Assembly: GCA_907163375.1 (NCBI GenBank)
Contig: CAJQUW010016173.1
Coordinates: forward strand, 233,757 to 297,756
DNA length: 64,000 nucleotides
Reading direction: 5' to 3'
DNA from: Prostheceraeus crozeri
Taxonomy: Eukaryota > Platyhelminthes > Polycladida > Euryleptidae
Within the stretch, counting starts at the first letter, position 1, and every line of letters starts with the position of its first letter. Under the pieces are notes generated by a model. It was not told the DNA's origin, made no database searches, and saw only the letters and a list, made by a program, of their open reading frames with translations. Of the stretch, positions 1 through 64,000 are shown one piece after another. Made by a program: the position numbers and the translations under genes.

Positions 1-715
1 ACATCTTCTGAACTGACAATGACGGGAGTAGAATTGGAAGCAGGAGGTGCGTGCATGTTCAAGTTAGTAGGTGAAGACGGATGTTTTAACCGAAGGGCTT
101 CGAGAGAGTTAGTGTCATAAAGGGCCACATCAGTGTCAGAAGACTGGATTCGAACTGCTGCAGTAACATCGCCGTCAGCAATTTTTGATGCGACGAGTCT
201 GCGAGGACGTGTTTTGAACATTTCCTCCTTCTCGGCCTCATCCTCCAGCCTATGTCGGACTTTAGACCTTGATAAGAACCAACGGCTTTACCTTAGAATC
301 AGCAGTTGGCAAGGCATTGTTTTCCATAAACTTTGAAGCTTGCCTTTTCACCAGGGAAGTAAATTTTGAATTTTCTTGATTTGTTTTACAGTCATGGGAG
401 GGCCTACGCAAACACAAGAAGCTGAAGGAAAAAAGTCTACCATTCAAGTAAATTATTTTGTGATCTTCATAGTGAAGCGCATCAGCCAGCGCTTCGGCGA
501 CCGAAATTCGTGCACCTTTTGGAATGAGTCTAAGTAAAGGAATTTTCAATCTCCATTCTGCTGCTAGTCTTTTCAAATTATCAACTGAGTTTAACGGCAG
601 TGATCTAGGTGTATTAGTGGAATTGACCGAACCGGAACGATTTAAACAAGAATTACAATGCTTAACTGAAAGAGCATTCGTTTTAACCTTGGTCAAGCCA
701 AAACAGGATAGATGA
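1..715 (-). pseudogene. LINE-type retrotransposon protein fragment, frameshifted, cut by window edge
   Basis: On the minus strand an open frame (696-262) reads into a second frame (about 268-1) with one frameshift near 262. The first part carries IPKGARISVAEALADAL followed by LFSFSFLCLRRP; the second carries LVASKIADGDVTAAVRI, SSDTDVAL and LRLKHPSSP. This order, a processing-type helix, then 'CLR-P', then 'K--DGDV--AVR--SSD', then 'KHP', is the conserved region upstream of the reverse transcriptase in many invertebrate LINE polyproteins. The RT itself would lie to the left, outside the window. The gene is broken by the frameshift and has no visible 5' end. It could instead be a domesticated relative of such a protein, but the frameshift argues for a dead copy. 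Confidence 0.6.
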
Positions 716-1983
716 GCCCGAAGTGAACAATTGTCGCATCGAATCTAATTGCTCTTCCTGCGATTGATGGTGTTGCAATGTAAGCATCAGATCGTTTCAT
801 CGCATGCTGGAAAGAGAGTCTACGTACGTATAGTTGGGTTCAGAATTATCCATTGGGTGAACAAAAGATTTCTATGTTGAACAACGATAATAAAATCAGA
901 GGGAATGGTTTAAGTGTATCGATGGCTGGCGGTGTTCGCTCTCACCTTTTCCTCCGCTTGTCTTTTTTCTTGTTTTGTATAATCTGCCCTTTATTGAATA
1001 ATGCAGTCACTACCTAATTGTAAAGGAAATGTAAAGATCATTTACACAAAAGTCGGTCTCCACAATGGAGTTTGAAACATTCAGTATCCAATGTTAAAGT
1101 TCTATGATTTCAAATGATTTAGCATTTGATCTCTATTATATCAGTAAGATTTGTTTATGTACTAAGTGACCAGGCCGGACCGGCGAAATCAATTTTATTT
1201 TAATAATTTTGTGCGTTGAAAGACTTGTTTAGTTATTATTATTTAATATATTTTACTCAATAAGTATCCATTTCGAGGCAAGTTAAATATGAGAATTAAA
1301 ATGGCTGCTCAATTCTTTTATAGCATGCTTCATAGAGGCAATTATTATTATAATGTGTTATTATGCAATTATTATATATTATGTCGAATTTCAATTCGAA
1401 TAGATGGATGATTGAATATTTCAAGTGATGATCGAATTGCAGTCGATAGTTTCGGATAGGTTTCGAGCCAAGTTGGTCAAGCCAAATTACTATCGGCAGT
1501 TGCTTCATCCGGGAGGCGTTTCATATTCCTCAGTATTGCTGAAAACAAACTTTCCCTATAACTTTTCAAAAATTGACATGTTAAATAAATAATCTTATCA
1601 AAGAATTGTTTGGAAATCATATCATTGAAATTATTATATTATATATTTATCTAAAGAACAATTCGACGCGCGATTATAACGGAATAAGAAAAATAGTCGA
1701 AAGGTACTTAAACACAATAATTATTTCACCGGTCTGGCCGCTTCAGCTGCATCATTTACAAAAGGTAAATTTAAAGGTGTGACAATAACATCAAGGTCAA
1801 ATCACATTTCATGGCCAAGATATCTCTCTCATATAAGTTAGAAGTATGTCATGTAGTTAGAAGAAATCTTGTAGGCTGGAAATTACTGCGATATCGCTAA
1901 TCCAGGCAAATTCAGTGAATGAAATTCTTGCTTTATGTTAATTAATTTTTCATTGTTTGTGTGTCTTATTTCTACTGATTCTG
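716..1983. other. Unassigned AT-rich spacer
   Basis: No convincing gene, RNA or terminal repeat seen. Short frames here have no recognisable motif and the composition is AT-rich. Confidence 0.4.
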
Positions 1984-3257
1984 CTATTTGTCTTGTAAAT
2001 GCATCGTTGTTGTATACTTGATAATATTCATTTTGAATTTCGTTATTTTGTTTCCATGTCTCTCTTTACAATGCTTCCACAAAACTGAGCTGTTACTTTT
2101 CTGTTTTAATTGTTGCATATGTTCTTTCCCTCTAATCTTGCCATTTCTTGTGGTCTCACCAATGTATACTGAGTCACATTCTTCACATTTGATTTCATAA
2201 GTAACTCCACTTTTGTTGCACGGACCCTTGCCTCCTGATTGGCATATAGGACAGCATCGATCTTTACATTTTTGACTTTTCAGTGGATTTGATTTTTGCA
2301 ATTTTCTTTTTGAAGAAGTACCAGCTTTTTCCACAACTTTTATTTTTGCTTTGCTTTTACGTATTTCACGTTCCATGATTTTCCTTAATTCCGAATTAGG
2401 TGATGATGGCACAAATAATACTGAATCAACGTTCCCTTTTCTGAACCACTTTGACTTTTTATTTTGTTTGTTCTTCATTCTTTCATGTCTTTTCCAGCTT
2501 CTTGGGCTATACATTGGTTGACTATCTGATTCGTCTTTCTTTACAATGTCGTCCTATGCTTTTAATGCTGATTGAATCAATTCTACTCTGAATTTTTGAG
2601 AATAACCGAAAAATTGGATCCTTTTCATCATTGCAGACAAATGGGCTGCTGTTTGTTTCCACGGTAATAAAGGACTGCAATTTAGCATCACTCTCAATAG
2701 TTCTTGGGTCAAAACACTACGCTTTATTTTCATTGAATGTGAAGAATTCGCATGAATAACTAATTTTGATAATACTTCTTTCATATAAAATTCATGTAAA
2801 ATCTTTGTTATTTCAAATTTTCTTCTATGAATATTAATCTTTTCAGTTACTGTCCAAACTTTTAAATCGAGTATTGCCACTTTTTTATCAATATGCTTAG
2901 AAGGGTAATCAATTTCAAATTGAATATTTTCATTTGTGCTGCTTGCTATATTGAGTATCAATTCCATTGTTCGTTCGTCTTCATTAAGTCTCTTTCAAAT
3001 GTCACTTCATCATAGGCCAATATATTGTTTATAAACGTACTACCACGTGGTGCAGGTACCGCCACGATGTTGATATCATCCACATATCTCTTATACATTT
3101 TGATATCAATTCCTAAATCACTTGCAATCTTCAAAAATGTTCTATCCCACCAAATCATGAAAATTTGAGCAATTACACCGGTGAGTTCTAATCCAATTAT
3201 ACCTCCATTAATTTGCCTGTAATAAATTCCATTAAATTCATAAATATGATTTTTCAT
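1984..3257 (-). pseudogene. Penelope-like retroelement: RT plus GIY-YIG endonuclease, 5'-truncated and frameshifted
   Basis: Three minus-strand frames follow one another: 3257-2958, 2967-2554 and 2514-1984. The first holds the RT catalytic core with RYVDDINIV (YVDD box) preceded by GGIIGLELTGVIAQ. The second is the RT thumb-like region, with DLKVW and a helical tail. The third has the zinc-binding linker CPICQSGGKGPC and the GIY-YIG endonuclease signature YEIKCEECDSVYIGETTRN followed by R-KEH. RT followed by GIY-YIG is the diagnostic order of Penelope-like elements, where the nuclease nicks the target and the RT primes on it. At least two frameshifts (near 2960 and 2520-2554) separate the parts, and the RT N-terminus is missing. 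This is a dead copy. Confidence 0.85.
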
Positions 3258-5224
3258 TAATGAAAAAGAGGGAAATTTGCATCTGTGAAATGGGATGTAG
3301 CTCGGCCATCAGGACCGTCTGTATCAACAAAGTGAATAAGTGTAACACTGCAAAATCAATCTACAACTGTACAAGTAACAAGACTCCCTGCGATAATTAA
3401 ATGTGCATCAAATGAATAAGTGCAATTTACAGTACACTCAAATGCTAATTCGTTCCTTCTAGCTAAGCTCTTTAACTAATGTCATAATTCATCGCTAAGA
3501 ATCATTAGTGGGTGCTTATCGTACAGAAGAAGTATTTCAACACGATTACCTCTACTATTCAAGTATTCACGCTCTGTCTAAAATGTCGGTTGCAGCATGG
3601 CAGTAGCATTTTAAATAAGCTGACAAGTAAAAAAAACTCAAAGCAAATTAAAATTTCAGACGCTTCCGACAATTCCATAGATAATTGATTCATAATTCAG
3701 AAAGTGCTTTCCGATGGACACCTTATCTGTTAGATGGAGGAATAGACAGCCTATTCTCAACACTGTGAGAATGATGAAGCTCATTCAGGTACCACAAAAC
3801 GAAGCAAGTTTCGACGGCACCTGCAATAAAGTAGTCAATAATCTATAGGATTGTCAGAGACTGCGCTCTCGGCTTTCTAAAAATATTACCAAAATTAATA
3901 AAAAAAACTGTTGCTTGCTTTCTTTCAGCTTCTAAAAATGAGTTCGTTGGACGTGAGGATATGCACTATTTAATCCGCAGAGAAAATATTCCATATACTA
4001 TGAGAGATGGGACGAAATTATCAAGATCCATGTGTACGTGCTACAATGATGCTGCACATTCATTTGAGTGATAAATGGAGCAATTTATAATAAAACAGGC
4101 CCTACTTGAGTGGGTAACTGAATAATCGATTTCCGTCTGAGCACAAGTGAAAAAAGCACACGAACACTAGTGATGCAGTTCACTTACGAAGTCTGTATCG
4201 GCCGCTCCTACTGCCTAGTAATGCAAAGGAAGCGACTATAAGTTAGCATAAGTGAAAATGCAAGTATCACAAAATATAAAAAACGAATTTGCTGAATATT
4301 TTAAAAATTGAGATACAAATTTCACATTCGACATGGTTTTGATAACATAATATAAATATCACTCGAGTGTTACAAATCTTCTTCAATCTTCTCCTTGCAA
4401 ATTTTACAAATCTTCGGGTGTAAGTCATATATCTCGCTCAAAAAAATCACAAAAACAATCAAAAATATGAAAATAAGCATGAAGTTCATAAAGTGGTCGA
4501 TTTACCTGTTTTTTACCTTGTAGTTTGTGTTTTCTATATGATCCTGAATCTGTCATCAGTTCATACGAAATGGACGACTAAAAAGTACACATATAAGCCT
4601 ATACAAAACAGTTGAGCTAGCTATTAATTGATATTTCAAGACAAGCTGTTTAAGTTTCATATGCTAAAAGGGATTTCAGATTTCAAAAATCTTACCTCGT
4701 TCAAAGTGTAAAATGTCGAAAAATGGAGAAGTTAAGTAAATAAGTAGGTCCGATTTTAGATTTCAGGATCACTAGATGCACATAATACAGGGTATTAAAT
4801 CGTTCAAAACATATATCAAGGAATGTTCATATTTTTTGATGGGATATACACAACAGGCCCAGTTTGTGAGAAGGGGCCTTGCCCTATCATCATCGTGATG
4901 TAGTTTTGTGAGCGGTCAAGCCTCAAGTGAAGACGCAAGTGAACAACACCATGTCGGTGTGCTAAAACAGAAGTGATAGACAATGTCTTCACAGGCAATC
5001 AAGGTCATAAAAGTAGTCTGAATTGAAATATTTCGCTACAGCGCAAGTCAAGGCTATAACAAAACGACTAATACTGATCCACTAAAAAATAATTTTGCAT
5101 GTGATTTGGTCATCATGTTATACTCGTATAGGAAATAAAATCTGCGAAGAATTTTGCCGAAAACAAAACAGAGAAAATCACGAAATATAAACTGACATTG
5201 GGGAATTAGGAAAAAGACCGAAAA
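3258..5224. other. Unassigned AT-rich region
   Basis: No supported gene. Short frames lack recognisable motifs. The reading upstream of the Penelope RT at 3258 does not continue it. No terminal repeats recognised. Confidence 0.4.
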
Positions 5225-6341
5225 TGACTTGTGTGAAGTTAGCGGAACAAACCAGCAGAACCTTTTTTTATAACAACGTGATTCTATTCGAGGCAACTTC
5301 TACTTCGATTTCAGTCTCCGTTTTTCATAAATTCGCAGTCGTTTATGAGAAATTCAAGTTTAAAGATAAAAGTGGTTCCGCTGTGAATTAGCGGCACCAA
5401 TTTCTTAGTCTCACTGATAGGCGCAGTAAATTAATTTTATTTTGTCACTAACTAATTCTTTGTTGCGCTGGTCACAAATATATACTTCATTTTTTTGTCG
5501 ATCTCTGACCCGTCCTCTCTTGATCAAGCTATGTAGAGTCGCTGGTCATCCCACTGGGATGACTTACGAGGACTTACTGGGATTCCACGAAATGCATCGT
5601 ATCGACTCCAAACAGTACTCAATGCCTCTGCTCGGCTGATTTTCAGTGCTTCACGCTTTTCGTCTGCTACTCCTCTTTTGCACGAATTAGAATGGCTTTC
5701 TTCAGATACAAGGACCCGGTATCGTCTGACTGTTCTGACCCACGCTTGTCTTCACGGAAATGCCCCCTCCTATCTGGCTGACGATCTCAAGATTCTAGTC
5801 TCCGCTCTTCCTCCACTCAGTACCACATAGCACCACGATTTCGGCGTCCGACAATCGACGGTCGTTCCTTTCCAGTGGCAACAGCCCGTTTATGGAACTC
5901 GCTACCTCATCACATCACGGACATTGCAGACTCACCACGTTTTAAAAAAGTTTTAAAGCAGCATCTTTTAGTCTCATGTTTTAACTAACTTGTTTTATTT
6001 TGAATGTAAAGTGGCCTTGAAGTCATTGGCGAAATGTCACTTAAATACAATTCTTGTTTCATTCATTCATTCATTTTCACAACAATGCAGGTTTAATCGG
6101 CAAAATCCGAATTTTACATTTTCTGCGATCTGATTGTGAAATTAGCAGAACTAATTTTTAATCTAAAGCATTTCTTAGATTCTTACGATCTCACAGATTT
6201 CCGGCTAGAAACTTCACTGTTATGAAAAATGGAGCATATATTTGTGATCTGAGTAACAAATTGGATCGGGTAGTGGCAAAATAAAACTAATTTACTTTGC
6301 CTTTCAGCGAGAGTAATAGATTGGTTCCGCTAACTTAACAC
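5225..6341. mobile_element. Degenerate copy of the 'GTTAGCGGAACC' foldback transposon, interrupted by a LINE tail
   Basis: The left end (from about 5225) reads TGTGTGAAGTTAGCGGAAC and continues in parallel with the first 250 bp of the 29938-36055 palindrome. The right end (6190-6341) is the inverted counterpart, finishing GGTTCCGCTAACTTAACACG. The middle of the family resumes near 6073 after a LINE insertion. This copy lacks the 343-bp tandem units, so the family's true terminal inverted repeat is about 250 bp. Many substitutions make it older than the large copy. I could not identify a clean target duplication here. Confidence 0.7.
5497..6073 (+). pseudogene. 3' end of a Jockey/CR1/L2-type LINE, 5'-truncated
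   Basis: Reading from about 5585 on the plus strand gives the C-terminal pattern of LINE reverse transcriptases: TVLNASARLIF, then LLHELEWLSSDTR, then YRLTVLTHACLHG and APSYLADDL. Degenerate versions of the final conserved block (a VPR/FS/WN/LP/FKK-type tail) follow to about 5960. A stop near 5829 and frame changes show it is dead. The element ends in an ATTC microsatellite tail (6057-6078), as is usual for L2/CR1-like 3' ends. It sits in the middle of the degenerate foldback transposon, so it inserted after that element did. Confidence 0.75.
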
Positions 6342-6941
6342 GTTCAAATATAGAATAATTAATTTACATTGTTACTGCATTGCAAGTGCAGGATAAGAAA
6401 AATTGCTGTTCAGGTGCGGAAGTGGCAAATGAAGCTATCTTGTACAGTCATTACTTCGATGGTAAAGTTAGTTTACATAATTCTGAATAGAAATCAAATT
6501 ACATATTACCGGTATACTTTCATTTTCAAGTATCAATGAAATCATACATATGACAATAGAGACAGCAGTGCAGTTGATGCAGACGCGCAATTTGAAAAGC
6601 AGTTTGAGCATGAACACGTAATTTTCAGTGCTAAAAAATAATTCAAATATGGTGCTGCGCTTGTTATTTTTTCAACATATTAAAAATATCGCATGTCCGA
6701 GTTCACGCACTCATGCCATCGGAAATGATGGTACAAAATATTCTCGCAAGCGTCTAGTAAGCAGAAATTATAAAATGTTCAGACTATGATACTTTTGTCA
6801 TATTAAATACTCGCATCACAGACAATCAGACAAATGATAAAGGATTCAAACGCTTGAGAAAGCGAACGTCTATTCATCAAGTGTCCACGGAATCGTGGAA
6901 CAACGGCAAAGGACTAATAATTGCAATAATAATGACGAATA

Positions 6942-7154
6942 AGTTTTTGTTGGGAAACCAAGTAGACAAGATGGCAATAATTTTTTTTTATGCTTTATCA
7001 ATTTCGGCTTCCTCTTAGGCCATCATCAGAAGCAGATGATGATGGCCTAAGAGGAGGCTGAAATTGATAAAGGATGAAAAAAGTTATTGCCATCTTGTCT
7101 ACTTGGTTTCCCAACAAAAACGTAGAAAATGATTAGCCAAGGTCTCTTCAACAC
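6942..7154 (-). mobile_element. 213-bp inverted-repeat mini-element with hammerhead-ribozyme-like core (Penelope/retrozyme-like)
   Basis: Two arms (about 6943-7029 and 7036-7120) are near-perfect inverted copies around a tiny centre. On the minus strand the left arm contains CTGATGA, then a short stem-loop region (GGC ... GCC) and then GAAA, which is the conserved order of the hammerhead ribozyme catalytic core. The inverted copy keeps GATGA and GAAA. The whole unit is flanked by an exact 12-bp direct repeat TAATGACGAATA (6930-6941 and 7155-7166), which I read as a target duplication. Hammerhead motifs are established in Penelope-like element terminal repeats and in retrozymes. I did not find a convincing stem I/III, so activity is unproven. 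Confidence 0.55.
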
Positions 7155-7427
7155 TAATGACGAATATATGACTTGCACTTAAAAAATTAATTTGATTAAA
7201 CAAAATATACCAAGGACATAGTACTACAAGATGTTTGCCATAAGATAGTACAAAAATAGCCAATGATACATTAAGACATTGAACAGCTATTACTGTCTTA
7301 CGTTTCCCATTTGTACTCGGTCAACACTTCAGGTGACACGAGTGGAGCTACAGAGTTACCACGAAGGACTAAAACGCGGCAATGAACTGTGATAATTGTG
7401 AAATGAAAAGAATTCAGAAAAACTTAC

Positions 7428-7670
7428 ATTGCAGCTTTGATCTACGATAAGAAGCATCAGGGACCAACTTGAAGAGTTTGCTTGCGATTAATAGAGCCAA
7501 TGACGCTACAGCCGCGGCATCAAGCAATGTAAGAATGGCAAGAGGAAATGCCCATCGTAAACGGCACCCACCCAGATGATATTTATCGGCCGAAGATCCA
7601 CATAATTCACGAACTGTTTTATCATCCCAGCCAGCAGGAAAAATTATGCAAGTAATGAAAATAAGAACAG
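7428..7670 (-). CDS. LHFPL-type tetraspan protein, exon 2
   Basis: This exon begins after a minus-strand acceptor (TTTTTCAG ending at 7671) and ends at a donor (GTAAGT starting at 7427). It enters in phase 1, exactly complementing the end of the upstream exon, and leaves in phase 1. It encodes the end of the third membrane helix, the family hallmark IFPAGWDDKTVRELCG in the second extracellular loop, a conserved LGGC, and the fourth helix (WAFPLAILTLLDAAAVASL). About 211 residues are accounted for by the two exons, against about 210-250 for the family, so only a short cytoplasmic C-terminal tail is missing. The exon encoding it should lie below 7427; I could not identify it. Confidence 0.85.
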
Positions 7671-9530
7671 CTGAAAAATGAAGTGAAGCCAAAGTAAGCC
7701 CTTTACCTGAGAAAAAGTATCTTTACTGCGGTATTTCATCAGACGATTTTTTGAAATTCTGCTTTTTATTGAAAATAAACATGACTTGAGCGACATTGGC
7801 TAACATATATTAGCTAAATTTCTTTAATTAAAGTCATTATATTTTGGATTTGCTGACGCACGCGGCTTTTTAACTAAATGCTAAAAGAAATTGAAATGCA
7901 TGCATTTGCATGTACTAATACATACAATATTTTACCAATTCTACACTTATATCTCATTATGATGCACTTCACTCAGGAGAAAACAGCAATTTTGCATCAG
8001 CTGACAAAGGATAAATGTTGAATGTTTGAAATATCATAAATTAGGAATCCAAATATTGGTAAAATATTCATTTTTGTAGTTGTAAACCTTAATATACGAG
8101 TATCTTGACGAATATACGAGTATTTCGTCAGAAGGAAGTGATGACATAATTTACAGGGAAATCTTTGCTTGACCCTTTTCTACACCAATTTAATCATAGC
8201 ATTAGAGAAAAATAAGTAATAACATAAATGAAAATATTGACATGATCATATTGATATAAAAGTGTAATTATTGCATTGGTAAGAATCATCAATAATCATT
8301 GATATTGATCGTTAATTGATTTCTAATCATGACAATTATTTAATACAGTTATACCATTCAATTATTTTATCCACATAACTGTAATGTGCACACATATTTT
8401 AATTTGAAATTTATTGACGATTTATTTTTACAAAACATTTCACTTAACATCAAAAAACATAAATTTGATTAACTTCTTCTACCAATTGCAATCTGCGTGG
8501 TCATAGACATAAACAATTGAGAAGAGAAACAGGAATATCAACTAAGAGCACAAATTTTCTGTGCTCTCCATGCTAAATTAAGTACAGTAGTTTGAAGGAA
8601 AATAACATGGGCATGAAAATCAGGCCATACAGGAAATGAAGGACCTGAAATGCAAAGCTGGCTGGTTTTCCTGCTGACGAACCTAAAATGTGACTCACCA
8701 GTGTCGAGATTTACGTTTGACAATATGTAATTTTCGGTCGCCCATTGGTTTATCAGAACTTTCAATTTATAGTTTTGTATTATACAGTAGTAGTAATTTT
8801 GTAATGCATAGTAGATGTTTTAATAGAAAAAATTTGACTTTGCCTGGTTTGCCTGTAGGAACGCTCATCAGTCCTGTAAAGGACTAACTTCGTTTTCATA
8901 AAATATACGTAAAGTATGTACATGTATTTGTCTATATTTTGTAATGCATCAAATCATTTGAAATTTGAATTGAGACTTACATTCAGCAGTAAAGCCAAAT
9001 GACTTTTGATAGTTTGCGTTTGTGCACGAACTGATTACGAGAAGTTATAGATCCATATTCCTGAACTATTTTCAACCCTTCAAACCAGCGAATGTAACTT
9101 TTGGCCCACAGTCATCATACAAAATGAAGGAGTGAACTAGCAGTGTGGAGTAATGAAATCAATCTTCACACTGAACCATTCCACGCACAACTGATGCAAT
9201 AATCGCATATTTTAGATTTGAAATACAGTTATTTGTCAATCATCATGAAAATTACGCAATATATAGCCGAATGCGTGTCAATATGCGACAGGTCATGCAG
9301 GCAAATTTAATCCTTCCACGGTTATACTTGTCTGCAAAGATGACATTCTGAAGAACAAGTATTTTCAATTTGAAAAACTAAACGTCTCGTACCTTCTTCT
9401 TTAAAGCCAGAAATAACAATATAAAGAGCTATAGAAGTTGCAGACATCTAGGATCCAGACTCTTGATCAACGCATAGATGGCAGAATGGACGGCTGAGAT
9501 GAAATCCATATTTATAAAAATACTACTTAA
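7671..9530. other. Intron sequence of the LHFPL-type gene, no gene seen
   Basis: AT-rich intronic DNA. Short frames at 8538-8887 on both strands have no recognisable motif and no splice-compatible continuation with the LHFPL exons. Confidence 0.5.
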
Positions 9531-9544
9531 ATGCTTCGAACATG

Positions 9545-10405
9545 TCGGAAAAGTGGCGACGGCGTTTCTAACTCGGAGACCGAGTCTGGATCAACCTCGC
9601 TACCCAGAGGGCAAAGTCAACACTGTCCTAGGCAAGCCCTAAAATCCTGTACACTCGCACAACCACAACCGATACGGACATGCGCACTCAAAGCACTCTT
9701 GTCGTCACCTTTATTCATAATTTTATACTGCGACAAAGTTCTCAAAATCTTATTTTGAAGTTCCTCGATGATTTAACTGATAATGACTATAATAATATCG
9801 CAATGGTAACTATTGCAGTATTTGCTGGATGAGTATAAATGCAACATTAAGAATACTGGTTATGAATTTAATTGTAAAATATTTACTTGGCTCGTAAATG
9901 CTGATAGAAAATAGATAGAAAATAAGAAGCTAGTAAATAGTAAATTAGTGTGCATTCTTTTACCAGACAGTCTATGACAATGCAATAAGGCTTAATTTGA
10001 GACTTCATGATCTTCAAGACCGAATGCTAACCATAATAAGTAACTTTAACTATTTGATTTACAGAATTTTTTGCCTATTTAGAATAATAACCATAAGAGG
10101 TTAATAAATGGAAAAGGCGGACAAGGTGCAAAAAAGACAAAAAATACGGAAAAGACGGATTTACGAGCCCTGCACCTATAAGTTCCAACAGTTATATTAG
10201 TAAATCATTGAATAACTTTCAAATTAGTTGTCGAAACTTTGCAAGTCTAAACAGAGGTGATGACAAGAGTGCTTTGAGCCCGCATGTCCGTAACATTAAC
10301 AATGATGGTTGTGCGAGTGTAGATTGACATTTTGAACCATGTCCAGGGTAGTGTTGACTGCGTGGACTCAGACTCGGTCTCCGAGTTTGAATCGCCGTCA
10401 TGAAC
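9545..10405. repeat. Inverted repeat pair, arms about 180 bp, spacer about 480 bp
   Basis: The plus-strand stretch 9545-9740 (CGACGGCG, ACTCGGAGACCGAGTCT, ACACTCGCACAACCA, CTCAAAGCACTCTTGTC) recurs inverted at 10229-10405. The arms are diverged (roughly 80% by eye). This could be a non-autonomous DNA transposon with long terminal inverted repeats, or two inverted copies of one short repeat. The short frames in the arms encode similar peptides only because the DNA is repeated. No target duplication found. Confidence 0.55.
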
Positions 10406-10734
10406 TGCCAATGGGCATATGTATTTCGAGTTGCGCTACATATAGCAGTTTCATCATTTTCAATAGATACGCAATCATGCACATGTATGCGCATGTGTAA
10501 ATTCTACCATTTATGCGCTGATAAAGCGTCTGGACTAGAAACATGTGCTGAAACATCTACAGTGTTTTGTCCTTTTATTTCTGCCACTAAAGAAGACACG
10601 TTTAGTTTCTCAAATCAAGAATGCTTACTTTGCTAGTATAATGCACTTCCCGTCAGACGCCATTACATTCATGATATCCTGAAGCTCAATGAGAATATAG
10701 GAGCGCATTATTCAATAAACATTTCAATATTTTG

Positions 10735-11180
10735 ATATTATATGCAGTGAAGACTGATGACATCAACATGCTTGTAAGAAATGAGAATCACATGATCAGA
10801 TGGCTATGTTCCACCAAGCTTTGCGAACGAAGATCTATGGATGGACTCCCGCAAGCTTCGGGAATCGCAGATTTACTGAGTGTGCCCCGTGAAAATCGGC
10901 TGAGATGGTTCGGGCACTTAGAGCGCATGCCTGATTCGAGCTGGCCCAAAAAGACGCAGCTTCTGGAGGTATCTGGTCAGAACATCCGTGGTGGTCAAAG
11001 AAAGAAATGGATGCACAACGTGTAGAAGGATCTGCGAGATTTGCACCTCGACCGTTGCACTGCGCAGGGCCGTGCTGCTTGGAGACGCGCAATCCGCACA
11101 CACCGGAATCGGCATGACATATCGTCCAACCCCCAAACATGAGGAAATAAGGACTCAAAACCGGGCAGTAAGTAAGTGAG
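10735..11180 (+). pseudogene. 3' fragment of a LINE reverse transcriptase ORF, 5'-truncated
   Basis: The frame carries the end of a LINE ORF2: LVRNENHMIRWLCS, then the block RLRWFGHLERMPDSSWPK, then LEVSGQNIRGGQRKKW. After an in-frame TAG at 11023-11025 it goes on with KDLRDLHLDRCTAQGRAAWR and a short basic tail, ending near an AGTAAGTAAGTGAG tail. This C-terminal module ('RWFGH-ERM', 'RG--RK-W', 'DL--L-L') follows the thumb in many endonuclease-type LINEs. The catalytic core is absent. It lies within the LHFPL intron in the opposite orientation to the gene. Confidence 0.8.
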
Positions 11181-11665
11181 AGTAATGCAAATTGAAGCCT
11201 GAATTCTGACGAACCAGAAGACTGACACCACACAAAACGTACAGTCAGTAAATTTAGATCGTGAAGAGTCGAACTGTGTGAATGATATTTCCACTTGACA
11301 CGTCTGCCTGCAATCTGACCGTTGAAGTTCGTGGATTCTCTCTTATAAGAGCTACTTATGCAATGCGCGTGCTTGACCAATCACACAGACCAAAGAGAGG
11401 CGAATATCTATGTCAATCTCTATCTCTTGCTGTCATTGCTTACAATGGCTGGGATAGGATTATGTCCGATCTATACTAACCCACACACAAATGAATCAAT
11501 CTCTGCGGTTTTCAATATGCTACAATTTTCGCAATGCGTGTATTATTATCTAACGCTTGAACGGATTCACAAAACTTTCCCGGTTCACACTGCATCAGGA
11601 ATCTATCTGCATGTACTTAGTCAGCATCTGGTATTACATTAAAGATCAACTTAATTCGTACGTAC

Positions 11666-12056
11666 CAACAATTACTTGCAATAAGCCACCAGCTGCAAGA
11701 ATTTTCCATGTGCTATAGAAAAACATCAATGGTACTGCTACCAAGCATAAAATACACAAACAGCCTGCTAAAATCATCAGAATGGTGGCTCCTCGAAACG
11801 CTCCATTTGAAATAGAATTCAGGTCAGCAACACTTCCTTGACAGTTGGCAGTAGTGCCATCCAAGAAACAACGTTGATATAAACCAAAATGCCCGGTCGT
11901 GAAGGCTCCCGGTCCATGTCCCAGCCAATGTGGAACAAGTAAACTCGTGAACACGAGAACTGTGAGGAGAGCAGACAAGGTGATCCAAACAACAACAGCT
12001 GCGCGAGTATTTCTGACAAAAGAAATGTGACGTGGCTTTATACCAGTTGATTCCAT
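11666..12056 (-). CDS. LHFPL-type tetraspan membrane protein, first coding exon
   Basis: The exon starts at an ATG (12056) and ends at a donor (TTG|GTACGT, exon end 11666) in phase 1. It encodes a short cytoplasmic N-terminus with VRNTRAAVVVW, matching the 'MRNSRA' start of LHFPL3/4-like proteins. Then come helix 1, the extracellular signature HFGLYQRC with a following NC-G, helix 2 and most of helix 3. LHFPL proteins are four-helix membrane proteins of the claudin-like tetraspan superfamily that act as partners of ion channels and receptors (for example LHFPL4 with GABA-A receptors, LHFPL5 with hair-cell channels). Which paralogue this is cannot be settled here. The joined phase with 7428-7670 and the shared helix support one gene with an intron of about 4 kb. 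Confidence 0.85.
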
Positions 12057-12412
12057 GATGATGAACCCCCGGCGGATGGGATGCTAACAGATATTAATGC
12101 AGATGATTATCTGAAAAGAAATGTGAAAATCAATGACCAACACTAATTGACTACATTAATATACGCAGTTATGCACTCAAGAAGATCGCGGGATTTCATT
12201 CTTGAATATTTTTCACTAAATCAAATAGTTGAAAAGTGGCATTTCTGCATGGTGAATCATTAGCCTTTAGACACGAGCCTTCGTCTGTAATTCATGCCAT
12301 TATTTCCTGTAACTTTGATTTCTCACATCGATATTCACTTTCCAATGATATGCACTTACTTACTCATACAGTAATGATGGTATAAGAGGTGGTTGGGTGA
12401 TGTTGTATTGTT

Positions 12413-13265
12413 ATAGCTGGAACGATAAGCCAATATTCAAAAAATTTTGATTAAGATTAAAGTGTTCAAATATTTGATTATGATTATGATTGATTGAAGT
12501 GTTGAAGAATGTGATTATGATTGAGGCGGCTATAGGCTTGATTATGATTGATTAAGGTGTTCGAAATTGGGACTATGATTAGTGTGGTCAGACGCTTTGT
12601 CATGAAGACTGGGTAGGTTGAAAATGATGCTGATTACGACTTTCAGACGCTTTGTCAGATCAGTGATAATTATAGTGAGTTTAAGTACTAATTTGAAACG
12701 TGGTAAAATGTATAACACTGTGCAGTGATAGCAGTTTTTATTCAAACTCATCTCCTTGTTCAAATAATAAGCTTACTATTACTGCTCAATTACTGTAATT
12801 ATTCGATTTTGTTCAGTACCATCATGGCGGACAAATTGTCAAAAACATTGAACTCAGTAGTCTATTGAGTTTTTTTGATAATCTAAAGTATACGTAAAGA
12901 GAAAACATCAGAGAGATGATATTTTAGGGAAGAAAATGCGTAAAGTCATGTTCATGACCGTGCATCAAGGATCGGTACTCTCAGCGACATTGTGTACTTT
13001 CAGTCCTTACTTAGTCTAGCTCTGCTTATGTAGTCACTCTGCCATCGGCGTCCGTGTTCTTATCTGAACGGATGTTCGGATGACTAAAATCAAATTTAAT
13101 CAAATTTGCTGATAAATTAACGTGATTTTGATTATGATTAATGATTGATTAAATTTTCAAAACCTTGATTATGATTGAGATTAATGATTGAACTAAATTT
13201 CAATGACGTGATTATGATTATGATTAGCCTCAAAAAGTTAATTGATTATGATTAATCCAGCTCTA
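12413..13265. mobile_element. Probable hAT-like MITE with GATTATGATT subterminal repeats
   Basis: The stretch starts with AGCTGG (12414) and ends with CCAGCTCT (13257-13264), the kind of short inverted terminus seen in hAT relatives. Inside, the motif GATTATGATT and variants recur many times in the first 150 bp and last 180 bp. An 8-bp target duplication is not exact. It abuts the Penelope-like arm starting near 13268. Confidence 0.35.
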
Positions 13266-13324
13266 GTCATTGTTTGATTTGAGGAGACTCAATTCGTTCG
13301 ATGGATCAAAAACCATATTACAGT

Positions 13325-14991
13325 CAGAGTTGGAAAAATCGGAATTGGAATTAATTCCGATCCGGAATTAATTCCATTTTTCGTCGGAATTGGATTTGAC
13401 GATATTCAAATCTACTGGAATTGGAATTGGAATTGACCTTCATAAACCTCAATTCCACTTTTTCGATAGACCTGTGATAAATCTATTTGTACAAAAATTG
13501 AAATCACAGTACTCGGCCGTTGTGTTAACTGCACGCAGAGATAAGAGAGAGATAGATCGACAGAGGTAGCTTTATTCTATTGTTGAATAAAGGGTGTTTT
13601 TTGTGACTTCGATGGACCTACAGTCCCGGACAATGTTATTTCAGCGATTAAGAAGACAATGAAAAGACAATCATCTTTGTTCAATCTGTTATTTAGTCAT
13701 TTATCAAGTAAGATAATTAATCAAAATACAGCAATTGTTGAATTTAGTTCTTGATAGGATAAGCACAAAAATTGGATATTAACTTAAGTGTTGTAGACAC
13801 GAAAAACAATTGGTTTGGAAAGAGGAAAATTAACGCTGCATTGAAGGGCAGCAACCCTGTGAATTCAAATCATAACATAGTGTCAAAAAATTATTCTAAT
13901 CATTAATTATTCAATTACATAAGCTATTATTCAACTTCCAATCACAGCAATTAACAATATTAATAATAAATACTATAGTTATATAGATACGATACGCAGC
14001 GATAAAAGAAAAATTTTACATTTACAGTTCACTTCTTAATGTTGAATTCACTTCAATTCGATCGGACTCACTTATACCAAAATAGTATCATAAATATCAG
14101 TGTCACTTATATCGTCAATCTTCAATCGCGCTCGCTGATGTGTTGCCGTATACGCTGCTGTGTTGTTGTTCGCTGGCAGGCAGTTGTTGTTGTTACTTCT
14201 GTAGTTATGTTACACCACGAGAGCCCGGAGTTCTTCTAACAGCTACTGAAGATGTCGTATGTGTTGTTGTTGGTAGTTGTTGTTGTGTCAATTTCTCATC
14301 GTTTCTAATTTATATAAATTTTTGAGACTTGACGATAAAACCACTTTCTTTTGAAAATTGAAAAAGTTTCCTTTAATCACTGCTCGTTAGCTTTCGACCC
14401 GACCACATTTCGCTCTTATCACGGAATTTTTAATCTCCTTTTTTAACATGGACCATTAATCAGATTTCATGATATCACTTTTATCGTCGTTTTTTCTTTC
14501 ATCAACAATCACGTTATTCGCACACTGAATTTCTTTCTTCCGTCAGTTTATTAATAGATTTATTCGCATCTTATCTCTCTCTCTCTCAGCGTTTGATTCT
14601 ATACGGACCGTTAACTTTCTTTTCTTTTTTTCACGAGATATTGAATATCTCGTTTACGAAACGAAAATGGCGTAGGCTGACCGGCTACTTATATACATGT
14701 AAACAAAAAATATGAACTATGAAACTGAAAACGCACATAGGAACGACGCAGAGAACGGCACACAGGAACAACGAGGATAGAATAAGGGCACATGGGTTAG
14801 ATTGAAACGAACAAACGTTAGATACATTAACATAAGACACTATACGCGACATGCAATTATCGGAATTGAATCTTATTATGGAATTGGAATTGAATTGAAC
14901 TGTTTCGACTGGAATTGGAATTGGATTTGGAATTGAAATTTCTGCTCCGGAATTGGAATTAAAAAATTTCAGTGGAATTTTTCCAGCTCTG
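13325..14991. mobile_element. Non-autonomous hAT-superfamily element with 8-bp target duplication
   Basis: The termini are CAGAGTTGGAAAAAT and, inverted, ATTTTTCCAGCTCTG. An exact 8-bp duplication ATTACAGT flanks them (13317-13324 and 14992-14999), which is the hallmark length for hAT. Subterminal arrays of GGAATT/AATTCC variants occur at both ends, as expected for transposase binding sites. No transposase frame is recognisable inside. The reconstructed empty site lies within the Penelope-like arm. Confidence 0.8.
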
Positions 14992-15079
14992 ATTACAGTA
15001 TTAGCTAAAGCGCTTTTCGGTCCAGCATCGCTGGTCATTTTCAAAGCAATAACATTTATCACATAAAAATTTCAAATAT

Positions 15080-15402
15080 CTGTAACAGTATGCCAAGAAG
15101 TGGACTTTCTCGACCAACTCAACGGATTGCAGTCCTCAATCAAATTCATCATCGAAATGGAGCGTGATTCAAACATATCCTTCTTAGATATTATGATAAA
15201 GAGAAGGTGTGATACCGAATTTTCCTTGTCCGTTTTTCGAAAGAAGACCCACACAGATTTATATCTCAATGGTCATTCTTGCCATCCAAATTCTGTGTTC
15301 AGAGGAATTGTGCATGGATTAGGGAAAAGGGTGAAAATGGTTCGTTCTGATGAAAACCTAAATGATGAACTTTCTATGAAAATGATAATAGCATACTGTT
15401 AA
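15080..15402 (+). pseudogene. Penelope-like RT fragment
   Basis: The frame reads FLDQLNGLQSSIKFIIEMER, then ISFLDIMIKR, then SVFRKKTHTDLYLNGHS and HP. This is the conserved RT block just after the YVDD box in Penelope-like elements ('F---LN--H--I-F--E-E----FLD--I-R', 'V-RK-THTD-YL---S-HP'). It is truncated at both ends and belongs to a different subfamily from the copy at 1984-3257, judging by sequence. Confidence 0.8.
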
Positions 15403-15559
15403 AAATATTTTGAAATTTGCATGAGATAAATGTTATTGCTTTGAAAATGGCCAGCGGTACTGGACTGAAAAGCGCTTTAGCAAATAATATGGTTTTCGAT
15501 CCATCGAACGAATTGAGTGTCCTCAAATCGAACAACAGCAATAACGGCTAATCCATCAT

Positions 15560-15890
15560 GCAAGAACTATGTGATGCGATAGCTCCGTTGGTTAAGTGCC
15601 GCTCTTCGGTACGGAAGTGCAGACGGTCCACGGTTCGAGTCTGGCAGCCTCGGCAGGTACCATCGCCATCACTAGCGGTTAATAACCCTTACCTAGTGAG
15701 AGTTGCGTGTGTAAAGACTGTCCCACCAGCATCTTCTAGTATGGCTTCGTGCTTTGGGCGGAGCAAGGATGGATGGCACATGCATAATAGCAATTGGCCC
15801 TACCTATCTTCTTCTGATTGTGAGTCATCACGTTTCGCTTCACAAGCCAAGACTGGTATAAAAGCATTCCGGCTAAAAAATTAACAGCTT
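15560..15890 (+). mobile_element. tRNA-derived SINE
   Basis: The sequence from about 15573 has an A-box-like TAGCTCCGTTGGTTAAGTGC and, 40-50 nt later, a B-box GGTTCGAGTCT, the split internal RNA polymerase III promoter of a tRNA. The cloverleaf is imperfect and a non-tRNA body follows, so a SINE is more likely than a functional tRNA gene. Its 3' limit is uncertain (about 15890, where a Penelope-like inverted arm begins). Confidence 0.6.
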
Positions 15891-15892
15891 TT

Positions 15893-16275
15893 TGCAACAA
15901 AAACAATTTTCTGCGACCGTTTAGTAATTTATTCCCAATATTTCGACTTAGCCTTTATCAAGGGATGCAGAAAAGGAAATTACACTGAATGTCATTAAGA
16001 AAATTTAAACTAACCTATCTATGAAATACAACCTAGAACCTTAGTAGAGCATGGACATTGTGACATGCTAACACAGAGCTTTTTATCGAAAAAATCATGG
16101 ATTACAAAAAGATAAAAAAATCTATAAAGGTAAAAGTAAAGATAAAAGGCCTACCGAAATGCTACTCAATCTTATTAATTCTGTGTAACTTTTAGCTTTC
16201 CTTTTATCTTTACTTTTGAAATATTGGGAATAAATTGCTAAACGGTCGCAGAAAATTGTTTTTGTTGCAAATTGA
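15893..16275. repeat. Inverted Penelope-type terminal repeats
   Basis: The arms 15893-15950 and 16212-16272 are inverted copies with AAACGGTCGCAGAAAATTG and ATATTGGGAATAAATT. An inner inverted pair (AAAAGTAAAGATAAAAGG, 16130-16147, and its complement at 16201-16218) sits between them. The inverted-strand order CTTGATAA, GGCTAAG, CGAAATATTGGGAATAAA resembles a decayed version of the hammerhead-like region at 7.0 kb. No coding capacity. Confidence 0.5.
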
Positions 16276-16279
16276 ATGA

Positions 16280-19200
16280 ATCCCGACCGATGGCAACTAA
16301 AAATCAAATTCAAATTAACAGCTTCTCCAAATCACTCCAGCAGCGGTTGTCTGGCAATGTTGATCTAAACAAGGTGTGTGGGTTTCATAACTTGTACTTT
16401 GTACAAAAATAGTCAAAAATCTCATAAGTGATGAGATCAATTCGAATAGGTCTTACAGCCATGCTTTCCATTATCGGAATTTTACTTTCACGTGCTGATG
16501 GCATAAGTTACGAGTAGATTGCCAGTACTTGAGCACGCTCAACTACTAAGGAGAAAGTAACGATCACATCGGGGAAAGTTTGACGCGAACAAGGTGTGGC
16601 AGCAGCAGGAGGCAGTCCTGGATTCTGGATACCCATGACAGGCGAAATCGACCATGCGACCCTTGTCAGCACCAGTCTTGGCTTGCAAATTTCCTAATAT
16701 TTTACTGCTATGGAGGTAATATACAATAGTCAGCAGGGAGGTAAGTCTGGCTCCAGAGGAAGGTCTGGTGACTCCAGGCAATAGGTCTGATGATCGTGGA
16801 GAACAGTTCCATTGACAGCTGGCAAAGACAGCACAACGGGATTTCTTTTGGGAACATGTAAGTCCGAGAGCACGTGCTGGGGTAGCGATACTTTGGTCTG
16901 GTTGCTTGGTGTCAGGGTTGTTCTTTTTGTGTTCCTGTCCCCCTAAGAGCTACTGTTTATGACTTGGGGAGACACCACTGTAACTGATTATGTGTCCTTG
17001 AGACGCCAGAGTCAGCACTAGTGGACATGTCCCTGATAATATGATTGCTGACAGGATTGTTTTCATTGGAAGTCAGCATGACACAGGTGCAAACCAACCG
17101 GGATGAAGGGGCCTACATCCATTGTAACATATCAAGGCCTCCAAAGGTGGTTCAGGGCTGCTGCTAGTTTGGTGCTGGGTGGATTGGGGTGGATCGTTGC
17201 TACTCTGGGTCCCACTCCGCACCTTAGAGTGTATCTTTTACATAACTGTTATATTATTTTTGAGTTGGAAAGAGCCAGGAATTTTTGAGATGTCAATTAT
17301 TATTTTATGTTATGATGTATCAAATTTTTCGATTACCATCCAGTAATCATCTTCAGGTACATATTTAACTGTTGTAGTTCACATTGTCAATATCAGTGGC
17401 AAATGAAGTCGAATGATCAAAAGTCGATCCCGAGGTTAAGTACCGAGGTTCTCTACATGTTTACCCCGTAATAAACTATCGGTTCGTACTCAGCTAACCT
17501 TCCTCTAGGTGCCATCGTGCATAATCACATCGCTTGTTTATTACTTCTTCTTAGTTGCGTTGAGCCGGCACGTGTCGAGCTGGCTTACTTGTAATGAGCG
17601 GTTTATCTAAGATGCTGCTTACGCATGACTCAGAAATTACGGGTTTATCAGGGCATCTTAGTCTCAGGATAGCATTGATCTCTTTTAGAGAAGCCCATGG
17701 TTTTCATTGACTATCTCTAACAGTGCGTCTCTCATCGAATCATCAACTTCACGATGACGAAGTCCTCCGTGCTGATTTATCACATCATCACTTCGAGATT
17801 TCATCATTGCGTGGGGTTAACTTGCTGTACTGAGCTCCACTTCAGTAACACATAAAAGGGACGTCAATAAACTGATGTACATTACATGGATGGCAAAGAA
17901 AGGTAAATCACTCTGACATACATGGTGGAAAATACTTGTTTAGGAGTTGTGTCAAAGGCACTGAGAGCGAGTGCGGGAAGTGAGCTCTCCCTAGCCACCT
18001 GTCTCCACGTGCTTGTAGCTGGAAATAATATGACACGAATAAAGCTAACAGCAATGTGATGCTTCTACTCCTCTGCATTCTTAACAAAACACAAAAAGTT
18101 CACATGCCGTGTATCCATAGTAATACAAATAATTAAATGTTGGATTAATTTATTATCTTTTGCTTCATTCCTAACTTTTTAAGTTGGCGGTATAAAACGA
18201 ATGATACATATAGGCCGTGTATCAGCTATAGGCCATGCATCAGGAGTTAAAGTTAAAAATGTGTTTCTCAGGAGCGAATGCGCTTTCTATTTGAATGCAC
18301 AACCGATAACAAATACATCAACGTCATCGGTCGGTGATTAGTTCAGAAAAGATCATAGAAAATATGTATTTCCGAATAGCAATTCTTTCTAATAGTAAAT
18401 TACTCATAACCAAATCGCAACCATTAAGTATAAAATCAACGATTTTGTGGCGTTAAGTCTCAAGTTTTTAATGGTATCTATAGTCGATATGCCATATTGC
18501 CACTGATATTATTGGAGGAATAGCAACTTCCAAAACGTGATGCGCTTGAGGGGAGTCCAAGAGATTGAGCTATCGGCTTCATTTTATGGACTTCTTTTCA
18601 AGGGGGTTCAAGGGAGACTCGGCAAATCTTCAAATTATAGGCATCATTATATGAATGACTCGATCAAGGATAAACAAAATATACTGATGAAGGTTCATTA
18701 TTGAATGAAACTGAAATGATTAATAGATATAGCATGTTACTTGAAAAGCAGTGTTATATAGCGGTCACTAATACACTTAATACAGGAGTTGCCGTTCATA
18801 ACCCCACGCAGTGCCGTATCTGTAAATGCCCCCCCTCCAAAAAAATCGCAGTCCCCCTAAATGTGCGTAGCCGAGCTTTGGTACGCCATTACCTCACATC
18901 TACGTGTCAAAGAATTGCTGATGCAGACGCATGTGTGATGTGTGTGTGCGTATGGGTCTCCGGTGTGTATTTATCTATGCGTGTTCTTTTTCTTCACGGC
19001 TAATGAAGAACAATATCATCTGGAGGGACAACACTTCCGAGTTGTTTTACACTTAACCGTTTCTTTCGTTTCACAAACAGATCACGGCATATTTTACCAG
19101 AGCAGATTGTGGTGCTGAATGGTAGACTGACAGAACCTCTTCCTCCGACGAACATATTCAATTGGCTAAGTGAACATGTACTTCTAAGGGCGGGCTGAAC

Positions 19201-19411
19201 TACATAGCATTTCAGCAAGGGCTGCCCCGGAACGATGGGCTCGGGGCTGTAGTTGCGACTCTTACCCCATGGATAATGAGTTCACCAGCATATTAAACCC
19301 AATTTAACCTGGTTTGGATCACTCCATTCTTTTTACCGACAACTCCGCTTCCTTCATCAGCTCCCTGAAAAAGGTTGTGGTGACGGATTGAATACGAAAA
19401 ACGGGAGCGCA
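16280..19411. other. Unassigned region
   Basis: Three kilobases without a gene I can support. The short frames at 16539-16781, 17103-17288, 18701-19003 and 19000-19218 show no domain. The 16.8-17.2 kb stretch is less AT-rich than its surroundings and may be a decayed repeat. A C-rich patch lies near 18830. Confidence 0.4.
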
Positions 19412-19416
19412 TCAAT

Positions 19417-19575
19417 TAAATAAGCACACGCTTTTTCGATTGACAAATTTATTGTGAATGAACAAAGCTGAAAGGCAAGGTTGCAACTAGAGCTACGTGT
19501 CGTCATTTCACGTACGTGAAGTTATACATCAAAACACACATAAAGGTGCTAACAAGTCCGATGAGATATTGTCTA
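19417..19575 (-). repeat. 3' LTR of the Gypsy-type element
   Basis: 159 bp, identical by eye to 22166-22324. Preceded on the minus strand by the purine-rich tract. Left-flanked by TCAAT. Confidence 0.9.
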
Positions 19576-19647
19576 CCTCCTCCCCAGTCTAAACGGGCCG
19601 GTCGGAGAATACATGGCGTTCGTTTAAGACGTTTGAAATGTTAAGCA

Positions 19648-21272
19648 CTACCACTTTCGGCCAGGGGGGTTGTAGTCCATCAGACGACGGAGGGCAAGTG
19701 GAGGTTTCGGGCGGGATGCATTGGCGGGACTAGCAGGAGGTGGAGTGTGCGGATTGTTCACGGTTTGTTGACGATCCAGTTTGTTCCCTATCATTGAGGT
19801 TTCTCGTTCAGGGCTCGCGGGTGCAGGAAGATCGTTGGCTTCTTCGGAGATTGAGTGGTCTGGTGTTGGCGGAACTGTGTTAGATGGCGGTATCGTAGAT
19901 GCTGGCTTGAGGATTCTGGGTTCGGGGTCGAAGTTCAATGTTGGAAGGAACTTCAAATCATCGGTAATACGGCGTGTCGGTGTCGGAGGATGAGCTGGTA
20001 AATACTTCCTTAAGAATTTGCGATTGCGCAGCGTTATGCGTCCAGAGCCATCCACCCGGACTACGTATTGGTCAAACTGCCTCACCTCAATTATCTTTCC
20101 AGTGCGGTCCCATTTTGTCGGATGTGGGCCAGTCTGGTTCTGAAGGCGTACGTGATCTCCGACAGCTAAGGGTGGCAGACGTTTTGTGTGTTCGCTTAGA
20201 CGTTCCAGCGCTTTTTGGTGTCGGTTTCGTAATGCTTCTTCGCGAGCATTGAGGACATCAATCCAAGTTGGGTGAGGTTGATATCGTCCTGGCAGGATGG
20301 GGATGAAGTCTTTAATTGGTCGACCAAATAGGCACATCGCTGGGGATAATTTAGTGTCGGGATCCGGAGTGTTGCGATACTGTAGGACGGCTCTCTGAAA
20401 TGTATCCGTGTCTAGTTCGCCATTAGGGCCCGTGTTGGAAGCAATGAGGCGCTTCGCCGTTTTGACACCAATTTCCGCTCTTGTGTTGGAGTGTGGGTGC
20501 GCGACAGATGACAGACGATGGTGTACACCCCAATTTTTGAGGAACGTGGATGCGGATGACGAAGTGAATTCAGGACCGCCGTCGGATGCACATTCATCAG
20601 GGATACCATTGTGACAAAAATTCTGCGTAGACTGGTTATAAGGCCTTGGGTACCGTTGTGTGCACGTTCAATGATGAGCCAGTTGGAATATCGGTCGACT
20701 ATGACGAGGTAGTTGTGTCCCTTATATTTGAAGTAGTCTGCGCATATACATTGGAAGGGGTACGACGGCAACATCAATTCAGTAGGTGGGGCGCTAGGCT
20801 GAGAAGGAGCGTTGCGATTGCAGTCGCTGCAGTGGTTCCGTTGTGCGCTGACGTCTGTTGTGATGCCAGGCCAGAACACTGTGGAGTCTGCGCGGGCTAA
20901 CATAGAAGTGACTCCTTGGTGAGCAGAGTGAAGCGTTGAGAGGACATTTTGTTGGAGCGATTTTGGTATCACTATGCGATCCTTATAGAGGATGACACCG
21001 TCGACAGAGGAAAGGTGATGCTTGAAACGGTGGAATTCACGTACAGCTGGCGGTAAAGCATTGTACGGTTCGGGGAAACCGTCTTCAATCAAGCGTAGAA
21101 GTTGTTGCATGTCTGGGTCGCTGGTGGTTGCTAGTCGGACCTTATTCCAAGTGATAGCGTTAGGTTGCAACGAGTCAAGGGCTGATGCGGCGGCGAAGAC
21201 GAGATCGTCGTCGGAGATTGACGGTGAATGTTCTTCAGACCGAATGAGGGACGTGAATGGAGACGACTGCAT
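19648..21272 (-). pseudogene. Gypsy-type integrase, one frameshift
   Basis: The N-terminal zinc-binding domain is visible (HSAHQGV ... HCSDC, an HHCC set). The catalytic core follows with its first Asp in ICADYFKYKG. After a frameshift near 20610 the second Asp is in CASDGGPEF and the Glu in [11 protein letters not shown], completing a D,D-35-E arrangement. The C-terminal frame (20337-19648) has an SH3-like/GPY-type module ([35 protein letters not shown]) and a proline-rich tail. Integrase inserts the element DNA into the host genome. The frameshift makes this copy inactive as it stands. Upstream it is joined to gag by the pol deletion. Confidence 0.85.
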
Positions 21273-22152
21273 GAGTCACACTGCTGATTATAAGCAGGGC
21301 AGTGAGTTTTTCTGTAGGCAGGTGGAGCTTTCTGTCCATGTCCTCGACGACCACAGTAAGAGCAGATATCTGCACCGTTGATTTTGGCTTCACGAAGATC
21401 TTTTGTTTGTTGACGGCGATATTGACTGCGGGCCATGGCTGCTGTTGCTCCCTGCGTCTCAAGAAGCTTGTTTGCGGAACGTTTTCCAGCTTCTTTCGCT
21501 TCGATGAACTGAAACACTGCTTCTAGGGACATGTTTTGGTTTGTGTGGCCAAGCAGTTCCAGTTGAATCTCCGAATCAGCCACACCACGGATAAGGACGT
21601 CGCGAAGAATTTGGTTTGTGTAGTTTACGCTCGATTTACAGCTAGTGCATTCCATTGCGTACTTGCATACACCAGCTTGTCCGCGGATGCGGGCGCCGAA
21701 TGATCGAATTGTTTCATCGCGATCCTGTCGCATTTCGTAGAGGGCAACTCGGGCAACCATAGTGTTTTCCTCTCTGACGGCCAGAGTCTTCATCGCCGCT
21801 AACACATTTGTTTCGGATAGATTAATTAGGCTGCCGCCACAGAACGTGTGAGATCTTTTCGAAGGTCTTCTTCACAACATTCTAATAGCTGTATGATGAC
21901 ATCCTTCCCAATGAGCTTGGTGGCATCCTTATAGTCCTGCCAGCGGGTGAGGAAGTATGACCAGTCTTCGCTTGAACCGGCCGATGAGACAGTTGGACGG
22001 CGTACCCGATCCATCTTTGCTGTAGCGCTGGATGTGGGCGAGCTGACGTGTCTTCCAGAGGCGTGTATTTGCAGTAGTGTAGCTGCCAATGTGTCGGATA
22101 CGTCAGAAGTTTGGTATCCACAGAGCGGGAACGGACAGTCGTAGATTGGCAT
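21131..22152 (-). pseudogene. Gypsy-type gag, frameshifted, joined out of frame to integrase
   Basis: I place the start at an ATG (22152) rather than the upstream GTG inside the LTR edge. The first frame ends at 21826 and a second continues from about 21840, so there is one frameshift. The second part has a capsid-like helical region (LYEMRQDRDETIRSFGARI, then TNQILRDVLIRGVAD) and a cysteine knuckle CSYCGRRGHG with a following CPAYNQQCDSC. This is the gag-to-protease boundary in invertebrate Gypsy elements. At about 21265 it runs into the RNase H-integrase linker in another frame. Confidence 0.8.
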
Positions 22153-22165
22153 CGTGCTTTGTTCA

Positions 22166-22324
22166 TAAATAAGCACACGCTTTTTCGATTGACAAATTTA
22201 TTGTGAATGAACAAAGCTGAAAGGCAAGGTTGCAACTAGAGCTACGTGTCGTCATTTCACGTACGTGAAGTTATACATCAAAACACACATAAAGGTGCTA
22301 ACAAGTCCGATGAGATATTGTCTA
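22166..22324 (-). repeat. 5' LTR of the Gypsy-type element
   Basis: 159 bp, identical by eye to 19417-19575. Right-flanked by the TCAAT duplication. The gag start lies 14 bp inside the element. Confidence 0.9.
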
Positions 22325-22481
22325 TCAATGACATCTTTTTTATGCTGGTCCGTTGTGTTTCTTCCAAGTTATAGGCCTACGCATGTCTGTTGACGGTATT
22401 GGACAAATAGTATCAAACTGCAGTGTCCGAAAAGTGAAATGTTGAAATTCTTTTTGTTGAGATGAATTCTGAACATTTAGT

Positions 22482-23202
22482 GCGGCAACCAGAACGAGTT
22501 TCTGCAGGGAAAGAGGCCGAAAATGAGACTTTCACAGAATGATGTACACCCTATGCCTACTACGAATCGGCACGTTTGCCTAGTTCTAGTGAGTTCCTCT
22601 TCTTGTCGGACAGGATCAAAGAAAAACACATGTAAATCCAATAGGACGCAGATTGCAGTTTTTGGCTAAAATGAAATTTTGTATGTTTTCTATGATGAAA
22701 CGAAAAGTACTCAGCCCAGAGTCATAATTTTTGACATGCAATGTCTTCCAGTCATTTCCTATGATGTACATGTACTATTATTATGCTTCTGATCGGCAAT
22801 GTATGAGAGAATGTTGTTGAATGTGGACAAAGTTGCTCAAAATGTTTGTGTTTGCCGACATTAAGAGGCTCGCCAAATCTAAATGTGTTTAGTTTTATAG
22901 ACAGGGTGCATGAACATCATAGGAAATGACCTGAAGACATTGCATGTCAAAAAGTATGACTCTGGGCTTAGTACTTTTCATTTAATCAAAGAAAACATCG
23001 ACAATTTCATTTTAGCCAAAAACTGCAATCTGCATCCCATTGGATTTACATGTGTTTTTCTTTGATCCTGTCCGACAAGAAGAGGAACTCACTAGAACTA
23101 GGCAAACGTGCCGATTCGTAGTAGGCGTAGGGTGTACATCATTCTGTGAAAGTCTCACTTTCGGCCTCTTTCCCTGCAGAAACTCGTTCTGGCTGCCGGA
23201 CT
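22482..23202. repeat. Foldback repeat with arms of about 285 bp
   Basis: The arms 22482-22765 and 22915-23202 are inverted copies (about 90-95% by eye) separated by about 150 bp. Each starts at its outer edge with a GGCAACCAGAACGAGTTTCT-like sequence and ends inside at CATTTCCTATGATG. No transposase is inside. This is likely a foldback or long-TIR non-autonomous DNA transposon. The 105-residue frame at 23146 starts in the right arm and is not a convincing gene. Confidence 0.7.
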
Positions 23203-24780
23203 AATTTTTATTGGATCAAGTTCATCGCGTCAATATGCATGAAGATGCTTCAAAAGTTAACACGCAAACCGGTAAATCGAGATGATCTAGAAGTCTTCAC
23301 AAGTACATGTATTGGAATTGAATTAAAGGCTGTAGAAAAAATTCGAAGCGTAGCAATTCCGTGTAGCAGAGATGCGCATGCGACTGGATTGTTTGTCGGT
23401 AATTTCTCCTCAACATTGAAGTTCATGAAAGCAGGACAATATAGCAAGAATAGCGTTCAATAGTAAGGGAAAATCGGTGCGAAAAGGGGGGGATGACCAC
23501 CAATCGTCGATGCGCAGATGCTTCCTGAAAAAGGGAAGTTAGTTGCATACTTCTAGGTCAAAAGTGTCCTTGTTATTGATAGATAACGGTTGGGTTTACT
23601 TTATTAGTTACCGCCTTGTTTGGTAAGACAACTGACAGACCGTTTGAACAGTTTGATCGGTTCGTCGTGTGAACCAATGGCTCCTTCTCCTGGAAAAAAG
23701 AGTATATAGGTAGTTCTTCCAGAGAGGCAACAAGTCAATTGACTATTGAATAATAAGAAATTAATGATTACTCTCTCCCTTTCTCGGCCATTTTTCTCTG
23801 CCATCTTTCGGCTGAAAAGGGCCGCCTTCATTTCGAAAATTATATCTGACTTTCCGATTAACCTATTTTCATCATATTTTTCCAATCTTAGGTGAGACGT
23901 TAGGAGGACGACCTGGTGCAGATAGCAATGAATGGCAAAAGTGACATATATATCAAAAAGTCGAGGAAAGTGAGTACTTGACTCGAAAGAAAACATGAGA
24001 GCGGTAGAAGAGGCACAACTTCTATGGACAATAACTTTGGAGACACTAATGAGAGAGCGCACACGGTAATGAAAATGACAACCGCGTTGTAGAGGCAGAT
24101 TCGAAGCCATCTAATTCACAAAAGCGTCACCTCCTGCACCGACTGGGAGTGAAATTGGACGAGAGCGAGGAGGATTAGGTGGCATTACTGTTTTTGAGAG
24201 TTTGACAGAGATAGTCAATAACTTAATGTAGACCGTTATTGACTGAAGCAATATTGACTACATTCAACCGGAAAAGTGTTTTCGTGCCTGCAAATCCTCT
24301 GCGCCTATGTGTTCCATGAGCCTTCTGCTGCATCGTTTCTATGGAGTAGTGTTGTCGATTTGCAGTTCATTGTAAATGCTTCAATTCGGATAATACAGGC
24401 AAAACAAAATTCCAACAAGGTTGCCACTCGCACTTTTTTCGAAGTACATACTTACTTACTGCACATATTTTGTACTTATTTTCCTGAATTTTAAAGGTTT
24501 GTACTCATAATTTGTTTAATTATCTTATTCTCATAATCTTTTGAAAACTTCAGCAGCAAATTTGAATTTTTGTTACATACTTAATTTTTCTATCTTAAAC
24601 CTATCAATCAACCTGCTCCAAAACTCTGCAGTGCAGAGAGATGGGCCGATGGAGCATTTTTGATGGCCTCCAACATTCCCCTGAAAAGCATAATTGCCAT
24701 CAACAGAGACGGTCCGACCATTATGCGTTGAATGATCAATAAAATCAGAAATGTTAATCAAGACATCATTGATTTTGGAA
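23203..24780. other. Unassigned region before the hAT-like remnant
   Basis: No supported gene. The short frames at 23146-23463 and 23604-24110 have no recognisable domain and may be decayed repeats. Confidence 0.35.
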
Positions 24781-24799
24781 CTTACCCCTTACTCAAGGT

Positions 24800-25860
24800 T
24801 CACAACGAGGTTGGTCGAGGCACCGAAAAGTTGCGTTGTGACTTACTTGCCGTTGATCTCAAATACTTCTTCAAGGATCAGGCATTGAGGATGAAATAAT
24901 TAGATGCACTTAGAAATGAGTTTGATTTGGGATTATTGAAGCCTCTACAATATTGTCCTTCTCGTTTTCTATCTTTTTTGGAATTTTGTAAAAGGACTTT
25001 GACTCTTTACCCTGGTTGCGTGGCCTATTTCTTTCACTACCTTCCAACGAAAGGTGACGAAAGTTCGTTGACAAAATCACGATTTCTTCGTTTGAGAGCA
25101 GCTTCTAAAGATGCCAGCAATTACCTTTCTGATGTAGACATTGGTTTCAACACATTGAAATATTGTAAAGAGAATGTGACAAATATAAATCTATCTTCAT
25201 TAAAATGCGAATTCAAAATTTTTCTACACTCGGGCCTTTAAAGGCTTAGCTGATTCTTTGGGTGTCATGGACAGCGATGTTAAGTCATTCTGGCAAGGAA
25301 TGTAAATTTTCCGTTCTGATTCTCTTTTCTTCACTGGTGAGATCACTGGGTGAGAGTGACATGAAAACCAAGATGTCATGTCGTGAGCCGTGATGTCCTG
25401 TCTCTGGTACACACTTGGAAGGATTTCGCCTCACATAATCAAAACCTGTCGACCAGTCTACAGATGGCTTCTACTTCTAATGATGATTCTCGCATCCGCA
25501 TTGATCACTTTTGGCGAGAAATACTAGTAAAACATTCTAGACTATCGGTATTTGTCAAAGTTTTTTTATCCATAGAGCCGCAGAACGCACCCATCGAACG
25601 TGGATTTATTGTGAACACATCAACCTTAACAAAATAAAGAAACAGAATGTCTTCAGAACTACTGGTCGCCACATGTCGTATGAAATCTCATTTGCGAAAT
25701 ATTGGCGGTTGGTCGAACTTCGATTCTAATGACAAGTTACTGGAACTTGCACGAAGCGCAAGACGTAGATACTTCGAGAAGGTTGGAACTGAATCGGAAA
25801 AGAAAATTAGTTTTTCACTCATGAAACTGATAACTAATGATACTAACTCATGATACTGAT
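24800..25860 (+). pseudogene. hAT-like transposase C-terminal remnant
   Basis: Three plus-strand pieces are in order but in different frames. 24927-25241 has PSRFLSFLEFCKRTLTLYP with a following YFFHYLP, matching the 'TRWLSL---V-R-L--WP----YF' block of hAT-like transposases. 25383-25637 has IDHFWREI and FLSIEPQNAPIERGFIVN, the dimerisation-type 'N---ERGFS-N' block. 25647-25853 has a following helical tail (RMKSHLRNIGGW, LARSARRRYFEKV). Frameshifts and stops separate the pieces and the catalytic N-terminal part is not recognisable. Dead copy. Confidence 0.6.
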
Positions 25861-27680
25861 TTTTTCAACTAATTGAAACATCTACTAGTTGTCTCACCCC
25901 TGTAAACACATTTCGACAGTGTTAGTCTTTTATTATTGAATTGTGTAACTTTATAAGTCGATTTGAACAACTACTAATTCACCTATGTCTGATTCAAGTT
26001 TTCTCACATCTTTGCTTAAAACTAATCAGGTTAACTCTATTCGATCAACATGAATTTTTACATTGCAGGCATTATTTATAAATTGAATATACTCGAATTA
26101 ATGTATACCGCATCTACTATGAGAAATAGTTACGGAGTAGAAATAAATAGCGAAAATTTTATATGTTGTTTGCAAAAGCTTATCGTATATGAATGCCTAT
26201 ATTCCGCTCATTGGCAGAATTATTTAAGTTTTATTGAATTTGTGCTCAGGTTTGATCAATCATACACATTCAATGATTGATTATGCGATGTCAAATCTCG
26301 CTACATATGTATTTGTACATGGTGTATGTAGTATTAAATTTAATTAGGCTTGATTTGTTTTTGTTATTAAAACGAATGTTTACATAGACAGTTATTAAGG
26401 CTAAAACAAGTTCGATTGTGGCTAGATGATATATATTTATCATTTGTGGCAAAATAACCAAACAAATGTTGGAAATAATTCTTGTTAGTGAGCCCGTTAT
26501 TTTTGATCAATAACCAAATTCCCATGATCACAATATCAATTCATCTGCAACAAAATTCTTTTCACTGTGATCATTAAAGTTAAAGCGGCAAGTTGAGTGA
26601 TACAATGTTTATTCCACAAGCCATATTTTAATAGAATACTTTTCATTTATTTTTGATATTTCAGTCTGTTAAATTACACATGTTTCGGGTCTCCTTCAAA
26701 ATTCATCATACGTTAGAAAAAAGCGCACTTTTTTTCTTTTTATAAGAGTGGCAACACTGTTCCGGAGATTCGACCAAAATCACATCTCTCTGATTTTGAG
26801 GAGTCAACAATGTATAATGAATAATACAAAATTATGCTTTTCATTTTAAATGTCTACTCGGACGGACATATAAATCTCAAAATTACAGGTCCCGCGGTAA
26901 GCCTTATTAAGTCACGATCACTTTATACGTTGCATTATGTTCCAGCAGTGACTATTACACCGGCTGACCCGGCACAATTTCCGTCTTGCGGATATTAGAC
27001 GCGCTGAGCTGGTAGCAGTGATTGCGTCAGATAGATTATCTACAGCAAATGAAAAACTCAATAAATCCTTTGCTATATTGAGAATCTAAGAATCACTCAT
27101 AGCTATGAAATGTTTGTTGCGCTTTAAAATCACAACATTTATCTCTTGAAAAAATCATAGCTTAGAAAACGAACAAGACCAAGTAAGGCGAAGCAAGACA
27201 AAGTAAGAGTCAACAAACATTCTGATGCATATTTCCTGCAAAATGGAAGCTAAAAAATCGAATTTATGTAGATTTCTCTGATGGAAAAGCGACAGCCTTG
27301 TGGCACAGAAATAAAATTATCGGCAAATACATTTAGTTCGTATTTCGCGCTGTTCTTTGTTGACATTTTCAAACAAAGCCTTTAAATACCAATTACAACT
27401 TTTCCATACGCACGCCCACATGATTGGGAATTGGGACATAGAAATCCGACATCATAATAATGAAAGGCTAGAATAAACATGGACAATGTAAACAAAAGTG
27501 CGTCGTGTACATGCGTTGTCATCACTACGGCACACAAAAACGACGGGCTTCTTGTAACTGACGATGGGACGTCGACTGAAAATAGTATTTGTATTTATAG
27601 AAATTATCGTCTGTACGGTGTGCAATGCGACAAAGAGCTTTAGAAATGACATTTGATGTAAAGCATAATTCACTGATATT
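25861..27680. other. Unassigned AT-rich region
   Basis: No supported gene or repeat boundary. The 76-residue frame at 26050-26280 has no recognisable motif. Confidence 0.4.
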
Positions 27681-27684
27681 ACAT

Positions 27685-28340
27685 GATACATACATAGAGT
27701 AGGGATATATAGGTAGAGTGTCGACTCAAACAAGTATCTGTATACAGTGAAAATTTTTGTATCAAAAGATTCAGTTTTTTGCGGAGATTACGTTCCCGTG
27801 GTCCAAAAAATTATTTGAGCAGTTTTAAAAAAGTCAAAATTTTGCGAATTTAAATACTACCGAGATAACTCTTCTATATAAGTAGTATGAAACATGTTGG
27901 ATATCAAGAGGAATGAATATTTGATAATAAGCATTTTCGCTAATCTAATTTAGCGAAAATCAAGCTGATTATCACGGGAATCTAGTGAACGGCGTTATAG
28001 TGGAAGTATTCATGAAAAAGTCGCAATCTTATCCGTGCTTTCTTGGCTGAAATGTAAAGTTTTTGATTTAATTTTCAACGGCTTGATTTTATGATTCACT
28101 AAGTTCATGTTTCATTTCTTGAATCTGAATAGTGATGTGAACCCATTTACCATAGAGTAGGTATATTAGGTAGAGTTGTAACTCCGCATTTATTAAAATC
28201 CCCAATGTGTATACACTTTCGATTTTATTAAATGAACTCAAAGGAGATACAGTCGGAATTGTTTCCAAATGTGAGATAACCGCATTTATGCAGTTTTGAA
28301 GAAATTACAACAGAATTGACTGATCATGATAGCATAAAGC
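27685..28340. repeat. Left mosaic repeat (modules A and B) flanking the LINE nest
   Basis: Module A (about 27690-28140) and module B (about 28150-28340) each start with a variant of CATAGAGTAGG followed by TAGGTAGAGT. Both recur inverted on the right: A at about 41495-41905 and B at about 42120-42330. Module B stops exactly where the 73-bp LINE terminal repeat starts (28341). In the uninterrupted right copy the sequence after B continues AGAAGGAAATGATATT, so 28340/28341 is a LINE insertion boundary. Confidence 0.6.
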
Positions 28341-28415
28341 ACGAGCAAGAATCGAGAGGTCCGGAACGCATATCAAACTTGTGCAGCATTCTCATTAACC
28401 GATCCTATTGCAGAG

Positions 28416-29351
28416 ATGACTGAACGAAGAGTGATACCAGACGAAACGATCACAGAACAACCTGCTACTCCAAAGAGAACAACAGTGAAAAGATGCAAGA
28501 AATGCAATGAAGTCGTTGAAGACATACAGGTGAACTTAAAATGTGATAAGTGCGATGAATTGTATCATATATTCTGTGTCGAGCTACCAGACTTTGAACT
28601 ATTAAAATATCTCAGACATTGTAAAAGGAAATTTCAATGTAAGCTTTGTATAGAATCCTTATATCCGACAGATTTACAAGACATAACAAGACAAACACAT
28701 AACAAAATACATTCAAATGCAACCACACAGAACATCAAAATCACAGAAGAAATAAATAAATACAAACAAAAAAGTGAAGACCTTATGAAAATCACACAGA
28801 CTTTCGAAACCGAAATAGAAGAAAACAAAAAGAAAATACAAAATTTGGACGAAAAACTATCAAGAAGCGAATATGAGCTAATGAAGGCATATGAAAATAT
28901 ACGAAGACTAGAAAGGGAACTAAACGAAGAGAGAATGATCAACAACAACAAGGACTCAGATAGCGAAGACGAGGAAGAAACCGATCCTGAAGATGAAACT
29001 AAAGAGATGATGACTACTTTGCGTAAAATATCAGAAAAAGTGAATCAAATAGAACGGCAACAGAAGCAGCTACAAGAACAGCAAAGTCTATATCAGGAGC
29101 AACAACAGAAATGCCAACGAGATCGGCACTTGCAGGAACGTTATCCAGAGCGTCATCAACAAGAGCAGCAACATTGGCAACAACCGCAACAACCAATGAG
29201 AAGCAACAGAAGAATAATTACTTGTTTTTACTGTGGGAGACGTGGTCATCATGTACGGAACTGTTACCATGCACGTTGGAACCAACAACAACATCACAAT
29301 AATTTCAATAGAAACAGATACAACAACAACACCAGGGCAAGACACGAATAA
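28416..29351 (+). pseudogene. LINE ORF1: PHD-like zinc finger, coiled coil, CCHC knuckle
   Basis: This 311-residue frame starts 3 nt after the 73-bp terminal repeat. Residues about 27-79 form a PHD-like cysteine array (CKKC, CDKCDELYHIFC, then CKLC). Residues about 110-240 are charged and coiled-coil-like, with a Glu/Asp-rich patch and then Gln-rich sequence. Near 270-283 is a CCHC knuckle CFYCGRRGHHVRNC. ORF1 proteins bind element RNA and chaperone integration; the PHD-like finger suggests chromatin contact, as in other invertebrate LINE ORF1s. The frame stops at 29351 just before the Tc1 insertion, and a similar low-complexity coding stretch resumes at 36994, so the C-terminus is disrupted. 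Confidence 0.75.
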
Positions 29352-30282
29352 CAGCGAAGAAGAAACTACAGATTGTTTCATAAAAAATGGATCACCCTTA
29401 AACATCGCCTTAACTTCAATTTTGTCTAACTCCGCCAAACTTAAACGAATTTCTCTGAAATTTGGAAGATATGTCAGTTGTGCTTACTAATATAATTGTT
29501 GGAAATTTCAAGCATGAATATTGAGTTGTTTTCCTGTTATAGATAAAAAAGTAGTAGATAATTTGATCTTCATTTAGCAATGTTACACAAAATCATACCT
29601 CACTCTTATAAAATTACATTTGTTTCCTTTGTTATGTAATATGTTGTTCTACAAGCCAAAAGCTATCAAGCAAAACAAAAATAAAGAAAATCGGTCAATC
29701 AGATCCAGTATAGCACCATTATTCATCAACAATAATGTAACTGCTGCATGTGATTAACTGGATTTCATGTTCCATAGCTTCCTGACTTCGTTGCGGTGGT
29801 GTTGGCAGCACTCCTGATTGCTTTCAGCTAGAAATCTATCTCTTACGGGTTGAAAACAATACAAAGCACAAATGAACAATAACGAGATCGCATTCACAAA
29901 AGGCAAAGTGTCAGCCTTGCTAGAACTAGGGATCCAAACGTGTGTGAAGTTAGCGGAACCACTCAGCGGAACCATTTTTTATTATAGCTTAATTCTATTC
30001 GAAACAGCTGCTAGTTTGTCAATTTCAGTCTCCTGATTACGAATCTGAGCTCAGATTTCACAAATTCACAGTCGCTCTTGAGAAATTCAAGTTTAAAGAT
30101 AAAATTGGTCCCGCTGTGAAGTTAGCGGAACCATCCAGCAGAACCAATTGCTGAGTCTCGCTGATTGACGCCGTAAATCAATTTCTTTTGGTCACTACCC
30201 GATCAATTTTGTTGTGCTGATCACGAATATGTGCCTCATCTTTCACAACAGTGCAGATTTCACCCGGAAATCTGAATTTCAC

Positions 30283-31900
30283 TTTTTCTGCAAGCTGATT
30301 GTGAAGTTAGCGGAACCATTTTTTAATACAAAGAATTTCTCAGCAAAATCCATCCTCTCCTACTAATTTGAAGCTCCTAATCACAAATCTGTAATCAGAT
30401 TTGCAAAACTCGCCCGCATTGCAGAGATATTCCTCCATCTGGGTCCGCTGTGAAGTTAGCAGAACCACCTACTGGCATTAAAATGTCAAATTCTAATTTT
30501 TGCACAAAATCACTGCAATAGACATACCAAGAGAATGGAATTGCTTCACTGATCACGGTTTGCCGTCCGATTTCACGGGAGAATAAGTACTTGCCGAGAA
30601 AAATGGATTTTACGGTTTTCATGGACTTTTCTGCAAGTTGATTGTGAAGTTAGCGGAACCATCATTTAATACAAAGAATTTCTCAGCGAAATCCATCCTC
30701 TCCTACTAATTTGAAGCTCCTAATCACAAATCTGTAATCAGATTTGCAAAACTCGCCCGCATTGCAGAGATATTCCTCTATCTGGGTCCGCTGTGAAGTT
30801 AGCGGAACAACCTACTGGCATTAAAATGTCAAATTCTAATTTTGCACAGAATCACTGCAAGAGACATACCAAGAGAATGGAATTGCTTCACTGATCACGG
30901 TTTGCCGTCCGATTTCACGGGAGAATAAGTACTTGCCGAGAAAAATGGATTTTACGGTTTTCATGGACTTTTCTGCAAGCTGATTGTGAAGTTAGCGGAA
31001 CCATCATTTAATACAAAGAATTTCTCAGCGAAATCCATCCTCTCCTACTAATTTGAAGCTCCTAATCACAAATCTGTAATCAGATTTGCAAAACTCGCCC
31101 GCATTGCAGAGATATTCCTCTATCTGGGTCCGCTGTGAAGTTAGCGGAACAACCTACTGGCATTAAAATGTCAAATTCTAATTTTTGCACAGAATCACTG
31201 CAATAGACATACCAAGAGAATGGAATTGCTTCACTGATCACGGTTTGCCGTCCGATTTCACGGGAGAATAAGTACTTGCCGAGAAAAATGGATTTTACGG
31301 TTTTCATGGACTTTTCTGCAAGCTGATTGTGAAGTTAGCGGAACCATCATTTAATACAAAGAATTTCTCAGCGAAATCCATCCTCTCCTACTAATTTGAA
31401 GCTCCTAATCACAAATCTGTAATCAGATTTGCAAAACTCGCCCGCATTGCAGAGATATTCCTCTATCTGGGTCCGCTGTGAAGTTAGCGGAACAACCTAC
31501 TGGCATTAAAATGTCAAATTCTAATTTTTGCACAGAATCACTGAAATAGACATACCAAGAGAATGGAATTGCTTCACTGATCACGGTTTGCCGTCCGATT
31601 TCACGGGAGAATAAGTACTTGCCGAGAAAAATGGATTTTAACGGTTTTCATGGACTTTTCTGCAAGCTGATTGTGAAGTTAGCGGAACCATCATTTAATA
31701 CAAAGAATTTCTCAGCGAAATCCATCCTCTCCTACTAATTTGAAGCTCCTAATCACAAATCTGTAATCAGATTTGCAAAACTCGCCCGCATTGCAGAGAT
31801 ATTCCTCCATCTGGGTCCGCTGTGAAGTTAGCGGAACAACCTACTGGCATTAAAATGTCAAATTCTAATTTTTGCACAGAATCACTGCAATAGACATAAA
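30283..31900. repeat. Tandem array of about 343-bp units, left arm
   Basis: Four to five near-identical units. Markers are GTGAAGTTAGCGGAACCAT at about 30302, 30644, 30986, 31330 and 31674, and GATCACGGTTTGCCGTCC at about 30551, 30893, 31237 and 31579. Each unit carries a second internal GTGAAGTTAGCGGAAC-type box. The identical 75-residue frames in each unit are by-products of the repeated DNA. Confidence 0.9.
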
Positions 31901-34694
31901 TGCCGAAAAAAATTGATTTTACAGTTTTCAAGGATTTCATCGGAATCTCAGAAAAAATCCAACCCTCTCCAGATCAGCCGAACCATCATTTATTACAGCA
32001 CAATTCTATTGCACCATCACAATGTGTAATTACCTCTTGTACGCTTTCCTTCTCGGTGCATGCTGTTGTGCCTCTGAAGTCATTAGATGTTTGAAGAAGA
32101 CGGTTTACAAGTGTTCGTCCATCGGAACGCTGGTATCGCTAATTTCTCCATGTTTGTTGTTTGTAATTACGAGGTTAGTTAAAGAAAAACTTTCATGTTG
32201 TCCTAAAAAGGATTCAGAATCGCTTCATTGTTGAAAGATTGCAATGCTTTGTAGCTATTGTGCATATTAATTCATTTCGTATCAAAAAACATAGTCTTAG
32301 TAGGATAGCATTTTTCGGTTCCATGCTGTCAAATCTCTGCAGCGGATTGGTAATTCATTAGTTTCATAATATCCTGAGGTGATAAAAGATAAGAAACTTG
32401 CTAATAAGTGCGATTCTTGCATAATGAAAAAATCACGTGTGTGAAGTTGGCGCAACCACTCAGCGCAACCATTTTTTTTTACTGTGCCACTCCCAAAAAT
32501 CACATAAACCACACAATTCGAGGTCGCTGATTATGTGCCACTACTCGGTTTCACGAAATTCAGCCTCCTTTGGCCAGAAAACGCAATTCAAATTTCAAAT
32601 TGGTTGCGCTGTGAACCAATTTTTCTGACTTTCATAAATTTAGCGCATCAAACAACAAAACTCATAACAAACGATGAAATATTCCATGCCTACTTATGTG
32701 CCACGCAAAAAATTACTAAAAATAATCGATCTTCATGGAAAAATCAAGTTTCAAAATTTTATTTCACCGAAGTGTGAAATTGTAGCAACCAAATTTGAAA
32801 TCAAAATTACTCAGCACACAGGCAGTTATGCTTCACATCAATAGCACCATCAGGTGTGCCAGGTCAACATTCATCAGAATCAATCACACAAAAGCAGTCT
32901 TTCACCCGTTCAAAAGTAAAACCTTAAACATCAAATCACATGACAAAGCTCCTAATAAAATATTGCACATCCAGCGCAACCATTTTTCATTTCGAGTGTG
33001 TCACTCCTGAAATGCATGTTTCTTGTACAATTTGGGGTCGCTGATTATGTGCCACCCATCAGTTTTACTAAATTCGGCCTCCTTCACTCGGACAACTCAA
33101 TTCAAAGTTCAACTACATCACACAATAATTCCAGCGCAACCACTTTTCAAGTTGAAATTACTCTGCTCAAACGCCGTTTCATATCAAATAAATAGCACCA
33201 TCGGGAGTGCCAGGTCAATATTCATCACAATCGACCAAACACTCGTACCTATTCACTCGCTAAATCAGAAAACATCATCCTTCAAAAACGTATGATTTCC
33301 TGCCATGTATAGGCCTAGACTGAGGTGAAGCTCAGATCAATTCGAGTCAGCGCAACCATTTTTCATTTCGAGTGTTTGGTCGATTCTGATGAATATTGAC
33401 CTGGCACACCCGATGGTGCTATTTATTTGATGTGAAACGGCGTTTGAGCAGAGTAAATTTCAACTTGAAAAGTGGTTGCGCTGGAATTATTGTGTGATGT
33501 AGTTGAACTTTGAATTGAGTTGTCCGAGTGAAGGAGGCCGAATTTAGTAAAACTGATGCGTGGCACATAATCAGCGACCCCAAATTGTACAAGAAACATG
33601 CATTTCAGGAGTGACACACTCGAAATGAAAAATGGTTGCGCTGGATGTGCAATATTTTATTAGAAGCTTTGTCATGTGATTTGATGTTTAAGGTTTTACT
33701 TTTGAACGGGTGAAAGACTGCTTTTGTGTGATTGATTCTGATGAATGTTGACCTGGCACACCTGATGGTGTTATTGATGTGAAGCATAACTGCCTGTGTG
33801 CTGAGTAATTTTTGATTTCAAATTTGGTTGCTCCAATTTCACACTTCGTGAAATAAAATTTTGAAACTTGATTTTTCCATGAAGATCGATTATTTTTAGT
33901 AATTTTTTGCGTGGCACATAAGTAGGCATGGATATTTCATCGTTTGTTATGAGTTTTGTTGTTTGATGCGCTAAATTTATGAAAGTCAGAAAAATTGGTT
34001 CACAGCGCAACCAATTTGAAATTTGAATTGCGTTTTCTGGCCAAAGGAGGCTGAATTTCGTGAAACCGAGTAGTGGCACATAATCAGCGACCTCGAATTG
34101 TGTGGTTTATGTGATTTTTGGGAGTGGCACAGTAAAAAAAAAAATGGTTGCGCTGAGTGGTTGCGCCAACTTCACACACGTGATTTTTTCATTATGCAAG
34201 AATCGCACTTATTAGCAAGTTTCTTATCTTTTATCACCTCAGGATATTATGAAACTAATGAATTACCAATCCGCTGCAGAGATTTGACAGCATGGAACCG
34301 AAAAATGCTATCCTACTAAGACTATGTTTTTTGATACGAAATGAATTAATATGCACAATAGCTACAAAGCATTGCAATCTTTCAACAATGAAGCGATTCT
34401 GAATCCTTTTTAGGACAACATGAAAGTTTTTCTTTAACTAACCTCGTAATTACAAACAACAAACATGGAGAAATTAGCGATACCAGCGTTCCGATGGACG
34501 AACACTTGTAAACCGTCTTCTTCAAACATCTAATGACTTCAGAGGCACAACAGCATGCACCGAGAAGGAAAGCCTACAAGAGGTAATTACACATTGTGAT
34601 GGTGCAATAGAATTGTGCTGTAATAAATGATGGTTCGGCTGATCTGGAGAGGGTTGGATTTTTTCTGAGATTCCGATGAAATCCTTGAAAACTG

Positions 34695-35710
34695 TAAAAT
34701 CAATTTTTTTCGGCAAGTACTTATTCTCCCGTGAAATCGGACGGCAAACCGTGATCAGTGAAGCAATTCCATTCTCTTGGTATGTCTATTGCAGTGATTC
34801 TGTGCAAAAATTAGAATTTGACATTTTAATGCCAGTAGGTTGTTCCGCTAACTTCACAGCGGACCCAGATAGAGGAATATCTCTGCAATGCGGGCGAGTT
34901 TTGCAAATCTGATTACAGATTTGTGATTAGGAGCTTCAAATTAGTAGGAGAGGATGGATTTCGCTGAGAAATTCTTTGTATTAAATGATGGTTCCGCTAA
35001 CTTCACAATCAGCTTGCAGAAAAGTCCATGAAAACCGTAAAATCCATTTTTCTCGGCAAGTACTTATTCTCCCGTGAAATCAGACGGCAAACCGTGATCA
35101 GTGAAGCAATTCCATTCTCTTGGTATGTCTATTGCAGTGATTCTGTGCAAAAATTAGAATTTGACATTTTAATGCCAGTAGGTTGTTCCGCTAACTTCAC
35201 AGCGGACCCAGATAGAGGAATATCTCTGCAATGCGGGCGAGTTTTGCAAATCTGATTACAGATTTGTGATTAGGAGCTTCAAATTAGTAGGAGAGGATGG
35301 ATTTCGCTGAGAAATTCTTTGTATTAAATGATGGTTCCGCTAACTTCACAATCAGCTTGCAGAAAAGTCCATGAAAACCGTAAAATCCATTTTTCTCGGC
35401 AAGTACTTATTCTCCCGTGAAATCGGACGGCAAACCGTGATCAGTGAAGCAATTCCATTCTCTTGGTATGTCTATTGCAGTGATTCTGTGCAAAAATTAG
35501 AATTTGACATTTTAATGCCAGTAGGTTGTTCCGCTAACTTCACAGCGGACCCAGATAGAGGAATATCTCTGCAATGCGGGCGAGTTTTGCAAATCTGATT
35601 ACAGATTTGTGATTAGGAGCTTCAAATTAGTAGGAGAGGATGGATTTCGCTGAGAAATTCTTTGTATTAAATGATGGTTCCGCTAACTTCACAATCAGCT
35701 TGCAGAAAAA
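34695..35710. repeat. Tandem array of about 343-bp units, right arm (inverted)
   Basis: About three units inverted relative to 30283-31900, with markers at about 34738, 35078 and 35420. The unit number differs between arms, so copy number changed after, or escaped, arm homogenisation. Confidence 0.9.
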
Positions 35711-37284
35711 GTGAAATTCAGATTTCCGGGTGAAATCTGCACTGTTGTGAAAGATGAGGCACATATTCGTGATCAGCACAACAAAATTGATCGGGTAGTG
35801 ACCAAAAGAAATTGATTTACTGCGTCAATCAGCGAGACTCAGCAATTGGTTCTGCTGGATGGTTCCGCTAACTTCACAGCGGGACCACTTTTATCTTTAA
35901 ACTTGAATTTCTCAAGAGCGACTGTGAATTTGTGAAATCTGAGCTCAGATTCGTAATCAGGAGACTGAAATTGACAAACTAGCAGCTGTTTCGAATAGAA
36001 TTAAGCTATAATAAAAAATGGTTCCGCTGAGTGGTTCCGCTAACTTCACACACGTGGGATCCAAGTGTCTCGTTAACTGAGATGGCTGCACTAGACTCGT
36101 CTATTTCTAAGTCCACTATTCGTAGAAGACTTATTGAGTCGAATTTCAAGAGCTGTAAGAGGCCCTCTCAGATCGAATTATCAGATCAGCATACAAAAAG
36201 ACGTCTCAGATGGGCAATGAGTCATTGTCACTGGCGAAATCAATGGGATCGGGTTGTCTGGTCTGATGAGGCATCAGTCCGTCTGAAGGATAGTGATGGT
36301 CGATTGAGATTATGGATAAAATCTGATCAGGAAATTCCGAGACATTTACATCGTCCCCGGGTACAAGGTGGTGCGACTCTACTGATTTGGGCTGGCATTT
36401 GGACCAATGGCCGCTCTGAACTTCACATACAGCAAGGAACCATGAATTCTGAACGCTATGTGAATGTTTTACGAATGAACATTGGCCAAATGACAGATCA
36501 ACTTGGTGATCCATCGACTTGGTTATTTATGGATGATAGTGCTACGTGTCACAGGAGTAGTAGAGTCAACTTATGCAAGTCTCAATTAGGGCTTAGGACA
36601 TTATCTTAGCCAGCTCGTTCTCCTGATCTGAATCCCATAGAAAATGTATGCAGTATTCTAAAACGTAACGTTCGTCGTTCACTGCTACCTACAGATGGCG
36701 TATCACAACTTACGTCACTGTTAAAAAGAGAGTGGAGAAAGTTAGATCAGTCAAAAATCAACGATATCATCGAATCAATGCCTAGACAAATTGGTAATGT
36801 CATTGACAATAAGGGTAGGGCCAGAAAATATTAGCTTCTTAAGAACCGTTACTGTATCATAGCTTATCAGATTATATAAGGACATTTAAATATATTAGGG
36901 ACATGAAATAACATGAAAAATGCTTTCTGTATCATACTTATGTTTTATTTAGTCAAATTTTAGGATGATCCACTTTTTATGAAACGGACTGTATTATGAA
37001 AACAGATACGAAAACCCCACCAGATTTGAAAATAGAAACACTTACCTAGATCAGAACAGACACGAAAGTCAAGGATTCAGAGAAAACAGAAGATACCATG
37101 AACTTGAAAGAGAACGAAGAGATGTAGAAGAAAATAGATACCGTGTGGTAAGAACCGACAATGGATGCGGTCCGATCCAATACACACCAACACGAATTCT
37201 CAATCAACAAAGTAACAGATATCACTCACCCACAGCACAACCTTATCTTTAACAGACGAGGAAGGAGAGGATGATGAAAATGAT

Positions 37285-40200
37285 TCTGATGAAATCAAAA
37301 AGCTGAAAATCTACTACATAAATATAAATGGCTTGAATCAGTGTAAAATTAGTAATACTGACATGATCAAAGATATGGATGATGCTGACATCCTGTGTTT
37401 TGCTGAAACGCATTTAAAGAATGAAGACCAGTTTCCTATGATTAGAAATTACACAGGTTATCACTCCATTGGAAAGAAATCTACCAATTTAGGAAGGAAT
37501 ATCAGAGGTATATCACTCTATGTAAAAGATGATATCCAGAAAATAAAGATAGAAAATATCGTCAATGAAAATGGGAGAATTCTTATCGCTAAAATAATAG
37601 TACATATCATGCATCTATGCTATCATATGTTATAGAAGTAACAGAGAATCTAAATACAAAGATAAAGAATTCTATCAAATTATAAAAGACTACATAATCC
37701 AACATAATATGGAAAATATTATAATGATTGGAGATCTAAATGGAAGAATTGGAGTAGAAAATGATAACAAAAATCTTGGTCTTCCAATGAGGAAATCCGA
37801 AGATTCAACTGTAAATAGTTATGGACAAGAAATAATAACATTCTGTAATGAAACCAAATTAGTAATAGCTAATGGGAGATTCGAAAATGAAAATTCAGTA
37901 GGAAAATGCACATACCATTGCATTCTAAATAATGAAGTCAAAAAATCTATGATGGATTACTCTATCGTATCAGAATCAGTGTTGAAACATTAAACGAATT
38001 TGATATTGGTAATCCAGTTTTGTATACTGACCATTCACATCTTAAAATAAAATTGAACATCACATCAAATAAAAGAATCATTTTAGAAAATGACAGGCCT
38101 CAAAATAAGAAAATCATGCCATATAAATGGACAGAAGAAAATGTCTCAACATTTGATAGCGATAAGTTTAGCCTAAAATGCTCTGCGTTGTCAAGAAAAT
38201 TGACTACTTGTAATATGAATGCAAATGACATATATACTGAACTTCTTCAAATAAAGAACAACTCAACTCATTTTCACGCACGTAAGAAATCAAAATATTC
38301 AGAAAACACTTCAAAATTAAGAAGAATCTATAGAAAAGAGGTCACATCATTCAAAGAAAATAGATCAGATAACAATTTGAAAAAATTGATGTCATCAAGA
38401 AAACTACTGCAAAAGCAAATAAGGAAGGAAAAGCGAAAAATTAAATCCAAGAATTTTGATAGATTGATAATTGCGAAAAATAATAATGATCATAAAGAAT
38501 ATTGGAGAATACTAAATGGAAAGAAAAGGACCACTATTACTTCAAAATTGAAAATGATGGATTTTAAAACTGAAATGATGAATTCTGAGTTATGTGAAAA
38601 TGTTCAAGATTGTATCATTTCGGAGAAAAGTAGAGATTTGAACATGTCTACAGATTTTGCTGATATTCTTGACGCTGAAATAACACTGCGTGAATTACAA
38701 TCGAATTTGAAAAATACTAAAAACTCAAAATCAAGTGGCCCTGATCAATTTGTGACTGATATATTTAAGATTAATGAAAATGCATTACCCATATTGCAAA
38801 TTTTGTATAATAAACTTCTGCTTGATAATCAGGGACCAATACCATTTTCTGAAAGTTGGATAGTACCAGTTTACAAAAAAGGTGACAGAAATATGGTAAA
38901 TAGCTATCGCGCTATAAATTTAAGCTCAAACATTGAAAAATTGTTAACGAAAATACTCAACAACAGACTGAGCAAATGGTTAAAAAGAAATTGCATCATT
39001 CATCAATGCCAAACTGGTTTTATGAAAGGAAGTTCTACAATGGATAATATATACATAGTAAAAGAATTAATGCAAATCTACAAAAATAATAAGCATCCAC
39101 TATACATGTGTTTTATTTATTTATCAAAGGCCTTTGATACTATTCCAAAGAAACTTCTTTTTTACAAATTAAGTAATATGCTTCCCAATGGCAACTTTCT
39201 CCGCCTGCTGAGAGGACTGATAAGTGAGAAAAATTATAAAATTCTACATGACGGTAATGAATCTGATGCTTTTACTTTGAAAAATGGAATACCCCAAGGA
39301 GACAGTTTGTCACCAACTCTGTTTTCAATATTTATAAATGACCTTGCAAAAGAACTTTACTTAAACATTGGTGATCGCAATGCAGTCAAACTTGGAGCAA
39401 TTAAAATCCCTTGCTTAATTTATGCCGATGACATTCTTCTGATGAGCAATGATAGAAATAGTTTAGTTAATCAGATACAAAAGGTCCATGATTTTTGTAA
39501 GCAAAGTGGCTTGAAAATAAATTTCGAGAAAACAAAAATCATCATTCAAAATACCAAACACGAGAATAATCATGTAGAACTTAATCTGATAAATGAAGTA
39601 AAGCGAATTGAAATAGTTCGTGAATATAAATATTTAGGATTCTGGATAGCCAACAACACAAAGAAACATTTACTTTCTCTAACTAAGAACGGCAACAAAT
39701 CGGCATACCTAACTACTAAAAAACTTAAAGAAATCGGATGCTCTAATGGAATTATTGTGAAAAATACCTTTGAAATGTTAACATTATCAAAAATGCAATA
39801 TGGTGGAGAATTTTGCTATTATAATAAATGATCTGAGCTAAACAAAATACAGTTTCAATTCTACAAACCTTTCTATCATCTGCTGACTACGACTGCAAAT
39901 TATTGTTTAATAGGTGAGTTCGGACTATTTCCTTTTGAATATTACTTCGATAAAGCTGCAATCAATCTATGGATTAGAATTGTCTTCAGCGAAAATACTA
40001 GCACAATGAAAGGTTGTTATGATCATATTTTATATAACCTAGAAAATAGAAAATATTCATTCACCTGGTGCTGGAGAATGGAAAAACTTCTAAAACAACT
40101 TAATTTATCATATTTATGGCTGAATCAAAACAATTTGGAAACAAGCAAACAAAAAGGTAAAAACATAGTCATAACAAGATTAATTGAACATTTCAGAGTC

Positions 40201-40602
40201 GTATGGATAAATGATACGAAGAAAAGTAGAACTAGGATTGACTATCTTGAACTATGCCAATTCGATTGCAGCCCAAAAACCTATTTGAACCTCAATGTAG
40301 GGCTAAAAATAGTAATACCATTATTGAAATTAAGATGCGGAAACCATGATTTGGCAGTAAGAACCGGTAGCTATAGAAATCGATTAAGTTATGAAGAAAG
40401 ACTATGTAATTTATGCGATGATAGAACAATAGAAACTGTATTTCATTTCATTTGTGAATGTTCAGTATACAACAATATCAGGCTGCATTTCATACCCTTC
40501 TTTTCACGCATCTCGAAACAAGTTTTTTATGCTATGTTACAAACTTTAGAAATGGGGAAAGTCATGCAACTGAGCAAATACATTAAGAACGCGACTAACT
40601 AA
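37285..40602 (+). pseudogene. LINE ORF2: AP endonuclease and reverse transcriptase, broken
   Basis: The endonuclease begins near 37300 (YYININGLNQ, then DILCFAETHL), continues in another frame at 37709 (IIMIGDLNGRIG) and ends around MMDYSIVSES. The RT is in the main frame from 38020: SSGPDQFVTDIF, VYKKGDRNMVNSYR, then CQTGFMKGSSTMDNI, GIPQGDSLSPTLFSIFIND, CLIYADDILLMS. Motif A reads CFIYLSKAFDTI, where the usual catalytic Asp is Tyr. The C-terminal frame (40006-40602) has a zinc-type CNLC ... HFICEC module. Breaks: two frameshifts (near 37635 and 37993) and an in-frame TGA at 39829. A YADD box and endonuclease place it with Jockey/CR1/L2-like LINEs; the clade is not settled. Confidence 0.85.
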
Positions 40603-40781
40603 CATCAGAACTGACAGATTGTAGCAATGACCAATGGCATCGTGATCTATGTTCAGACGCATTAAAGATTCATAAAATGCTACATCACATTCACTGCGAA
40701 CTAGAAACACGAGCAAGAATCGAGAGGTCCGGAACGCATATCAAACTTGTGCAGCATTCTCATTAACCGATCCTATTGCAG

Positions 40782-42340
40782 GTAAGACAATTTGAAGGAT
40801 CATTTACAGATACGTATTGATAATTATTACGTTTTGCTTTTTCATGTGTTTTTTGTTCCGGACCTCTCACATATTAGGACTTACTAATTAGACGAGAAGG
40901 GTGTCAAAGATTATTAATAAGTAAACATTTATTAATGCCGCTCATCAACATTGTGCATTTTGTCTTGAATGATTGCAAACCTAGTTATGCATGTCATTCC
41001 AATTGATGCAAAAATCGAAAATACCTAGCAACTTATATTCAGTATTAAATGAATTGTCCTCTCCTTCCAGACATAGTTATTCAACGTCTATCATTCTATC
41101 ATTCTCACTTCAAATCATAATTTGTAAATATCTCACTTCTGATTTCATTGTCATTCTTGCAAATATGTCATTTTATGTACTCGATACTTGTCATCGCATA
41201 ACCTGTCATACTTTTGTTATAACCTGATCAACGTGTTTTCATGCATTGGAAATATACGATTCTGATAAAGCAGAAGGAAATGATATTATTTTACAGATCC
41301 TCCTTGTCTGACAGCCTATGTGAGGTAATGTTTGTTAAATTGGCAACTCGATGACCTGCGCTATTGCTTTCCTGCTGAACCTCAAGAGAATCTTCTTAAA
41401 CGTGATCAGGCAACAGCTGCCACTGGCAAGGCAAAATCACAGATTCAAAGACAATGATTTCAATTTACTTTGAAAGATGTATATGGGTCTATATCACCAT
41501 TCAGATTCAAGAAATGAAACATGAATTTAGTAAATCATAAAATCAAGTCGGTGAAAATTGAATTAAAAACCTGACATTTCAGCCACGAATAATATCGCGA
41601 CTTTTTCATAGAGACTTCTATTATAATACAATTCATGAAATTTACTTGATAATCTGGTTGATTTCCTTCTAGTTAGGATGCTTATTAGCAAATATTCATT
41701 CATTTTGATATCCAACTTGTCTCATACTGCGCTTACATAGGAGCGTCATCTCGGTAGTATATAAATTGGCAAAAGTGCTCAAATAAATTTTTGGACCACG
41801 GGAACATAATCTCCGCAAAAAGCTGAATCTTTTCATATAAAAATTTTCACTGTATACAGATACTTCTTTGAGTCGACACTCTACCTATATATCCCTACTC
41901 TATGCCATTTACATCTTTCAAAGTAAATTGAAATCATTGTCTTTGAATCTGTGATTTTGCCATGCCAGTGGCAGCTGTTGCCTGATCACGCTTAAGAAGA
42001 TGCTCTTGAGGTTCAGCAGGAAAGCAATAGCGCAGGTCATCGAGTTGCCAATTTAGCAAACATTACCTCACCAAAGCTGTCAGACAAGGAGGATCTGTAA
42101 AATAATATCATTTCCTTCTGCTTTATGCTATCATGATCAGTCAATTCTGTTGTAATTTCTTCAAAACTTCATAAATGCGGTTATCTCACATTTGGAAACA
42201 ATTCCGACTGTATCTCCTTTGAGTTCATTTAATAAAATCGAAAGTGTATACACATTGGGGCAAAGATATCTGCATTGAGGATAATAATAAATGCGGAGTT
42301 ACCACTCTACCTAATATACCTACTCTATGACATGATAAGT
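40782..42340. repeat. Right mosaic inverted repeats flanking the nest
   Basis: An inverted pair with arms of about 210 bp (41268-41490 and 41922-42134) encloses an inverted copy of module A (about 41495-41905). Beyond it lies an inverted copy of module B (about 42120-42330). The order is thus not a simple mirror of the left side (A then B). The stretch 40782-41267 is unassigned and contains no supported gene. Confidence 0.55.
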
Positions 42341-43890
42341 TTCAAGACTATTCGTTCAGTAGTTTCTCTGAAAAAATTGATAATGATGAGAGCGGTAATA
42401 CAGCCATTTAATGCAGTACTATCAATTTGGAAGAAAATATTCAGATGAAGACTGATGCTGTATAGCTTGATAAACGCCAAACTCCCTCTGTAGAATTCAT
42501 GACCATTAACAAATTCAGCGAGAATCCGAATATCACACTGAGGAATTGGCTATTAATAGGGCTCCCATGTCAACAACGCTCTTCCAGTTATTTACCAAGC
42601 TGAAACATGCAATGGATCTATGTATTGCAAATAGTTAACAGAGGGCATTTCAGGTCCAACTGGAATCGATCATCGCATGTCTGTCGATGTCAAAGATGTT
42701 GACAATGTGCATCGTATGACATACATATTGGTATATGTTGCAGGGTGCGAAGTAAGGGGGGGATGGGGGGGGGATCCGTCCCTACCAGTGATAATCTGAA
42801 TCCCCACCAGTACACAGGTTTGATTAGTCCTGGGGGGGGGGATCCCAGATTGTCCCTCCCAGTGATGTGTCTCTCAGAATGTATGTCTACTTTTTCTGTC
42901 TCTCAGAGTGGCTTTTAGCCGATTCCACTTGACGGCTATCTTCAATGCTGCAGCACATTGTGTGTGTGTGCTGCTGCAATGAAGAACATCTGACTCACTA
43001 ATACCCCGTCCACTGCGTGGGCAGCAGTTAGTGCATGTGTCTTGACCGAACTCTGTTTTTTCATCATCATTCGTCGCTTCTCCACGAGTTTTCCCTGCAA
43101 TTTCGTCCGTCGCATCGATCATTGTCATCAACCAACTTCGATTTGGATCGTGCTTGAGGTAAGCTTTCAAATATTTTCTAAGGGATACTTATAACTAGGG
43201 TTGCCAACGTCCGGTATTTTAGGATCCTGTCCGGTATGCGCTACGGTGTCCGGTTTGTCTGGTATTTTGGGGATGACCAAGGAGCGCGGAACAGGGGGCC
43301 CCGGTTAATAGCGTTTCATTGGAATTAGGGATTGGCTCAAATTGACAGTAAGTTGGCAACGCAAGAACCTAATCTTGTTTTACTGGTAGAATCGGTGCAG
43401 CAGCCGATTGAAGCAGTTTGGAACTGACACACCGTCAACACAACACACACAGCTGTTTAATTCTTCTCAATGAACTGATCATGGAACTGATAGTGAATGA
43501 TACGACTTTACCATACTTTCCCAGAATGACTGACTGACGTCACTCAACTTCTGCTTTAGAACCAATACTTCACTCATGTCCGACTCGTTAGCTTAGCTTA
43601 TTGTTCTCTTGAAAATGACGCATCTCAAGTATCCAATCACTAATCTTGATTTGTCGAATAGTGAATTCGCATTCGAAATCGCATTGCAATTTCATTTCAG
43701 TGAACTATTGACTATCGTCGAGACGTTGTGCTCCTATCTTACACCGATAACTTTGATAATTCAAAACGTTATGAATCTCTAATCCTTATAAATGACGTTG
43801 ACAATAATTTCGCGACATACAGTATAAATTATTCTTAGACAGAATAGCTTAATATTCTTCATATCATAGCATCACAGATTATTACAAGAA
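42341..43890. other. Unassigned region with G-tracts and a possible short MITE
   Basis: Runs of 7-10 G occur at 42757-42775 and 42831-42841, which could form G-quadruplexes. A minus-strand frame (43170-42874) has no recognisable domain. At 43197-43366 GGGTTGCCAAC and an inverted GTTGGCAAC suggest a short MITE, but no target duplication was seen. Confidence 0.3.
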
Positions 43891-43891
43891 G

Positions 43892-44388
43892 CATACATGC
43901 CAAGTCTCCCGCATTTCGCGGGAGTCTCCCGCATTTTTAGTCAATCTCCCGCTCACCCGCATAATTGCTTAAATCTCCCGCATCGTCATTTATTTACGCC
44001 GTATTTTAAAGTAGGCCAACAGTTTTTATCCTTCTAGTGTGCTCTTTCCATCATTCAAATGTAACAGCAAGCGTTCGGACTGATTAGCTACTCACCGCTA
44101 GCCTATTCTTCGATTAGCCCTCCTCCATTCCCTCACAACCAATGAGAAGCATGCAATCATACGTTTATTGAAAAGATAGATCTTCTTTTGATTCACGAAT
44201 TCTATCTTTTTTATTGGAAATGTGACAAATTAATTGTCTTCAAAAATAAATATTCTCCATTTATTGAAGGAAATATAGGAAGTTGATAGGGCTTTTAAAT
44301 ATGATTTAATCTAATTTTACTATTTTTGTTGTTAGATCATTTGATGTTGGGTCTCCCGCATTTTCTTTTTGAAACCTTGGCATCTCTG
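43892..44388. mobile_element. 497-bp MITE with CTCCCGC subterminal repeats
   Basis: The ends are inverted (CATACATGCCAAG on the left; CTTGGCATCTCTG on the right). They are flanked by AAGAAG on both sides (43886-43891 and 44389-44394), a 6-bp match. TCTCCCGC or CTCCCGCAT recurs five to six times near the left end and once inverted-side. The ends resemble those of hAT-like non-autonomous elements, but the duplication is shorter than the usual 8 bp. Confidence 0.5.
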
Positions 44389-44459
44389 AAGAAGATCGAG
44401 CAAGCCTATTCAGCTGATGTCTGAACTACTGTAGTCTACATGTACAACATTAGTAGTAA

Positions 44460-45624
44460 GGAAGTGACAAACACCAGATAGCGCAAGATGGCCGCCATCG
44501 CTGACGTCCCCCCCCCTCTGGAACGGCAGAGTGTCGTGGTCGGCCGCCGTGGTGCTTCGGGTCTCAGCCCCCCCGCTCTGGAACGATAGAGTGTCGGTCG
44601 TGGTGGACTTGGGCGACCGCCAGGATTAGTCTTGAGGCTATAGTGTGTGATGTTTTTGGTGCAATCTGCTGAATGTTGGGTTGTAAAATGGGTTGTTTCG
44701 AGTGGAAGGAGTGGTCGGATGAGAAAACGGAGGTCGGATTCGTATTCAGCGTGAAATTCTGCATCGGTAGGGTGAGTTTCAAGGCAATCGGTGAGAAAAA
44801 ATTTTCAACATTTTTCGAAAAACGACAGAGTTAGAATTTGGGACGTTTTGGTGTGTAGCGTCAAAACGAAGCATCGGATGAGAAAACGGAGGTCAGATTC
44901 GGATTCAGCGTGAAATTCTGCATCGCTATGGTGAGTTTCAAGTCAATCGGAGAGAAAAAATTTTCGGCTGACGTCCCCCCCCCCTCTGGACAGCTTGCTT
45001 CGATTTTGGCTTCCAGTGGACGGATTTTGTCGTGCGATAGCTCGTTTGAAAGCTAAGAGTGAGACAAATTCAGTGAAAAAATCGGCTTGTTCCTATCTGT
45101 CTTCGTTCAAAAGTTAGAGCGGTTACAAGATTTTAGGTCGGAGCTCGCTTACCTGAAAAATTCTAAGTGTCAGAGTGACTTTGTATGGGTAAAATTTTGA
45201 AAATTTTCCAAAGTGTGGAATTTCGACCTGGGACCGTCACCAAAACATTTTTCATCAAATTTCACTGACCTCCCCCCCCATCTGGACAGCTTGCTTCGAT
45301 TTTGGCTTCCAGTGGACGGATTTTGTCGTGCCATAGCTCGTTTGAAAGCTAAGAGTGAGACAAATTCAGTGAAAGAATCGGCTTGTTCTTATCTGTCTTC
45401 GTTTAGATGTGAGACGCCATTTAAGATTTTGGGACATTGGCGAAAAACGACAGAGTTAGAATTTGGGACGTTTTGGGCTGTAGCTTCAAAACGAAGCATC
45501 GGATGGGAAAACGGAGGCCAGATTTGGAATCAGCGTCAAATTCTTTATCTGTATGGTGAGTTTCATGTCAATCGGAGAGAAAAAATTTTCAACATTTTTC
45601 GAAAAAACGAGTTAGAATTTTTGC
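44460..45624. repeat. C-tract-bearing dispersed repeat family, target of the Polinton
   Basis: Modules recur directly: CTGGACAGCTTGCTTCGATT at about 44986 and 45282, AAACGAAGCATCGGATG at about 44867 and 45488, and runs of 8-10 C before CTCTGG (44507, 44570, 44976, 45271). The same family continues on the far side of the Polinton (from 63911: GACGAAGCATCGGATGG). The Polinton therefore landed inside one copy. The 140-residue frame at 45213 lies in the repeat and is not a credible gene. Confidence 0.7.
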
Positions 45625-45630
45625 GATGGC

Positions 45631-46167
45631 AGTAGTTTATAGTGTGACATCCGGCGCGACGCTTCGCTTTGCTTTGCTTCGCTTCGCTTGCGCCGGATGT
45701 CACACTTTTGCGGGGGTTTTCAAAATTTTCAAAAAAATCAAAATTTCAAAAATTTAGGTAGATTTCAAATTTCACGTGGCCGAAGGGCGAAAATTTAAGT
45801 TGTCTCAAAATATCACGTGGTCTAAGAATTTTGAAAATTTAGGCAGACGAAAATTTAAGTTGTCTCAAAATATCACGTAGTCTCAATATACCAGAAGATT
45901 GTATTCAAAATATTTATTCAAAATATTTATTCAAAATATTCATTTAAAAATGGAAGAAACAAAAGTGGATGAAACAAAAGTGGAAGGAACCTCAAGAATA
46001 TATCCTTCGTTATCATATGAACGTAGTTCTACTTTAATGGACATTGAAAAGATTAACATTGAAAAAATGAATAAAGAAAAACACAAAGATAGAGTTAGGT
46101 ATATGAAAGATAAGGAATCTCAATTATTATTAAGATTAGAGCATTATAAAAAATTAAGAAAGAGATG
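45631..46167 (+). repeat. Polinton left terminal inverted repeat
   Basis: Matches the inverted right end (63891 inward) almost base for base up to about 46167, apart from one substitution near 45823 and small indels near 45970-45990. A 16-bp perfect hairpin (GTGTGACATCCGGCGC at 45642-45657 and its complement at 45690-45705) lies 11 bp from the terminus, with a 32-nt loop of GCTTC/GCTTT repeats. Direct repeats of a CGAAAATTTAAGTTG-type block follow. Confidence 0.9.
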
Positions 46168-46270
46168 GTCTAATGCTTTAACAATTGTCATTTCATCTGG
46201 AGTTCTTACAATTCCAGTAGTTGCTACTGCTTTAACTCGATACAAAATGAAAACACATTTCCATCTTTGA
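45950..46270 (+). pseudogene. Truncated TIR-borne copy of the 62859-63572 gene
   Basis: It starts like the right-hand gene (MEETKV, then IYPSLSYERSSTLMDIEKIN, then the coiled-coil KHKDRVRYMKDKESQL). It lacks about 20 codons after LRKRW and diverges after VVATALT, ending soon at 46270. Up to 46167 the DNA is nearly identical to the right copy; from 46168 to 46236 it matches at protein level but with several synonymous differences. So the TIR proper ends at 46167 and the rest is an older relic of the same gene. Confidence 0.75.
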
Positions 46271-46304
46271 AATATTTTATTCACATCACAGACAAGTACT
46301 ATGT

Positions 46305-46785
46305 ACAAGTAGCATGGTTTACAACGAATAAAATATGTTGACTAGAAAATGTATTATGCCATGATACAATTGTTTCTGTATGAGTAAAATAAGGGAAGGC
46401 TCATAGAACTATAAAACCAATGAGGACAAGTAGCATAGTTTACAACGAATAAAATATGTTGACTAGAAAATGTATTATGCCATGATACAATTGTTTCTGT
46501 ATGAGTAAAATAAGTTAAGGCTCATAGAACTATAAAACCAATGAGGACAAGTAGCATAGTTTACAACGAATAAAATATGTTGACTAGAAAATGTATTATG
46601 CCATGATACAATTGTTTCTGTATGAGTAAAATAAGGTAAGGCTCATAGTACTATAAAACCAATGAGGACAAGTAGCATGGTTTACAACGAATAAAATATG
46701 TTGACTAGAAAATGTATTATGCCATGATACAATTGTTTCTCGTAAATTCAAATAAGGGAAGGGTCATAGTACTATTATCTATTGG
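46305..46785. repeat. 121-bp tandem repeat, four copies
   Basis: The block beginning TAGCATGGTTTACAACGAAT or TAGCATAGTT recurs at 46310, 46431, 46552 and 46673, exactly 121 bp apart, with few changes. The last copy decays after about 46740. It contains no coding frame and lies between the left TIR and a minus-strand gene. A replication or transcription control role is possible but unproven. Confidence 0.9.
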
Positions 46786-46800
46786 GAGTAGCTTACCGTT

Positions 46801-47391
46801 TCAATTGATTGAGTTTAAAATTTGATCAAGGGTTGGGCGGTGTCTCCCATGGCGAAGATACGAGTCAATAATAGCGAAATTCCTTTTGAAAAATGATATA
46901 GATTCCGTCGAGTTCTTAATAAACGGAAATCGTAAATATAGTTTATAAAATTTTCTTAAAAAGATGCTATAGCCTCTCGAATAACCTAATTGTTTACAAA
47001 CATGGCCACTTCCCCGGATTGCAGTCAAAGCTCTTCCTTTTAACAACGATAACTTCACAGTATTGTTCACCGAAATGTCTTCTTCTCTTCTTAAATGTGC
47101 TAAATAATTAGTTAGCTCTGATGCCAAGATGTCTCTTTGAATTTCTTCTTCAAAATTATCGTTTGAACTGATATTGATGGCGTTATCTTGCAATGTGTCT
47201 TCAAATCGATTTATCACTAAAAATTCTCTGAATGTTTTTGATGCGTGGATGTCTTCTTCTTCCCTTGGTTTAAGATATTTCTCCTGAAATTCTGTTAGCA
47301 TCTCAATACACTTCTCCCGTTGATCTTCGTTCACAATAGTGTCTGAAATTTTTCTTTTCAAATCGGCAAAGGCGATGCTTGAACGTGCCAT
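46801..47391 (-). CDS. Polinton hypothetical protein, 196 residues
   Basis: The ATG start at 47391 is clean and the frame is intact. I do not recognise the family. The N-terminal half is charged and helical (DLKRKISDTI, REKCIEMLTEFQEKYL); the C-terminal half is basic and aromatic (GYSRGYSIFLRKFYKLYLRF, then SFFKRNFAIIDSYL). There is no signal peptide, membrane helix or cysteine cluster. Composition is less AT-biased than neighbouring Polinton genes, which could mean a later acquisition. It lies between two tandem arrays (121 bp downstream, 62 bp upstream). A nucleic-acid-binding accessory role is possible, as inference only. Confidence 0.6.
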   Translation of the reverse strand: MARSSIAFADLKRKISDTIVNEDQREKCIEMLTEFQEKYLKPREEEDIHASKTFREFLVINRFEDTLQDNAINISSNDNFEEEIQRDILASELTNYLAHLRREEDISVNNTVKLSLLKGRALTAIRGSGHVCKQLGYSRGYSIFLRKFYKLYLRFPFIKNSTESISFFKRNFAIIDSYLRHGRHRPTLDQILNSIN

Positions 47392-47786
47392 TTTCGTTAA
47401 AAACGTAGTGAATTAATTATGATAAAAATAAAATTGTTGAAAGTCGCTGATGAAATCGACCAAAATAGATAAAGGTCACAGATGATTCGTAAGCAGACAC
47501 ACTCTCGTAGAACGCTCACAGAATGAATGCACGCAGTAATACGTGGAATAATTGCAGCAGCTGTTCAAGTGAAAAGTCATGAGTTATGCGGGTCATAAAG
47601 AATTCTCTCATACTGAATAGCTTAAACTTGTAGCAGCTGTTCATGTTGAGAAATTTGGTAACAGATGTTGCTAATGTCTTAATACAGATAAAACAATCAA
47701 TATCCTCTTAACAAGAGTTCATAAGAATAAAATGGAACAATGTAACGTTTTTAATTTAGATTAAATTAAATCATTTCAAAATCGAA

Positions 47787-48148
47787 TAAGTAGTAAGGAA
47801 AGACATCATTAGAGAACAGTTTTAAATCAATACCCCCTCCCTTCTGACTAAGTAGCAAGGAAAGTCATCATTGTGGAACAGTTTTAAATCAATACCCCCT
47901 CCCTTCTGACTAAGTAGTAAGGAAAGACAACATTAGAGAACAGTTTTAAATCAATACCCCCTCCCTTCTGACTAAGCAGCAAGGAAAGTCATCATTGTGG
48001 AACAGTTTTAAATCAATACCCCCTCCCCAGTAGTAAGGAAAGTCATCATTATAAAAATGTTTTAAATCAATACCCCCTTCTGACTAAGTAGTAAGGAAAG
48101 ACATCATTAGAGAACAGTTTTAAATCAATACCCCCCCCTCCTTCTGAC
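47787..48148. repeat. 62-bp tandem repeat, six copies of alternating subtypes
   Basis: Units begin TAAGTAGTAAGG or TAAGCAGCAAGG at 47787, 47849, 47911, 47973, about 48027 and 48085. Two subtypes (GACATCATTAGAG and GTCATCATTGTGG) alternate in the first four, giving a 124-bp higher-order period. Each unit ends in AATACCCCCTCCC, a C-run on this strand. The array sits just upstream of the protease start and is the largest non-coding gap in the element (47392-48184), so it is a candidate promoter or origin region. Confidence 0.9.
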
Positions 48149-48184
48149 TTCTAGGGGTCCCTTAAGAAATTTTTTTATTATAAA

Positions 48185-48673
48185 ATGAGCAACATAAATG
48201 AGTTTTTGAAATTATATGGAACACAGACAACAACGAATTTCGATTTAAATAAGATTGCTAATCAATTGGGAATAAAGAATTTTCACATATTGATGAGGGA
48301 TGAATTACAATTCCTAAAAAATAGGCCAACAGGAACCTTCAGTTCACGGAACAAAGTTCCATCAATAACTGTAAATTTCATAACAAATCTTCATACGTCA
48401 AATGAAAAAGGTGTACATTGGTCAGCAGGCGTTAAAAATTATCAGCAGAACTATTATTTTGACCGCCCGGAGGCTGAGAACTATTGGTTCGATTCATACG
48501 GTTTGCCCCCTACAAATGAAGTAAAAGAATTACTTGGAACGGGAACATACAATACGTTTCAAATTCAAACACCAGGCACTACTTATTGTGGACAATTATG
48601 TTTATACGTTTTGTACAAATTACAAAAAGGAGTACCATTTCTAGATATTATGTTAGAGTTAAACAATCTATAA
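48185..48673 (+). CDS. Adenain-like cysteine protease (Polinton maturation protease)
   Basis: 162 residues, the usual size for Polinton PRO. A C48/C5-type catalytic set is visible: His78 in GVHWSAG, Asp103 in YWFDSYGLPP, and Cys135 in TTYCGQLCLYVLY; the Gln for the oxyanion hole is probably in the QIQTPGTTYCGQ region. In adenoviruses and virophage-like elements this enzyme cleaves capsid and core precursors during maturation. It is on the plus strand and converges with the integrase gene (35 bp apart). The following spacer holds a hairpin-rich stretch (48675-48712). Frame intact, start ATG preceded by TATTATAAA. Confidence 0.9.
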   Translation: MSNINEFLKLYGTQTTTNFDLNKIANQLGIKNFHILMRDELQFLKNRPTGTFSSRNKVPSITVNFITNLHTSNEKGVHWSAGVKNYQQNYYFDRPEAENYWFDSYGLPPTNEVKELLGTGTYNTFQIQTPGTTYCGQLCLYVLYKLQKGVPFLDIMLELNNL

Positions 48674-48707
48674 CTCAAGCGAAGCTAGCTAAAGCGCCAC
48701 CTAAAGG

Positions 48708-50090
48708 TTAAAGCTCTGTTTTCTGTAATTCATTTTGATAAAAACGGCCTCTGATATCCTCATTATCTAAATCTTTAATTTCATAAGTAATCGGATAACT
48801 TTGATTTATTTTGCAAACTTCAAATATTTCTTGAGTCCAATAGCCAACAAAGCCTTTTTCAAATTTGTTCTTATATTTAAATATTCTAACTCTATCTCCA
48901 ATTTTAAATTTCGGCTTAAGTTTCTGCAAATTCGGATTACTCTCATTCGAATTATTATTCTCGAATATTTTCTTTCGTATCAAATCAGGGTCGTCAGAAG
49001 CATTCTTTGGAGTTTCTTCAATACCAGAATGAACTTTATTATTGTACTCTTCTACAATTCCTGGTAATATCTTCAACCATTTCTGATTTCTTTGCTCAGT
49101 AAATTTCTTGAATAATTTATTTTTTAACGTCCGATTGAATCTTTCTATCGATACGGCCTTCCCAGCGTTTTCAGTTGAATAAACAATTTCAAATAGTGGC
49201 TGAACGTTTCTGTTATAAAATTCCGACCCTTTATCAACAAACAATTTTTTTGGCTTTCTATTACTTTCTTTAAAGATTTCTTCAAACGCATATTTAACTG
49301 ATAGACCACTTTTATTTTTTAAAGGCTTTACCCAAGCGTATCGTGTATATAAATCTATAACGGTCAATGCGTATTTGTAGTCCCTTTCATTCGGCATATG
49401 AATAAGATCAGCACTCCAAATATCATCTTTATTAAATACTTTTACTTTTAATAAATATTTAGGCCTTCTGTATTCTTTATGAATTTCAGACGCGTAGGTT
49501 CGAGCGTTGCTCTCAGAGTTATTAGTTCGAGCGTTGCTCTCAGAGTTATTAGTTCGAGCGTTGCTCTCAGACAGCTTAGCTGTCGTTTCATTTAAACCCT
49601 GACCGAATAATATTTTAGCTTGTAAAGCTTTCTTAACAAACATTCTTTCAATTTTTTCTCTAAATGTAGGATTCTGAATACTATCTAATTCTTGAATCAT
49701 CTTCTTATCAGCTGCATGTCGAGAACTTAGATCATGATTTCGATAAGCTAAATCATGCCTGTAAGCTGCGGCATCTACTCTATTTATCGGTTCTTCACCT
49801 GGTTTCGGATTATTATTCTCATCTAGTCTTATATCTAATCGAGTTCCTGGACCGGTATATGAATGACCAGGAAGATGTTTTTCTTTCGAATATTTACTCC
49901 AAATAAATCCAGGAAAGTTTTCTAATGTTTTTTGTATGTCACCACCGTAGGTAGTAGCCAAACTTTGTTTGTCGTCGTTACCTTCATAAATTTTACAATT
50001 TGAGTTTTTATTTTTGTTTAATAGATAATTCAATAAATCTAAATTAGAAATTTTTAATTTAATTAAATTTTCGGAATTTTTAGTATTCAT
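48708..50090 (-). CDS. Fusion of parvovirus-type PLA2 domain and retroviral-type integrase
   Basis: I start at the ATG 50090 (460 residues) rather than an upstream TTG. Residues about 60-165 are a phospholipase A2-like domain as in adintovirus and parvovirus capsids: Ca-loop YTGPG (78-82), catalytic AYRHDLAY with His112-Asp113, then an Asp in HAADKKM. Residues about 173-200 are three 9-residue repeats, SESNARTNN. The integrase follows: IHKEYRRPKY, Asp228 (SADLIHM), Asp286 (FVDKGSEF), Glu316 (VSIERFNRTLK), then an SH3/chromo-like C-terminus (FKIGDRVRIFKYKNKFEKG). Integrase inserts the element; the PLA2 domain opens endosomal membranes in parvoviruses. The two are usually separate genes. The Asp-Glu gap is 29 residues, shorter than the usual 33-35. 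Confidence 0.85.
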   Translation of the reverse strand: MNTKNSENLIKLKISNLDLLNYLLNKNKNSNCKIYEGNDDKQSLATTYGGDIQKTLENFPGFIWSKYSKEKHLPGHSYTGPGTRLDIRLDENNNPKPGEEPINRVDAAAYRHDLAYRNHDLSSRHAADKKMIQELDSIQNPTFREKIERMFVKKALQAKILFGQGLNETTAKLSESNARTNNSESNARTNNSESNARTYASEIHKEYRRPKYLLKVKVFNKDDIWSADLIHMPNERDYKYALTVIDLYTRYAWVKPLKNKSGLSVKYAFEEIFKESNRKPKKLFVDKGSEFYNRNVQPLFEIVYSTENAGKAVSIERFNRTLKNKLFKKFTEQRNQKWLKILPGIVEEYNNKVHSGIEETPKNASDDPDLIRKKIFENNNSNESNPNLQKLKPKFKIGDRVRIFKYKNKFEKGFVGYWTQEIFEVCKINQSYPITYEIKDLDNEDIRGRFYQNELQKTEL

Positions 50091-50161
50091 TTTAAAAGAT
50101 AAAAAAATTAAGAAGATAAAAAAAATTGTTTTACCGAAAAGAACCAAAGGTCCTGAGGTTA

Positions 50162-50524
50162 TTACCGAATTATACTAGGACTTAGATATATTCCAGAACC
50201 ATCTTTAGTTTCTTTAATTTCAATTAAATCATCAACATTGTGGAGAATATTTTTAAGAACTCGTTTTCCTTCATCAACTAATTTTAATTTACTAATAAAA
50301 TTATCTACTATTCCTTCTCCCCTAGCAACTTTCTCTAACTCTCTGTTATGACGTTTTTGTTCTTCTAATGCTGCCTTCTCTGATTTATTTTTATTTACTG
50401 CTTGGACAATACCAGCTGTCCCACCTGCAACACTTCCTGCAGCTGCTATGCCACCTATTATTAGTGGAATTAATGGGAGAATCCCGCCATTCTTTTCTTC
50501 TTGTAATTGAATATTCTCTATCAT
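50162..50524 (-). CDS. Small membrane-active virion-like protein
   Basis: 120 residues, ATG at 50524. A glycine/alanine-rich hydrophobic stretch (GGILPLIPLIIGGIAAAG, then GTAGIVQAV) occupies residues 13-43. A basic coiled-coil-like part (KNKSEKAALEEQKRHNREL) follows and then an acidic C-terminus ending GSGIYLSPS. In adintoviruses and Polintons, short proteins of this build are compared with adenovirus pX/pVI-type core or membrane-lytic proteins. I place it there by build and position (between integrase and capsid), not by a specific motif. It starts 72 bp upstream of the integrase ATG on the same strand. Confidence 0.55.
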   Translation of the reverse strand: MIENIQLQEEKNGGILPLIPLIIGGIAAAGSVAGGTAGIVQAVNKNKSEKAALEEQKRHNRELEKVARGEGIVDNFISKLKLVDEGKRVLKNILHNVDDLIEIKETKDGSGIYLSPSIIR

Positions 50525-50649
50525 TGGTTTACTTATATAATACTTTTTTTATTAATCGTAATAGTTTTAGGGGTATTTTTGTCAACAATATTACGTAATT
50601 TTAATTCAACAGTTTTATTATTAATATTACTTTTCGCTTGCGACATTTT

Positions 50650-50815
50650 TAATAAAAAAATTTTAAGTTATCAAAAATTTAAATCTATTCTAGTTATGAA
50701 AAAATTTTAAGTTAAGAATTTTTTTTAATCTATTCTAGTTATGAAAAAATTTTTAAGTTAAGAATTTTTTAATCTATTCTAGTTATGAAAAATTTTTAAG
50801 TTATCAAAAAAATTA
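50650..50815. repeat. AT-rich tandem repeat, about 50 bp, 3-4 copies
   Basis: The block ATCTATTCTAGTTATGAAAA followed by TTTTAAGTTA recurs at about 50684, 50731 and 50771. It lies in the spacer between the capsid gene and the small membrane-active protein gene. Confidence 0.8.
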
Positions 50816-50902
50816 AATTAATTAAACGACGAAGTCTTGGGCTTTAGCCTATCGGACCAAAGGACCTCAGGTTACTAACCTATAGAACTTTGTTCAGAGG
50901 CT

Positions 50903-52237
50903 TTAGCCGATCCTAACCATCTTCCCATTAAGAACTTCAATAGAATATTTTGTATCTTCTAGCAATAAACCATAAGCCATCAATGAAGTTGTGGAATCTT
51001 TTTTTTCAATATTAATTGTTACATCACAACCATTTTTAATAATATCTTCAGATTGTGCACTTAAATCGAAACAGAAAATTGGATATAAATGTCTCCAATC
51101 TCCAGGAGTTAATTGTGGTTCAACTCCAAATTCTATACAAAGATTTCTATAAGAATCATATCCTTCCATAAATTGATTATTGGTATCATCGAATCTTAAT
51201 GGATCAATTGGATATCGAGTTTGATTTAATGAAACTTGTAAACTTCGAATTGTATTAATATGAAAAATATTATTGTTCTTATCAAAACTTGGAGAATTAT
51301 TTCTTTGAAAAGTTAGTAATAAATATCTTGGAGTATTCGCAGTTCTAGTAAAATGCCAGTTAAATCTTTGCTCGGAAAAAGTTACTGAACTAGCAGTTCT
51401 CTTTAGAAAATTAACTGGAATTGGTTTGTTAGTATTTAATCTTTTTGCAATAGCTGTTTCAACCTCTAAACTAGGAGTAATATGCCTAATCCACCATTCA
51501 AGTCTATCAATTTTTAAATATGCTTTTTTTCCAGTTTTACCAAAAAAGATTAATTCATTATTTGCTGTACGATGAATTATTAATTTAAATTTTAATTGAT
51601 ATGATATTTTATCATAATCTAAATATCCGAATAATGGAGACAATGACCAATTTACTGTCTGTTTACTTTTCTTGTTAAATTCACGTCTTTCTTTATATGC
51701 ATAATTATTTGTTTTATTTAACTGTTTTGCAATATTTTCTACATCTTTCGCAATTCCTGCGGCATCTGTTCCAGCGTGAGTTAAATCATCAATAATTATA
51801 CCATCATTAGTATCAGGAAACCAACCTTCGATTTCATGCTTTTTATTATTTTCACCAATTGTTACAAATCTAAGCATTGTATCAATTACACCTGGAGAAT
51901 CACTTATTGTTTCTATATTTTGAGTTGCAACATCTAAACGCATTTGTGTAAATAAACTTGGGAAAAAATTATTCTCTAGTGTAATATTATCGGTATCTGG
52001 TAATGGTGTTGTAAAATTAGCATCACTATATAAAGAATATTCACAGTGTAAAAATGAATCAGGTAAATATAAATAGCTCTGCTGATTATCAACTTCAAAA
52101 ATTAAATCTCCTCCAGCATTTACTCTACTGGAAGATCCGGGATTCATAGCAATTCTTATATAGTCATTCTTTTTTTGATTATAACTGACGAACGGAGGAT
52201 CGTCTAATCTAAATTTATTTTCGATAAGCGAAGACAT
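50903..52237 (-). CDS. Major capsid protein, double jelly-roll (hexon-like)
   Basis: The start is the ATG at 52237 (444 residues), not the GTG 36 nt upstream. Conserved Polinton capsid blocks are visible: a beta-rich N-terminal roll (YIRIAMNPGSSSRVNAGG, LYLPDSFLHCEYSLY), the internal signature SPLFGYLDYDKISYQLKF, then IDRLEWWIRHITPSLEVE and the second roll (LLLTFQRNNS, then GDWRHLYPIFCFDLS). Double-jelly-roll trimers form the icosahedral shell of adenoviruses, virophages and Polintons. Length is slightly below the 500-650 of many homologues, so one or more surface loops are short. A hairpin pair (50885-50908) spans its stop codon. Frame intact. Confidence 0.85.
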   Translation of the reverse strand: MSSLIENKFRLDDPPFVSYNQKKNDYIRIAMNPGSSSRVNAGGDLIFEVDNQQSYLYLPDSFLHCEYSLYSDANFTTPLPDTDNITLENNFFPSLFTQMRLDVATQNIETISDSPGVIDTMLRFVTIGENNKKHEIEGWFPDTNDGIIIDDLTHAGTDAAGIAKDVENIAKQLNKTNNYAYKERREFNKKSKQTVNWSLSPLFGYLDYDKISYQLKFKLIIHRTANNELIFFGKTGKKAYLKIDRLEWWIRHITPSLEVETAIAKRLNTNKPIPVNFLKRTASSVTFSEQRFNWHFTRTANTPRYLLLTFQRNNSPSFDKNNNIFHINTIRSLQVSLNQTRYPIDPLRFDDTNNQFMEGYDSYRNLCIEFGVEPQLTPGDWRHLYPIFCFDLSAQSEDIIKNGCDVTINIEKKDSTTSLMAYGLLLEDTKYSIEVLNGKMVRIG

Positions 52238-52332
52238 TTTTATAAAAAATAATTTGACTTTTGTTTTTCTCACAGATAGAAAAAAATTTTACTAAAAAAA
52301 TTACTAAAAAATTTTACTAAAATATAATTTTT

Positions 52333-52851
52333 AGAATTTTGCTAGACCAGCTCCGCTACAGCTTTGCTGGTTAGACCGAAGGTTGCTGCTCATACCATTA
52401 CCTCTTATTTCTTCAATTGTTTTTTCATTATGTTTACTATCACCATCCACAGCTATGTTAGCAATTTTGTTCTTTGTTTCATCTGAAAGTTTTTTTAAAT
52501 TTTTTAGTTCTTCAGATCATTCCTAAGTTTACGAATAGCTTCTAGTTGTTTTAATTCGTTTTGAGACTTGACAGCATTTGATATTGCACTAGCTGTACTA
52601 CCTATAGCAGCTGCTCCTTTTGCAGCAGATGTAATCAAATCTTTATTATTTTTAATTAAGTTAACGATACTACCAATACCAGAAAAGATGCCATCTCCTT
52701 CTTTTTGGACGGCACCTGCGGTGCCTAGGAACTTTTGTGTTCCGACAGTTTCTACACTATCATAATGGTACACAGGTTTCATAGATGGTTCATGAGCAAT
52801 TTTATTATTTGATGCAAAATGTTTAAGATTGTGTTTATAAATTATAGGCAT
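52333..52851 (-). pseudogene. Small capsid-associated protein gene, frameshifted near its end
   Basis: The ATG at 52851 opens a 115-residue frame ending at 52504. It has a hydrophobic glycine/alanine helix (FSGIGSIVNLIKNNKDLI, then SAAKGAAAIGSTASAIS) and a basic coiled tail, like adenovirus pVI-type membrane-active minor capsid proteins. A second minus frame, open from about 52516 to 52333, continues with the same kind of charged helical sequence (LKKLSDETKNKIANIAV) and ends in a Ser/Asn/Gln-rich tail carrying a double-hairpin (52359-52383). I infer a single-base frameshift near 52510-52517 in an originally longer gene. The function is inferred from build and position only. Confidence 0.5.
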
Positions 52852-52893
52852 TTTTTAGGATTAAATTTGACTTTTGGGAAAAATATCTACGTG

Positions 52894-53780
52894 TTAAGAT
52901 TTACGTTTGTGAATGGACAACAACTTCGAGATAACTTTATTAATTGACTGTTGCACTTTATCTATTGCGTCAAGCAGCGTGTGATGTACTTTAATTTCTT
53001 TTCTATTAACTTGCATTTTCTGCTGATTAATCTTCAATGCCGTTTTAAGAGCATTTAACTTAATTTTAAGAAGATCTAATTGTCTTTTAACAGAATCTAA
53101 CTGTTTCTTATTTTCTTTAGAGTTTTCTTGTAAATTTTTCTTTAATTCATTTTCTAAATTGATTTTAAGATTTTTCATTTTATCAACTTTTTCATTAAGT
53201 GAGTTTACTTCATTTATTATTCTATTCATCTTTTTCATTTGTTGAGTAATTTTAGAACTTAATTCATCAACACTTTTTTGGAATGTAGTTTGTAACTGCT
53301 TTAAATTTTTTTTAATTCTTTCAGGAAGTTTTTCTATTTCATCTTCTAATTGTTCTTTTAACATTTTTATCTGATGTTTATTTTTAATGACTGCAGATTT
53401 TAACTTTATAGAAAGTAATATTAAAATTTTTGATTGTTCTGAAATCTTTTTAAAAAGTTTTGCTATATCTGCTTCTAGCTCTCTATCCTTTTTATCAAGT
53501 TTTAATAATTTTTCGTTTAATGATTTGTCATTAAGTTTTAGCAACTTTAATTCATTCATCAGTGGAACCAAAACATCGTTTATATATTTTTCCTTTAATC
53601 ATTGATTTGTGTATCAACATATTGTTTATTTGTTAACTCTGTATTTTGTTGTGGAAGAATAGAAAGATGCAATGGACCAGATAAAACGTCTCCAGTTTTC
53701 ATAATATAATTTTCTATCTCTATTTCTAATTCACGATTATTCGGGATATATGCACCTCCACCAACATTTGGTAACATCAT
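52894..53780 (-). pseudogene. Fibre-like gene: tail-fibre-type N-terminus and long coiled coil, frameshifted
   Basis: The N-terminal frame (53780-53595, ATG start) ends with MKTGDVLSGPLHL and NTELTNKQYVDTQIN. This is the 'M-G-L-G-L...P-...T--YVD' motif of phage and eukaryotic-virus fibre shafts. The next frame (open from 53598; first ATG 53559; end 52894) is a heptad-rich coiled coil of about 220 residues (for example KLLKLDKKDRELEADIAKLF). The two overlap within a few bases in different frames, so I infer a single-base frameshift near 53597 in one gene of about 290 residues. A trimeric coiled-coil spike or fibre would sit on the capsid and bind hosts. No receptor-binding head is visible. Confidence 0.55.
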
Positions 53781-53787
53781 TTTTTAA

Positions 53788-53881
53788 CAATAAAAAAATA
53801 AAATTTTTTCTAATAAAAATAAAAAATAAAATTTTTTCTAATAAAAATAAAAAATAAAATTTTTCTAATAAAAATAAAAAA
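53788..53881. repeat. 31-bp AT tandem repeat in a divergent promoter
   Basis: Three copies of AATAAAATTTTTTCTAATAA lie between the divergent fibre-like and clamp-like genes. Both genes start at or next to the array, so it must include both promoters. Confidence 0.8.
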
Positions 53882-55180
53882 ATGGAAAAACCAAATTTAG
53901 AAAAATTATATTCGTCCGCATCATCCTGTTCTTCTTATTCGACGAGATCAACGGGATTTGAAAATAAATGTTTTGATAATAATAATAATAATAATCCATG
54001 TATAGATGTTAATATTTTATTTCAATTACAAGCCGAAATATTTAGAGAACAGACTAAAGGTTTACCTTCTATAGAAACTAATTATTGTTTATTTCCAGGT
54101 GATCCATTTATTAAATTTATGGAGATTGTTAGTAAATATAATGATGTAGCTTATGTGGAATTAAATAAAGAAAATATGGTTATAATAGGTCATAATAATG
54201 TTTATGGATTTATTAGAGCAGTGTTACCAATTAGTAATACTGATTGGAGAGAAACTAAAATTATTAATTATATCAATATTAAAGAATTAGTTAAAAAATT
54301 AAAATCTTTTTCGAAAGAAAAAATTAGATTATTTGTTGACGATCAAAATCAATATAACATTCATATAGAGAGTAAAAAACATAATGAAGAATTATTATGT
54401 CAAGTTTATTATAGAGACACAATTTATAAACAAGAAACATTAGAAATGCCGCAAAGATATGATGATGATACGTATATAGGATTATATTCAAACTTAAATA
54501 TTAATTTGTTAAAATCTTACATAAATGGCTTAGCTCAACAAGAAAAAATTTATATGTGGACAACACCTTATACTATTAACAATGACCATAATCATATTCA
54601 TAATAAACGAACCGAAGGTTCTAGGGCTTTGCCCGATCTTAAAGAATCTTATGATAATATAGATGATGATTCTGAAACATCTGAAAAAGGTGTAAATGGT
54701 AAAAAAGATTATAAAAATATTAGTAATTATAAAAATTTATCTAAATTTCATTTTCTTACAATTGAAAATAATAATGATGGTATAGTTGAAGATACTGTTA
54801 GACAACTATGTGTCGGGTCTACAAAATTTAAATTAGGATTTACATCTAATCAATTTAAAATTTTATTATCTTTAACAAAAACTAAAAGTGATTCAGATTA
54901 TGGTGGTGTTATTAAATTTTCCAAAAGAGATCAAAGACCAATATTTTTCTCTATTATATTATTAACAGATAAAAGATGTAATTTAGAATTAGATATTCCA
55001 ATAAGAGAATGGTATCCTATCATGGAAGGGCATCCTATACCAAAAAGTGTAATTTATGATGATGAAGAAACAATTTATGATGATGATGAAGAAACAATTT
55101 ATGATGATGATGATGAATCAATAGTTAGTGAAAAAAAATTTAAATTATCTTTTGATAAAACATTATATGATGAAACTTAA
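53882..55180 (+). CDS. Hypothetical protein, possibly a divergent sliding clamp
   Basis: 432 residues, ATG start, intact. After a Ser-rich, low-complexity N-terminus there is a region of clamp-like order: FIKFMEIVSKYNDVAYVELN, then IINYINIKELVKKLKSFSKE and RLFVDDQNQYNIHIES, which resembles the first PCNA domain ('L-K-L------I-L-AEDN---L-I-FE'). A matching second part (KFKLGFTSNQFKILLSL, then PIFFSIILLTDKRCNLELD) is separated by an Asn/Asp-rich insert holding a double-hairpin cassette (54611-54634). The C-terminus has three acidic repeats (ETIYDDDE type). It sits 189 bp upstream of the polymerase on the same strand. Clamp homology is inference from pattern, not a firm match. Confidence 0.45.
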   Translation: MEKPNLEKLYSSASSCSSYSTRSTGFENKCFDNNNNNNPCIDVNILFQLQAEIFREQTKGLPSIETNYCLFPGDPFIKFMEIVSKYNDVAYVELNKENMVIIGHNNVYGFIRAVLPISNTDWRETKIINYINIKELVKKLKSFSKEKIRLFVDDQNQYNIHIESKKHNEELLCQVYYRDTIYKQETLEMPQRYDDDTYIGLYSNLNINLLKSYINGLAQQEKIYMWTTPYTINNDHNHIHNKRTEGSRALPDLKESYDNIDDDSETSEKGVNGKKDYKNISNYKNLSKFHFLTIENNNDGIVEDTVRQLCVGSTKFKLGFTSNQFKILLSLTKTKSDSDYGGVIKFSKRDQRPIFFSIILLTDKRCNLELDIPIREWYPIMEGHPIPKSVIYDDEETIYDDDEETIYDDDDESIVSEKKFKLSFDKTLYDET

Positions 55181-55184
55181 TAAG

Positions 55185-55240
55185 ATAAAACTTAATATGA
55201 TAAAACTTAATATGATAAAACTTAATGTGATAAAGAAAAA
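55185..55240. repeat. 18-bp tandem repeat after the clamp-like gene
   Basis: GATAAAACTTAATATGATAA recurs about three times directly after the stop codon, the last part of the gene having the same ATGATGAAAC-like sequence. Confidence 0.7.
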
Positions 55241-55369
55241 AAAATAACTAAAGAACGTGAAATATATAGTAATATAAAATAACACTCAAGTCCTTGATAT
55301 TAGAATGTTTATATCTAAAATTAAAACACAAATTTTTTTCTTAAATTTTCTATAAAAAAATAAAAAAAA

Positions 55370-58300
55370 ATGGAAAATACCAAGTTTTATTGTGTCTTAT
55401 GTAAAAAAAAGTTGCAAACAAAAAGAAGTTATCAATCTCATTTAAATAGTAAATTGCATTTACAAAATGTAGAACGAGTTGATGAAGGAAATATATTAAA
55501 ATTAAATAGTTATAAAAACTATCTAGAAACATTGCCTACTGATATAAAAGTTAAAAAAATGTTTGATGATTATTCACATTCGGAATATAAAAAAGTTTTT
55601 AATAGTGAAGATGAGACCATACAAACCGAAGGTTCTAGGGCTTCGCCCGTACCAGATGGAAGATATTTATTTAGCGATACTGATGAATTTAACGAAATAG
55701 ATGAATTTGATGAAGCCGAACGAACCGAAGGTTCTAGGGCTTCGCCCATAACAGATATAAAATATTTATTTAATGAATCGGTTCGAACCGAAGGTTCCAG
55801 GGCTTCGCCCGTTGAACATAATGAAACCGATAAAACTTTTTATAATGTATTAACAAACTTTTATAATATATTTAAGAAATCTTTCAAATGTTATATGAAT
55901 GTAGAAGTACTTTATACAAAAAATGGACCTGATGGAATTCCTGAAGAAATAATACAAGGACATTTTACAAATTCACAAGAAATTCATAATGTAAATGATA
56001 TACAACCCATATTTGAATCGATGATACTTAAATTAGAAAATTGTATAATTGAAGCCCAGTTACGTGAATCTGGTTGGAGATTTGTTAAAATACTATCTAA
56101 GAAAATAGTAATTGATAAATATAAAAATAATACTGGTGGTAGTTATGTTCCTTTACCTTTCAGTTCACCACAAATAATCAACATAAAAAATGAAGATGAT
56201 TATTGTTTTCTGTGGAGTATTATAGCACATTTACATCCTGCAGAATATCATAAAGAAAGACTAAGTCATTACAATAAAGAAGAATACATAAATGAATTTG
56301 ATCTCTCTGATGGCTTAGATGAATTTCCATATGATTATAATAGGTTAATAAAGTTTCATAAAAAGAATAAAAATTTAATAGAAGTAAATGTTTTTGAATT
56401 AAATGTGAATTATGTTTCTATTGGTAAAATTACTCCACTTTACTCAGATTCAAAAAAATTTTATTTGAATAATAAAAATTTATGTCAATCAGAAATAGTA
56501 TATAATGATAGAGGAAATTACATGCATCATAATATTTTTTACCAAGGAAATATAATATGTACTGAAAAATTTGAACTTGTTAAAACATTATCACCAATAA
56601 TGATTAATCATAATAATTATAAAGGACGTACTGATGATTATAATTACAAATATTCATCTTTATCTTCAGAATATCAACAAAAATTAGAAAATTTAAATAA
56701 AAGTTTACAAAAATGTAAAACAGATTATCAACAACAAACAAAAATATTAGTACAAGAATATGGCCATAAATATGAAAATAAGATAGAAACGATTCAAAAA
56801 TTAAATGAAGAAAATAATGAATTAAATAATGAAGAAAATGAAACCAATCAAAAAATAAATGAATCTTTAAGAAAATGTCTACAACAATATAAAGAACAAT
56901 ATGATAAAGAATATATTTATCAGCTACAAATATTAAATCAAAATTATCATCAAAATACATTTAATATTACAAAAGAAATTAATGAAACACATGAAATATA
57001 TCAAGATAAATTTGAAAAACTAGAACAGTCAAAACAACCAGCACAAGCGAATATATTATATTATCAGGGACATTTTATATTGTGTAAAGATGTTTCTATA
57101 TTTACAAAAACTTCAGATAATAAAAATTTTCCTTGTCTTCAATGTATGACAAGTTTTAGAACTTTAGAAGAAATGAATAGACATTTGGAGAATTGTCAAC
57201 AAAACGAAGCAGTTCAAAATACTTTTCCAAAAGATGATTATTTAGAATATAATAAATGGTATTTTAAAAATAAAGTACCCTTTACTATTTATTGTGATTT
57301 TGAAGCATATAATGTTAATATGACACAAAATCAAACGGAAAGTTCCGGGGCTTCACCCGATTCTGAAAATTATAATTCTGAAAATGGTACGGGCCAAGCC
57401 CTAGAACCTTCGGTTTGTAATTATGAAAAAAGTGCGCCTGAAAAAAGTGCACCTGAACAAAGTAAAGAAAAATATTTATTTGAACAAAAACCATTATGTT
57501 GGGGAATGTACATTCATTCAAATTATCCTGAATTATTTAAATCAGAATATTTTCAATACTATGGTGAAGATAGTTCAGAAATGTTTACAAAGAAAGTAGA
57601 AGAATTACAAGGACGTTTTTCACAATTGCTTGAAACAAATATACCGATGATGCCATTAACAGAAAAAGAAAAATTAAATTTTATTAATGAAACAAAATGT
57701 TATTACTGTGGAAGAGAATTTACAAAAAATTATAAAAATGGCAAAGGTAGATATCTTGATAGGCGAAGCGACGGCTCTGCCGTCAAGGTAAAAGATCATG
57801 ATCATCTAAATGGATTATATAGAGGTGCAGCACATAATTCTTGTAATCTTAATGCTAATAAATTTAAATATAACTTTGTTCCTTTATATTTCTATAATGG
57901 TTCTAAATATGATTTCCATCTAGTAATGAAAGATTTATTTTCATCTGAAAAACTACAACAACAAAAAATAAATGTACTATGTAAACAAGAAGAAGAATAT
58001 TTTTCAATGCAATTAGGTTGTATTAGAATTTTAGATGCATTTAGATTTTTTACTCCTTATTCATTAGATGTTATGGGAAAAACTTTGAAATCTGAACAAT
58101 GTAAAATATTAAATAAATATAATTTAAAACCTTTAAAAGGCATATTTCCGTATGAGTATATAGCCTGCGGCTCACAGTCGAAGACTGATATAACTGGAGA
58201 TAAAACCTGTGGTTCACAGTCGAAGACTGATTTTAATTCTGTGAATAAAATTATGGAAGAAGAACAACTTCCTCCAATAAATAAATTTAAATCAACATTA

Positions 58301-60064
58301 AAACAATCACAATTATCAGACGAAGACTATGCAGAAGCTGAAAAGAATTGGAGAGAGTTAAATTGTAAAACAATGTATGATTATACAATGAAATATCTTC
58401 AGATAGATGTATTAATACTAGCTGATCTTTTCGAAAACTTTCGTGATATGTGTTTAGAATATTACGGAATAGATCCATGTTATTGTTATTCTACACCAGG
58501 TTTAACATGGTTAGCAGGATTAAAACATACTGGTGTTCAAGCCGATGGCTCTAGGACAAAGTCCGTTAAACTTAAACATTATAAAGAAAATACATATGAT
58601 AAATTATTATTTTTTGAATCTGGAATTAGAGGTGGAGTTTCATCAGTTTTAGGTAATAGATATGTTAAATGTTATAATAAGAAAGTAAATCCACATACAT
58701 ATGGAATAATGAAACCTTTATCTCCAGAAGAAAAAGAAAAGATATTAGAAATTTTTCGAACGAAACAAGAAGGAGTAGAACGTGAAAAAGCAATTGATGA
58801 ATTCATGAGAGAAAACTATTTGTTATATTATGATTTTAATAGCTTATATTCTTCTTGCATGATACAAGAATTACCAACAGGTGAAATGACATGGTGTAAT
58901 AATCGAACCGAAGGTTCTAGGGCTTCGCCCGATCTAGATTATCAAAGAACATATGATGGTGAAAATAATTTTGGTTATGTATATGAAGTTGATTTAGTAT
59001 ATCCTGATTATATAAAAGACGCAACAAAATATTATCCTTTCTGTCCAGAAAACAAAATTCCCAATATAGAAGATTTTTCAGATTATCAAAAATCTATAAT
59101 ACCGAAAAAATACAGACCAACAAAAAAACTTATGTTAACACAAGGTAATAAAGGAAAGTATGTTGTTGAAGGAAGAATGCTAGATTGGTATTTAGATCAT
59201 GGCATGATTCTCACCAAAATACATCGAAAACTAGAGTATAGAAAATCTAAATGGTTAAAAAATTATGTAGAGTTCAATATTGAAAAACGTAAAATAGCTA
59301 AAAGAAATAAAGATGATTTTGGAAACGTTTTCTTCAAATTAATGAATAATGCATTTTATGGTAAGACTTTAGAAAATGTGCGTAATAGACAAAATATTGA
59401 AATAGTTTATGATAGAGATAGATTTCAAAATTTAACAAGGAAACCTACATATAAAAGAACTACTAGATTCAGTGATGAACTTTGTGCTGTTCATTTAAGA
59501 AGAAGCATTGTAAAACATGATAAGTTTAATTTCATTGGTTTCACTATATTAGAATTAGCTAAACTATTTATGTATAGATTTATATATGATTATTTAGCAC
59601 CTGCTTATGGCAAAAACTATAAATTACACTTTACAGATACCGATTCTATTTTCTTAGAATTAACAATACCGTATAATTCTACACTTGATGAAGAAATTAA
59701 TAAAATAAAAGATATCATTCATCCTTCTGATTTATGTAAAGTAAAAGATGAATTAGAAGGAAATGAAGATTTCATAACAGAAGCTATATTTTTAAAATCT
59801 AAATGTTATTGTTATGATACAACTAATAATATTAAAACACATAAAACATTAAAAGGAATTTCAAAGGCATCAGTGGCTAATCAAATAACATTTCAAGATT
59901 ATAAAAATGCATTATTTAATAATGAAATAAAAACAGCATGTAATTATAGACTTAATTCAAAAAAACATAACATGTATTTAAAAGAAGAACATAAATTAGC
60001 ATTAGATCCATTTGATGATAAAAGAAAAATTTTACCTGATGGAATAACTACTGAACCTTTTTAA
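55370..60064 (+). CDS. Protein-primed family B DNA polymerase (Polinton pPolB), with in-frame hairpin cassettes
   Basis: 1564 residues, intact. A C2H2 finger opens it (FYCVLCKKKLQTKRSYQSHL), then the Polinton N-terminal domain (about 160-400), a coiled-coil insert (about 430-560), and a second finger (CLQCMTSFRTLEEMNRHLENC, about 580). The exonuclease has Exo I YCDFEAYN (about 642) and Exo II-like NGSKYDFHL. Between them is an endonuclease VII-like CYYCGREF ... DHDHLNGLYRGAAHNSCN. Polymerase motifs: A YYDFNSLYSSC (about 1154), B KLMNNAFYGKT (about 1322), C FTDTDSIF (about 1421). It replicates the element using a terminal protein as primer. Nine or so 24-nt double-hairpin cassettes encode RTEGSRASP-like or GSQSKTD-like peptides within it; none hits a catalytic motif. 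Confidence 0.95.
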   Translation: MENTKFYCVLCKKKLQTKRSYQSHLNSKLHLQNVERVDEGNILKLNSYKNYLETLPTDIKVKKMFDDYSHSEYKKVFNSEDETIQTEGSRASPVPDGRYLFSDTDEFNEIDEFDEAERTEGSRASPITDIKYLFNESVRTEGSRASPVEHNETDKTFYNVLTNFYNIFKKSFKCYMNVEVLYTKNGPDGIPEEIIQGHFTNSQEIHNVNDIQPIFESMILKLENCIIEAQLRESGWRFVKILSKKIVIDKYKNNTGGSYVPLPFSSPQIINIKNEDDYCFLWSIIAHLHPAEYHKERLSHYNKEEYINEFDLSDGLDEFPYDYNRLIKFHKKNKNLIEVNVFELNVNYVSIGKITPLYSDSKKFYLNNKNLCQSEIVYNDRGNYMHHNIFYQGNIICTEKFELVKTLSPIMINHNNYKGRTDDYNYKYSSLSSEYQQKLENLNKSLQKCKTDYQQQTKILVQEYGHKYENKIETIQKLNEENNELNNEENETNQKINESLRKCLQQYKEQYDKEYIYQLQILNQNYHQNTFNITKEINETHEIYQDKFEKLEQSKQPAQANILYYQGHFILCKDVSIFTKTSDNKNFPCLQCMTSFRTLEEMNRHLENCQQNEAVQNTFPKDDYLEYNKWYFKNKVPFTIYCDFEAYNVNMTQNQTESSGASPDSENYNSENGTGQALEPSVCNYEKSAPEKSAPEQSKEKYLFEQKPLCWGMYIHSNYPELFKSEYFQYYGEDSSEMFTKKVEELQGRFSQLLETNIPMMPLTEKEKLNFINETKCYYCGREFTKNYKNGKGRYLDRRSDGSAVKVKDHDHLNGLYRGAAHNSCNLNANKFKYNFVPLYFYNGSKYDFHLVMKDLFSSEKLQQQKINVLCKQEEEYFSMQLGCIRILDAFRFFTPYSLDVMGKTLKSEQCKILNKYNLKPLKGIFPYEYIACGSQSKTDITGDKTCGSQSKTDFNSVNKIMEEEQLPPINKFKSTLKQSQLSDEDYAEAEKNWRELNCKTMYDYTMKYLQIDVLILADLFENFRDMCLEYYGIDPCYCYSTPGLTWLAGLKHTGVQADGSRTKSVKLKHYKENTYDKLLFFESGIRGGVSSVLGNRYVKCYNKKVNPHTYGIMKPLSPEEKEKILEIFRTKQEGVEREKAIDEFMRENYLLYYDFNSLYSSCMIQELPTGEMTWCNNRTEGSRASPDLDYQRTYDGENNFGYVYEVDLVYPDYIKDATKYYPFCPENKIPNIEDFSDYQKSIIPKKYRPTKKLMLTQGNKGKYVVEGRMLDWYLDHGMILTKIHRKLEYRKSKWLKNYVEFNIEKRKIAKRNKDDFGNVFFKLMNNAFYGKTLENVRNRQNIEIVYDRDRFQNLTRKPTYKRTTRFSDELCAVHLRRSIVKHDKFNFIGFTILELAKLFMYRFIYDYLAPAYGKNYKLHFTDTDSIFLELTIPYNSTLDEEINKIKDIIHPSDLCKVKDELEGNEDFITEAIFLKSKCYCYDTTNNIKTHKTLKGISKASVANQITFQDYKNALFNNEIKTACNYRLNSKKHNMYLKEEHKLALDPFDDKRKILPDGITTEPF
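55625..55810 (+). repeat. Cluster of three double-hairpin cassettes in the polymerase N-terminal region
   Basis: Copies at 55625-55648, 55724-55747 and 55787-55810. Each has a first stem ACC/GGT with loop gaa, a 4-nt spacer (TCTA or TCCA) and a second stem GGGC/GCCC with loop ttc. All are in the same frame and encode TEGSRASP. Confidence 0.85.
57335..57784. repeat. Hairpin cassettes in the middle of the polymerase gene, one inverted
   Basis: A decayed copy is at 57335-57358. An inverted copy at 57391-57414 keeps both stems (GGGC/GCCC with a changed loop, then ACC/GGT) and is read as ALEPSV instead. A different hairpin at 57770-57784 has a 6-bp stem GACGGC/GCCGTC with loop tct and sits inside the endonuclease VII-like motif, between the CYYC and DHDH parts. 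Confidence 0.75.
58163..58930 (+). repeat. Variant double-hairpin cassettes in the polymerase palm region, with compensatory changes
   Basis: 58163-58186: stems GCC/GGC and AGTC/GACT, spacer TCAC. 58205-58228: stems ACC/GGT and AGTC/GACT, spacer TCAC. 58541-58564: stems GCC/GGC and GGAC/GTCC, spacer TCTA. 58907-58930: stems ACC/GGT and GGGC/GCCC, spacer TCTA. The stems change on both sides together while the 3-nt loops and 24-nt length stay constant. Confidence 0.85.
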
Positions 60065-60148
60065 TTTTCTAATTTCTAAGATAGACAAATTTGATATATA
60101 TATATAAAATAAAAAAAAATATTGTAACACTATATTTGTATATTTTTA

Positions 60149-60916
60149 TCACTCCGCGAAAATATTTTCGATAACTCTTTCATGAATTTTTTTATCAATA
60201 TTAATTGTAATGAAGCCATAATCTTTTGACCAAGCATTATTACACGATTGTTTAAATTCATCTTTATTTCTTACGCATAAATCTCTTAACAAATCACTTA
60301 AGTTTCTTGCATTTATTTCAAATAGTATAAATATATTTGCATTCTTTCTAATAACACTTCCGTCTAATGAATACATACTTTGTGTTAAATAAAATACACT
60401 ACAGTTATTATGTCTACCTCTTGTGAAATAATTTCTCTGAACTGACTGATTTCTATCATTAACACAATCATCAAAAATTACACAATGTTTCATTGTTTTA
60501 TCTAGTTTACTAGGATCTTGCATATTACCACTATCATCTATTAATTGTATCTTTATATGGTTATTTTTATTAGATTCTACTAACTGATTATTTTTTGCTG
60601 CTTCTTCACACCACGAACTTATTTCTTCTTCATCTTCAGATTTTTCATATTCTTTGAATAATGAAGCAATTGCTGTTTTTTTAAGATTATTTTCAAATCC
60701 ATATTTTAAAAATTGATAGACGGGTTGTTCTGCCGTTGTTGTATAAATTATAAGATTGTTATAATCCAAAAAATTTGGAGTCGTTAAAATTTTAAATAAT
60801 AAATACGTTTTTCCGCAACCTGATCTTCCACAAATAACTGACAAAACTTTATTAGATAAATTTGGATGATGATTAAATTTAAGTTTTTTTTTATTTAATG
60901 GTAGTACTTCACTCAT
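60149..60916 (-). CDS. FtsK/HerA-type DNA-packaging ATPase
   Basis: 255 residues, ATG at 60916, intact. Walker A is VICGRSGCGKTYLL (residues 28-41) and Walker B is KHCVIFDDCVND (hydrophobic strand ending in Asp-Asp) near 147-158. A following sensor-like NYFTRGRHNNCSVFYLTQ and arginine-rich ARNLSDLLRDL complete the pattern of virophage and Polinton packaging ATPases, which pump DNA into preformed capsids. It is transcribed toward the polymerase end (85 bp convergent gap) and is preceded by the minor capsid gene, as is common in these elements. Confidence 0.9.
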   Translation of the reverse strand: MSEVLPLNKKKLKFNHHPNLSNKVLSVICGRSGCGKTYLLFKILTTPNFLDYNNLIIYTTTAEQPVYQFLKYGFENNLKKTAIASLFKEYEKSEDEEEISSWCEEAAKNNQLVESNKNNHIKIQLIDDSGNMQDPSKLDKTMKHCVIFDDCVNDRNQSVQRNYFTRGRHNNCSVFYLTQSMYSLDGSVIRKNANIFILFEINARNLSDLLRDLCVRNKDEFKQSCNNAWSKDYGFITINIDKKIHERVIENIFAE

Positions 60917-61004
60917 TTTTTAATAAAAAAATTTATTTTTATTTTTTTTATTTTTTGTTTCTAAAGAAGAAGAAAATTAAACTTCTCTAGCTTCGCGTAG
61001 GAGT

Positions 61005-61793
61005 TTATACCTCCCGAACCAAAAGATCTATCATAATCTCTTCACCTCCAAAATTTATTTCTTGTCCTTTTTCATCAGTGATTCTAATGCCAATGTTGTT
61101 AATAGTTTTTCTTGTAATAGGAAAATATATTAATGTTTGTGGAATTACATTTAATCTATAACCAATGGGTACAGTAAAAGCTGGAAAACTGAATATTAAA
61201 TTTGATAATTTACCATTTATATATCCTCCTTCAATAATGTCACAATGTACAACAATTGAATTTATTTCAGTTATTTTTGGAATCTTCTCACCTAAATGAT
61301 AACCTTGACTATAGGTTTGTTTATTAAATCCTAATAGCTTTGACAATGATCTATCATGATTAAAATCAACTTGATGATTTTCGTCTAAAGTAAGAGAAAA
61401 TTTATTAACTGCCGGTTCAACTGCAAAATGTAATTGTTTCTTATCTTTAAATGATATACCTAAATGTCTCTTAATTTCATTTGATATTGATTCAACTTCG
61501 TAAGAACCAGGAAGAAAAGTTAGTATTTTCCATGTTTTGCCTTTATCAGTAGAATATCTAAATTGATCATTCACATCTTTGATAACGTTTTGAATAGTGT
61601 TAAATGTAGAGAAACTAGTCAATGCAATTTGATAATTTTTATTTTGTTCCAAATGTAGAATGGGTTCTAAATTACAAGTGTGTGATGAAGTAGTTGTTAT
61701 AATTTTTAACGTCGTACTAAATTTTGATGAACCCAAAATCTCTATCAAATTTTCTAAATGATTATTAATTTTGTCTAAATCTGCTGAACACAT
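61005..61793 (-). CDS. Minor capsid protein, single jelly-roll (penton-like)
   Basis: 262 residues, ATG at 61793, intact. Beta-rich throughout with the Polinton penton blocks: IALTSFSTFNTIQNV, then LPGSYEVESISNEIKRHL, SLSKLLGFNKQTY, INSIVVHCDIIEGGYING and a C-terminal RITDEKGQEINFGGEEIMIDL. Its single jelly roll would form the five-fold vertices beside the hexon-like protein encoded at 50903-52237. It lies 89 bp upstream of the ATPase on the same strand. Confidence 0.85.
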   Translation of the reverse strand: MCSADLDKINNHLENLIEILGSSKFSTTLKIITTTSSHTCNLEPILHLEQNKNYQIALTSFSTFNTIQNVIKDVNDQFRYSTDKGKTWKILTFLPGSYEVESISNEIKRHLGISFKDKKQLHFAVEPAVNKFSLTLDENHQVDFNHDRSLSKLLGFNKQTYSQGYHLGEKIPKITEINSIVVHCDIIEGGYINGKLSNLIFSFPAFTVPIGYRLNVIPQTLIYFPITRKTINNIGIRITDEKGQEINFGGEEIMIDLLVREV

Positions 61794-61799
61794 TTTTTA

Positions 61800-61996
61800 G
61801 TTAAAATTTTAAATAAATATTTTTTTATGAAATATTTTTTTTTTATAAAAAATTAAAAACAACAACATATTTCAGCTACGGGCGAAGCCCTTAAAGACAT
61901 CAGAGATGTCCGGTTATACTTTTATAATCCTCTTCATTTAGAATCTTCTTTTCTAACAGTCTTTTCAATATAGCATGAATTTCATTGAAACTAGAA
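61800..61996. repeat. Spacer with a double hairpin
   Basis: GGGC/GCCC with loop gaa (61880-61890) is followed after TTAAA by a 6-bp stem GACATC/GATGTC with loop aga (61896-61910). It is the same hairpin class as the coding cassettes but in a non-coding spacer. Confidence 0.7.
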
Positions 61997-62722
61997 TTAA
62001 TGTCCTTCTTTTATTGCAGATATTAAAATATTTAATCTATTTAGTAATTCTTGTGGATCATCTGGTAAAAATACAGTTGTTTCAGTTTTCTGTTTTTCAG
62101 ATAAACCTTTCCCTACTTTAACTCCCGTTGATAATAAATTTTCTAATTGTTTATAACGTCTAAGAGATTTTACTGCACCAACTCTGTCTAACATAGCTTT
62201 ATATTTTATGAGATCTTCTACAGCATAATTATTTAAATCTGCTCCTCTTAAAAGATTAACAAAATTTCTATCTAAATTAAAAGGAGATTTATCTGGTGAA
62301 AAAATTAAACCTCGAAAAGGTTGTGGAAATATTTCTTTTTGTCCGAGATAAAATCTAGGTATTGTTTTTCCATCTATAAATGAGATAGAATGTTCAAATT
62401 GCATAGATTTTGGTAAGTTCTTATTAATGTTTGATTCTAGTAATCCATAGTCATCTAATACAGTTTTGTGCTCTGGATCTGTTATATCAATTTGTTTATC
62501 ATTATTTGTACTTTCTTTTTCAAGAGTTTTAAATGGTTTCATAGTTTTCTCAAAATCAGTTTTTACTTGCTCGGTTTGCTGCATTTTTTCAAACATATCA
62601 GATTGAATACCAGCTTTTATCATTCTATGTTGAAGATGATTTTCTTTCATAATATTTCTTTGTTTTATTAACTCTTCTAATTGTTTTATTCTTTTAAAAT
62701 TATCAGCTCTAATTTTATTCAT
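61997..62722 (-). CDS. Polinton-associated conserved protein of unknown function
   Basis: I choose the ATG at 62722 (242 residues), which follows a poly-A/T stretch like other starts in the element; a TTG and an ATG lie further upstream. The N-terminal third is a coiled coil (FKRIKQLEELIKQRNIM). The C-terminal part has the order DGKTIPRFYLGQKEI, a turn-rich stretch, then LLRGADLNNYAVEDLIKYKAML. This follows the pattern of a conserved Polinton/adintovirus protein with 'G-FYLG---I ... Y-GT-GLW-LI ... YT-EDL--Y--IL', whose role is unknown. Only weak similarity, judged by eye. Confidence 0.5.
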   Translation of the reverse strand: MNKIRADNFKRIKQLEELIKQRNIMKENHLQHRMIKAGIQSDMFEKMQQTEQVKTDFEKTMKPFKTLEKESTNNDKQIDITDPEHKTVLDDYGLLESNINKNLPKSMQFEHSISFIDGKTIPRFYLGQKEIFPQPFRGLIFSPDKSPFNLDRNFVNLLRGADLNNYAVEDLIKYKAMLDRVGAVKSLRRYKQLENLLSTGVKVGKGLSEKQKTETTVFLPDDPQELLNRLNILISAIKEGH

Positions 62723-62858
62723 TTTTAAAATATAATATTTGAATTTTGTGGTAACATTGGAATACAGCAAAAACATTTTACTGAACAAATTATTTTTTTA
62801 TTGCTTTGTTGTTTGACATCTTTTCGTTTAAAGTTTTCTCGGTTAAAGTTTTCTCGTT

Positions 62859-63572
62859 TTAAGTTTTGTTTAATAAAGTTTTGCTTAAATTTTCGCTTAA
62901 AGTTTTTAGCTCTTCTAAAAAAATTTTGTCATTTTCTTCATTAGAAATTTTACCATCACTCGAAATTTTGCCATCCTGTTTATTCTTATCATCAACTTTT
63001 TCTGACTGTAATTGAAATGATATTTGATTTACTTCATTAGCTATTTGATCAAATTTTTCAATCTCATCTAACGTAATAACATTATCATCACATACTCTTT
63101 GAAAGTAGTAATGTAGTTTATCATAGACTTCTTTAATATGTAAATGCTTAGTTTTCAATGATTTTCGTTTCTTAGTTATTAAAGATTTATCTAACATTGT
63201 AACAAGTGAAGTTGCAAAAACACCCGTACCTGTTAAAGCTGTAGCAACTACTGGAATTACTAAAACACCTGAAGATATAACAATTGTCAAAGCACCTAAA
63301 CTTATTGTTAAGAATATGCCAATTCCTTGTGTTACATTCTTAACTTTAGTCCATCTCTTTCTTAATTTTTTATAATGCTCTAATCTTAATAATAATTGAG
63401 ATTCCTTATCTTTCATATACCTAACTCTATCTTTGTGTTTTTCTTTATTCATTTTTTCAATGTTAATCTTTTCAATGTCCATTAAAGTAGAACTACGTTC
63501 ATATGATAACGAAGGATATATTCTTGCGGTTTCTTCCATTTCTGAAGTTCCTTCCACTTTTGTTTCTTCCAT
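62859..63572 (-). CDS. TIR-overlapping membrane protein with coiled coils
   Basis: 237 residues from the ATG at 63572 (a longer TTG start is less likely). A basic coiled coil (INIEKMNKEKHKDRVRYM, then LLLRLEHYKKLRKRW) precedes two or three hydrophobic helices (IGIFLTISLGALTIVISSG, VLVIPVVATALTGTGVF), a basic stretch (SLITKKRKSLKTK) and a charged tail with NVITLDEIEKFDQI. Proteins of this build recur near Polinton ends, where I know them only as conserved membrane proteins of unknown role. Its 5' half lies in the TIR, so a truncated twin is present at 45950-46270. Confidence 0.6.
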   Translation of the reverse strand: MEETKVEGTSEMEETARIYPSLSYERSSTLMDIEKINIEKMNKEKHKDRVRYMKDKESQLLLRLEHYKKLRKRWTKVKNVTQGIGIFLTISLGALTIVISSGVLVIPVVATALTGTGVFATSLVTMLDKSLITKKRKSLKTKHLHIKEVYDKLHYYFQRVCDDNVITLDEIEKFDQIANEVNQISFQLQSEKVDDKNKQDGKISSDGKISNEENDKIFLEELKTLSENLSKTLLNKT

Positions 63573-63891
63573 TTTTAAATGAATATTTTGAATAAATATT
63601 TTGAATAAATATTTTGAATACAATCTTCTGGTATATTGAGACTACGTGATATTTTGAGACAACTTAAATTTTCGTCTGCCTAAATTTTCAAAATTCATAG
63701 ACCACGTGATATTTTGAGACAACTTAAATTTTCGCCCTTCGGCCACGTGAAATTTGAAATCTACCTAAATTTTTGAAATTTTGATTTTTTTGAAAATTTT
63801 GAAAACCCCCGCAAAAGTGTGACATCCGGCGCAAGCGAAGCGAAGCAAAGCGAAGCGAAGCGTCGCGCCGGATGTCACACTATAAACTACT
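63354..63891 (-). repeat. Polinton right terminal inverted repeat
   Basis: Inverted copy of 45631-46167. It carries the 16-bp terminal hairpin (63817-63832 and 63865-63880) and ends CTATAAACTACT, then the duplication GATGGC (63892-63897). Confidence 0.9.
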
Positions 63892-63897
63892 GATGGC

Positions 63898-64000
63898 TGC
63901 CTACTGTAGAGCCAAGACGAAGCATCGGATGGGAAAACGGAGGCCAGATTCGGATTCAGCGTCAAATTCTACATGGAAATGGTGTATTTCCAGCTCAATC
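63898..64000. repeat. Right flank: same host repeat as left flank
   Basis: GACGAAGCATCGGATGGGAA and a following AACGGAGGCCAGATT match the repeat at 45488-45530 on the left side of the Polinton. Confidence 0.75.

Follow-up and report, generated by a model that had tools for sequence, protein, structure and literature searches.

Short double-hairpin units of about 28 bp have probably been inserted repeatedly, as mobile elements, into a large family of Polintons in the genome of Prostheceraeus crozeri, each time duplicating a 2-bp A+T target and presumably moving as DNA hairpins through the action of a nuclease supplied in trans. The best reading of these cassettes is that of a DNA-level mini mobile element, corresponding in the nucleus to the GC clusters and double-hairpin elements of mitochondria. 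An earlier note on the window, that is the whole stretch of 64,000 nucleotides analysed here, had described such cassettes and suggested mobility or selection at the DNA or RNA level; the observation is confirmed, in a stronger form than first described, and the interpretation is supported.

The cassettes of the window are carried by an element with a type B polymerase, integrase, capsid, ATPase, terminal inverted repeats and a 6-bp target duplication, as expected of a Polinton. Its gene matches are rve integrase, double-jelly-roll, Pox_A32 and DNA_pol_B_2, long terminal inverted repeats bound it, and the duplication, GATGGC, lies at 45625-45630 and 63892-63897. No Pfam match supports the label "clamp-like" formerly given to ORF 53882-55180, and scanning the window for Rfam families and tRNAs gave no match, nor did a PDB sequence search with a piece of the polymerase. 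In the 2.05-Gb genome the 18-bp cassette core is present in 4,737 exact copies (reversed control, 0), and all 20 of the cassette places fetched, hand-picked from the list, are surrounded by Polinton sequence. Cassette copies have multiplied along with Polintons. The features of the window are collected in Table 1.

Table 1. Host Polinton, cassettes and related inserts in the window (L numbers denote compared loci)
Feature	Position	Strand	Target duplication or flanks	Remarks
Polinton/Maverick carrying the cassettes	45631..63891	.		inverted repeats I8 and I18; ends judged by eye
33-bp double-hairpin insert, family H	48326..48358	.		absent in L045
Family E unit, 28 bp, ORF 48185-48673	48464..48491	-	flanks AC/AT in the window	
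Family A unit, ORF 53882-55180	54608..54635	+	flanks AA/AT	L002 lacks 30 bp here, L048 31 bp
Family A unit, polymerase ORF	55622..55649	+	TA	absent in L002 and L048 (30 bp)
Family A unit	55721..55748	+	flanks AA/TA	absent in L001, L002, L005 and L048 (30 bp)
Family A unit	55784..55811	+	TT	absent in L005
Decayed family A unit	57332..57359	+	AT	intact in L055 and L064
Family A unit, opposite orientation	57390..57417	-	TA	
Candidate structure-specific nuclease: endonuclease-VII-like segment of polymerase ORF, weak match	57668..57850	+		phrog_423, PF02945
GC-rich hairpin insert of 24 bp, within the endonuclease-VII-like segment	57761..57784	.		absent in 7 compared loci
Family B unit	58160..58187	+	AT (window allele)	absent in L022, L031, L041 and L043 (30 bp)
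Family B unit	58202..58229	+	AT	absent in L022, L027, L029, L039, L041 and L043 (30 bp)
Family C unit	58538..58565	+	TT	strict scan; genome-wide copies listed
Family A unit	58904..58931	+	AT	filled and empty alleles genome-wide
Family G double-hairpin insert of 38 bp, lying between ORFs	61880..61917	.		absent in L047

The cassettes are GC-rich, hairpin-forming units amid AT-rich sequence, with two internal hairpins and no long terminal repeat; several sequence families share one geometry, and both orientations are seen. A strict scan, admitting only Watson-Crick pairs, required a 3-bp stem, a 3-nt loop, a 4-nt spacer, a 4-bp stem and a 3-nt loop. Nine of the ten copies to which the earlier note had ascribed this architecture pass (54611, 55625, 55724, 55787, 57391 inverted, 58163, 58205, 58541 and 58907), while the tenth, 57335, has one broken pair in each stem and is a decayed copy of a family A unit that is intact at the same site in other Polinton copies. 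In nine of the ten window copies stem 1 extends to 4-5 bp. Over ORFs 53882-60064, with GC of at least 0.5 and both strands read, the scan gave 18 matches, each of the nine copies being found on either strand, whereas 100 dinucleotide shuffles of these ORFs averaged 0.010 matches and never exceeded 1. To the left of the Polinton, the 45.6 kb gave 2 matches against a shuffle mean of 0.8. The architecture therefore stands far above shuffled sequence, with scan and shuffles taking the place of a covariance model, and the lack of excess that would have spoken against it is not seen. The advantage of single units over shuffles in folding is no more than 1.0 to 2.4 standard deviations.

Near-identical Polintons of the same genome differ by the presence or absence of single cassettes, with gap-free flanks and a difference of mostly exactly 30 bp, so that the clean presence and absence anticipated for mobile cassettes is seen among orthologous copies. 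For instance, L005 lacks two cassettes while 1919 of its 1924 aligned bases are identical. At sites 58163 and 58205 all four combinations of filled and empty alleles occur among 29 distinct copies; the 30 aligned copies were taken by closeness to a query containing the 58907 cassette and so do not form a random sample, and L040 is missing from this comparison. At site 58907, 100 listed genome places comprise 9 filled, 90 empty and 1 empty with an extra AT, the filled and empty alleles being 30 bp apart. Apart from the one with the extra AT, empty alleles have the target once, with nothing of the unit left behind. Among insert contexts with GC of at least 0.45, 34 of 55 are exactly 30 bp (the same site recurs among these contexts, and a few of them are simple tandem repeats). 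At the inverted unit, 57390..57417, L029, L031 and L042 lack 30 bp, and L030, L036 and L043 lack 45 bp; its borders are ambiguous because of the surrounding 15-bp tandem repeats. Other GC-rich double-hairpin families likewise segregate as presence or absence: at the family E site 30 bp are absent in L008 and L044, which represent one contig stretch, and the unit of L045 has the target duplication AT. Moreover, the polymerase ORF of L053 holds a 39-bp insert related to family G.

The idea of a very active spread must nevertheless be corrected, since there are few distinct insertion sites (in the pieces seen, family A has nine, or ten if the L044 variant is counted, and family C one) and most copies seen occupy a few common sites. 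A search for further AT-type contexts gave one match, a known context with changed flanks. The pattern for a first stem base other than A had 685 and 594 matches (control, 0 and 2), and it tells little about independent events; the rows listed are mostly family C.

The inserted unit is 28 bp long and duplicates 2 bp of its target (AT, TA or TT). In a matrix of 49 boundary choices, the 28-bp unit fits 12 of 15 distinct sites, from which the boundary was itself derived, and the other 48 choices fit at most 5; the fit rises to 13 when site 55724 is represented by the L063 allele, whose unit is flanked by TA/TA. No boundary with a 3-bp duplication fits more than 5 sites, and the background rate of a 2-bp match is 0.117. 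A tally of flanks by context took 17 of 19 contexts, two matching ones (E_L045 and A_L052) being omitted as site repeats; in the count of 15 distinct sites L063 stands as site 55724, and TIR2 is not included. Duplications are imperfect at three of the 15 sites. Copies of 58163 with GAGTAC (e.g., L027) are better matched by a unit of 27 bp that duplicates ATA, and 3 bp are repeated at some other sites as well. The 30-bp differences and 2-bp duplications support the mobility suggested earlier and replace the earlier length of 24 nt and 8 added residues by an insertion of 30 nt, or 10 residues. The keeping of the frame, stated earlier for 24 nt, holds for 30 nt as well. A further insert, of 24 bp at 57761, lies inside the endonuclease-VII-like segment of the polymerase ORF. 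Because empty and filled alleles can be compared on almost the same background, and the ends of the unit are defined, the mechanism becomes testable by sequence and biochemistry.

The two sides of a stem change together, as the earlier note had proposed: among units, five of the nine stem pairs have changed on both sides (10 cells) and none on one side only. The two neighbouring family B units, for example, differ by a G-C to A-T change of one stem 1 pair. One of 500 shuffles reaches this number of covarying pairs and none the covariation score, although a further measure, that of further pair types, is not special (matched by 59 of 500); 17 of the 126 cells in the stem table are unpaired. Resting copies mutate in their stems without compensation, three family A and three family C copies among 100 rows listed having a one-sided change of the first stem pair. 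Among three-nt loops, listed by hand and with loops of 4-5 nt outside the count, 11 of 16 belong to the C-GNA-G type or are complementary to it; when the TTT loop from family H is added, the count is 11 of 17. The available text of PMC4686876 describes DNA mini-hairpins of this class as extraordinarily stable. The loop types, if anything, indicate DNA hairpins rather than the selection at the RNA level that had been entertained.

The units may travel as hairpins of single-stranded DNA, which the strand-displacing, protein-primed replication of Polintons probably exposes, and a nuclease supplied in trans would place them at staggered nicks. One candidate for this nuclease is the endonuclease-VII-like segment of the Polinton polymerase itself (E 0.0032 to phrog_423 over residues 767-827; E 0.00096 and 19.5 bits to PF02945, below the cut-off of 23.6). 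The cassettes would survive in genes because 30 nt keep the frame and give a stop-free segment, and virus-like elements can in this way gain in-frame peptide segments through structured-DNA insertion. A broader and more doubtful proposal, offered tentatively, is that the 28-bp double mini-hairpins are among the smallest transposing DNA units of any nuclear genome, recognised by shape and not by sequence, moving as single-stranded DNA in replication with a nuclease in trans from a virus-like element, and writing short peptides into its genes.

An unlikely alternative is that the insertions are ancient and no longer mobile, the Polinton copies now just losing or exchanging them through recombination and gene conversion. 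The sharing of few sites by most copies seen agrees with it, as do the two B sites only 42 bp apart and L026, whose 12 extra bp resemble a local exchange; recombination, however, mixes alleles of one site and does not bring one sequence to nine or ten sites, mostly with a 2-bp duplication, and the remnant-free empty alleles described above also argue against it. Movement through a hairpin RNA copied by reverse transcriptase has been proposed for yeast GC42 and for the Allomyces elements, in the parts of those sources available, but it is improbable here, given that many loops are of the DNA-stable type and that the listed units show no tail or truncation.

Still less credence can be given to selection of a hydrophilic, RTEGSRASP-like peptide as a linker, the hairpins being a by-product of codon choice. 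Nine of nine plus-oriented copies in two ORFs do lie in the same codon phase, though two phases without stops are available to each family when so oriented; yet copies of the same unit also lie toward the terminal repeats, beyond the compared ORFs (TIR1, TIR2 and D), one polymerase copy is inverted, and the stem pairs co-vary. Templated insertion by error-prone end joining or template switching, errors that hairpin-prone DNA invites, would suit short inserts of which some differ in length (24, 31, 33 and 38-39 bp), but the same 28-bp boundary at unrelated sites and in different families makes it very improbable indeed.

Presence or absence at orthologous sites, together with a short flanking direct repeat (12/15), places the cassettes, here read as mobile DNA hairpins, among mobile GC-rich hairpin mini-elements. 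Yeast mitochondrial GC clusters (GC42 and kin), as presented in the available text of PMC4478555, are 42 bp long and belong to an organelle, whereas here units of 28 bp reside in a nuclear virus-like transposon. The AG or ACT repeats flanking yeast clusters are not found; the target here is AT, TA or TT and lies largely inside long ORFs. The double-hairpin elements of Allomyces and the repetitive hairpin-forming elements of sponge mtDNA share with the cassettes adjacent hairpins and complementary substitutions between types, and those of Allomyces are said to be without flanking duplications (both from the part of PMC2800124 available). They are mitochondrial, whereas the cassettes are nuclear. 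Hairpin mini-elements were previously known from organelles and Rickettsia, and here they number thousands of copies in a nuclear genome. The Rickettsia palindromic elements are likewise in-frame, hairpin-forming inserts in protein genes, but they are bacterial and longer. REP/REPIN sequences, small hairpin units for which movement in single-stranded form by RAYT transposases in trans has been proposed, are bacterial and mostly intergenic; no RAYT-type transposase is present among the family matches of the window. A classical MITE has terminal inverted repeats in common with an autonomous DNA transposon; the cassette unit shows two internal hairpins and no long terminal repeat. Submariner MITEs are larger and tied to a known transposon family. 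In the available text on Pandoravirus they are small inverted-repeat elements, some inside genes of this large DNA virus (PMC5799277).

In viral contigs neither the exact nor the relaxed 24-mer was found (0 and 0), the polymerase motif pattern gave 0 and no polymerase relative was confirmed, and the relaxed 24-mer was likewise absent (0) from prokaryote genomes. The 18-mer core does occur in five viral contigs (L009-L013), but stem 1 is missing there and the context hardly differs between them, and these matches were judged unrelated. Among the matches listed in a literature search there was no report of such inserts in Polintons.

The cassettes are located in Polinton sequence on large contigs and not in mitochondrial DNA. 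As to the mitochondrial sequence itself, COX1 on contig C6227 has 8 internal TGA, and the 612-codon open frame around it, read with several codes, has 19 AGA codons, which in our reading would suggest an invertebrate-type mitochondrial code.

The cassettes are discrete insertions of a shaped unit, placed in either orientation and accompanied by a 2-bp duplication. To define the borders of this unit, the 2-mers on both sides were compared for 49 border choices at 15 distinct sites. When the 24-mer originally described is extended by 3 nt at its start and by 1 nt at its end, the two 2-mers are equal at 12 of the 15 sites (13 if the allele of the fetched piece L063 stands for 55724), and the remaining choices give at most 5 sites, as do equal 3-mers at any border; in the ORFs, 2-bp matches have a background rate of 0.117. 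These borders make the unit 28 bp long, and not 24 bp as the earlier note had it; the reading frame is kept as claimed there, with an added length of 30 bp in total. Most of the 28-bp units have the form C(G/A)...G, and the target that they duplicate is AT, TA or TT. Single sites remain ambiguous, since the copies at 58163 with GAGTAC are better fitted by 27 bp plus ATA.

Filled and empty sites were found in near-identical copies, the clean presence and absence expected of mobile cassettes: the piece L005 is without cassettes 55724 and 55787, with 1919 of 1924 aligned bases identical. The piece 58700-59100 gave 2322 first-look candidates in the genome, 40 of which were scored and 30 fetched (the window itself being L014), a non-random sample of the copies closest to a cassette-bearing query. 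Across 58160-58230, both family B cassettes, each accounting for a 30-bp difference, are present in 22 of 29 distinct alignable copies, only the first in 3, only the second in 1 and none in 3; L026 carries 12 bp more, and L040 lies outside this comparison. A gapped pattern for the 58907 site matched 515 places and, among the 100 listed, 90 are empty and 9 are filled; the remaining one (G000:C2173:676008-676047, on a genome contig) is also empty but has a single additional AT, such as either precise excision of the 28-bp unit or slippage would leave. Finally, when 41 pieces were compared all against all, 84 contexts with inserts of 20-70 bp emerged; the contexts are not independent events because sites recur and a few plain tandem-repeat differences are included; the insert is exactly 30 bp in 34 of 55 contexts with a GC content of at least 0.45 and in 3 of 16 with less than 0.38.

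Sequence families of the 28-nt units, each with two hairpins 2-3 nt apart
Family	Sequence	Occurrence
A	CGAACCGAAGGTTCTAGGGCTTCGCCCG	
B		58163, 58205
C		58541
D		L003 and L005 (fetched pieces), two unrelated sites
E		48464

The strict geometry recovered nine of the ten copies named previously, the tenth, 57335, being a decayed copy. GC-rich matches are concentrated in the two ORFs at 53882-60064, where 9 copies give 18 matches with the two strands counted together and 100 dinucleotide shuffles average 0.010, an excess in line with the earlier note; to the left of the Polinton, the 45.6 kb show about as many as expected by chance (2 matches, mean 0.8 in shuffles). The compensatory nature of the stem changes was likewise borne out: among 14 distinct units, changes are two-sided in 5 of 9 pairs (10 cells) and one-sided in none, with 17 of 126 cells unpaired. 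The covariation score was reached by none of 500 shuffles, the number of two-sided pairs by 1 and the number of further pair types by 59, and sliding the stem partners gave a lower score and fewer pairs. Stem mutations are present in copies from the same site and the outer pair is changed one-sidedly in 6 among the 100 matches listed for a pattern with a non-A first stem base, so that pairing is kept among source units and not at individual insertion sites. GC-rich inserts of other lengths (24, 31, 33 and 38-39 bp) occur at 57761, in the L047 counterpart of 60167, at 48326, at 61880 and in L053; these too fold as hairpins, in most cases as a pair of them.

C-G-closed loops reading GNA on either strand make up 11 of the 16 hand-listed three-nt loops (11 of 17 with one more). 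One source describes GNA loops on stems of G-C pairs, with GCGAAGC as an example, as DNA mini-hairpins of extraordinary stability that resist nucleases (PMC4686876). The loop types favour folding as single-stranded DNA, which is no proof, and the families may share ancestry. In the family A unit at 58907 the loop GAA is complementary to the loop TTC, and in the L044 variant GTA is complementary to TAC, which makes contact between the two loops possible; families B and C are without complementary loops.

The 18-bp core, GGNTCTAGGGCTTCGCCC, occurs 2431 + 2306 times in the 2.05 Gb genome, and its reversed control 0 times. Twenty places were chosen for fetching among the 100 core matches listed (first in contig order), and all 20 match Polinton sequence: the polymerase ORF accounts for 8 of them, and the other 12 are in repeats on the terminal-repeat side that are common to pieces carrying Polinton genes. 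Family A followed by ATA or ATG, contexts new to the set, gave 1 genome match, the known terminal-repeat context with altered flanks; thus the copies seen ride few sites, multiplied with Polintons. A relaxed 24-mer had no match among 84,980 prokaryote genomes or in viral contigs. In L003, L006 and L047 the terminal-repeat-side family A copy is tandemly amplified with a spacing of ~108-197 bp.

Codon phase is identical in 9 of 9 plus-oriented copies of the two ORFs. As one phase is used though families A, B and C each have two stop-free phases in this orientation, selection on the peptide is at least a filter. The terminal-repeat-side units show the same unit and duplication as the ORF copies, and the peptide is therefore not the cause of the unit.

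As to the mechanism, a hairpin intermediate may move during strand-displacing replication, with a nuclease supplied in trans. Because enzymes of the endonuclease VII family cut branched and hairpin DNA, an endonuclease-VII-like segment of the polymerase ORF (57668-57850; phrog_423, E 0.0032; PF02945, E 0.00096, below cut-off) is a candidate, and no more, for this nuclease. In the window copy the segment is broken by the 24-bp hairpin insert at 57761; 7 other copies are without the insert.

The most abundant GC clusters of yeast mitochondria have AG or ACT flanking repeats and differ in presence among strains (PMC4478555), and double hairpins are known in Allomyces and sponge mtDNA (PMC2800124). 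The Polinton elements work like both but are nuclear, smaller, aimed at another target and largely in ORFs, and so represent a distinct variant. In agreement with the earlier note, no report in Polintons was found among the matches listed in the literature searched, which covered a minority of the subscription papers.

The window cassettes' ORFs are part of a ~18.3-kb Polinton that ends in terminal inverted repeats, is flanked by a 6-bp target duplication and encodes an rve integrase, a double-jelly-roll protein, a Pox_A32-like ATPase and a type-B polymerase. ORF 48708-50147 fuses a phospholipase A2-like domain (residues 89-169) with an rve integrase core (241-317). Outside the Polinton, 343-bp tandem repeat arrays in inverted arrangement occupy 30284-35709, and the COX1 of this genome has internal TGA codons, which we read as an invertebrate-type mitochondrial code.
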